DNA of 36,052 nt from Thermoplasmata archaeon (GTDB taxonomy: Archaea > Thermoplasmatota > Thermoplasmata > Lutacidiplasmatales > UBA184), in assembly GCA_027365105.1 (NCBI GenBank), contig DAHXNZ010000015.1, positions 1 to 36,052 of the forward strand, read 5' to 3'. Positions 1 through 36,052 of this stretch are shown piece after piece. Each line of letters opens with the position of its first letter. The first letter of the stretch is position 1. Made by a program: the position numbers and the translations under genes. The notes beneath the pieces were generated by a model. The model saw nothing but the letters and a program-made list of their open reading frames with translations. It was not told the origin of the DNA and ran no database searches.

Positions 1-123
1 TGACAGTGTGGCGGACGTGCGCGAAGCGAGAGCGAAGGTTCTGGGAAGTGATGGCGGACAGACTCGGCGCGCTCCCTCAGGCCGGGGCAGGTCCTCCGTC
101 AGCCGGGCCAGCAAGCTGAGTCC

Positions 124-795
124 TTACAACGACGCAGGTGAGCCTTCTTGGATGTCCTGAAAAGTCCCTGCCGCTTGACGGTGTAGAGAATCCGCGAAGG
201 TGTTCAGGAGCTCCTGGTAAACGGGATGCGGCTGACCTGTGAACTCGATCTTCCTCGGAACGCGGATAGAGTAGGCGCTTCTGATCTCCTCCAAGCACTT
301 GTGGGCGTCATCCATCAATATGGTACCGCAGGCCACCGACTCAGCCGCATGTCCCATTACGCCGAAGACCGACCTTCCGTTGAATAGCTTCTTGCACGTC
401 GTTACCAGAATGCGCTTCGAGTTCAGGAAATCACGCGGCAAGGCGGTCGAGTCTTCGGCAATCTGAACAGTCGGGATTCCGAACTCGTCCGCCTGGTTAC
501 ACGTTTGAGAAACCAGAAATGAGGTCGGGCATAGGTAGAGTACCGGCTGGCGCATCTCGTTGAGCATTGACTGCAGCATCAGAAGACCGATCAGAGTCTT
601 GCCCTGTCCCGTGTGAAGCTTCACTATGACGTCGTTGTTCGATCGACGAGAAGCGTGCCATTCCTTCAGAACCGATTCTTGGGGAGGACGAAGGTAGTCT
701 CGTCCGCTCTTGCGATCAGAGCGCTGAAAAATCTCGACCGGGTCGATGCTCGCCTTTGGCGGATTCCGTCCGAGAAGTTCGTTGAAGTCGACCAT
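124..795 (-). CDS. Truncated DEAD/DEAH-box helicase (N-terminal part only)
   Basis: The 223-residue product is the N-terminal part of a superfamily 2 helicase. A Walker A motif (HTGQGKT, about residues 61-67) and a Walker B/motif II reading MDDAH (about 160-164) are visible, together with the YLCPTSFLVSQT segment typical of motif Ia. Full-length members of this family normally run to several hundred residues more, with a second RecA-like domain; here a TAA stop at 124-126 follows residue 223 and no helicase motifs appear in any frame down to position 1. The homologous-looking sequence seems to end about ten codons before the stop. The DNA is clearly less GC-rich than the rest of the window. 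An AT-rich GAAAATAAT on the minus strand near 914-926 could be a distant TATA box, implying a leader of about 100 nt. I read it as a transferred, broken gene that probably does not make an active helicase. Confidence 0.75.
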   Translation of the reverse strand: MVDFNELLGRNPPKASIDPVEIFQRSDRKSGRDYLRPPQESVLKEWHASRRSNNDVIVKLHTGQGKTLIGLLMLQSMLNEMRQPVLYLCPTSFLVSQTCNQADEFGIPTVQIAEDSTALPRDFLNSKRILVTTCKKLFNGRSVFGVMGHAAESVACGTILMDDAHKCLEEIRSAYSIRVPRKIEFTGQPHPVYQELLNTFADSLHRQAAGTFQDIQEGSPASL

Positions 796-842
796 TACTA
801 GCCTATCGAGTTCCGGATGGGGGATGTCGAGCAGCGGGTCAG

Positions 843-858
843 TCGTGATCCTTCACGA
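843..858. repeat. Short perfect inverted repeat upstream of the helicase fragment
   Basis: TCGTGA, a 4-base loop TCCT, then TCACGA form a perfect 6-bp hairpin in the stretch between the helicase start (795) and the next gene. It lies in the presumed 5' leader of the helicase transcript. Function unknown. Confidence 0.35.
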
Positions 859-1003
859 ACCGTGCCTTGGCGGGGGATGAGCGGACTTGCGTATCAACTT
901 GGCGGAGGAGTCGGGATTATTTTCTCAAATCCGGACTGTCCAGAAACCTTAGCTCCTAATGACACTGTAGATTTGGCGGCCGGCCTCAGGTCAATGAGAG
1001 GTT

Positions 1004-1891
1004 TCAGGTGGATGCACTATTGAGCCTTTGTCGACTGGAAGCTGCCGAACGGAAGGCGCCCGGCCCCGGAGCCGGTAGCCCCGGGCGAAGGCCCCAGGCC
1101 AAGGGCGTGACCAGCTTGCGTTCGATGAGTGCCAGTGTCACAGAGAGGGTGGACGAGGCCACCCCGATGCGACCCGCGAGTTCCGACAAGGATACCCCGC
1201 GGGGCACATCGAAATAGCCTTCCGCTACCGCCCGGGAGAGCACCTCAAGCTGCCTAGGGGTGAAGACCATCCGAGAGTCACGGGTCAACCCCCGTCGCAC
1301 GGAGTCCACGCGGAACGTGACGTGGGCACTGCGGAGGTGGGAAAGCAGGTTTCGGACCCGAGTGTCGGGACCGACCACGGTCCAGGAAGCCACTCCGTTC
1401 TGGATGGGGAAGGGAAATCGGCGAAGCACGCGCAGCCGCTTCACTGCGGGGACGAACGTGCGTCCAGTGAAGAGAATCCGGTAGGTCTCCGACTCCAGAT
1501 TCGCATCGATCAACTCCACGGATTCCACTCTGGCAAGCGATTCCAGTTCCGGCTTCCAGCCGGCCCGTGCCCTCGCCGGAAGTCGCACTTCGAAGAGGAC
1601 CCGGTGGGGAGAGACTTCGAGCCGGTCCATGACCTCGACGCGGAGCGAGGGGTGGGCCCGTGTGAATGACGCCAGCCAGGCATCCCTCGGCAGCGTCACC
1701 CTGAGCCCGCAGGAGACAATGTCGCTGGCGGGGGAACCCGCTCGGCCCTTCCCTACCCGGCCCGACTGACTCCGAATGGGCCGGGGGGCGACCGGAGCCT
1801 GGGAGCTTTCGTCTCTCGGGACCGACTGAAGTTTCGGCCGCGGGCGCTTCCCTGCCCCGGATGTTCCCTTGGGCGGATCAGCTGTCGGCAT
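1004..1891 (-). CDS. Bat-type (HTH_10) transcriptional regulator
   Basis: A 295-residue DNA-binding protein. Residues about 210-262 match the bacterio-opsin-activator HTH_10 domain of archaea: TPRQLEVLSRAVAEGYFDVP, then RGVSLSELAGRIGVASSTLS and the closing IERKLV. The middle (about 60-200) is an alpha/beta sensor-like region of the kind found in this family, with no recognisable cofactor motif; the first 55 residues and the C-terminal tail are Pro/Ser/Arg-rich and probably disordered. The ATG at 1891 is preceded by GGGAAGG at a suitable distance, which supports this start, although an internal start after the disordered part is possible. It is divergent from the DUF488 gene across about 150 bp. 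Its targets cannot be told from the sequence. The fold assignment is secure; the role is inferred from the family. Confidence 0.82.
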   Translation of the reverse strand: MPTADPPKGTSGAGKRPRPKLQSVPRDESSQAPVAPRPIRSQSGRVGKGRAGSPASDIVSCGLRVTLPRDAWLASFTRAHPSLRVEVMDRLEVSPHRVLFEVRLPARARAGWKPELESLARVESVELIDANLESETYRILFTGRTFVPAVKRLRVLRRFPFPIQNGVASWTVVGPDTRVRNLLSHLRSAHVTFRVDSVRRGLTRDSRMVFTPRQLEVLSRAVAEGYFDVPRGVSLSELAGRIGVASSTLSVTLALIERKLVTPLAWGLRPGLPAPGPGAFRSAASSRQRLNSAST

Positions 1892-2043
1892 TTGGCCTTC
1901 CCGGAGGTGACTCGGCGATGGCTATCTGCCTTGTGCCGTCGAACGGTTTAGATACGTACCCCTTCTCTCACATGGAAATCGAGGATCATACGCCACCTCA
2001 TCCCTGACTCGCGCCCGATCGGACGCGCGCCGGGAGGTGTACC

Positions 2044-2478
2044 TTGTTCCTTACCAAGCGGGTCTATGAACCTCCTGCCCGTTCGGACGGGGTCCGGATC
2101 CTCATCGACCGGCTCTGGCCCCGGGGGCTTCGACGCGAACTGGCCCAGATCGACGAATGGCTCCGGGATCTGGCTCCCAGCACCGAATTGCGGCGTTGGT
2201 ATGGCCACGATCCAGCGAAGTTCCCACAGTTCCGTGAACAGTACCGGGCCGAACTGCTCTCTCACCCAGATGAAATCGCCGATTTGGCGCGTCGGGGTGC
2301 GCGAGAAACCATAACCCTGCTGTTCGCGGCCGCCGAGCTCCGATACTCCAACGCGCGCGTCCTCCAGGAACTTCTCATGGAGCGTGCCGCCGCCGCCGAA
2401 TCCACCGGCACACCGCCGACCTCTACCGGGCCTGCGGGCCGAAAGTTCGTCCGGGGCTCATCCCGATCGAAGGAGTGA
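2044..2478 (+). CDS. DUF488 (YeaO-like) family protein
   Basis: A 144-residue protein matching DUF488/YeaO: the N-terminal LTKRVYEPP, DGVRILIDRLWPRG, then LRRWYGHDPAKFPQFREQY and ITLLFAAAELRYSNARVLQE, the family's characteristic C-terminal segment. The family is widespread and small; its biochemical role is not established. The start is TTG at 2044, chosen because the protein then begins exactly where homologues do (MFLTKRVYEPP) and because GGGAGG at 2032-2037 sits 6 nt upstream. The last about 25 residues are low-complexity and not part of the domain. The ClC gene follows on the same strand after about 620 bp. Confidence 0.85.
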   Translation: MFLTKRVYEPPARSDGVRILIDRLWPRGLRRELAQIDEWLRDLAPSTELRRWYGHDPAKFPQFREQYRAELLSHPDEIADLARRGARETITLLFAAAELRYSNARVLQELLMERAAAAESTGTPPTSTGPAGRKFVRGSSRSKE

Positions 2479-3097
2479 ACTTGCCCGCTCTCGAGAGGCC
2501 GGCTGACCCTCCCTTCTGCCCGGATGCAATCCCCCTCAACTCTCCGCCTCAGGTCGATCGCCCCGCCTTTCGAAGGCGACGGGTTATGGTTGGGGCAGAT
2601 GGCCATAACTCCATGCTCTGGCCGACCGCCGGCCGCCGGGTGCAGGAAGGCACCCGGGCGACCCCTTGCCATTTCGCCCCTGACTCCAGCACCGGCCCCT
2701 TGGATAGGCCGGATGGGGTTCCCACGGATGAATGGGATCGGGTTATGCGCCCGGAACTCGGGTCGCTGCCGGTTGACAATTCCGGCCACTCCGTTCGGCC
2801 CTGCGCGGGTCTGAGCCCCCGAGGGAGGCCCGGGCGGGTGGATCGGCCATTCCATCGACTCCGCCCAGTGCGGCCGGAGCGTTCTCGGGGGGACGATACG
2901 GCTGGTGCTCGACGGGGGGAGAAGGAGGGGCGTCAGTCAGTCTTGGGTCGACCCCGGGCGAAGATCGATTCTTTTGAACGCTCCGCGGGTGGGACCGGAA
3001 TGGATCTGCCCCGGTCACCGGGTGGCCGTGGCGCTCCCCACTCGGCCTCGTGGCACTGGGAGGGGTGTAGCCCCCGCCCTGATGGAGGGAATACCGA
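2479..3097. other. About 620 bp without a convincing gene
   Basis: One plus-strand frame is open across the whole stretch (2475-3101), beginning with GTG inside the DUF488 stop (GTGA) and ending inside the ClC start (GTGA). However, roughly a third of its codons end in A or T, against almost none in neighbouring genes, and the predicted protein is a Pro/Arg/Gly-rich string with no hydrophobic core. I therefore do not call it a gene. A 7-bp inverted repeat (GTTATGG/CCATAAC) occurs near 2583-2609. No tRNA or other RNA gene was recognised. Confidence 0.5.
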
Positions 3098-4993
3098 GTG
3101 ACCCCCGGCGGCGCTTCCGCCGGTCCTCACCGCGGTCCCGAGGAGCTCGGCGATTTTCCGACGGCGAACCGACGGATCCTCACGCTTTCGGTTTGGGCCG
3201 CCGGCATCGGCGTTCTGGGGGCGCTGATCGCCGCCGCGCTCTTTGATCTGATCGGCTTCTTCACGAACCTGTTCTACTTTGGGCGGTTATCCATCGCGCC
3301 GGTGACCGACGCCGACACGTGGGGTATCCTCTCGATCGGAGTGCCGGTCGTCGGGGGGCTGATCGTCGGGCTGATGGCCCGGTTCGGATCCGAGCGCATC
3401 CGGGGTCATGGAATCCCCGAGGCGCTCGAATCCATCCTGATCGATCGGAGCCGAGTATCGCCGGCCCTTGCGGCCCTGAAGCCGGTCTCCTCGGCCGTGG
3501 CCATCGGAACCGGGGGTCCCTTCGGCGCGGAGGGACCCATCATCATGACCGGGGGCGCGTTGGGCTCGGTCGTCGGTCAGTTCCTCAAGATCACCGCGGT
3601 GGAGCGGAAGACCCTGCTCGTGGCGGGGGCCGCCGCCGGGATGGCCGCCTTCTTCAACACGCCCGTCGCGGCCGTCCTGCTGGCGGTCGAGCTCCTCCTC
3701 TTCGAATGGAAGCCGCGAAGCCTCATCCCGGTGGGGGTGGCCAGCATCACCGCGACGTTCCTGGGCTGGTATCTCGTACCGGCGCACGGATTCGGCCCGC
3801 TGTTCCCGATGGTTCTGACCGGCACGGTCAGCGGGGCCACCCTCCTCGGCGCCGCCGCGGTGGGGCTCATCGCGGGCGTGCTGGCGACCGTCCTGACGGT
3901 GTCGGTCTACCGCTGCGAAGACGCGTTCCGGAAGCTTCCCGTGCACTGGATGTGGTGGCCCGCGATCGGCGGAGTGGTGGTGGGGATCGGCGGGCTGATC
4001 TCGGTGGAATCCCTGGGGACCGGCTACGGGACCATCTGTCTCCTGCTCGGGTGCACCAACTCGCAACTGACGACCCTCGGGCCGGTCGTGGAGGTCACGC
4101 TGATCTTTGTCGCAACGCTTCTGGTCGTGAAGGCCATCATCTGGGTGGTGGCCTTGGCGTCGGGCACCTCCGGCGGGATCCTCGCGCCGCTCCTGATCAT
4201 CGGAGGGGCGCTTGGGGTGATCGAAGCGCATTTCCTTCCGTTCGGCACCGCTCCGTTCTGGGCGCTGGTCAGCATGTCGGCGACCCTGGGGGGGGCCATG
4301 CGGGCCCCGCTCACCGGAGTGGTCTTCGCGGTCGAACTCACCCACGACGTCAACGCTCTCCTTCCCCTGCTCATCGCCGGTCTGCTGGCGGACGGATTCA
4401 TGGTCCTCGCCCTGAAGCGGTCCATCCTGACCGAGAAGATCGCGCGACGGGGAGTCCACGTCGCCAGCGAGTCCTCGGTCGATCCGTTGGAGCGGATCCC
4501 CGTCCGCAGCGTCATGCACGGGTCCCTCTGGCCGGTCAGTGCCGACCAGACGGTCGGTTCGGTTCTCCGCCGCACCCGCCACTCGGAGATCACCGGGGAC
4601 GGCCTGCTGCTGCTCAACGAAAACGGCGCAGCGGAAGGGTTCGCATTCCGGAGAGATCTCGAACGGTACCTGGCATTGGGGGGAGACCCGGACGCCCCGG
4701 TCCGATCCCAGGCCGTCCCCGGTCCGAACGCCACCTACCCGGACGAGCCCGTTCGGCTCGCCGCGGACCGTATGGCGCAGTGCGACCGGCGGGCCATCCC
4801 GGTAGTAGACCCCGGAGATCCCACGCACCTCCTGGGGTTCTGCACGCGGGATGCCCTTTTCGATGCCAGGGTCCGGTGGAATGCGCTTGAGCGGGACCGA
4901 GAGCGGCTGATCTCCCTATCGCCCGCCGATGCCCTCCGACGCTGGAAGAATCGGAGGGGGACCCGCGAGCTGAAGGGGACCAAAGACCGGTAA
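3098..4993 (+). CDS. ClC-family chloride channel/transporter with C-terminal CBS pair
   Basis: A 631-residue membrane protein. The ClC signature regions are present in order: GHGIPE (103-108), GAEGP (143-147, with the gating glutamate E145), FNTPV (186-190) and GTSGGILAP (356-364). Residues about 28-440 hold the membrane helices. Two CBS motifs follow at about 470-525 and 543-595, a layout typical of nucleotide-regulated ClC proteins. The position aligned with the internal proton glutamate of the E. coli exchanger (E203) appears to be leucine (E198-L199), so coupling to protons is uncertain and it may act as a channel. The GTG start at 3098 has GGAGGGA at 3084-3090 as a well-spaced ribosome-binding site. 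It converges on the hemerythrin gene. Confidence 0.93.
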   Translation: MTPGGASAGPHRGPEELGDFPTANRRILTLSVWAAGIGVLGALIAAALFDLIGFFTNLFYFGRLSIAPVTDADTWGILSIGVPVVGGLIVGLMARFGSERIRGHGIPEALESILIDRSRVSPALAALKPVSSAVAIGTGGPFGAEGPIIMTGGALGSVVGQFLKITAVERKTLLVAGAAAGMAAFFNTPVAAVLLAVELLLFEWKPRSLIPVGVASITATFLGWYLVPAHGFGPLFPMVLTGTVSGATLLGAAAVGLIAGVLATVLTVSVYRCEDAFRKLPVHWMWWPAIGGVVVGIGGLISVESLGTGYGTICLLLGCTNSQLTTLGPVVEVTLIFVATLLVVKAIIWVVALASGTSGGILAPLLIIGGALGVIEAHFLPFGTAPFWALVSMSATLGGAMRAPLTGVVFAVELTHDVNALLPLLIAGLLADGFMVLALKRSILTEKIARRGVHVASESSVDPLERIPVRSVMHGSLWPVSADQTVGSVLRRTRHSEITGDGLLLLNENGAAEGFAFRRDLERYLALGGDPDAPVRSQAVPGPNATYPDEPVRLAADRMAQCDRRAIPVVDPGDPTHLLGFCTRDALFDARVRWNALERDRERLISLSPADALRRWKNRRGTRELKGTKDR

Positions 4994-5230
4994 GCCGATC
5001 CCACCCTGGAACCGGCGACCCGGCCGTCGGGTCCCCACCAAAGCGCCCGTGGCCGCGGTTGCCCCAGGACGTCCGACGACCAGTCCGGGCCGGACGGGGC
5101 CGCGGCAATCCCTCCGGCATCGATGCCGGAGCCTGGGGAAGCGAATCTCGCTCGCCTCCTTCCGAGTGGGATCACCCACCCGATGGAGGGCAAAGGGCCC
5201 CCTGCTCCCGGGCAAGGGCGGGTGGTTCGG

Positions 5231-5680
5231 TCAGATGTTCTCCCGACCGTCAAAGCGTGAGGCCAATTCCAGTCGGCGCTCGGGCGGCACGTTCGCATCG
5301 ATCCATGGGTAGAGCTGTTCCTCCTCGCGCGCGTCGTGGGCCCACAGGACATTGAGCAGCGCCTCCTCCAGGTCGCCGGTTTCGGGCCGGTCCCCCGTGA
5401 GGCGACGGTCCATCGCCTCAAGGAGCTCCAGGATCCGCCGGTGCTCGTCCAACATGAGGGAGACCATGGGCTCGGAACCCCCGGCGTCGAGATACATCGG
5501 AAACAGCGCCGCCTCCTCGAACCGAATGTGGGATCGGAGCCCGTTCGCAAACGGGGTCCACAGTGTGGTCCGGATGGCCGAGGGGCTGGACGCGCTGTCC
5601 CGGTAGGCCTCCAGAAGCCCATCCAGGCGGTCGTGGTCGCTCCGGAGCACCCGGCCGATGGGAACGCCGACGTCGGTCAT
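5231..5680 (-). CDS. Hemerythrin HHE-domain protein
   Basis: A 149-residue four-helix-bundle protein that should bind a non-heme diiron centre. Ligand candidates fall in the expected helices: H16 (SDHDRLD), H51 and E55 (HIRFEEAALFP), H80 (LDEHRRILELL), H115 and E119/E120 (AHDAREEEQLYP). Single-domain hemerythrins bind O2 or NO, or sense iron and oxygen. The ATG at 5680 overlaps the stop of the upstream membrane-protein gene by 4 bp (ATGA), so the two are co-transcribed and translationally coupled. The pairing with a histidine-rich membrane protein suggests a shared role in oxygen or nitric-oxide handling; that is an inference. Confidence 0.9.
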   Translation of the reverse strand: MTDVGVPIGRVLRSDHDRLDGLLEAYRDSASSPSAIRTTLWTPFANGLRSHIRFEEAALFPMYLDAGGSEPMVSLMLDEHRRILELLEAMDRRLTGDRPETGDLEEALLNVLWAHDAREEEQLYPWIDANVPPERRLELASRFDGRENI

Positions 5681-6945
5681 GACTGCCTCCAGCGTTTCTG
5701 AAACTCTCTCAGCCGCTCGGAACGGACTCCGGGCAGCGGGTTCAGCTCGGGCCAGAGCACCGGGATCGTTCCCACCGCCCAGGCGACATCGCTGGCCAGA
5801 AGGAGGCCCCCGGCCAGCCCAAGGCTCCCGCCGGGGCCGGCGCCACCCTCCGCGCCGAGAAGGGCGAGGGTGGCCATCGCCGCGAGCCAGGCGCCGGAGA
5901 GGATCCAGATCATCCGACCGGTCCACGTGTGGGAAACCCGTTGAAACGGGGCGATCAAGCCGAACCAAACGGCGAGGATCGTCAGGCCGACGAACCCCAG
6001 AAGGCCGACGAGCGCATGGGCCGCGACCGGGGTGTAGTTCGCTTCCGCGACCATCCAGAGGCCGATCGATCCGCCCACCAGGAAGAGCAGGAGGCTCGCG
6101 ACGCGCAGCATCAGGCTGGCCGGAGGGGTCCGGGCCCGGTGCACGAGCGCGACCAGCACGGAAAAGAGCAGGGCCGCGAAGACGGCCTCGGGAGCCGCGA
6201 AGAGGGCGAGCCAGGTCGGCGAAGCGGGGGAGGACACGAGCATTCCGATCGGAACGCCGATCGCACCGGAGACCGAGAAACCGACCAGCAGGCCGACCGT
6301 GCGGCGCGAAACGTCCGTGGCGAGCGAGCGGGGCATCAGGCGGAGGGTGACCGCCGTGATCAGGAGGACCACATGCCCGAGGACGAAGAGGTGAACGGCC
6401 GCCAGCCACCAGCCGAATCCGGGGCCGACCGCCAACCCCGAGGCGACGAACAGCGCTCCCGAAGCCAGGGCGAAGCTCCACGAGGCGAGAAAGAGCGGGA
6501 CGGTGGCGGAATCCCCGGGCCGGACGCTGGCGCCGGGGCTCGTGAGCCGGGGCCGCCGGAGTTCTCCGACCAAGAGAGCCACCACGGCGCACTCCCCGGC
6601 AAGGAAGAGCCCGGCCCCGAGGGCAAAGACCCCCCCGGGCCATGGGAAGGCCAGCGACGCCGAAAGCGGCGCGGCTCCAAGGACGAGACCTCCTTCGGCC
6701 AGCACGAAAGCGGCCTGCCCAAGCCAAACGGGCGGCTGCGGTCGGCGGGCGATCGTGGGGAACAGGTGGAGAGCAAAGCCGGCAGTCGAGAAGCCGATGA
6801 ATCCGATCAACAGTAGCCAGAGGAGAAACTCCCAGCGCACCGTGAACGGCCCGACGCCCGGGCCGAGCAGCAGCACGGCCCCGACAACGGCAAGGTGGGC
6901 GAGCGCGGCGACAAGGAACTGCCGGGAAACGCCGGAGAACGACAC
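5677..6945 (-). CDS. Polytopic membrane protein with intramembrane histidines (NnrS/heme-copper-oxidase-like)
   Basis: A 422-residue protein made almost wholly of hydrophobic segments, probably 11-12 membrane helices. Histidines lie in or beside several of them: H60 (GFALHLFPTI), H185 and H191 (AVHLFVLGHVVLL), H310 (AAHALVGLLG) and H339. That pattern recalls NnrS or the catalytic subunit of heme-copper oxidases, but I cannot assign it firmly to either family. The GTG start at 6945 is supported by a TATA box about 27 nt upstream, which would make the mRNA leaderless; the GGGAGG directly abutting the GTG is too close to act as a Shine-Dalgarno. The frame is open further upstream but that part is Arg/Pro-rich and unlike a protein. 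It is the first gene of a two-gene unit with the hemerythrin. Confidence 0.72.
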   Translation of the reverse strand: MSFSGVSRQFLVAALAHLAVVGAVLLLGPGVGPFTVRWEFLLWLLLIGFIGFSTAGFALHLFPTIARRPQPPVWLGQAAFVLAEGGLVLGAAPLSASLAFPWPGGVFALGAGLFLAGECAVVALLVGELRRPRLTSPGASVRPGDSATVPLFLASWSFALASGALFVASGLAVGPGFGWWLAAVHLFVLGHVVLLITAVTLRLMPRSLATDVSRRTVGLLVGFSVSGAIGVPIGMLVSSPASPTWLALFAAPEAVFAALLFSVLVALVHRARTPPASLMLRVASLLLFLVGGSIGLWMVAEANYTPVAAHALVGLLGFVGLTILAVWFGLIAPFQRVSHTWTGRMIWILSGAWLAAMATLALLGAEGGAGPGGSLGLAGGLLLASDVAWAVGTIPVLWPELNPLPGVRSERLREFQKRWRQS

Positions 6946-6968
6946 CCTCCCGCAGGGCCGCCGATGCG

Positions 6969-6977
6969 TATATTTTT
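6969..6977 (-). promoter_or_regulatory. TATA box of the membrane protein-hemerythrin unit
   Basis: On the minus strand the sequence reads AAAAATATA, preceded by a BRE-like GCG and set in GC-rich DNA where such a run stands out. It is centred about 27 nt from the GTG at 6945, so transcription should begin at or next to the start codon. Confidence 0.65.
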
Positions 6978-7712
6978 CGCGTTGCGCTGCCCGCGCTGGG
7001 TCCGGTCCTGCGCCGAGACACCACCGCCCCCGCCACACCCTCCACCCAGTCCCCGGGCCGAGGGCTCGAGACTGAACCAGGAGACCTCCCCGGGGGAAGG
7101 CCGGGTCGGGCGACGCTCGCTGCGATGGGGCCGGGTTCCCGGGAGGCGCCCGCGCTTGGCGGGCGGTCCGCGAAGGGCGGCCGGCCCACAGTCCGCAAGT
7201 CACGCGGGTTAGGCCCACCGCGACTACCGTGTGCTGCCCATGGCTCCGGGGACTGTCGGGCATCCCGGCACCGAGCGTGATCTGCCTCCGCCCACTGACG
7301 GCTGCGGTCGGCACGGTCCTTCCGGGCTCCTCCGCTTCGCCAGGCGGCAGGTTGGCGGGACTGTGCGGGCTCAGGAGCGAACCGAGTGATGAGCACCGAT
7401 CCGCCCTTGCGAGGGCCGGAGTCCAGCCAGCGGCGGGCGCCCGGAGCGACCGCCCGGGTCGACCCATCGTCCGGGAGCGCCGGCGAGGCGCGATCCGGTG
7501 CTCGAGAGGTACCACCGCTCGGCGGCTGGACGTTGGGCCGGCACTCCACCGAACCTGAGACGTTCCGCCATCCTCAACCCCCGGCCGGAGGGGCCCCGCG
7601 GCCGAACCTCCCCTCTCAGCGGCCTCCGCGATCTGTCGAACTCAAGGATGCCGGGGATCGTTGAGAGGTCCTCGATGACCGGACGGGAGAGACTTCGGTC
7701 CGTCGCAAGATG
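6978..7712. other. About 735 bp with no recognisable gene
   Basis: Between the TATA boxes of the two diverging units lies GC-rich sequence in which all open frames give Arg/Pro/Gly-rich strings without family motifs. I saw no tRNA signature, no repeat array and no insertion-sequence ends. It may be decayed sequence or hold an unrecognised RNA. Confidence 0.4.
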
Positions 7713-7719
7713 CCTTATC
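7713..7719 (+). promoter_or_regulatory. Weak TATA-like element upstream of the VOC gene
   Basis: CTTATCC, centred about 26 nt upstream of the GTG at 7742, agrees with the leaderless arrangement of other promoters here. The match is weaker than theirs. Confidence 0.35.
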
Positions 7720-7741
7720 CCGGGAAGAGTCGGGGTTGGGG

Positions 7742-8203
7742 GTGGCCCGAATGCTGGCTCTCGCGGACGTTGCGGTGGTAGTCTCCGATGCCCGAGCCTC
7801 GTCCCGATGGTGGCGAAAGGTGCTCGGGTTTTCGGCCCACACGATCGGAGGGAAGGGGCATGCGATCCTGGTGGCGCCCCCCGGGGAGCGGTTCGTGCTC
7901 CACCTCTGTGAAGGCGTTGCCCCATTGGAGCCCGGAGACACGGGCATTGCGTTCATCACCGACGACCTGGACTCCGTGGTCGGCCGGATGTCGAAGCACG
8001 GCGTCCACTTCGCGTCGCCTCCCCGACGGGAGTCGTGGGGGTCGATGGCCAAATTCGAAGACCCCGACCGGAACATCTTCTGGCTGCTCGAAGCGCCGAC
8101 CTCCATGGTCCGGTCGACCCTCAAACTGCGAGCCCCGGCCCCGCCTCGCACGCGCCGGCCGCCCCGAACGGCCCGCTCGGCCCGCACGACTCCCCGACGT
8201 TAG
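7742..8203 (+). CDS. VOC-superfamily (glyoxalase/bleomycin-resistance fold) protein
   Basis: A protein of about 153 residues with one vicinal-oxygen-chelate unit: a first strand ADVAVVVSDARASSRWW leading to KVLGF, a central strand FVLHLCEG, and the closing FEDPDRNIFWLLE, whose final Glu is the usual metal-ligand position. The superfamily includes glyoxalases, dioxygenases and antibiotic-binding proteins; the substrate cannot be read from the sequence. GTG at 7742 is preferred because it coincides with the predicted transcription start; ATG at 7751 (MLALADVAVV) is an equally sound protein start. The last about 30 residues are Pro/Arg/Thr-rich and probably disordered. It stands alone, converging on the acyl-CoA dehydrogenase gene. 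Confidence 0.82.
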   Translation: MARMLALADVAVVVSDARASSRWWRKVLGFSAHTIGGKGHAILVAPPGERFVLHLCEGVAPLEPGDTGIAFITDDLDSVVGRMSKHGVHFASPPRRESWGSMAKFEDPDRNIFWLLEAPTSMVRSTLKLRAPAPPRTRRPPRTARSARTTPRR

Positions 8204-8307
8204 GCCGGGCCCCGCTTTCGCCCCAAGGAGTCCCTGGGCACCGAACGGACCCGGGCCGGCCCCCGGGCTCCCTTCGTCGGGGGCCGGGTCGGAGTCCCGG
8301 GTCTACC

Positions 8308-9456
8308 TCACCCTTCGCGCCACAGACCGGAGGCGGCAATTCGACGCATGATCTCGGTGGGTCCGTGGGCGATCCCGCCGCTGCGGACGTCCCTCCACCA
8401 CCGTTCGAAGGGAAGTTCGGAAGAGTAGCCCCGGCCCCCGTGGAACTGGAGGGCGGTGTCGATCACCTCGAGGGCGACTCGGGTGGCGGTGGCCTTCGCG
8501 AGGGCGGTGTACGGATCGGCCCGCTCGCCCCGGTCGAACCGTTCCAACGCCCACAGGGTCAGGAGCCAGGCCGATTCCAGGTCGGCCCAGGCATCGACCA
8601 GACGGTCGCGCACGGCCGACTGATGCGCAAGGGGCTCCCCGAACGCCGTTCGCTCCGCGGTGTGGACCAGAGAGCGATCCCACGCGGCCCGGGCGACCCC
8701 CAGGTAGATCGCGGCCAGGAGACCGCGTTCCCGGGTCAGCTCGGTCCGGACGAGCTTGAAACCGGAACCCTCCGGCCCCAGGCGGTGGTCGAGCGGGATC
8801 CGGACTCCCCGATACTCGACCCGGCCCCGGCGCATCCACCGCTCGCCGAGGTCCGACGGGCTCAGGCTCCGTTCGATCCCCTCCCGGTCCTGCTCGACGA
8901 GAAAGGCGGAGATCCCGCGGGTCCCGCCCTCGGTCGAGGTGCGCCCGTAGACGATGGCGGCCGGAGCGTCCAATGCAAACGCCGCCTCGGTCTTGACTCC
9001 GTCCAGCTGGTACTCACCGTCCCGGAGGGAGGCGGCAAGTCCGATTCCACCCGCGTCCGAACCGGCGCCGGGTTCGGTCACCTGGTTGGCCACCAGGGCC
9101 TCCCCTCGGAGCATCGGCTCGAAGTGGGCGGCCACGAGCTCCGGGCTCCCGTGCTCCCCCAGGACGCTCGCGAACTCCGGCTGGAGGCTCAGCTTCGCGA
9201 AGGTGGTCCCCGCCTGGTAGGCGAGCCGGAAGAGCAGGACCGCCGCCCGACCGGCCGTCAGTCCCCGCCCTCCCCGGTCGACCGGGACCGTGAGGCCGAG
9301 ATAGCCCGCGCGGCCCATCGCTCGGAAGATCTCCCACGGGAACTCGGGGCTCCGGTCGAGGGTCGCGGCCGCGTCGGCGAGTCGGTGATGGTCGCAGAAT
9401 TCGATCAGTTCGGGGACGAGCGGATCGCTCGGCAACGGCGGAGGGGTGGCCCTCAC
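8308..9456 (-). CDS. Acyl-CoA dehydrogenase family flavoprotein
   Basis: A 382-residue FAD enzyme of the acyl-CoA dehydrogenase fold, the usual length for the family. The FAD/substrate segment TEPGAGSD (127-134), the FGEPLAHQSAVRDRL helix (272-286) and FHGGRGYSSELPFERWWRD (338-356) are all present. At the medium-chain enzyme's catalytic glutamate position (YEGT) there is AHGP (363-366, with H364), whereas E243 in TRERG aligns with the alternative base found in isovaleryl-CoA dehydrogenase, so a catalytic glutamate is probably retained elsewhere. The GTG start at 9456 overlaps the CoA-transferase stop (GTGA); upstream codons in this frame are only a shadow of that gene. With the CoA-transferase it forms a unit that would activate an acid as a CoA ester and then oxidise or reduce it; the substrate is unknown. 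Confidence 0.9.
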   Translation of the reverse strand: MRATPPPLPSDPLVPELIEFCDHHRLADAAATLDRSPEFPWEIFRAMGRAGYLGLTVPVDRGGRGLTAGRAAVLLFRLAYQAGTTFAKLSLQPEFASVLGEHGSPELVAAHFEPMLRGEALVANQVTEPGAGSDAGGIGLAASLRDGEYQLDGVKTEAAFALDAPAAIVYGRTSTEGGTRGISAFLVEQDREGIERSLSPSDLGERWMRRGRVEYRGVRIPLDHRLGPEGSGFKLVRTELTRERGLLAAIYLGVARAAWDRSLVHTAERTAFGEPLAHQSAVRDRLVDAWADLESAWLLTLWALERFDRGERADPYTALAKATATRVALEVIDTALQFHGGRGYSSELPFERWWRDVRSGGIAHGPTEIMRRIAASGLWREG

Positions 9457-10802
9457 AGCCCCTCCCGCTCGAAAAATGGCCGGGGACACTTGGACCTCCG
9501 GGGGTTCGGGGGGTCCGCCCCGACGACCCCCTGCTCCGCCAGCCGTGCGACGGTCTCCGCGGGAAGCCCGAGGAGCCCCTCCAGGATCGCGCCGTTGTCC
9601 TGCCCGAGCCACGGGGCCCCGCGCCAGACCCCGCCCGGGGTGGCCGAAAACCTCGGCGCGACGCCCGCGCCCTTCACCGGTCCCGCGATCGGGTCGGTCC
9701 ATTCGGCAAACATCTCCCGGGCCCGGTAGTGGGGATCCCGCGCGATGTCGGCGATATCGTAGACCCGGGAGATCGCGATGTCGTGGGCGCGACCGAGCCG
9801 TTCGAGCTCCTCCCGGGTGTGCTCCCGGCAGAACCGGGCGATCGCCTCGTCCACGACCGCCCGGTGGCTCGCCCGGTACGTCGGATCGTCGTACTCGGGG
9901 CCGGTGAAGCCGATCAGCTCCTTCGCCCGCCGCCAGGTCTCGGGCGTGGGCGCCGCGAAGACCACCCAGCCGTCCCGGGCCGCGTGCACGTCGTAGGGAT
10001 GGAGGCGCGCGTGGCCCCGGCCGTACCGGCCCCGGACAACGCCCCGGACAAAGTAGTCGAGGGCAAGGTTCTCGAGCAGGGTGAAGAAGATCTCATACTG
10101 GGCCACGTCGACCGACTGGCCCTGACCGGTCCGTTGCGCCGAGATGTATCCCATCAGGGCGGCGGCCGCGGCGGCGAGGCCGGTCACCGTGTCGTTGAGG
10201 GCGGTTCCCGAGCGCATGGGCGGCGCGGGATCCGGTTCCCCCTGAAGGGAGAGGTACCCGCTATAGGCCTGGCCGATGAGGTCGAACGACGGCGCCCCGA
10301 CGCGTTCCGGCCGGCCGGTCCGGCCGAACCCGGAGACGTGGACGATTGTGAGGCGCGGATTGGCCGCCCCGACCGTTCGGTCGTCCAGGCCGAGCTTCTC
10401 GTAGGTTCCCGGCCGGGACGACTCGATCCAGATGTCGGACCGCCGTACGAGGTCCAGGAAGATCTCCCGGCCCTCGGGTCGCCGCAGGTCGAGCCCCAGG
10501 GAGAGCTTGTTGCGGGCGTACTGGACCCAGGATTCGGAGACGCTCTCCTCGGGGGGGGCGCCTTCGGGCAGCGTCGGGATGAGGCTCCGGCTCGGGTCGG
10601 CGTACGGCCGTTGGTAGGGGGGCCCTTCGATGTGGATCACCTCGGCGCCGAACTCTCCCAGGTAGGTGGAGGCCCAGGGGCCGGCGACGTACCGGGCGGA
10701 GTCGAGCACCCGGATCCCCTGGAGGGGCCCATAGGGCGGGACCAGGCCCCGTCGGGCCGCGGCCGGTTCACTCATCGCGGCGGCACCTTCGGAGGAACGC
10801 AT
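9453..10802 (-). CDS. Family III CoA-transferase (CaiB/BaiF type)
   Basis: A 449-residue protein of the CaiB/BaiF/formyl-CoA transferase family. The N-terminal LQGIRVLDSARYVAGPWAS, the segment WVQYARNKLSLGLDLRRPEG, and LNDTVTGLAAA with D204 in the place of the catalytic aspartate (formyl-CoA transferase D169) are clear, as is RTGQGQSVDVAQYE. The enzyme moves CoA between carboxylic acids through an aspartyl-CoA intermediate. ATG 10802 is taken as the start; ATG 10775 (MSEPAAARRG) is possible and has GAAGGTG ahead of it. Its promoter shares a TATA box with the divergent PqqC/CADD-like gene. Coupling to an acyl-CoA dehydrogenase resembles the caiA-caiB pairing of carnitine metabolism, but that does not establish the substrate. 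Confidence 0.92.
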   Translation of the reverse strand: MRSSEGAAAMSEPAAARRGLVPPYGPLQGIRVLDSARYVAGPWASTYLGEFGAEVIHIEGPPYQRPYADPSRSLIPTLPEGAPPEESVSESWVQYARNKLSLGLDLRRPEGREIFLDLVRRSDIWIESSRPGTYEKLGLDDRTVGAANPRLTIVHVSGFGRTGRPERVGAPSFDLIGQAYSGYLSLQGEPDPAPPMRSGTALNDTVTGLAAAAAALMGYISAQRTGQGQSVDVAQYEIFFTLLENLALDYFVRGVVRGRYGRGHARLHPYDVHAARDGWVVFAAPTPETWRRAKELIGFTGPEYDDPTYRASHRAVVDEAIARFCREHTREELERLGRAHDIAISRVYDIADIARDPHYRAREMFAEWTDPIAGPVKGAGVAPRFSATPGGVWRGAPWLGQDNGAILEGLLGLPAETVARLAEQGVVGADPPNPRRSKCPRPFFEREGL

Positions 10803-10811
10803 AACCGTGGA

Positions 10812-10827
10812 GGTTTACATGGAAACC
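10812..10827. repeat. Inverted repeat near the CoA-transferase transcription start
   Basis: GGTTT, six bases, AAACC. It lies between the shared TATA box and the CoA-transferase start codon, over the predicted transcription start of that gene, a natural place for a repressor. Confidence 0.35.
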
Positions 10828-10835
10828 CCACCGAC

Positions 10836-10842
10836 CATATAG
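10836..10842. promoter_or_regulatory. Shared TATA box of two divergent genes
   Basis: CATATAG reads CTATATG on the other strand and so can serve both directions. On the plus strand its centre is 24 nt before the ATG at 10863 (leaderless); on the minus strand it implies a start near 10815, about 13 nt before the ATG at 10802. Confidence 0.6.
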
Positions 10843-10859
10843 CCCGCGCCGCTCGCGGG
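10843..10859. repeat. Inverted repeat between TATA box and the PqqC/CADD-like gene start
   Basis: CCCGCG, five bases CCGCT, CGCGGG: a perfect 6-bp inverted repeat filling the space between the TATA box and the predicted transcription start at 10863. It mirrors the repeat on the other side of the TATA box and could be an operator. Confidence 0.4.
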
Positions 10860-10862
10860 AGC

Positions 10863-11600
10863 ATGACCGAGCCGCCGTGGATCCGGTTCGAAGGGGCGCG
10901 TTTCCGCGACGAACTGACCAACTACAAGCTGAGCCACCATCCGTTCGCCACCCACCCGTTCTTCCGCGAGGTCGAGCAGGGGAAGATCCCGAAGCCGGTG
11001 GTCCAGGAATGGGCCCAGCAGTTCTACCCGTGGCTCGCCTGCGTGCCGATCGCGATGGCGGAGCGGTTCAGCCAGTGTTCGTGGGAACCCGCGAACGATC
11101 GCTACCGGCGCATGATCCTCGATCAGCTGGTGGAGGAGGCCGGGGATCCCAAGGGCAAGGAGCCGGGTCACCCCGAGCTCTGGCTCCGGTTCTGCGAGGG
11201 GCTCGGCGTGCCGAGAGCCCAGGTCCAGGCGGCCGAACTGCGACCCGGAACGATGGTCGCGATCGACGACTTCCTCTATACGAACCGGATCAATCCGTTC
11301 TACGTCTCCGCCGCCGGCTCGTCCGAGCCGCCGAACGTGCCGCTCTGCGCCCGGCTCCTGCCGGCGTTCCGGACCCATTACGGGGTCCCGGAAGAGAACC
11401 TCGAATACTACCGGCTGCACGTGACGGCCGATGTCGAGCACAGCCAGTGGATCGGGGAGATCATCGCGGACTTCGCCTCGACCCCCGAGGTGCGCAAGCG
11501 GATGTGGGACCAGATGCTGCGCGGTTTCTCCATCCACGCCCTGCTGGTCGATGGGATCTACGAGGGTGCCCGGAGCTCTGTCGCGGGCAATCAACGCTAA
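10863..11600 (+). CDS. Heme-oxygenase-like (PqqC/TenA/CADD-type) iron-containing redox enzyme
   Basis: A 245-residue all-helical protein of the TenA/PqqC/heme-oxygenase superfamily. It has the set of ligands expected for the iron-binding branch: E91/E92 followed by H103 (GHPELWLRF), E155 in the AAGSSEPP segment that aligns with PqqC AASLTELF, and the third-helix motif H186-x3-D190-x2-H193 (HVTADVEH). The same H-x3-D-x2-H spacing occurs in CADD and related diiron oxidases/oxygenases. Members carry out varied O2-dependent chemistry (PQQ synthesis, p-aminobenzoate formation, N-oxygenation), so the substrate is open. The ATG at 10863 lies 24 nt from the TATA centre, implying a leaderless mRNA. 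Its stop codon overlaps the TATA box of the aromatic operon, and it is divergent from the CoA-transferase. Confidence 0.85.
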   Translation: MTEPPWIRFEGARFRDELTNYKLSHHPFATHPFFREVEQGKIPKPVVQEWAQQFYPWLACVPIAMAERFSQCSWEPANDRYRRMILDQLVEEAGDPKGKEPGHPELWLRFCEGLGVPRAQVQAAELRPGTMVAIDDFLYTNRINPFYVSAAGSSEPPNVPLCARLLPAFRTHYGVPEENLEYYRLHVTADVEHSQWIGEIIADFASTPEVRKRMWDQMLRGFSIHALLVDGIYEGARSSVAGNQR

Positions 11601-11605
11601 ATATC
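11598..11605 (+). promoter_or_regulatory. TATA box of the aromatic amino acid operon
   Basis: TAAATATC, whose first three bases are the stop codon of the preceding gene. The centre lies about 25 nt before 11627, which would place the transcription start on the ATG of the small leader reading frame. The leader to the first enzyme gene is then 174 nt. Confidence 0.6.
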
Positions 11606-11626
11606 ACCGGGAGGGATGGGGGCCCG

Positions 11627-11698
11627 ATGGCAGACCCGGGGAGCCCGCACGTTCCCGCCGGCGGTTTCACCGGGGTGGCCATGTCGTGGCTCTGGTGA
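11627..11698 (+). CDS. Possible 23-residue leader peptide ending Trp-Leu-Trp
   Basis: A short frame beginning MADPGSPHV and ending MSWLW-stop, with tryptophan codons at 11687-11689 and 11693-11695 directly before TGA at 11696-11698. Its ATG coincides with the transcription start predicted from the TATA box, so it could be translated from a leaderless end. It precedes an operon whose final product is tryptophan, and mutually exclusive RNA pairings begin two bases after its stop. This is the layout of a transcription- or translation-attenuation leader peptide. TGG is common in GC-rich DNA, so two Trp codons in four could be chance, and no homologue is known to me. Confidence 0.4.
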   Translation: MADPGSPHVPAGGFTGVAMSWLW

Positions 11699-11700
11699 AC

Positions 11701-11799
11701 GGGAGGCACCGGGAGGGTGCCGACCGATGACGGCCGAGCGGCCGCCCCGAGCCCCTTCCCCGTGCCTCCCTTTCGAGAGGGCCCACCTTCGAGAGGGAG
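11701..11799 (+). promoter_or_regulatory. Candidate attenuator: alternative RNA pairings in the operon leader
   Basis: Four segments compete. Segment 1 (GGCACC within 11701-11710) pairs perfectly with segment 2 (GGTGCC, 11716-11721). GGGAGGCAC (11701-11709) alternatively pairs over 9 bp with GTGCCTCCC (11762-11770), segment 3. Segment 3, as CTCCCTTTC (11766-11774), also pairs over 9 bp with one G-U with GAGAGGGAG (11791-11799), which directly precedes the ATG at 11801. So 1:2 and 1:3 exclude each other, as do 1:3 and 3:4; 3:4 would hide the ribosome entry site. A local hairpin CCCTT-TCGA-GAGGG (11768-11781) is also possible. TTCGAGAGGG is repeated directly at 11772 and 11788. A ribosome stopped on the leader peptide's Trp codons or stop codon would sit against segment 1. 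Pairings are seen; the mechanism is inferred. Confidence 0.42.
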
Positions 11800-11800
11800 T

Positions 11801-12562
11801 ATGAACGGAACCGAGATTCGAATGCGACGCCTCTTTCCGAGCGCAGCCCGGGGGCTCTTTGCCGTCCCGCTCGACCATTCGGTCACCCTGGGCCCGATCG
11901 AGGGGATCGAATCCACCGCCCCGCTGGCCCGGGAGCTCGCCCAGGCCGGGGCCGATCTCCTGATCGTTCCCCCCGGCGGGGTCCGGAGTGTGGCCCCCTC
12001 GCTCGAACCGACGACCCGGCTCGGCGTGCATCTGTCCGCCTCGACCAGTCTCGGTTCGACCCAGCACCGGAAGGTCGCCGTCGCCGAGGTGGCCGATGCG
12101 GTGGGGCTCGGCGCCGATCTGGTCTCGGTCCAGGTCAACTTCGGCGTGCCCGAGGAGCCCGAGATGATCGAGGCCCTCGGCCGGACCGCCCGCGACTGCC
12201 GCCGCTGGGGGATCCCCCTGCTGGCGATGGTCTACGTGGTCCGGCCCGGCCCGGTCCCTCCCGCGGAGGTACGGCACGCCGCACGGGCGGCCGCCGATCT
12301 GGGAGCCGACCTGGTGAAGATCCCGTATCCCGGAGACCCGGGGGAGTTCGCCCGCACGGTCGCCACGACGCCGGTCCCGGTCCTCATCGGGGGCGGCCCG
12401 AAGACCGACACCGAAGAGGCGCTCGTCGGCACCGTCCGGGCGGTCCGGGCGGCCGGGGGCGCCGGCATCTGCATCGGGCGGAAGCTCTTCCAGCGGCCCC
12501 CGGTCGGCCCGCTGGCCCGCCGGCTCGCCGCGCTGGTCCATGGGGACGCCCCGGCCCCATGA
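11801..12562 (+). CDS. 2-amino-3,7-dideoxy-D-threo-hept-6-ulosonate (ADH) synthase
   Basis: First enzyme of the archaeal shikimate route: a class I aldolase-family (DhnA/LsrF-like) protein that joins aspartate semialdehyde to a 6-deoxy-5-ketofructose phosphate. In its 253 residues the Schiff-base lysine K173 (LVKIPYPGD), D25 (VPLDHSVTLGP) and Y145 match the catalytic residues of the Methanocaldococcus enzyme MJ0400, and LIGGGPKTDT forms the phosphate site. A plain fructose-bisphosphate aldolase is the alternative; the immediate DHQ synthase II neighbour favours ADH synthase. ATG 11801 follows GAGGGAG closely (unusually short spacing); ATG 11822 is the alternative. It heads a 15-gene unit and overlaps the next gene by 4 bp, so control at this start would spread by translational coupling. 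Confidence 0.9.
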   Translation: MNGTEIRMRRLFPSAARGLFAVPLDHSVTLGPIEGIESTAPLARELAQAGADLLIVPPGGVRSVAPSLEPTTRLGVHLSASTSLGSTQHRKVAVAEVADAVGLGADLVSVQVNFGVPEEPEMIEALGRTARDCRRWGIPLLAMVYVVRPGPVPPAEVRHAARAAADLGADLVKIPYPGDPGEFARTVATTPVPVLIGGGPKTDTEEALVGTVRAVRAAGGAGICIGRKLFQRPPVGPLARRLAALVHGDAPAP

Positions 12563-13587
12563 CCCGGGAACGGGTCGCGATCCAACCCTCCGGGACCTCC
12601 GCCCCGGAGCGGAACCGGATCGCCGACTACGCCCTTCGGCGGGGTTTCACCCGGCTCGTCCTCGACCCCGGCGACCGGCGGCCGCCGAGGGCCGGTGTCG
12701 AGTTCTTCGATCGGACCGCGGGGGGGCTGCGCCCGCGACCGGACGGCCGCCCGGTCCGGATCGTCCGGGTCGATTCGCCGGCCGATATCGCCCGGGCCCG
12801 GGAGATCGGGATCCGGGACGGGGCGGTGGCGGCCCAATGGGTCCGGGACCGGGTCATCCCGCTCGAAAACCTTCGGGCCGACGCCGGGAGCTCGTTCCGG
12901 GTCTGGACCCTGATCGACCGGCCCTCGGAACTTCCGGCCGCGCTGGGGGCCCTGGAGCACGGGGCGGACCTGGTGGTGGTTCCGGCCGATTCCATCGAGG
13001 CGGTGGACGCGATCGAGGCCGCGATCGAGCACCGCCCCTCCCTCCTGGCCGGATGGAAGCTCGCCCCGCTGCAGGCGGTCCGGACCGCCGGCATGGGGGA
13101 CCGGGTGCTGGTCGACACGACCTCCATCCTCCGGCCCTCGGAGGGACTGCTCGTCGGCAGCGCGGCGGCCTTCCTCTTCCATGTGGCCAGCGAGGCGGAG
13201 GGATCGGCGTACACCCGGCCCCGATCCTTCCGGGTGAACGCGGGCGCGGCCCACTCCTACGTCCTCCTCGCGGACGGCACGACCCGCTACCTCTCCGAGC
13301 TTGCGCCCGGGGATGCGGTCTATGTGAGCGAGCCCCGGGCGGCCGGGAGGTCGGTCCGGGTCGGCCGGGTCAAGATCGAACGTCGGCCGCTCACCCTGCT
13401 CGAGGCGAACGTGGAGGGTCGGAGCCGGACCCTCTTCGTCCAGGAGGCCGAAACGGTCCGTCTCTCCGACGGCCGCCGTCGGCGGGCCGTGACCCGCCTG
13501 CGTCCGGGGGACCGGGTGATCGGCTGCGGCTTCCCGCCGGGCCGGCACCTGGGGCAGCCGATCGAGGAGACCATCGAGGAACGATGA
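12559..13587 (+). CDS. 3-dehydroquinate synthase II
   Basis: A 342-residue enzyme converting ADH to 3-dehydroquinate by NAD-dependent oxidative deamination and cyclisation, the archaeal replacement for classical AroB. Family hallmarks are GMGDRVLVDTTSI (178-190) running into LRPSEGLLVGS (191-201), and RPRSFRVNAGAAHSY (220-234). It begins with ATGA overlapping the ADH synthase stop and ends with ATGA into the aroD-aroE fusion. The length is normal for the family. Confidence 0.94.
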   Translation: MTRERVAIQPSGTSAPERNRIADYALRRGFTRLVLDPGDRRPPRAGVEFFDRTAGGLRPRPDGRPVRIVRVDSPADIARAREIGIRDGAVAAQWVRDRVIPLENLRADAGSSFRVWTLIDRPSELPAALGALEHGADLVVVPADSIEAVDAIEAAIEHRPSLLAGWKLAPLQAVRTAGMGDRVLVDTTSILRPSEGLLVGSAAAFLFHVASEAEGSAYTRPRSFRVNAGAAHSYVLLADGTTRYLSELAPGDAVYVSEPRAAGRSVRVGRVKIERRPLTLLEANVEGRSRTLFVQEAETVRLSDGRRRRAVTRLRPGDRVIGCGFPPGRHLGQPIEETIEER

Positions 13588-15086
13588 CCCCGAGACCGCA
13601 GCTCATCGTGACCCTCACGTCCCGGTCCCTGGACGGAGCCCGCGCGGAACTCGCGGAGGCGGCTTCGGCCGGGGCCGATCTGGCCGAGATCCGGTGGGAT
13701 CGATGGGAGCCACGGGAACGGCCCCGCGTGCCCGAGCTGTTCCCGGCCCCGCTCCCTCTCCTGCTGACGATCCGCTCCCGGGCGGAGGGGGGCGAAGGAC
13801 CGGACGACCCGGCGGAGCGCGACCGTCTCCGCCGTTCGATCGCCCTCTCGGGCTGGGCTGCCCTCGACCTGGAGGCCGGCCGGGACGCCCTCCCTTCGGT
13901 GGGGGGAACTGTCGGTGCCCCCACCCTGTGGCTCTCGACGCACCTGCCGCCCGAAGCGTCGGAGGCCGACCTCGACCGGGAGCTCCAACGCCCGGTACCG
14001 CCCGGGATGGTCCGCAAGATCGTCGTCCCGGGCAGCTTGGGCGCCGGGCTCGAGACCGGGCTCTCCCGGGCACGGCAGGCCGCCCGGGCCGGAGTCACCC
14101 TGCTGACGACCGGCCCCGCGGGGCCGCTCGAGCGGGCGTGGGCGCAGCGGCTCGGGCTGCCCTACGTCTTTGCCGCGCCCCCCGAGCGGCGGCCCACCGA
14201 TGCGGGCCGGAGGGTCGAAGCGGCCCAGCTTCCCGTCGATCGGCTGCATCGCTTCTACACCCAGGATCCAGCGGCGCCGCTCTTCGCCGTGATGGGCCGG
14301 CCGGTCTACCACTCCTGGAGCCCCTGGATCCACCACCACTGGATGGACGCCGACCGCCGGCCCGGCCTCTACCTGGCCCTCGAGCCGGGCTCGGCCGACG
14401 AGTTCGTCGGCGTACTCCCTCGGCTGGCCGGAGGCGGGTTTCGGGGCGTCAACGTGACCGCCCCGTTCAAAGGCGCGGCCCGGGAGGCCGCCACCCAGCC
14501 CGGCCCCACCGTCGAGGCGGCGGGATGCGCGAACACGCTCACCTTCGAGGGCGACCGGATCCGGGCCGACAACACGGACCTGATCGCGGTCCGTCGGAGG
14601 CTGGGCGAGCTCAGGGATTCGTCCGTCTGGAACGGGGAGCGGCTCGGGGTCGTCGGCACCGGAGGATCGGCCCGGTCGGCCGTGGTCGCCGGCCGCGACC
14701 TTGGGGCCCGGGTGGCCGTGTGGGGCCGCCGACCCGAGGCGGCGGACCGGCTGGCCCGGGAGCTCGGGGTCGAGCGCTGGTCCCCCGGACGTTCATCGGC
14801 CCACCCGCTGGTGATCCACGCGACGCCCGTCGGGCGGGGAGGTCCGGCGGGGGGCCTCCCGGTCCGGGAGATGCTGGCGCCGTCCGGCCACCTGCTCGAC
14901 TTCGTCTACGCCGCGACCGACCGGAGCCTGCGGGACGCGGCGGCAGCCCGGGAGGCCACGTACGAATCCGGCCTCCGGTTGCTTCTCTATCAGGCCGCGG
15001 CCTCGTACCAGATCTGGTGGGGGGCTCCCCCAGCCCCGGGGCTTCTCAGCTCGACCCTTCGCGAGGTGGAGCCATGCGAGGCGTAG
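13584..15086 (+). CDS. aroDE: Bifunctional 3-dehydroquinate dehydratase (type I)-shikimate dehydrogenase
   Basis: A 500-residue fusion performing the next two steps. Residues 1-225 are a type I dehydroquinase: AEIRWDRW, LLLTIRSRAEGG, H120 (LSTH) and the Schiff-base lysine K145 (VRKIVVPG). Residues about 230-500 are shikimate dehydrogenase: GRPVYHSWSPWIHHHW (238-253), GVNVTAPFKG with catalytic K296, ADNTD with D332, the NADP-loop GTGGSARS (358-365), and the C-terminal ESGLRLLLYQAAASYQIWWG. Both active sites look complete; the usual NTDxxG appears as NTDLIA. The linker is short. ATG at 13584 overlaps the previous stop and has GAGGA just upstream. The same AroD-AroE domain order is known from plants and some bacteria. 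Confidence 0.94.
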   Translation: MTPRPQLIVTLTSRSLDGARAELAEAASAGADLAEIRWDRWEPRERPRVPELFPAPLPLLLTIRSRAEGGEGPDDPAERDRLRRSIALSGWAALDLEAGRDALPSVGGTVGAPTLWLSTHLPPEASEADLDRELQRPVPPGMVRKIVVPGSLGAGLETGLSRARQAARAGVTLLTTGPAGPLERAWAQRLGLPYVFAAPPERRPTDAGRRVEAAQLPVDRLHRFYTQDPAAPLFAVMGRPVYHSWSPWIHHHWMDADRRPGLYLALEPGSADEFVGVLPRLAGGGFRGVNVTAPFKGAAREAATQPGPTVEAAGCANTLTFEGDRIRADNTDLIAVRRRLGELRDSSVWNGERLGVVGTGGSARSAVVAGRDLGARVAVWGRRPEAADRLARELGVERWSPGRSSAHPLVIHATPVGRGGPAGGLPVREMLAPSGHLLDFVYAATDRSLRDAAAAREATYESGLRLLLYQAAASYQIWWGAPPAPGLLSSTLREVEPCEA

Positions 15087-15922
15087 GGCGGGCCGCGGGG
15101 GCGATGACCTTCCTGAACGCCCTCTTCACAGGGATCGGGGCGGCCGCCGCGCTCCCGATCGGGGTCGAGGCCCGGGCGGAGTTCCGGTCGGGCGCGACGC
15201 CCGACGGCGCGTCCAGCCCGCTGGTCTCCCGGGCCGTGACGCTGGCCGTCGCCGAATGGGGCTCGCCGTCGACCGAGCCGATCGGGGTCACGGTGGAGTC
15301 CGAGATTCCCCCCGGTCAGGGCCTCAAGAGTTCGAGCGCCGTCGCGTCGGCCACCCTCGCGGCGGTCGCGGATCTCCTCGGAGCCCGCCCGGCCCCGTTC
15401 GAAATCGCCCGGCTGTCGGCCCGGGCCGGCCGGGCGGAGGGCCTGAGCGCGACCGGAGCCCTAGACGATGCGCTGGCCGGGGTCGCGGAGGGCGTCGTGG
15501 TGACCGACAACCGGCAGGATCGCTGGCTGGGCACCCATCCGGTCCCCGAAGAGTGGGGTGCGGTCGTCTTCGCCGCCGATCGGCCCCATCCTCCCTCTCC
15601 GGCCCTGGCCGACCGCTTCGCCCGGTTCCGCTCGAGGGCCGCACCGGCCGAACGGATGGCCCGGGACGGCGACCTGATCGGGGCCCTCAACGCCAACGGC
15701 GAACTGGTCGAATCGGTCATGGGCTACGACTACGGGACGATCCGGGCGGCCCTCCGCGATGCGGGCGCGGTGGCGGCGGGTGTCTCGGGCCTCGGACCGG
15801 CCCTGGTGGCGGTGGGACCGAGGGCCCGGCTTCCGGCGATGCGGGAGGTCCTGCCCAGTCCGGGCCGGCAGTACGCCTTCCCCCGGCTCGGTCGCGGACC
15901 GTTCGCTGGAGTGCGATCATGA
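15074..15922 (+). CDS. Shikimate kinase, GHMP-kinase type
   Basis: The archaeal, non-homologous shikimate kinase that phosphorylates shikimate with ATP. In 282 residues the GHMP phosphate-binding loop PPGQGLKSSSA (79-89) is intact, with ATGALDDALAG downstream and GVSGLGPALVAVG near the C-terminus. The ATG at 15074 overlaps the end of the aroDE frame by 13 bp and has GAGGTGG at 15063-15069; a second ATG at residue 11 (MTFLNALFTG) is also a good protein start. Position in the operon agrees with its step in the pathway. Confidence 0.92.
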   Translation: MRGVGRAAGAMTFLNALFTGIGAAAALPIGVEARAEFRSGATPDGASSPLVSRAVTLAVAEWGSPSTEPIGVTVESEIPPGQGLKSSSAVASATLAAVADLLGARPAPFEIARLSARAGRAEGLSATGALDDALAGVAEGVVVTDNRQDRWLGTHPVPEEWGAVVFAADRPHPPSPALADRFARFRSRAAPAERMARDGDLIGALNANGELVESVMGYDYGTIRAALRDAGAVAAGVSGLGPALVAVGPRARLPAMREVLPSPGRQYAFPRLGRGPFAGVRS

Positions 15923-17199
15923 GCCGGCTGAGGATCCTGCCGCACCCGCTCCGGGGGTCGATCCGGGGCCCGCCGTCAAAGAGCTACACCCACCGGGCGC
16001 TCGTCGCGGGTCACCTGACCGGGCGACGCTACCGGCTGCGGCGGCCCCTGGACTCCCAGGACACCCGGGCGACCGTGCGGCTCCTCGAGGCGCTCGGCAC
16101 CCGGGTGGAGCGACGCCCCGCCGTCTGGACCTTGATCCCCGATCGGCCCCGGTCCGGGCGGACCCGCCGCGTCGACTGCGGGGAGTCCGGAACCACCCTC
16201 CGATTTGCGGTCCCGTTGGCCGCCCTCTCCCCGCACCGGGTCCGCCTGGTGGGGGCCGCCCGGCTCGCTGCCCGGCCGCTCGGCCCTCTCCTGAGGGCCG
16301 TGACGCACTTGGGGGCCCGAGTCGACTCCCCGCCGCCGGAACGGGGCGGACTCCCGCTCGAGATTGAGGGCCCGATCCACGCGGGCAGGATCGCCCTATC
16401 GATGTCGGAGAGCTCCCAGTTCGCCTCGGCGCTCTTCCTGACCCTGCCCACCCTCCACGGACCGTCCGAGATCCGCCTGAGGGGCGCGATCGTCTCCGAA
16501 CCGTACCTGGACGCCACGCTGGCGGTCCTCCGGTTCCACCGCGTGGATGCGACGCGAGCGGGGCGGCTCTTCTCCACGCCGGGGTTCCAGCAGTTCCGGG
16601 GAGACCGCCTGGAGATCCCGCCCGATGCCTCCTCGGCCGCCTATCTCTGGGCCGGAGCGGCGGCCTCGGGGGGCCGGGTGACGATCGCGGGGTTCGGCCC
16701 CGAATGGCCGCAGGCCGATCTGGCCGTTCTCGACCTCCTCGAGGCCTGGGGCGCCGAGGTGGCGCGCCGATCGGACCGGGCCACCGTCGCGGCCCACGAA
16801 CGCCGCCCCATCGACGTCGACCTGACCGGCACCCCGGACCTGCTTCCCCTCGCCGGGGCGCTGGCGGCCCTGACCCCGGGCCGAAGCCTCCTCCGCGGGG
16901 CCGGCCACGCCGCGTTCAAGGAGTCGGACCGCCGATCGACGACCGCCCGGCTCGCCCGTTCGCTCGGGGCCCGGGTCCGGGTCGGCCCGAGGACGATCGA
17001 GATCGTCGGCCGGACCCTGCCCCGGTCGATCCGGCTCACCGATCTGACCGACCACCGGCTCTTTCTGAGCGCGATCGTGGCCGCCCTGGCGCTGCCGGCG
17101 CCGTCGGTGCTCGGGCCCGTCGAGGCGGCGGCGAAGTCGTTTCCCACGTACCGGACGGTCTTCGGATCGGCGGGAGCACAGATGGAGCGAGTACGATGA
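15919..17199 (+). CDS. aroA: 3-phosphoshikimate 1-carboxyvinyltransferase (EPSP synthase)
   Basis: A 426-residue EPSP synthase that adds the enolpyruvyl group of PEP to shikimate 3-phosphate. Visible are GPPSKSYTHRA with K21, the PEP-loop CGESGTTLR (87-95), SSQF (165-168), TPDLLPLAGA with catalytic D306, KESDR (334-338), DHRLFLSAIVAA and the final SFPTYRTVF. All core catalytic positions seem present; the PEP loop differs from the NAGTAMRP of plant-like class I enzymes. Coupled by ATGA at both ends. Confidence 0.95.
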   Translation: MSRLRILPHPLRGSIRGPPSKSYTHRALVAGHLTGRRYRLRRPLDSQDTRATVRLLEALGTRVERRPAVWTLIPDRPRSGRTRRVDCGESGTTLRFAVPLAALSPHRVRLVGAARLAARPLGPLLRAVTHLGARVDSPPPERGGLPLEIEGPIHAGRIALSMSESSQFASALFLTLPTLHGPSEIRLRGAIVSEPYLDATLAVLRFHRVDATRAGRLFSTPGFQQFRGDRLEIPPDASSAAYLWAGAAASGGRVTIAGFGPEWPQADLAVLDLLEAWGAEVARRSDRATVAAHERRPIDVDLTGTPDLLPLAGALAALTPGRSLLRGAGHAAFKESDRRSTTARLARSLGARVRVGPRTIEIVGRTLPRSIRLTDLTDHRLFLSAIVAALALPAPSVLGPVEAAAKSFPTYRTVFGSAGAQMERVR

Positions 17200-18284
17200 G
17201 CATGGAATGGGGCGTCCGGATGCGCGTGACGGTCTTCGGGTCGAGCCACGGGCCCGAGGTGGGGGCCCGGATCTCCGGGATCCCGAAGGGGACTCCGGTC
17301 GATCCCGACCGGATCCAGGCCGATCTGGATCGGCGACGGCCGGTCGGCCGCCGGCTTGCGACGCGCCGTCAGGAGGAGGACCGGCTCGTGATCGACTCGG
17401 GGATCGTCGAGGGTCGCAGCGACGGCGCCGAGATCCGGGCCCATGTGGCCAACACCGACGTCCAGCGGGCCCCCTACGACCGGCTCCGCCGGACTCCGAG
17501 GCCGGGCCACGCCGACTATCCGGCCCGGATCCGGTACGGAGAGGAGGCCGACCTGTCGGGGGGAGGGATCTTTTCCGGACGGATGACGGTGGGACTCGTG
17601 ATCGCCGGCGGCATCGCCCGGCAGATGCTCGCGGCCCGGGGAATCGAGGTCGCGGGCTTCACCCAGGCGATCGGGGGGATCGAGGCGAACGTCCCGGAGT
17701 CGCTCCCGATGCCGGAGATCTCCGCCCGGCGCGACCTCCATGAGGTCGGGACCGCCGATCCGACGGTCGCCGGGGCGATGGCCGACGCGATCGCGGCGGC
17801 CCGTCGGGAGGGCGACAGCCTCGGCGGAGTGGTCGAGGTGCGGGCGACCGGTCTACCGGTCGGCCTCGGCGAGCCGTTCTTCGACTCCATCGAGAGCGTG
17901 GTCGCGCACGCGGCCTTCTCCGTGCCGGCCGTCAAGGGGATCGAGTTCGGGGCCGGCTTCCGGGCGGCCCGGATGCGGGGGAGCGAGCACAACGACCCGT
18001 TCTACTGGCTCGGGGACCGGGTCGCGACCCGGACCAACCACGCGGGAGGGATCCTGGGAGGGCTCGCGACCGGAATGCCCCTGACGGTCCGGTGCGCCGT
18101 CAAGCCGACCTCCTCGATCGCCCGGCCGCAGGCCACGGTCGATCTCGACCATCATACCGACACCACCCTCACGGTCACGGGTCGGCACGACCCCTGCATC
18201 GTTCCCCGCGCCGTGGTGGTGCTCGAATCGGTGACGGCGATGGCCCTCGCCGATCTCGGCCTTCGGGGGGGATTCCTGCCGTGA
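17196..18284 (+). CDS. aroC: Chorismate synthase
   Basis: A 362-residue FMN-dependent enzyme producing chorismate from EPSP. It has GHADYPARIRYG, RTNHAGGILGGLATGMPL, VKPTSSI, and GRHDPCIVPRAVVVLES at the C-terminus. The first signature normally reads FGESHG; here it is FGSSHG (14-19), so the usual Glu is Ser while the catalytic-region His is kept. GGAG at 17184-17187 is a good ribosome-binding site for ATG 17196, which overlaps the aroA stop. It closes the shikimate half of the operon. Confidence 0.95.
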   Translation: MSMEWGVRMRVTVFGSSHGPEVGARISGIPKGTPVDPDRIQADLDRRRPVGRRLATRRQEEDRLVIDSGIVEGRSDGAEIRAHVANTDVQRAPYDRLRRTPRPGHADYPARIRYGEEADLSGGGIFSGRMTVGLVIAGGIARQMLAARGIEVAGFTQAIGGIEANVPESLPMPEISARRDLHEVGTADPTVAGAMADAIAAARREGDSLGGVVEVRATGLPVGLGEPFFDSIESVVAHAAFSVPAVKGIEFGAGFRAARMRGSEHNDPFYWLGDRVATRTNHAGGILGGLATGMPLTVRCAVKPTSSIARPQATVDLDHHTDTTLTVTGRHDPCIVPRAVVVLESVTAMALADLGLRGGFLP

Positions 18285-19363
18285 GCGACGAACGGATCCC
18301 GGTCGCCGTCCTGGGGGCGGCCGGCTACATCGGCCAGGAGTTCGTCCGCCGCCTCGCCGATCACCCCCGCTTCGACCTCCGGATCCTCGGGGGCACGGCG
18401 CGCCGGAAGGGCGCCCGGCTCGAGGACCTCTGGCATCTCGACGACCCCCCTCCCGAAGGCCGGGCGAACCAGACGCTGGAAACCCTGGGGCCGTCGGCCC
18501 TCCAACGACGGGGCATCCGGGCGGTCTTCTCGGCGCTCCCCTCCGGGATCGCCGGTCCCATCGAAAGCGAGCTCGCCCGCCGCGGCATCGCGGTCTTCTC
18601 GAATGCGGCCGACCACCGGATGGACCCCGAGGTCCCGCTCCTGATCCCCGAGGTCAACGGCGACCACCTTCGGCTCGCCGACCGCCGGCCGGCGGGCCGG
18701 GGGCTGCTCGTCACCAACGCCAACTGTTCGACCACCGGCCTCGTGCTGGCGCTGGCCCCGGTCCGGGAGCTGCTGGCTCCGAAGACGGTCCAGGTGACGA
18801 CCTACCAGGCCCTGAGCGGGGCCGGCCTGCCCGGGGTCTCCGCGATGACGATCACCGACAACGTCGTTCCGTACATCCCGGAAGAGGAGGAGAAGATCGA
18901 GCGCGAAACGGCCCGGATCTTCGGGCGGCTAGGCGACGGCCGGATCGCGGCCTGGCCGGGCCGGATCCTGGCCCAGTGCGCCCGGGTCGGGACCCGGGAC
19001 GGGCATCTCCTCGCCGTGACGGTCGAGGCCACCCGACGTCCGACCCGGGCCGAACTCGAACGGGCCTGGACCGACTTTGACCCGCTCGGTCGCGAAGGCC
19101 TCCCGACGGCGCCCTCCCCACCGGTCCTGCTGCGTCGGGAGCCGGACCGGCCCCAGCCGCTCCGGGATCGCTGGGCCGGCGCCCCGCCGAGGGCCCGAGG
19201 CATGGCGGCGGTCGTGGGGCGGATCCGCTGGGAGGCTCCGTATCTGAGATTCTTCACCCTCACCCACAACGCCGTCCGAGGCGGGGCGGGCGGATCGGTC
19301 CTGAACGCGGAACTGGTCGATCGCCGGGGGATTGCGCTGACGGCCGGGGGCGCCGATGGCTGA
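18281..19363 (+). CDS. asd: Aspartate-semialdehyde dehydrogenase
   Basis: A 360-residue NADP-dependent enzyme reducing aspartyl phosphate to aspartate semialdehyde. The N-terminal nucleotide loop VLGAAGYIGQ, catalytic C149 (TNANCSTTGL), the SGAGLPGVSAMTITDNVVPY insert-region and catalytic H242 (TRDGHLL) are of the archaeal/fungal subfamily. In this operon it plausibly feeds ADH synthase, which uses the semialdehyde, as well as lysine, threonine and methionine synthesis. The GTG at 18281 overlaps the aroC stop (GTGA); the aspartate kinase gene starts 8 bp before its end. Confidence 0.95.
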   Translation: MSDERIPVAVLGAAGYIGQEFVRRLADHPRFDLRILGGTARRKGARLEDLWHLDDPPPEGRANQTLETLGPSALQRRGIRAVFSALPSGIAGPIESELARRGIAVFSNAADHRMDPEVPLLIPEVNGDHLRLADRRPAGRGLLVTNANCSTTGLVLALAPVRELLAPKTVQVTTYQALSGAGLPGVSAMTITDNVVPYIPEEEEKIERETARIFGRLGDGRIAAWPGRILAQCARVGTRDGHLLAVTVEATRRPTRAELERAWTDFDPLGREGLPTAPSPPVLLRREPDRPQPLRDRWAGAPPRARGMAAVVGRIRWEAPYLRFFTLTHNAVRGGAGGSVLNAELVDRRGIALTAGGADG

Positions 19364-20675
19364 TTCCGCCCCGATCGTGCTCAAGTTCGGTGGCGCCGCG
19401 CTCTCCGACCCGGCGAAGGTCCTGCGCTGGGTCCGCCTCCGGGGCGCCCGGGGCAACCCGCTCGTGGTGGTCGTCTCCGCCCGGGAAGGGATGACCGACC
19501 GGCTGCTTCGATCGGTCCGGCGGCCGATCCGGGAGCCCTCGATCCGCCGGCTGATCCAGGAACTCCGCCAGCGTCATCCGGCCCCGGCGGCCGAGGTCGA
19601 TCCGATCCTCGAGACCGTACGCTCGACGGTCCGAAAGATCGGCAGCGGCCGATCTCCCGATCCGGCGGACCTCGACCGGCTTGCGGCCCAGGGGGAGCGG
19701 CTGGCCGCCGTCTGGCTGGCCGGCGAGATGAGTCGCCGGGGGATCGCCGCGACATCCGTGGACGCCGATCGGCTCGGGCTCCGGACCGACCGGCACTTCG
19801 GGTCGGCCCGGATCCAGGTCGAGGCGTCCCGGCCGGCGGTGCGCCGGGGGATCGGGCGGATCTGGGCCCAGGGCCGGGTCCCGGTGGTGACCGGCTTCTT
19901 CGGTCGGGGGCCCGGAGGGACCGTCACGACGCTCGGCCGGGGGGGCTCGGACTACAGCGCGACGGCGCTGGGGGCGATCCTCGGGGCCCGACGGGTCGAG
20001 CTCCTGAAGCAGCGGGTCTCGATCCGGTCGGCCGATCCGCGATGGGTGGCCCGGTCCCGGCCGCTCGGCTACCTCTCCTATGAGGAGGCGGAGGAACTGG
20101 CCCAGTTCGGGGCCCGGGTGCTCCATGCCTGGGCGATCGAGCCGGCCCGGCGGGCGGGCATCCCGATCCTGGTCCGGTCGCTGGCCGATCCCCGGCAGAC
20201 CACCACCGTCGGACCGGCGATCGACCATGGCACCCCCCGGGCCCTGACGGTGGTCCCGTCGCTCCGGCTCCTCGGTCTCCGGGTTCCGGGCGGCCGGGAT
20301 CAGCCCGGCATCATCGCCGAGGTGACCCGATGTCTGGCCGAATCCCAAGTGAACCTCGTCCAGCTCTACACGTCGGCGACCCTGCTCTGCGCGATCGTCG
20401 AGTCCCGGCAGGCCGGCCGGGCCCGGCGGGCCCTGGCCGGCCTCGCGCGGCACCGGGATGCGGTCGCCGAGCCCCCCCAGGCGGTCAACATGGTGATCGC
20501 GATCGGCGAGCGGATCCTCGAGGATATCCGCCGGCTGCCGATTTCGATCCTCGAGTCCACCCTCGGCGTGGCGGCCACCCCCCGGGCGCTGTCCCTGGCC
20601 GTCCGGGACTCCGACCTGGGTCCGACCCTCCGGGCCCTCCACCGGGCGCTCGTCGAGGCGGAGATCCGCCCATGA
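19356..20675 (+). CDS. lysC: Aspartate kinase with an altered nucleotide-site motif
   Basis: A 439-residue protein aligning along its length with archaeal aspartate kinases: VLKFGGAAL (8-16), VVVVSAREGMTD, TDRHFGSARI (144-153), VTGFFGRGPGG, LGRGGSDYSA (193-202), ADPR (226-229), then C-terminal ACT-type regulatory repeats from about residue 285. It should phosphorylate aspartate for the dehydrogenase encoded just upstream. Oddly, the usual WTDV(D/P)G stretch of the ATP site reads LKQRVS (217-222), losing the Thr-Asp pair, and the lysine of AKVLHP is arginine (ARVLHA, 253-258). Either nucleotide binding is changed or activity is reduced; the rest of the active site looks intact. ATG 19356 overlaps asd by 8 bp. 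Confidence 0.88.
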   Translation: MADSAPIVLKFGGAALSDPAKVLRWVRLRGARGNPLVVVVSAREGMTDRLLRSVRRPIREPSIRRLIQELRQRHPAPAAEVDPILETVRSTVRKIGSGRSPDPADLDRLAAQGERLAAVWLAGEMSRRGIAATSVDADRLGLRTDRHFGSARIQVEASRPAVRRGIGRIWAQGRVPVVTGFFGRGPGGTVTTLGRGGSDYSATALGAILGARRVELLKQRVSIRSADPRWVARSRPLGYLSYEEAEELAQFGARVLHAWAIEPARRAGIPILVRSLADPRQTTTVGPAIDHGTPRALTVVPSLRLLGLRVPGGRDQPGIIAEVTRCLAESQVNLVQLYTSATLLCAIVESRQAGRARRALAGLARHRDAVAEPPQAVNMVIAIGERILEDIRRLPISILESTLGVAATPRALSLAVRDSDLGPTLRALHRALVEAEIRP

Positions 20676-21868
20676 CCGATCCCTGGGTCGAGTTCCGGTC
20701 CGCCCCGGGGGTCCGGACGGCGGCCACCGCGATCTACTTCGAGCGGACCGGGCCCGACCGGACCGGCGGGGTGGCCCGGTGGGCCGTCTCGCGGGAGCCG
20801 GCCCGCCCCGTCGGCCGGGCGGAGAGCTACGAGGCGCTGGCCCGGGAGTCGGACCGGCATCTTCGGGGTCACCGGCACCGGGCGGTCGTCGGATACCTCG
20901 GCTTCGATGCGGTCGGCCTTTCCGAGCCACGGCTTCGGACCCCGCCGGGCCGCTCCCCGTTCCCCCTCGGCGAGATCGCCTCGCTGGACCGGGTCCATGT
21001 CGCCCGGGTGCCCCCCCGGAGCCTCCGGATCCCCCGCGACCGGCGACCCCCGGGGCCCCCCCGGAGGGATACGTTGCCCCGCTCGGCGTACGAGCGCTCG
21101 GTCCGCCGCCTGATCGAGCAGATCCGCTCCGGGGAAGCCTTCCAGGTCGTCCTCGCCCACCGACGCGAGTGGGACCGGCCGGAGGATCTCCTCGACCGGG
21201 CGGGTCGGCTCCGGGCGACCGAGCGCGGCGCGTACTTCTACTACCTTCGGTTCGGCGATCGCGAGATCGTCGGAGCCTCCCCCGAGTCGGTGGTCGAGGT
21301 CGAAGGGCGTCGGGCCCGGGTCCATCCGATCGCCGGAACCCGACCCCGCGGCGCGGTCGGGGGAAGGCGGCCTCCGCTCACCGCCGATCCCAAGGAGCTC
21401 GCGGAGCATCGGATGCTCGTCGATCTTGCTCGCAACGACCTCGGCCGGATCGCCCGGCCCGGGTCGGTGCGGCTCGGCTGGACCGAACGGACCCTCCGGG
21501 TGGCCCGGATGGAACACCTGGTGAGCCGGGTGGAGGCGACCCTGGTTCCGGGGGCCGGCCCCTGGGAGGCGCTGGCCGCGACCTTTCCCGCCGGGACCGT
21601 CTCCGGAGCGCCGAAGCTCCGCGCGACCGAGCTCCTCCGTTCCGAAGAACGGACCTGGAGGGGCCCGTACGCCGGCACGGTCGGCTGGGTCTCCGCGCGG
21701 GACCGGGCCGACTGGGCCCTCGCGATCCGGACCGGCTTTGCCGCCGGCGAGCGGCTCTACACCGCGGCCGGGGCCGGGATCGTCCATCGATCCCGACCCG
21801 GCCGGGAGTTCGATGAGACCCGGGCCAAACTGGGGCTGGTCGAGTCGGTCCTGGCGGGGGACCGATGA
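20672..21868 (+). CDS. trpE: Anthranilate synthase component I
   Basis: The chorismate-binding subunit that makes anthranilate with the amidotransferase encoded next. In 398 residues the C-terminal catalytic motifs are all present: HPIAGTRPRG, HRMLVDLARNDLGRIARPG, FPAGTVSGAPKLRATELL, YAGTVGW and AAGAGIVHRSRPGREFDE. It is shorter than typical TrpE at the N-terminus, and I do not see the LLES-type element that carries tryptophan feedback inhibition. That would leave more weight on expression control. Aminodeoxychorismate synthase (PabB) is the alternative, but the trpGDCFBA neighbours argue for TrpE. ATGA overlaps at both ends. Confidence 0.93.
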   Translation: MTDPWVEFRSAPGVRTAATAIYFERTGPDRTGGVARWAVSREPARPVGRAESYEALARESDRHLRGHRHRAVVGYLGFDAVGLSEPRLRTPPGRSPFPLGEIASLDRVHVARVPPRSLRIPRDRRPPGPPRRDTLPRSAYERSVRRLIEQIRSGEAFQVVLAHRREWDRPEDLLDRAGRLRATERGAYFYYLRFGDREIVGASPESVVEVEGRRARVHPIAGTRPRGAVGGRRPPLTADPKELAEHRMLVDLARNDLGRIARPGSVRLGWTERTLRVARMEHLVSRVEATLVPGAGPWEALAATFPAGTVSGAPKLRATELLRSEERTWRGPYAGTVGWVSARDRADWALAIRTGFAAGERLYTAAGAGIVHRSRPGREFDETRAKLGLVESVLAGDR

Positions 21869-22449
21869 CGCGGGTCCTCGTCATCGACCATGAGGACTCC
21901 TTCGCCCAGAACCTGGTCCAGGAACTCGCCCGGCAGGGGGCCCGGGTCCGCTGCCTCCGATCGACCGTGCCGTTCCACGAGGCCGAGCGGATCGACCCGG
22001 AGGCGATCGTGCTCTCCCCGGGCCCGGGGAGCCCGTCGGATCGCCGACGGACCCGGCTCAGCCGCACGGTCCTGCGCCGATGGGGGTCGTCCCGGCCGAT
22101 CCTCGGGGTCTGCCTGGGCCACCAGCTGATCGCCGAATTCTGCGGCGGCCGGATCGTCCGGGCCCCCGAGCCGGTGCACGGCGACACCGACCGGATCGTC
22201 CACGCGGGCGACGATCTCTTCCGCGGGGTCCCCTCCCCGTTCCGCGCCGCCCGCTACCACTCGCTCCTGGTGGATGGGAAGTCGCTTCCTCCGGCCCTGG
22301 AACCCATCGCCTGGGGGACGGGAAAGGTGGTGATGGGAATCCGCCACACCGCCTGGCCGCTCCGGGGGGTCCAGTTCCACCCGGAGTCGTATCTGACCGG
22401 GCCCGGCCCGGCCATTCTCGCCAACTTCCTCGCGGAGGTCCACCGATGA
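21865..22449 (+). CDS. trpG: Anthranilate synthase component II (glutamine amidotransferase)
   Basis: A 194-residue class I glutamine amidotransferase supplying ammonia to TrpE. The nucleophile C83 lies in GVCLGHQLIAE, and the triad is completed by H172 and E174 in GVQFHPES; SPGPGSP (51-57) is the oxyanion-region signature. It may also serve p-aminobenzoate synthesis, as TrpG often does. Overlaps trpE and trpD by 4 bp each. Confidence 0.95.
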   Translation: MTRVLVIDHEDSFAQNLVQELARQGARVRCLRSTVPFHEAERIDPEAIVLSPGPGSPSDRRRTRLSRTVLRRWGSSRPILGVCLGHQLIAEFCGGRIVRAPEPVHGDTDRIVHAGDDLFRGVPSPFRAARYHSLLVDGKSLPPALEPIAWGTGKVVMGIRHTAWPLRGVQFHPESYLTGPGPAILANFLAEVHR

Positions 22450-23486
22450 CGGGGCGGCCCCCTCGTCGACCCCGGCGGGCCGGTGCGGGCCGCGGCCCGA
22501 CGCGGGCCCCGGAGGTGTTCGCCCGCCTGATCGCACCGGGGACACCCGACCCGGAACGGCTCACTCTGCTGCGGCGGACCCGGCGCTACCGCCTGACGGC
22601 CGGCCGGCTCCATCAATGGGCGGAGATGCTCCGCCGTGAGATGCTCCCGTTTCCGGCGGCGGCCGGGCATCGGACCCTGGAGCTCTGCGGCTCCGGGGGC
22701 GCCGCCCTCCCTTCGTTCAACGTTTCGACCGTGAGCGCCCTGGTCGTCGCTTCGGCCGGCGTGCCGGTCGTCAAGCATGGGAACCGGAGTTCCCGCGGTC
22801 TGACCGGATCGACCGACCTCCTGGAGGCGTGGGGGCTCCCGGTCGCCCGATCCCGGGCGTTCGGTGAAGCGAGCTACCGACGGTACCGGATTGCCTTTCT
22901 TCACGCCCCGCTCTACCATCCGGCCATGGGGCGCGTCGCCGCCACCCGCCGGAGGATCGGCCAACGGACGGTCTTCAACCTGATGGGCCCGCTCCTGACG
23001 CCGGTCCGGCCGGCCTACCAGCTGGTGGGAGCGCCGGACCGGGCCTCCGCCCGCCTCCTCGTCGAATGCCTCCGGCGCCGAGGCGTCGGGTGGGTGGTTG
23101 GACTGACCTCCGACGAGGGCAGTGATGAGATCGCCCCCCGGGGCTCGACCACGCTGCTCTGGGCGCTGGGGGATCGTCGGTCGTCGGCGACGCTCCACCC
23201 GGAGGCCCTCCTCGAACCGTCGGAGCGCCGGGGTCCCTGGGGCCCGCTGCCCCCGAAGACGGCGGCCCGGGCGGCCGATGCGGTGCTGGCCGGTGGCGGG
23301 GGCGCGCGGCGGGGTGCGGTCGTGCTGACCGCGGGAGCTGCGCTCCTCCTGGCGGGCCGGGCCGCCAGCCTGGAGGCCGGAGTGGCCCGCGCCCGTGAAC
23401 TGATCGACTCGGGCCGTGCCGAAGATCTGCGCCGCCGGCTCCAGGAGCTCGCCCTCGGATCCGACTGGCAGGAGGACGCGGCATGA
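22446..23486 (+). CDS. trpD: Anthranilate phosphoribosyltransferase
   Basis: A 346-residue enzyme joining anthranilate to PRPP. VKHGNRSSRGLTGSTDLLEA (109-128), HPAMGRVAATRRRIGQRTVF and the metal-binding SDEIAP are conserved. The diphosphate loop, usually GTGGD, reads GSGGA (82-86): the Asp is Ala. Substitution of this Asp in the Sulfolobus enzyme is, from memory, tolerated and reported to relieve magnesium inhibition. The first about 20 residues are Arg/Pro-rich. ATGA overlaps join it to trpG and trpC. Confidence 0.94.
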   Translation: MTGRPPRRPRRAGAGRGPTRAPEVFARLIAPGTPDPERLTLLRRTRRYRLTAGRLHQWAEMLRREMLPFPAAAGHRTLELCGSGGAALPSFNVSTVSALVVASAGVPVVKHGNRSSRGLTGSTDLLEAWGLPVARSRAFGEASYRRYRIAFLHAPLYHPAMGRVAATRRRIGQRTVFNLMGPLLTPVRPAYQLVGAPDRASARLLVECLRRRGVGWVVGLTSDEGSDEIAPRGSTTLLWALGDRRSSATLHPEALLEPSERRGPWGPLPPKTAARAADAVLAGGGGARRGAVVLTAGAALLLAGRAASLEAGVARARELIDSGRAEDLRRRLQELALGSDWQEDAA

Positions 23487-24277
23487 CGAGGGGGTTCCTG
23501 CCCCGGATGGTCGGCGAGCTTCGGCCGATCATCGAGGCCGGCGGATACGAGGCCGCGCCGGCCGGGACCGCCCCGCGCCCTTCGCTGCGGAAGGCGATTG
23601 AGGGGGACGCGCCCCGGGCTCTGATCGTCGAATACAAGCGGGCGGCCCCGGGGAGCCCGGGCCGGCCGCTCCCCCAGTACCGGACCGATGCGTTTCTGGA
23701 CCGGATCCGCGGGGCGCGCGTGGCCGGCCTTTCCTGCCTCACGGCGGCGCCTCACTTTGACGGATCCCCCTCCGACCTGCGCGCCCTGGCCGGCCGGGAC
23801 CCCCGGCCCATCCTCTTCAAGGACTTCGTCATCGACCGACGCCAGGTCGACTGCGCGGCCCGGATCGGAGCCTCGGCGATCCTCCTCCTGGCGTCGCTCC
23901 CCCGCGCGGGGATCGACGTTCCGTTGGCCGAGCTGGCCGACCGCGCCCACGCCCTCGGCCTGGAGGTGCTCCTGGAGCTGCATGCGCCGGAGGAGCGGGT
24001 CTGGATCGACCGGGTGCCGGCCGACCTGATCGGGGTCAATGTCCGGAACCTCGATACGCTGGAGATCGACCGGACCACCGCCTCGGCGACCCTGGAGGGA
24101 CTTTCCCACCGGAGCCCGGTGATCGGGCTCAGCGGCGTCACCGGACCCGAGAGCGCCGACTGGTTCTGGAGCCGGGGGGTGGAGGCGATCCTCGTCGGGA
24201 GCGCGGTGGCCCGGAGCGAAGAGCCCTTGAGGCTCCTGGCCTCCCTCCAACGCCGATCGGAGGGCGGGCCGGAATGA
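23483..24277 (+). CDS. trpC: Indole-3-glycerol phosphate synthase
   Basis: A 264-residue (beta/alpha)8 enzyme closing the indole ring. Catalytic candidates are E50 and K52 (VEYKRAAPGS), K113 (LFKDFVID), the LEVLLELH strand glutamate, N186 (GVNVRNLDTLEID) and the phosphate-binding GLSGV and ILVGSAVAR near the C-terminus. Not fused to TrpF, which follows as a separate gene overlapping by 4 bp. Confidence 0.95.
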   Translation: MTRGFLPRMVGELRPIIEAGGYEAAPAGTAPRPSLRKAIEGDAPRALIVEYKRAAPGSPGRPLPQYRTDAFLDRIRGARVAGLSCLTAAPHFDGSPSDLRALAGRDPRPILFKDFVIDRRQVDCAARIGASAILLLASLPRAGIDVPLAELADRAHALGLEVLLELHAPEERVWIDRVPADLIGVNVRNLDTLEIDRTTASATLEGLSHRSPVIGLSGVTGPESADWFWSRGVEAILVGSAVARSEEPLRLLASLQRRSEGGPE

Positions 24278-24918
24278 AGACCTTTGTCAAGTTCTGCGGG
24301 CTCACCTCGCCGGACCATTTCGGGCTCCTTCCCCGAGGCGGGGCGGCCGGCTTTGTCGTCGAGGTTCCCGGATCGCCCCGGACCGTCTCCCTGGAACAGG
24401 CGACGGCGCTGGTCTCGGCGGTGCCCCAGGGTATTGAGGCCTGGGCCGTGGTGGTCGACCCGACGGCCGACCGGATCCACACCCTGTTCGACGAGGTCGG
24501 CGTCGATCGGATCCAGGTCTATGGTTCGATTCCCGAAGGGCTCGACTTCCTCGAGCGGCACCACCTGGTTCCGTCCTTCCCCCTGCCCGTCGACCCGACG
24601 GCCCTGCCCACCCTCCCGCCGGCCGAGGAGTTTCCCCGGATCCATCTGGACGCCCCGGGAAGCCCCGCCCGGCCGGGGGGGAACGGCCGGCCGGCCAACT
24701 GGGAGGCCGCCGCCGCGCTCGCGGACCGGTATCCGGGGCGGAAGCTGATCCTGGCCGGAGGGCTCACGGCCGAGACGGCGGGGGAGGCCCTTCTTCGGGG
24801 CCGCCCGTGGGGGCTCGATGTCTCGACCGGCATCGAGTCCTCCCCGGGGGTCAAGGACCCGGAACGGATGCGGGCGTTCCTCCGGGCGGTCGAGGCGGTC
24901 GAGGAGGGGCATGCCTAA
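24274..24918 (+). CDS. trpF: Phosphoribosylanthranilate isomerase
   Basis: A 214-residue (beta/alpha)8 isomerase acting between TrpD and TrpC. C8 in [11 protein letters not shown] is the catalytic cysteine; [20 protein letters not shown] near the C-terminus holds the catalytic aspartate and phosphate loop. The QLHG element of many relatives reads QVYG. It overlaps trpB by 8 bp, and GAGGAGGGG at 24901-24909 inside trpF serves as trpB's ribosome-binding site. Confidence 0.93.
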
Positions 24919-26059
24919 CCGGTTCGGGCGCTACGGGGGCGCGTACGTCCCCGAGACGCTCGTCCCGGCGCTCCAGGAACTCGAGCGGGCCTGGGTGGAG
25001 GCTCGCCGCGATCCCGGGTTCCGCACCGAGCTCGCCGAACGGCTCCGCACCTACGCCGGGCGGCCGACGCCGCTCTACCGGGCGCCCCGGCTGACCCGGC
25101 GGGGGAAGGGAGCCGAGATCTGGCTCAAGCGGGAGGACCTCCTCCATGGCGGCGCCCACAAGATCAACAATGCGATCGGCCAGGGAGTGCTGGCCCGCCG
25201 GATGGGCAAGCCCCGGCTCATCGCGGAGACCGGGGCGGGTCAGCACGGAGTGGCGACGGCGATGGTCGGAGCCGCGCTGGGATTCGAAACGGTCGTGTAC
25301 ATGGGGGAACGGGACATCGCCCGGCAGCACCCGAACGTGCTGCGCATGCGCCTCCTCGGGGCGCGGGTGGTCCCGGTGACCACGGGGAGCCGCACGCTCA
25401 AAGACGCGATCAACGCGGCCCTGCGCGACTGGACCGAAAACCTCCCGACGACCCACTACCTCATCGGGTCGGTGGTCGGGCCGCACCCGTTCCCGACGAT
25501 CGTCGGCGCCTTCCAGAGCGTCATCGGCCGGGAGATCCTCTCGCAGAGCCGGGCGGCCTGGGGCGGTCCTCCCGACCTCGCGGTCGCCTGCGTCGGCGGC
25601 GGCAGCAACGCGATCGGCACCTTCCACCCGCTGCTGCGCCAGCCGACCGAGCTTCTCGGGGTCGAGGCCGGCGGGCCCGCCGGCCACCCGACCGGGGCCG
25701 CGTCCCTGACCCGGGGCCGCCCCGGAGTCCTCCACGGGAGCTACACCTATCTCCTGCAGGACCGGGACGGGCAGGTGCGGGAGACCGCGAGCCTCTCCGC
25801 GGGCCTGGACTACCCGGCGGTCGGGCCCGAGCACGCCCATCTGCAGGCGACCGGAAGGGCCCGCTACGGGGTGGTCCACGACGACGAAGCCCTCCGCGCC
25901 TTCCACTGGCTGGCCGAAGACGAGGGGATCCTGCCGGCCCTCGAGTCGGCCCACGCCGTCTACGCGGCCGTCCGGGAGGCGCGACGGCGCCGCGGGCAGC
26001 ACATCGTCGTCACCCTCTCCGGCCGGGGCGACAAGGACCTCGAGGTGATTCCGGAGTGA
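24911..26059 (+). CDS. trpB: Tryptophan synthase beta chain
   Basis: The PLP-dependent subunit that condenses indole with serine. In 382 residues the PLP lysine K84 ([13 protein letters not shown]), catalytic E106 (AETGAGQHG), the cofactor phosphate loop VGGGSNAIG and LSGRGDKD are clear. It is of the TrpB1 type that pairs with TrpA, encoded immediately downstream; the usual HTGAHK is HGGAHK. ATG 24911 overlaps trpF, and the GTG of trpA overlaps its stop. Confidence 0.96.
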
Positions 26060-26889
26060 CGGTCGGGGAGGCGCTGATCCGGAGCCGGCAGCTGGGCGAC
26101 TTCCTCGTCGTCCCCTACCTCCTCGTCGACCGACGGCGGACGGCGGCGGTCTCCGCCCGGGTTCGTCTGCTTCGGGAGGCCGGAGCCCATGCCGTGGAGG
26201 TCGGGATCCCCTTTTCCGACCCGATCGCGGATGGGCCGGTCCTGGCCGAGGCCGCCGCACGGTCGCTCCGGCACGGGACCGATTGGGCCGATGTCCTGGC
26301 GACTGTGCGGGCGGCCGCTCCCGAACTGCCGGTCGCGGTGATGTCCTACGTGAACCCCCTCCTTCGAGACGGGTCGCCGGGGACCTTCCCCGAGCTGGCC
26401 CGGGCCGGCGCGTCGGCCCTGATCGTTCCCGATCTCGCCGACGACGAGGCCGAGGGATGGTCGCCCCTCGCCCGGTCCCACGGACTCGATCTGGTCCGGT
26501 TCGTGGCCCCCGGCGTCCCCGCGGACCGGGTCCGGAGGATCGCACGGTCGTCCCGGGGATTCCTCTACCTGGTGACCCGGAACGGGATCACGGGCACCCG
26601 CGCCCCTTCGCCCGCACCCGACCTGAGCGCCCTTGTCCGGACCGCGCGGAAGGCGGCTCCCCGCCTCCCGATCCTCGCCGGCTTCGGGATCCGGGACGCC
26701 GCCACCGCGGGCGCGGCGGCCCGCCTGGGCGCCGACGGGGTGGTCGTCGGGTCGGCCCTGGAGGAGATCGGGGCGGGCCGAGATGCGGCGGAGCCGACCC
26801 GGGCCCTCATCCGCGCGCTCCGCTCGGGGCCGGATCAGATGGCGTTCACCAGGAACCCGACCAGAAAGCCGACCAGGATCCCCCAGTAG
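26056..26889 (+). CDS. trpA: Tryptophan synthase alpha chain
   Basis: A 277-residue (beta/alpha)8 subunit releasing indole from indole-3-glycerol phosphate. Catalytic E48 and D59 lie in [27 protein letters not shown] and VVVGSAL form the phosphate site. It begins with GTG in the trpB stop (GTGA) and is the last gene of the operon. Its final 55 bp overlap the 3' end of the ZIP-family gene on the other strand, so its C-terminal tail ([13 protein letters not shown]) is encoded opposite that gene's last membrane helix. Confidence 0.94.
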
Positions 26890-27635
26890 ACCAGCCGGGC
26901 GCGGTACCGGGTCGCCTCGGGGGTCTCCTGGGGCCGCAGCGCTCCCCGGATCATCGGCAGGAGCACGTAGAGGATCGCCCCCATGGCGAGCGCGTCGAAG
27001 AAGATCAGGAGCGGCACCGAACTGAACACGAACCCGATGAATCCGCCCGCGATGGTCGGCACCCCGCCGATCAGGAAGAGCCCCGAAAGCCGCCGCAGCT
27101 TCGCGGCGGCGTCGGCCCGGCCGAGGAGGGGAGAGATGATCGGGAACCCCTCGGTGATGTTCTGCAGGAAGAACCCCACAAAGACCACGCCCACGAGGCC
27201 GATTTGGCCCGCCGACCAGGCGGCACCGAAGACCAGCCCCTCGGTCAGGTTCTGGAAACCGATCCCCAGAGCGATGATGAGCGAGAGCCTCCAGGCCGTC
27301 TCCGCCGGCTCGGGCTCGGCCGGGGCGGCCCGCCGGCCGATCGGATGGCCCTCGGCCACGGTCAGGAGGCCGAACGCCAGCGTGACGCCGACCAGGAACA
27401 CCAGATCGAGGACCGGATCGGTGAGGTAGGCGGTCGTGGAGTCCGCGATCAGCGACGCCACATCCGAAAAGATGTCGGCCAGGAGGAACGCCAGGATCCC
27501 GATCGCCCCCGCGTTGAGGAGGAGGAGGGTGCGCCCCCCCATCGCCCGGCGGTTCAGGACGATCGGGAGCGAGAGGAAGATCGCGAGCCCGATCGCGACG
27601 GTGAGCACGACGAAGAGGTCGAAATTGCCCGCCAT
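26835..27635 (-). CDS. ZIP-family transporter-like protein lacking the canonical metal-site histidines
   Basis: A 266-residue membrane protein of about eight helices with the ZIP layout: a His/acid-poor loop after the third helix, then two helices carrying QNLTEG (128-133) and QNITEG (158-163). In zinc/iron ZIP carriers these read HNxxEG and HExxEG; here glutamine replaces histidine in both while Asn and Glu are retained. Specificity for zinc is therefore doubtful and another cation is possible. ATG 27635 lies about 29 nt from a TATA box. The gene is divergent from an HTH regulator with a ferritin-like tail, hinting at metal-linked control. Confidence 0.8.
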   Translation of the reverse strand: MAGNFDLFVVLTVAIGLAIFLSLPIVLNRRAMGGRTLLLLNAGAIGILAFLLADIFSDVASLIADSTTAYLTDPVLDLVFLVGVTLAFGLLTVAEGHPIGRRAAPAEPEPAETAWRLSLIIALGIGFQNLTEGLVFGAAWSAGQIGLVGVVFVGFFLQNITEGFPIISPLLGRADAAAKLRRLSGLFLIGGVPTIAGGFIGFVFSSVPLLIFFDALAMGAILYVLLPMIRGALRPQETPEATRYRARLVYWGILVGFLVGFLVNAI

Positions 27636-27660
27636 CTCGGGGATTCCACCGGAGGGCGCT

Positions 27661-27668
27661 ATTTAAAT
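27661..27668 (-). promoter_or_regulatory. TATA box for the ZIP-like gene
   Basis: ATTTAAAT is self-complementary and centred about 29 nt from the ATG at 27635, giving a leaderless or nearly leaderless mRNA. Confidence 0.6.
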
Positions 27669-27675
27669 GATGGGA

Positions 27676-27703
27676 CGTGACGGCTCTCGACCGGCCCGTC
27701 ACG
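27676..27703. promoter_or_regulatory. Candidate operator between the ZIP-like and regulator genes
   Basis: CGTGACGG (27676-27683) and CCGTCACG (27696-27703) form a perfect 8-bp inverted repeat with 12 bases between. Half-site centres are 20 bp apart, about two helical turns, suiting a dimeric helix-turn-helix protein. It lies between the two divergent TATA boxes, close to the BRE of both. Confidence 0.5.
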
Positions 27704-27716
27704 GCGTGAACGCACC

Positions 27717-27723
27717 CTTTATC
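27717..27723 (+). promoter_or_regulatory. TATA-like element for the HTH regulator
   Basis: CTTTATC centred about 28 nt before ATG 27748, again consistent with a leaderless transcript. Confidence 0.45.
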
Positions 27724-27747
27724 CCTGCCCGGCCGGCTCCCGATGGG

Positions 27748-28554
27748 ATGCCGCGCGAACCCCGACCCCCGATCCTGTGGGTCCACCGGGTCCAGGCCCT
27801 GGTCGCCCGGGAGCTCGTCGAGGGGTTCCGGCTCTCCGCCCGGCGCGCGGCCGCCCGGCTGGGCATCGCGCCCTCGGCGATCTCGCAGTATCTCTCGGGC
27901 CGGCGCATGAAGGCCGAGCTCGCGGCCCGCCCGGGCCGTCCGGACGAGGAGCGGCTGATCCGTCAGGCGGCCCAGGAGCTCTCGACGACCCCGGAGCCGA
28001 AGCGGCCGGCCTCCACGGTCATCCTGGAGGTCGCGCTCAAGTGCGCGGCCCTGGAGGAGCGGAGCCCGGCCCCCGGAGCGGGCAGCCTCGACCGGCCCCG
28101 CGAGTCGATGCTGCGGCGCCGGTTGCGCGCCCGGATCCGGGCGGAGCAGCGGGCCGTGGCCGACTGCATGGGACTGGCCCAGAAGTCCCGGGACGAGCTC
28201 ACCCGGTCGGTCTTCCGGCAGATCGCCTCCGACAGCCTCCGCCACGCGGAGATCGCCGCCTCGATCGAGAGCCGGCTGGCCCGCGGCATCAACCGGACCG
28301 CCCCCTCGGGCGTGCGACGGGCGGACGTCGACCGGCTGATCGCCCGGGAGCGCCGGGCCGAGGCCGCCGCCGGCGCCGGCCTGGGGGCCGATCTGGGCGG
28401 TGTGATGCGGCTGCTCTGGGAGAGCATGGAGGCGGACGAGCGCAAGCACGATGCGCTGCTCCAGCAGCTGCGGACGCTCGAATCCGGACCCGGAGCCCGG
28501 GCCGCCCATCGGCCCTCCCGCGGCTCCGGTCGTGCCTCGACCCGGCCCCGGTAG
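27748..28554 (+). CDS. XRE-like HTH regulator with ferritin-like C-terminal region
   Basis: A 268-residue protein. Residues 28-52 (RLSARRAAARLGIAPSAISQ and then YLSGR) match the helix-turn-helix of archaeal COG2522-type regulators. The rest, about 120-240, is charged and helical: RAEQRAVADCM with E133, SDSLRHAEIAASIE with D162/H166/E168, a third helix with E201 and E204, and MEADERKHDALLQQL with E231-x2-H234. Acidic residues and histidines at such intervals recall the ferritin/rubrerythrin four-helix bundle, so it may sense iron or oxygen; only the last helix has a strict ExxH. ATG 27748 is supported by the TATA spacing; the frame is open further upstream, but that sequence holds the operator and promoters. 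The 25-residue tail is Arg/Ser-rich. Confidence 0.72.
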   Translation: MPREPRPPILWVHRVQALVARELVEGFRLSARRAAARLGIAPSAISQYLSGRRMKAELAARPGRPDEERLIRQAAQELSTTPEPKRPASTVILEVALKCAALEERSPAPGAGSLDRPRESMLRRRLRARIRAEQRAVADCMGLAQKSRDELTRSVFRQIASDSLRHAEIAASIESRLARGINRTAPSGVRRADVDRLIARERRAEAAAGAGLGADLGGVMRLLWESMEADERKHDALLQQLRTLESGPGARAAHRPSRGSGRASTRPR

Positions 28555-28587
28555 GGGCCCGGCGGCGGGAAGAGCGGGCGGTCCGGC

Positions 28588-29652
28588 CTACGGGCGGATC
28601 CGCTCGATCGCGAGGAACCGGGGGGTCGCGCCCGGGTCCACGGCCGCCAGCAGAAACTGCTTGCGAACCCCCTGGGCGACCCGGACGGCGCCGGCGATCT
28701 CCGACCAGGCGGCCACGTGGGTGGACCGGACCGCCTGGACGAGATAGCGGGCGTGGACCTGCTCGGGGTTCCGAGGGTAGGCGCGGAAATGGGCGCCGTA
28801 CTTGAATCCGGTCTTGACGACGAGCCGCCGTTCCCTCAGATGCCGGTAGGTCGCGAGCCGCTCGTCGAACCGTCGGTCGAGCCGGCGGGCCCGGCGGTCG
28901 AACTGGGGCCGGGGGACCGTCCGACCGCTGCGGGCATCCCGCACGACCAGCTGGCGGGTCTCCTGGAGGTAGGCGGCCTCGAGGAGGCTCAGTTCGAGGC
29001 GGGCCCCGACCTGGGACCCGTAGGCGAGGTTCTTCCCGAGGTTGGCCACGGGGCCGGGGTCGAAGAGCAGCACCCGGTCCTCCGAGAGCCAGCCGGTGGC
29101 GCTCTCTTCGAGCGGGGGCGCGGTCAAGGCGCCGGTCGGCTGGCTGAACTTCAGCCGGTAGTAGGTCAGGTCCGACTCCTCGTCGACCACCCCGAGAAGG
29201 AGGCTCTTCTTGGTGCTCTGGGCCCGTTCGGTCAGTCCGATCAGCCGGCCGAGGTCGAACGGGCTCCGTTCGCTCAGGGCGTCCACCCAGTAGCGGGCCG
29301 GGGTCTTGTGCAGGATCCCGCCGCGCGGGAGGACGGCGAAGGCGATCGGGGGGGGGGAGGAGCGGACCACGTAGCCGCGCTGCCGGAGATCCCGGTAGAC
29401 GAGGTAGCGGACCCCGAAGCCGGGCTCGGACCGGGCGGCCCGACGGAACAGCTCGGGCCAGGGGGTCGGGCGCGGGCGGGTGCCCTGCACCTCGGCCCGC
29501 CCCATCTCGGTCAGGTAGGCGGTCTCGTAGCGGTCCATCTGGAGTCCGCCGCCCGGCCGGAGGGTGCCGAAGTACCCCCGGGCGTAGAGGGTCGAGGCCT
29601 CCGCCGGGTCGTTCCACTCGGCGGTCCCGTCGGGGAGGAGCCGACCGGTCAC
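28588..29652 (-). CDS. endA: tRNA-intron (splicing) endonuclease
   Basis: A 354-residue enzyme cutting introns from precursor tRNAs. The C-terminal catalytic domain has the full triad: Y292 (AHFRAY), H300 (EQVHARYLV) and K331 (GVRKQFLLA). The first half (about 1-170) is a degenerate copy of the same fold (RYLVYRDLRQRGYVVR, 82-97), so this is the long, tandem-domain form that acts as a homodimer. The GTG at 29652 overlaps the pyrE stop (GTGA). A run of ten C on the coding strand (G at 29348-29357) lies in the first domain. Last gene of the lipid operon. Confidence 0.93.
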   Translation of the reverse strand: MTGRLLPDGTAEWNDPAEASTLYARGYFGTLRPGGGLQMDRYETAYLTEMGRAEVQGTRPRPTPWPELFRRAARSEPGFGVRYLVYRDLRQRGYVVRSSPPPIAFAVLPRGGILHKTPARYWVDALSERSPFDLGRLIGLTERAQSTKKSLLLGVVDEESDLTYYRLKFSQPTGALTAPPLEESATGWLSEDRVLLFDPGPVANLGKNLAYGSQVGARLELSLLEAAYLQETRQLVVRDARSGRTVPRPQFDRRARRLDRRFDERLATYRHLRERRLVVKTGFKYGAHFRAYPRNPEQVHARYLVQAVRSTHVAAWSEIAGAVRVAQGVRKQFLLAAVDPGATPRFLAIERIRP

Positions 29653-30197
29653 GGCGGTTGGCCCCGCAGGTAGGAGAGCGTGACCAGGGGTTCGAGCCGG
29701 ACTCCGACCCCGGCGAGGCGGTCCACCGCCCCGCTTTCCCGATCGACGACGACCAGCGCCCGGTCCACGACCGCTCCCTGGTCCCGCAGGACCGCGATCG
29801 ACTCGAGCGAACTCCCGCCCGTGGTCGCCACATCCTCGATGAGGAGGACCCGGTCGCCGCCCCGGATCTCCCCCTCGCAGCGCTGCCGGGTGCCGTGGTC
29901 CTTCGACGCCTTGCGGATGATGACGAAGGGGTGGCCGGTCCGGAGCGCGGTCGCGACGACGAGCGGCACCGCGCCGAGCTCCATGCCCGCGAGCCGGTCG
30001 GTCGTCCCCACCCGGGCGGCCAGCGCCTCGGCGAGGACGGTCAGCCGGCCGGGGTGGGTCCAGGCCCGCTTGACATCCACGTAGACATCGGAGGTCTGTC
30101 CCGAGGCGAGGGTAAATCGGCCGAACCGGACCGACCCCGAATCGAGCAGGGCCCGGGCGATCGCCGAGTCGGCCGGCCGGGGAGGGGGGTCTACCAT
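29649..30197 (-). CDS. pyrE: Orotate phosphoribosyltransferase
   Basis: A 182-residue enzyme adding PRPP to orotate in pyrimidine synthesis. The PRPP motif VLLIEDVATTGGSS (117-130) and FVIIRKASKDHG (91-102, with the catalytic-loop lysines) are typical, and FTLASGQTSDVYVDVKR is the orotate-site segment. ATG 30197 overlaps the CDP-archaeol synthase gene by 7 bp. Its place between a lipid gene and a tRNA gene looks like an archaeal housekeeping operon rather than a functional link. Confidence 0.94.
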   Translation of the reverse strand: MVDPPPRPADSAIARALLDSGSVRFGRFTLASGQTSDVYVDVKRAWTHPGRLTVLAEALAARVGTTDRLAGMELGAVPLVVATALRTGHPFVIIRKASKDHGTRQRCEGEIRGGDRVLLIEDVATTGGSSLESIAVLRDQGAVVDRALVVVDRESGAVDRLAGVGVRLEPLVTLSYLRGQPP

Positions 30198-30769
30198 GGT
30201 ACCTTCTTGAGCCCGAGCTTGAATCCGATCCAGTTGAAGCCCGCGTGCAGCCCGAGGGTGAGCACGAGCAGCCATAAGACCGCCGTCGGGGAGGCGAAGA
30301 CGCTGACGAACAGCCCCGGGTAGGCGATGAGACCGGCGGCGATCGGGACCAGCACGAAGGGAAGCTGGTCCAGGAGCAGGGTCCGCGCTCCGCTGGGGCG
30401 GCCCAGGCGCCGCTTGAGGAACGAGCCCGCGGCGTCCCCGATCATCGCCCCGAAACTCACCATCAGGACCAGCGGGAGGGCCGCCTCGAGGCTCGGGCCG
30501 AGGCTCGGGACGACCTGGAGGTCCGGGGGGGCGAGCAGGATGAGCCCGGCCTCGAGGAGCCCGAAGGGCACGGCCGCCAGGGCCCCGAAGAAGAATCCGG
30601 ACCAGGTCTTGGACCGCCCGAGGATCCGACGCCCGTCCCGGGGCCAGACCCGGCCGAAGTCCATCGGGGGGCCCCGGCCGCGCGGGAACGTCGCGAAGGC
30701 GTTCGCGATGAGGGCCGGCAGCAGCACCCAGAGGACATCGGCGAGCGAGTTCCACGGGGCGGGAATCAC
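30191..30769 (-). CDS. carS: CDP-archaeol synthase
   Basis: A 192-residue integral membrane enzyme that activates digeranylgeranylglyceryl phosphate with CTP before polar head groups are added. The family segments PMDFGRVWPRDGRRILGRSK (35-54), KTWSGFFFG, and GDAAGSFLKRRLGRPSGA with LLLDQLPF (about 113-137) are clear, among about five membrane helices. The GTG start at 30769 follows GGGGAG and lies 16 nt after the M20 peptidase stop. Its presence in an operon with the two preceding lipid enzymes supports the assignment. Confidence 0.92.
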   Translation of the reverse strand: MIPAPWNSLADVLWVLLPALIANAFATFPRGRGPPMDFGRVWPRDGRRILGRSKTWSGFFFGALAAVPFGLLEAGLILLAPPDLQVVPSLGPSLEAALPLVLMVSFGAMIGDAAGSFLKRRLGRPSGARTLLLDQLPFVLVPIAAGLIAYPGLFVSVFASPTAVLWLLVLTLGLHAGFNWIGFKLGLKKVPW

Positions 30770-30785
30770 GATCCCGGTCTCCCCT

Positions 30786-32423
30786 TTAGGCGTCGGTCAT
30801 AAACCGCTCGATCGTCTCGATCACTCCGGCGAGCCGCCGGGGGTCGATGCTCTCCTCGGCATCGTGGACATGGCTTTCCCGGTCCATCGACCCGAAGACC
30901 AGCGCGGGCAGCGGCTCGCCGGCCGGGGTGCGCAGGCCGCGCAGCGCGCTCGCATCGGTTCCGCCGTACTCCCCGACGACCCCGTGGGCCCCGAACGTCG
31001 CTCCCATGATCCGCCCGAGCCGGAGCACGAGCGGGTGGTCGGGGGCCAGGGCATACCCCGACCGGCAGCGGTTCGGGGGCGCGGTCAGCCGGGCCCCCGG
31101 GAACTGGGACTGGATCACCGGGGCCATGTGGCCCAGCGCCTCCGAGAGGCCGGCCTCCAGCTCCATTTCGGGCACCAGCCTGAGGTCCACGGTGTAGGTG
31201 GCGGTACCGGCGGCCCGGGGATCCAGGAGTCCCGCGGCCATCCAGCCCGAGAGCAGCTGGAGCGCCGCGGGGACCGGGTTGCGTCCCCGGTGAGGGTAGC
31301 CCCCGTGGGCGGCCCGGCCGACGACCTGGAGCGCCAGCGCGTCGGCGGGGATGCCCACGGCGCTGGTCCGGGCGAGCTCGAGCGGGACGTCGGTTCCCCG
31401 GCGCCGTTCGATCTCGGCCTCGACCTGCCGGCGGCCGTCGGGGGTCGCCTCGAAGAGCAGCGTCACCCGGGCCGGAATCTGGTTGCCGGCATCGGTCTCG
31501 GCGTGCACCCGCGTGAGCCGGAGCGGCCGGGGATCCGGGGCCGCCGGAATCTCGACATCCCACTGGGTCAGCGTCGCCCGGCCCGTCAGCACCGGCTCCG
31601 GGGCGCCGTGATCCGGCCAGTCCGGCGAAGCGTAGACCGACCTCCACCGGCGGACGAAATCGTGCAGTTCGACCAGGCTCTGGCCGAACCCGACGAGCGA
31701 GCGGAGCGGGGCGGGAGAGCGCCACTCCCCGCTCAGGAACGCCAGCCCCGAGGATCCCGCGGTGACCTCGGGGCTCCCGTCGGGGATCAGGGCGGCGTCC
31801 GCCCGCAGGAACCGGAGGGGGTCGTCCGGAGGGAGGTGCAGGTCGTGGTCCTTGAGGGCCTCGATCCCGCCCTCGCCCCCGGTCTCCTCGTCGCAGGCGA
31901 CGATCGCCCGGACGTTCCAGGCGAGCGTGGGCCGGTCGACGACCCGGCGGAGCGCGAGCAGCGTCGCGACGACCCCGCTGCCGAGATCATCGTTCGCCCC
32001 GCGGCCGTACCATCGGCCGTCCGGCCGGACCGTCAGCGTATGGGGCGGACTCTGCCAACGGTCCCTCTGCTCCGCCGGGACCGGGACCACGTCAAAGTGG
32101 GTCAGGATGAGCAGCGTCCGGGGCGCCCCGCGTTCCAGATCCAGGATCAGGTTCGGCCGGGGAATCCCGCGGAACGGGGTCGCATCGACCGCGTCCACGG
32201 TTGGATCGAAGCGGCGCACCGCGAGGCCGATCGACCGCGCATGGGCCTCGATCCGACGGGCGGTCTCGGGGTAGTTCGGCTTCTCCCAGCGGCCATGGAG
32301 CGGGTCTTCAAGGTTCGTCGGCCGGGCGGCGACCAGTTCGGCCAGCCACTCCCGCGCCGACGATCCCCCGAGCCGGGCGTCGATCTCGCTCGAGGGGGTC
32401 GGCACGCCGGGGCTCTCGGTCAT
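30786..32423 (-). CDS. M20-family metallopeptidase
   Basis: A 545-residue zinc-dependent peptidase/deacylase of the M20 (ArgE/DapE/carboxypeptidase G2) family. Metal and catalytic positions are seen in LLILTHFDVVP (H109, D111), WYGRGANDDLGSG (D145), CDEETGGEGG (E179, E180) and SHVHDAEESI near the C-terminus. It is longer than DapE-type enzymes (about 380-450), the extra length lying around the dimerisation insert. The substrate is not apparent. ATG 32423 follows GAGGAGG at good spacing, 13 nt after the DUF2070 stop, so it is part of the lipid operon. Confidence 0.88.
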   Translation of the reverse strand: MTESPGVPTPSSEIDARLGGSSAREWLAELVAARPTNLEDPLHGRWEKPNYPETARRIEAHARSIGLAVRRFDPTVDAVDATPFRGIPRPNLILDLERGAPRTLLILTHFDVVPVPAEQRDRWQSPPHTLTVRPDGRWYGRGANDDLGSGVVATLLALRRVVDRPTLAWNVRAIVACDEETGGEGGIEALKDHDLHLPPDDPLRFLRADAALIPDGSPEVTAGSSGLAFLSGEWRSPAPLRSLVGFGQSLVELHDFVRRWRSVYASPDWPDHGAPEPVLTGRATLTQWDVEIPAAPDPRPLRLTRVHAETDAGNQIPARVTLLFEATPDGRRQVEAEIERRRGTDVPLELARTSAVGIPADALALQVVGRAAHGGYPHRGRNPVPAALQLLSGWMAAGLLDPRAAGTATYTVDLRLVPEMELEAGLSEALGHMAPVIQSQFPGARLTAPPNRCRSGYALAPDHPLVLRLGRIMGATFGAHGVVGEYGGTDASALRGLRTPAGEPLPALVFGSMDRESHVHDAEESIDPRRLAGVIETIERFMTDA

Positions 32424-32436
32424 GGGGCGGTCCTCC

Positions 32437-34287
32437 TCATGGTTTCACCAGCAGCACGGCGGTCGAGACCGCCAGGAGGAGGAGGAACGTCGAGATCAGC
32501 GCGTTCGAGAAGATCGCCACCGTGTCGCTGAGCGACGTCAGGAGCCGCGCGGTGAAGGAGGGGACGAGCACCGGCACTCCGGGGAGATCGACGGAGCCCG
32601 TCCGGACTCCCACCGGGGCGAGATCCTGGAGCGCCTCCCGGACCAATTCCGCGGCCTCCGAGCTCAACCGTTCGAGCGACGCCCGCTCGCCGACCGGGTT
32701 GATCCCGCCGTCCACCTCGTGGACCACGTGGTTGTCGGTCGTGAGGACCTCGGCCAGGTCGACGAGCCGCTCCAACGACCGGACCATCGGATCCCGCATC
32801 CCGACGAGCAGATTGTTGCCGTCGATGAGGAGGTAGGCCGCCGTCGATCCGGCGGTGCGGGTCACCAGCGCCCGGATCCCGAGGGGGCCGATCCCGTCGG
32901 GCCCGATCCGGTAGTGCGTCCGGGCCGAGGTCCCGATCTCCAGGGAGCCGACCTGGGCCTCGGCCTGCGCCGCCTCGACGGCGGCCGTCACGTCCCGGAT
33001 GAGCCGCTCGGCGATCGGGGTCCCGTAGCTGATGTCGCCCTGGTCCTTGATGTAGGAGTTGTGGGCATCGATCAGCGCCACCCGTAGGCCCGAGCGGGCC
33101 GCGGCCTCCCGGCCCGCCCGGTCGGCGACGGAGAACGCGATGTCGTCGGTCGGTTCGGGCGCCTGGGTCACGAGCACCAGGGCCGTCTCCCCGAGGATCT
33201 GGGCTCGGGCCAGACTTCCCTCATAGGGGGTCACGAGCGGGCTCGCCCGCACCGGGGCGACCTCGCCCGTGGGGCCGAGGCCGTCGAAGAGGCTCCGGCA
33301 CGCGTCGGCGACCCGGTCCATCTCGGCCCGGCTCGGAAGGTCGAGATCGTGGTCGCACGGGGTGTGCGGGACGAAGACCGTGCCGGCCGCCGGCCCCAGC
33401 CGCTCGGCGACCTTCCGGGGCAGGTCGCTGGCTCCGAGCGATGCGAACGGGCCGGGGTGCACCGTCGGAAGGGCGATCGAGGCGCGGACCCGGTCCCGGT
33501 CCGGGAAGGTCAGGAGCCGGACCGACAGGTTGGCCGGGATCGAGAACCGGGAAAAGAACTCCTCCAGCTCGCGCGTCGCCGTCGGGTCCCGGTTGTTGAC
33601 GTGGTCGAGCATCGGACGGATCAGCGCGACCCCCGAGGTGCGGAACTCCCTCCGGAGCGGGCGATCGGCGGCCCGCAGCAGCAACGCCGCGCAGAGCCCG
33701 CCCAGGACGACGAAGACCGCCCCGGCGAGCAGGAGGGAGAGGGTGGGGCCGTACAGCGCGAGCACCCCCGCGATCGCGGCCACGGGCTGGATGAGCGTCG
33801 GGACGAACGACGCGCGGTGGCTCGACCGGGAGACCCCGTAGAGGGTCATGTGCCGGAACCAGGTGGCCGGTCCCTGGAGGAACAGCGGCAGCATCGCGAC
33901 CGCGGGGAGGTACCGGGGAAAGGCGTCGAAGGCGAGCCGGCCCCCGGCCGCGAGGGGAAGCTCGAGCAGCAGCACCGACAGGGCCAGCAGCGCGGCCCGC
34001 CTCCACTCGAGCCGGCCCCCGAGGGCCGTGGCGATCGGGGTGGTGAGGAGCGCGGCCAGGAGCGCGGGGAGGAGGAAGACCAGCAGGAACCCCGCCCCCA
34101 GTTCGGTCAGGGAGCTCCCGGGCCACCCCACCGCGACGGCGAGCAGCAGGCTCACAGGGATCAGGAGCAGGGCCGCCAACCAGGGCGGAGGAGCCCGGAA
34201 CATGAAGTGGGTGCGGAACGACCGAGGAAGATGGGGGCTTTTCGGGGAGCCCACCGGGTCCCGCACCGGCTTACCCGTGTCGGGCAT
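32437..34287 (-). CDS. DUF2070 family archaeal membrane protein
   Basis: A 616-residue protein. Residues about 34-206 hold some six membrane helices, and 591-613 a final one; between them is a large soluble domain. That domain has His/Asp motifs spaced like a hydrolase metal site: VHPGPF (276-281), PHTPCDHDLD (307-316), IDAHNSY (406-412), TTDNHVVHEVDGG (516-528). DUF2070 is archaeal and of unknown function; the metal-site reading is mine. ATG 34287 lies within the GGGP synthase gene, which it overlaps by 17 bp, and has a strong GGAGG 7-8 nt upstream. The longer upstream frame is a shadow of the synthase gene. Placement directly after GGGP synthase suggests a membrane- or isoprenoid-linked role. 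Confidence 0.88.
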   Translation of the reverse strand: MPDTGKPVRDPVGSPKSPHLPRSFRTHFMFRAPPPWLAALLLIPVSLLLAVAVGWPGSSLTELGAGFLLVFLLPALLAALLTTPIATALGGRLEWRRAALLALSVLLLELPLAAGGRLAFDAFPRYLPAVAMLPLFLQGPATWFRHMTLYGVSRSSHRASFVPTLIQPVAAIAGVLALYGPTLSLLLAGAVFVVLGGLCAALLLRAADRPLRREFRTSGVALIRPMLDHVNNRDPTATRELEEFFSRFSIPANLSVRLLTFPDRDRVRASIALPTVHPGPFASLGASDLPRKVAERLGPAAGTVFVPHTPCDHDLDLPSRAEMDRVADACRSLFDGLGPTGEVAPVRASPLVTPYEGSLARAQILGETALVLVTQAPEPTDDIAFSVADRAGREAAARSGLRVALIDAHNSYIKDQGDISYGTPIAERLIRDVTAAVEAAQAEAQVGSLEIGTSARTHYRIGPDGIGPLGIRALVTRTAGSTAAYLLIDGNNLLVGMRDPMVRSLERLVDLAEVLTTDNHVVHEVDGGINPVGERASLERLSSEAAELVREALQDLAPVGVRTGSVDLPGVPVLVPSFTARLLTSLSDTVAIFSNALISTFLLLLAVSTAVLLVKP

Positions 34288-35023
34288 GTCGGACCTCCTT
34301 GAGAATCGATTGGAACGCCGGGCCGATCCCCTCCGCCTCGGTGATGGTGCCGGTGACCAGCACCTGGGCCCCGGCCGCCAGCAGCCCGGCCGCCTCCGCG
34401 CCGCTCCGGATTCCTCCCCCCACCACCAGGGGAATCGAGAGGACCGATCGGACCGCCCGCACCATGGGCAATGGGACCGGGGAGGGGGCGCCGGATCCGG
34501 CCTCCAGGTAGACGAACCGCATGCCGAGCATCTCGGCCGCCAAGGCGTATCCCTGGGCCTGCTCAAACTCCTCCCGCCCCACCAGGTCCGCCTCGCCGAC
34601 CTCGCCGACCCGCATGCCGGGGGCGACGACCAGGTAGCCCATCGGGATCGGTTCGAGCCCCAGCCGGCGGACGACCGGCGCCGCCCGGGCGTGGGTCCGG
34701 ATGACGAGCCCCAGGTTCCGGGAGTTGAGCATGCTCATGAACAGGACCGCCTGCGCCTCGGCCGTGAGGGATCCGGGACCCTCCGGGAAGATGATCGTCG
34801 GGAGGGGCACGGCGGCCCGGACCTGCCGGGCGGCCTCGCCCATGCCCTCGGGAGAGATCCCGGTCGACCCCCCGAGGAGGATGGCATGGCTCCCGGCCTC
34901 CGCGGCCGCCCGGGCGATCGCGGCCGCCCGCGGGCCCGGGGACTTCTCGGGGTCGATCAGGGTAAAGTGGATCGGCCCCCCGGCCAAGAGCGACTGGAGG
35001 TGCTGCTCGACGGCTCCGACCAT
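34271..35023 (-). CDS. Geranylgeranylglyceryl phosphate synthase
   Basis: A 250-residue (beta/alpha)8 prenyltransferase that forms the first ether bond of archaeal lipids, joining geranylgeranyl diphosphate to glycerol-1-phosphate. HFTLIDPEK (19-27), LLGGSTGIS, FVYLEAGSGA and VVGGGIRSGAEA, which bind glycerol phosphate, are diagnostic. ATG 35023 follows GGAGAGG and lies 9 nt after the UbiA stop. The next enzyme of the pathway is encoded just upstream. Confidence 0.95.
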   Translation of the reverse strand: MVGAVEQHLQSLLAGGPIHFTLIDPEKSPGPRAAAIARAAAEAGSHAILLGGSTGISPEGMGEAARQVRAAVPLPTIIFPEGPGSLTAEAQAVLFMSMLNSRNLGLVIRTHARAAPVVRRLGLEPIPMGYLVVAPGMRVGEVGEADLVGREEFEQAQGYALAAEMLGMRFVYLEAGSGAPSPVPLPMVRAVRSVLSIPLVVGGGIRSGAEAAGLLAAGAQVLVTGTITEAEGIGPAFQSILKEVRHARHG

Positions 35024-35032
35024 GATCCTCTC

Positions 35033-35881
35033 CTACCGGAACGCCAGCGACACAAAGGCCAGCAACGCGACCGCCATCGCGACCTTGCTCACGGTCTGGC
35101 TCCAGTGGAGTCGGTGCGGCAGCCCGGCCACCGAGGCGACGAAGACGGCATCGGCCGCGAGGACCAGCGCGAGATACATAATCCCGGCGGGGGCGGCCCA
35201 GCTCACCCATCCGAGCAACGGAACGGCGCTCAGCGCGACCGCCCCGGCGACGGCGCCCCGGGCGACCCCGGTCGACCGCCCGAGGCCGTAACGGCGGGGC
35301 AGCGTCGAGCGTCCGACGTCGCCCGTCATGTCCTCCATGTCCTTGATGACCTCCCGGCTCAGGGTGGCGAGGAACGCCATGCCGGCCAGCGGCGCCACGG
35401 GCAGGATCGACCCGACGCTGGCCGCTCCGTACAGGAAGACGAGGCCGGTCAGGAACGCGACCTCGAGATTGCCCAGCACCCCGACCGCCTTGAACCGGAA
35501 TTCGTAGCTCAGGATCGCCGCGACGGCCACGGCCAGCAGGACGCCGACCAGCGGAGCGGCCCAGATGACGGGGATCGCCACCCCGATCCCGGCCAGGAAG
35601 GTGAGGCCGACGAATCCCCGAGCCGCCCCGGGGGCGATCTCCCCCGTCACCAAGGGGCGGTCGGGATGGTTGGCCCGGTCCCCGTCCCGGTCGAGGAGAT
35701 CGTTGAGGGCGTTGCCTCCGGCCGTCACGAGGGCGGTCGAGGCAGCGGCGAGGAGCAGGAGGAGGTCGGCGGACCCGGGGAGGAGGAGGCCCGACCCCCG
35801 GGCGGCCCAGCCCCCGACGAACGTCCCTGCCGCCGATACGGCGACGTTCGGGATCCGGGCCAGCCGGAGCCAGCGGTTCAT
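35033..35881 (-). CDS. Digeranylgeranylglyceryl phosphate synthase (UbiA family)
   Basis: A membrane prenyltransferase adding the second geranylgeranyl chain. Two Asp-rich motifs mark the active site: NALNDLLDRDGDRANHPDRP and, in the second half, REVIKDMEDMTGD; about eight to nine membrane helices surround them. Starting at ATG 35881 (MNRWLRLARIPNV) gives 282 residues and the usual archaeal N-terminus. ATG 35941 or GTG 35950 would add about 20 basic residues and lie nearer the strong TATA box, so the start is not settled. It heads a seven-gene operon with GGGP synthase next and CDP-archaeol synthase later; another UbiA substrate is unlikely in that setting. Confidence 0.9.
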   Translation of the reverse strand: MNRWLRLARIPNVAVSAAGTFVGGWAARGSGLLLPGSADLLLLLAAASTALVTAGGNALNDLLDRDGDRANHPDRPLVTGEIAPGAARGFVGLTFLAGIGVAIPVIWAAPLVGVLLAVAVAAILSYEFRFKAVGVLGNLEVAFLTGLVFLYGAASVGSILPVAPLAGMAFLATLSREVIKDMEDMTGDVGRSTLPRRYGLGRSTGVARGAVAGAVALSAVPLLGWVSWAAPAGIMYLALVLAADAVFVASVAGLPHRLHWSQTVSKVAMAVALLAFVSLAFR

Positions 35882-35990
35882 GCGGCCGGGTGGGGGGCCG
35901 GCTCGCTTAACGGTTTGGATGGAGCGGGCTTTGGGATTCATGGTCGGCACGCCCCGTCCCCGGAGGGGGGTTTTGTCCCAGCCTCCGGAG

Positions 35991-35999
35991 TTTATTTTC
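35991..35999 (-). promoter_or_regulatory. TATA box of the lipid operon
   Basis: GAAAATAAA on the minus strand, followed at once by the 8-bp palindrome CTCCGGAG (35983-35990). It predicts a transcript starting near 35970, giving a leader of 20-30 nt to the upstream start codons or about 90 nt to ATG 35881. Confidence 0.5.
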
Positions 36000-36019
36000 A
36001 GACGCTGGGATTTGTAGGT

Positions 36020-36032
36020 TGGGCCGGGCCCA
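36020..36032. repeat. Inverted repeat upstream of the lipid operon
   Basis: TGGGCC, G, GGCCCA: a perfect 6-bp inverted repeat around a single central base, some 20 bp beyond the lipid-operon TATA box at the window edge. It could be an operator for this operon or for a divergent gene outside the window. Confidence 0.3.
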
Positions 36033-36052
36033 CAAGAATCGGCGTCGGCGGC

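Follow-up and report, generated by a model that had tools for sequence, protein, structure and literature searches.

A protein that joins a helix-turn-helix (HTH) domain to a ferritin-like domain is encoded in a Thermoplasmata archaeon, divergently from a ZIP-like transporter gene. The questions raised by this locus are what the protein senses, which DNA site it uses and which genes it controls. The favoured reading, considered quite likely, is that of a one-component metalloregulator with a small regulon in divalent-metal import, the ferritin-like domain acting as the putative sensor. What the computations show directly is the domain composition, the conserved ligands, the operator with its occurrence alongside the regulator, and the partner transporters.

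The locus and the DNA-binding domain

The window (the whole stretch of DNA analysed, 36,052 nucleotides) includes the following features, given by position, strand and type.

26835..27635, minus strand: ZIP-like transporter, QN-type (QNLTEG and QNITEG in place of HNxxEG).
27661..27668, minus strand: TATA-like box of the transporter, ATTTAAAT, about 26-33 bp ahead of its ATG.
27676..27703, no strand: 8-12-8 repeat, CGTGACGG-N12-CCGTCACG (arms 27676-27683 and 27696-27703, starts 20 bp apart).
27677..27709, minus strand: conserved operator core TCAC-N3-GTGA-N18-TCAC, three half-sites, complete match.
27698..27710, no strand: palindromic part of the operator, GTCACGGCGTGAA, TTCAC-N3-GTGAA; sole KTCACNNNGTGAM site in the genome.
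27718..27724, plus strand: TATA-like box of the regulator, TTTATCC, about 24-30 bp ahead of ATG 27748.
27748..28554, plus strand: regulator gene; HTH (residues 28-54), linker helices and ferritin-like domain (residues 116-244).
27829..27909, plus strand: HTH_3-type DNA-binding helices (Pfam HTH_3), residues 28-54, SQYLSG motif.
28093..28479, plus strand: ferritin-like domain, from profiles, alignment and model; helices A 116-146, B 150-178, C 191-207, D 218-244; ligand-type residues E133, (S163), H166, E201, E231, H234.

The two divergent genes are separated by an intergenic region of 112 bp. Both look leaderless, since a TATA-like box lies 24-33 bp before each start codon; that of the regulator is identical in the closest relative (L002). 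The start codon of the regulator is most likely ATG 27748, where the homologue alignments begin. A start at 27667 was rejected: this position falls within the TATA box of the transporter, and homologues align from 27748. The regulator is followed by a tRNA-splicing endonuclease gene (28588-29652, minus strand), and a long stretch of aromatic amino acid genes occupies about 12500-26900 of the window, the last one encoding tryptophan synthase alpha. Flanking genes were read from translations, except these two named genes.

The window protein matches Pfam HTH_3 (PF01381) with E=4.8e-4 and 20.5 bits (cut-off 23 bits), and 41 of 46 homologues match it at E<=0.1 (best 5.4e-6). Every Pfam cut-off lies above the window protein's own scores (for Rubrerythrin, 11.8 against 22.8 bits). 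The full-length model (mean pLDDT 88, pTM 0.57) comprises the HTH helices, two linker helices (65-80 and 88-105) and four long helices. HTH proteins are the top matches in a full-length profile search of the PDB; a fold search with the full-length model gave no match at E<=0.001. The HTH coupled to a helical, ferritin-like C-terminus, proposed by the sequence-only reading, is borne out by profiles and model.

Operator and partner transporters

The sequence-only reading had pointed to a repeat with half-sites 20 bp apart between two divergent TATA boxes, and its sequence, its positions and the boxes are as described there. The 1.83-Mb genome has no second exact copy of the 8-12-8 string. Of 2000 shuffles of the 112-bp intergenic region, 114 (5.7%) gave a perfect inverted repeat of 8 bp with a gap of at most 24; such a repeat is therefore unconvincing alone. 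The search upstream of homologues that had been suggested does recover a conserved operator, made of TTCAC-N3-GTGAA plus a third half-site and not of the 8-12-8 form: two core half-sites of the repeat are conserved and its arms overlap with the operator, but the outer bases of these arms vary in relatives.

The element GTGA-N-TTCAC-N3-GTGAA is common to the divergent intergenic regions of relatives. Where ZIP and regulator genes form an operon, ZIP is preceded by the same element, with its orientation relative to ZIP unchanged. In the window the third half-site is GTGA at 27677-27680, 18 bp from the palindrome. Across the sites compared, the third half-site stops 4-12 bp (most often 10-11) short of an AT-rich TATA-like hexamer of the transporter, just upstream of the BRE. 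Column counts of 39 sites with a spacer of 16 show near-fixed TCAC, GTGA and TCAC and nearly free spacer bases; as these sites were picked by similarity, the half-site values are inflated, the spacing being not trivial.

Co-occurrence with the regulator was scored in same-genus genomes with the pattern TTCAC-N3-GTGAA-N15-18-TTCAC (at most 4 mismatches). ZIP places (71) were reduced to 69 rows by removal of G026:C15 (contig end) and of the fragment G033:C73; three of the 69 (G011, G048, G066) have no upstream DNA, and 66 ZIP upstream regions were scorable. The pattern was found in 46/52 of those from regulator-bearing genomes versus 2/14 of those from genomes lacking the regulator (resampled controls, 2.65%; Fisher p=2.8e-7, uncorrected for phylogeny, the genomes being related and the counts non-independent). 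Three of the six misses (G016, G042 and G049, corresponding to L046, L058 and L045) have a palindrome without mismatch further upstream, two (G016b, G473) represent a second copy of ZIP, and in G058 the regulator adjoins an Nramp gene (L054). The two matches in regulator-less genomes come from assemblies that are 69% (G057) and 56% (G034) complete.

The exact composite pattern occurs in 18/78 genomes (reversed-pattern control, 0), at 19 sites: 14 precede ZIP, 4 precede Nramp and 1 is unassigned. The operator is also found in trans, upstream of several ZIP genes unlinked to the regulator (e.g. in G004, G039, G060 and G063). The distant homologue L059 has GTTAAC-type repeats where others have GTGA ones. 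A broad regulon was considered and rejected: the genome of the window has a single KTCACNNNGTGAM site, and a genus scan allowing 2 mismatches gave mostly scattered sites. Several of the latter recur as near-identical strings in several genomes and are probably coding background. In L006, L007 and L018, a variant palindrome, CTCACNNNGTGAG, lies about 30-50 bp ahead of the regulator start; it is possibly autoregulatory.

A metal transporter gene is found beside the regulator in 45 of 58 loci (ZIP, 38; Nramp only, 6; NicO only, 1). The 38 ZIP loci are operons (18), divergent (16), divergent plus Nramp (2), divergent plus NicO (1) or have ZIP downstream (1); all Nramp-only loci are divergent. For the other 13 loci, the flank examined lacks a metal transporter: in 6 the regulator lies behind a haem-oxygenase-like gene, and 7 have neither (2 are truncated). 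Representative neighbours match Pfam Nramp (3.1e-38), NicO (6.6e-91) and Haem_oxygenas_2 (3.4e-17). In L059 (24-27% identity), ZIP is likewise divergent from the regulator. A NicO-type nickel/cobalt transporter gene adjoins the regulator in L042 and L045; an operator ahead of NicO was rejected, as none was seen upstream of this gene in L042. Because the partner swaps among ZIP, Nramp and NicO, the link with metal is stronger than could be known from the window. The regulator appears to control metal importer genes through a small conserved DNA site.

The divergent transporter of the window is a variant, as had been noticed. In ZIP transporters, TM4 and TM5 carry metal motifs of the HNxxEG type; these are absent from the window transporter, in which QNLTEG and QNITEG have Gln for His in both. 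QN-type motifs are found in 61/70 ZIP relatives and HN-type ones in 9/70, N and E being kept in all 70; a Pro near the end of TM6 is present in 61/70, with Glu or Gln there in the HN-type. Both classes occur with the regulator. Pfam Zip scores are 8 bits for the window, 18.6 for L013 and 40.4 for L050 (cut-off 35.1).

Three observations concern other genes of these loci. In the Nramp-like partners of L048 and L053-L056, where DPGN and MPH motifs are expected of Nramp, DVDAAS stands at the DPGN position and MPF replaces MPH (L053 is incomplete); the metal site of this partner may be unusual. A decayed second copy of the regulator (L058, G042:C25) lies beside an operator-bearing ZIP gene in a genome with an intact copy elsewhere. 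A haem-oxygenase-like gene (PF14518/TENA-type) at 10863-11558 (plus strand) of the window is 82% identical to the gene directly upstream of the L007 regulator, and has relatives also in L003-L006 and L018.

The ferritin-like domain and the proposed mode of regulation

By sequence profile the C-terminal domain belongs to the ferritin-like superfamily: Pfam Rubrerythrin is matched at E<=1 by 46/46 members of the domain alignment (best 3e-6), the domain of the window alone scoring 14.1 bits (cut-off 22.8). The best natural matches of the domain profile in the PDB are weak (mini-bacterioferritin and encapsulated ferritin, E 0.006-0.04); the matches also include designed helical bundles, of which one is a diiron protein.

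E133, H166, E201, E231 and H234 are invariant in 48/48 aligned homologues (L058, decayed, and L060, truncated, are left out of this count; L004 and L007 are left out of A1 and A2, A1 being the profile, as near-duplicates). The sixth ferritin-type position, in helix B, is Ser163 in all 48 (Arg in the decayed copy), in place of the Glu of ExxH in ferritin-like proteins. The set E, ExxH, E, ExxH of ferritin-like diiron proteins is therefore present for five ligands of six, the first ExxH being SxxH, and the classical diiron site is incomplete. Spacing is regular (E133-30-S163xxH166; E201-30-E231xxH234). The ligand-type residues are also kept in L059, and eight more loci from the GTDB family have the same ones in the segments compared. 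In an alignment with an EncFtn-like protein of the same class, Glu falls on S163 and His on H166. The ferritin-like spacing of Glu/Asp and His proposed earlier is therefore retained, with its five ligands, except for the helix B Glu, and the lack of conservation that would have spoken against it was not found.

Modelled alone, the domain forms four long helices (pLDDT 93, pTM 0.82). Foldseek superposes helices A-B on the EncFtn of P. furiosus (5n5e_A; prob 0.99, 59 columns at 0.7 A) and the whole of sulerythrin at about 11.4 A only; the domain alone gave no Foldseek match at E<=0.001. A second structural comparison gave mono-Fe sulerythrin (7o90_B; 0.9 A over 59), at a Z of 9-10 that unrelated long-helix proteins equal. 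The four helices anticipated by the sequence-only reading are thus predicted, but tight superposition is limited to A-B, so the closed canonical bundle is not seen in the monomer model. Sulerythrin is a swapped dimer, and one reading of the A-B versus C-D arrangement in the model is a similar swap.

The ferritin-like domain probably senses metal ions. DNA binding, metal binding, the metal concerned, the oligomeric state and the sign of regulation are what we infer, as follows. A dimeric XRE-type HTH would bind the TCAC-N3-GTGA palindrome, and a further subunit the third TCAC half-site, beside the BRE/TATA of the transporter. Bound there, the regulator would control divalent metal import, through a ZIP-like transporter here and Nramp or both in relatives. 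Metal held by E133, H166, E201, E231 and H234, perhaps where two subunits of a dimer meet, as happens in encapsulated ferritin, would alter how the HTH heads are held. The metal-free form would activate uptake, and activation would be lost upon metal binding. This sign is favoured because the operator lies directly upstream of BRE/TATA: in the extracts of PMC4158304, activation is associated with archaeal sites located upstream of BRE/TATA and repression with those located downstream, and in those of PMC7830388 the CopR motif is directly upstream of the BRE at genes raised by CopR.

The main rival to apo-activation is a metal-activated repressor with DtxR/MntR-like logic, in which metal-bound dimers beside the BRE block TFB and shut import when metal is plentiful. 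It is a plausible alternative, though not the expected one. Co-repression would suit the physiology of an importer equally well, and at both divergent promoters the BRE has half-sites right next to it, but the site lies upstream of BRE/TATA, neither over nor downstream of it, which is the position of activation in the two sources just given, as far as their extracts go.

It is unlikely that the signal is oxygen or peroxide, read through the oxidation state of a diiron site bound in the bundle, rather than metal supply. Ferritin-like diiron sites do react with O2, C140 and M141 (each in 47/48) are near the site, and a haem-oxygenase-like gene (PF14518) precedes 6/58 regulator genes. However, 18/19 exact operator sites are at ZIP or Nramp, not at oxidative-stress genes, and the bridging-type Glu has been lost, which speaks against a diiron centre that is reactive. 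Equally improbable is a metal-free domain serving as a mere dimerisation scaffold, with another ligand or none being sensed: the invariant Ser at one ligand position and the conserved non-ligand residues (among them R129, R157, R165 and D162) would fit, but the remaining five ligand positions are unvarying across 48 sequences whose identity falls as low as 24%, and the targets are metal transporters. That the 8-12-8 repeat itself is the operator, of a dimer with half-sites spaced by 20 bp, is very improbable and was rejected, perfect and unique in the genome as it is, given its frequency in shuffles and the fact that relatives keep TTCAC-N3-GTGAA and the third half-site, not its outer bases.

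Known systems and distribution

Short HTH proteins of Thermoplasmatota (open frames of 111-155 aa), which we take to be COG2522-like, have the same HTH: profile A1 matches over about positions 19-85, with E 1e-10 to 1e-7. They end in a CxxC-type motif (for instance CRIC in L083, L086 and L090), where the regulator has its ferritin-like domain. A literature search for COG2522 found no papers.

Encapsulated ferritin (EncFtn) and sulerythrin/rubrerythrin share with the regulator domain the superposable helices A-B and an aligned E...ExxH frame; they differ in the Glu of the first ExxH (Ser163 in the regulator). The regulator has no encapsulin or rubredoxin part, its DNA-binding domain is fused and transporter genes are adjacent. 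Rubrerythrin proper has a C-terminal rubredoxin-type Cys4 domain; this is absent from the regulator, whose translation has two Cys only (99 and 140). The regulator is also distinct from the encapsulated ferritin type (two helices, E32/E62/H65-type site, encapsulin cargo), as the equivalent of Glu62 is Ser163 and four helices plus an HTH are present. In the extracts of PMC5012862, the diiron ligands of R. rubrum EncFtn (Glu32, Glu62, His65) come from two chains, and the dimer is stabilised by iron.

DtxR/MntR, Fur and NikR are functional analogues, with a small metal-import regulon and an operator at the importer promoter, but have no sequence relation to the regulator (none of these families is among the Pfam matches of the window protein at E<=5). 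BRUTUS/BTSL2, hemerythrin-type iron sensors (PMC12022348), likewise use a helical diiron-type domain to sense iron; their fold is different and their output is a ubiquitin ligase, not DNA binding. In Pyrococcus furiosus, the metalloregulator CopR, also archaeal, has its palindrome immediately ahead of the BRE, as here; its metal is copper (PMC7830388, in extracts), and it is likened by site position, not by protein family.

One-component metalloregulators are a known class, and the putative ferritin-like sensor fold is new as far as seen. The literature search found no ferritin-like or diiron transcription factor and no ferritin-like plus HTH regulator, which is weak evidence of absence, subscription journals being thinly covered. 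Leaning slightly to the doubtful side is the fuller proposal of a first transcription-factor family with a ferritin-like bundle as sensor. In it, the storage/oxidase fold, with its bridging-type Glu changed to Ser, would have replaced the Cys tail of the archaeal HTH protein, and metal at a swapped dimer interface would set the span of the HTHs on the three half-sites, hence the recruitment of TFB/TBP to ZIP and Nramp promoters. The sensor folds of known metalloregulators are limited in number (DtxR, Fur, ArsR, NikR, MerR and others). If true, the ferritin-like sensor would add a new one, the iron-storage fold would be tied to gene control, and a catalytic metal site would apparently have been tuned into a sensor by a single ligand change. 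With a defined operator, a regulon of one or two genes and natural variants (ZIP, Nramp), the proposal is testable at once in vitro.

A DtxR-family domain is found in 67/78 genomes of the genus, and Fur exceeds the cut-off in 1/78. The regulator is therefore not the sole candidate metal sensor, and the idea that it substitutes for all other metalloregulators was rejected on the same count.

The regulator profile is matched in 54/78 same-genus genomes. HTH plus ferritin-like fusions were profile-searched within the phylum: in a phylum-wide draw of 389 genomes, matches on the full-length scale are restricted to the family of the window, and many other lineages have the short HTH protein only, with a CxxC-type tail in those examined. 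The fusion seems to be an innovation of this lineage, derived from a more ancient HTH family. One homologue, L059 in G094, is found outside the family.
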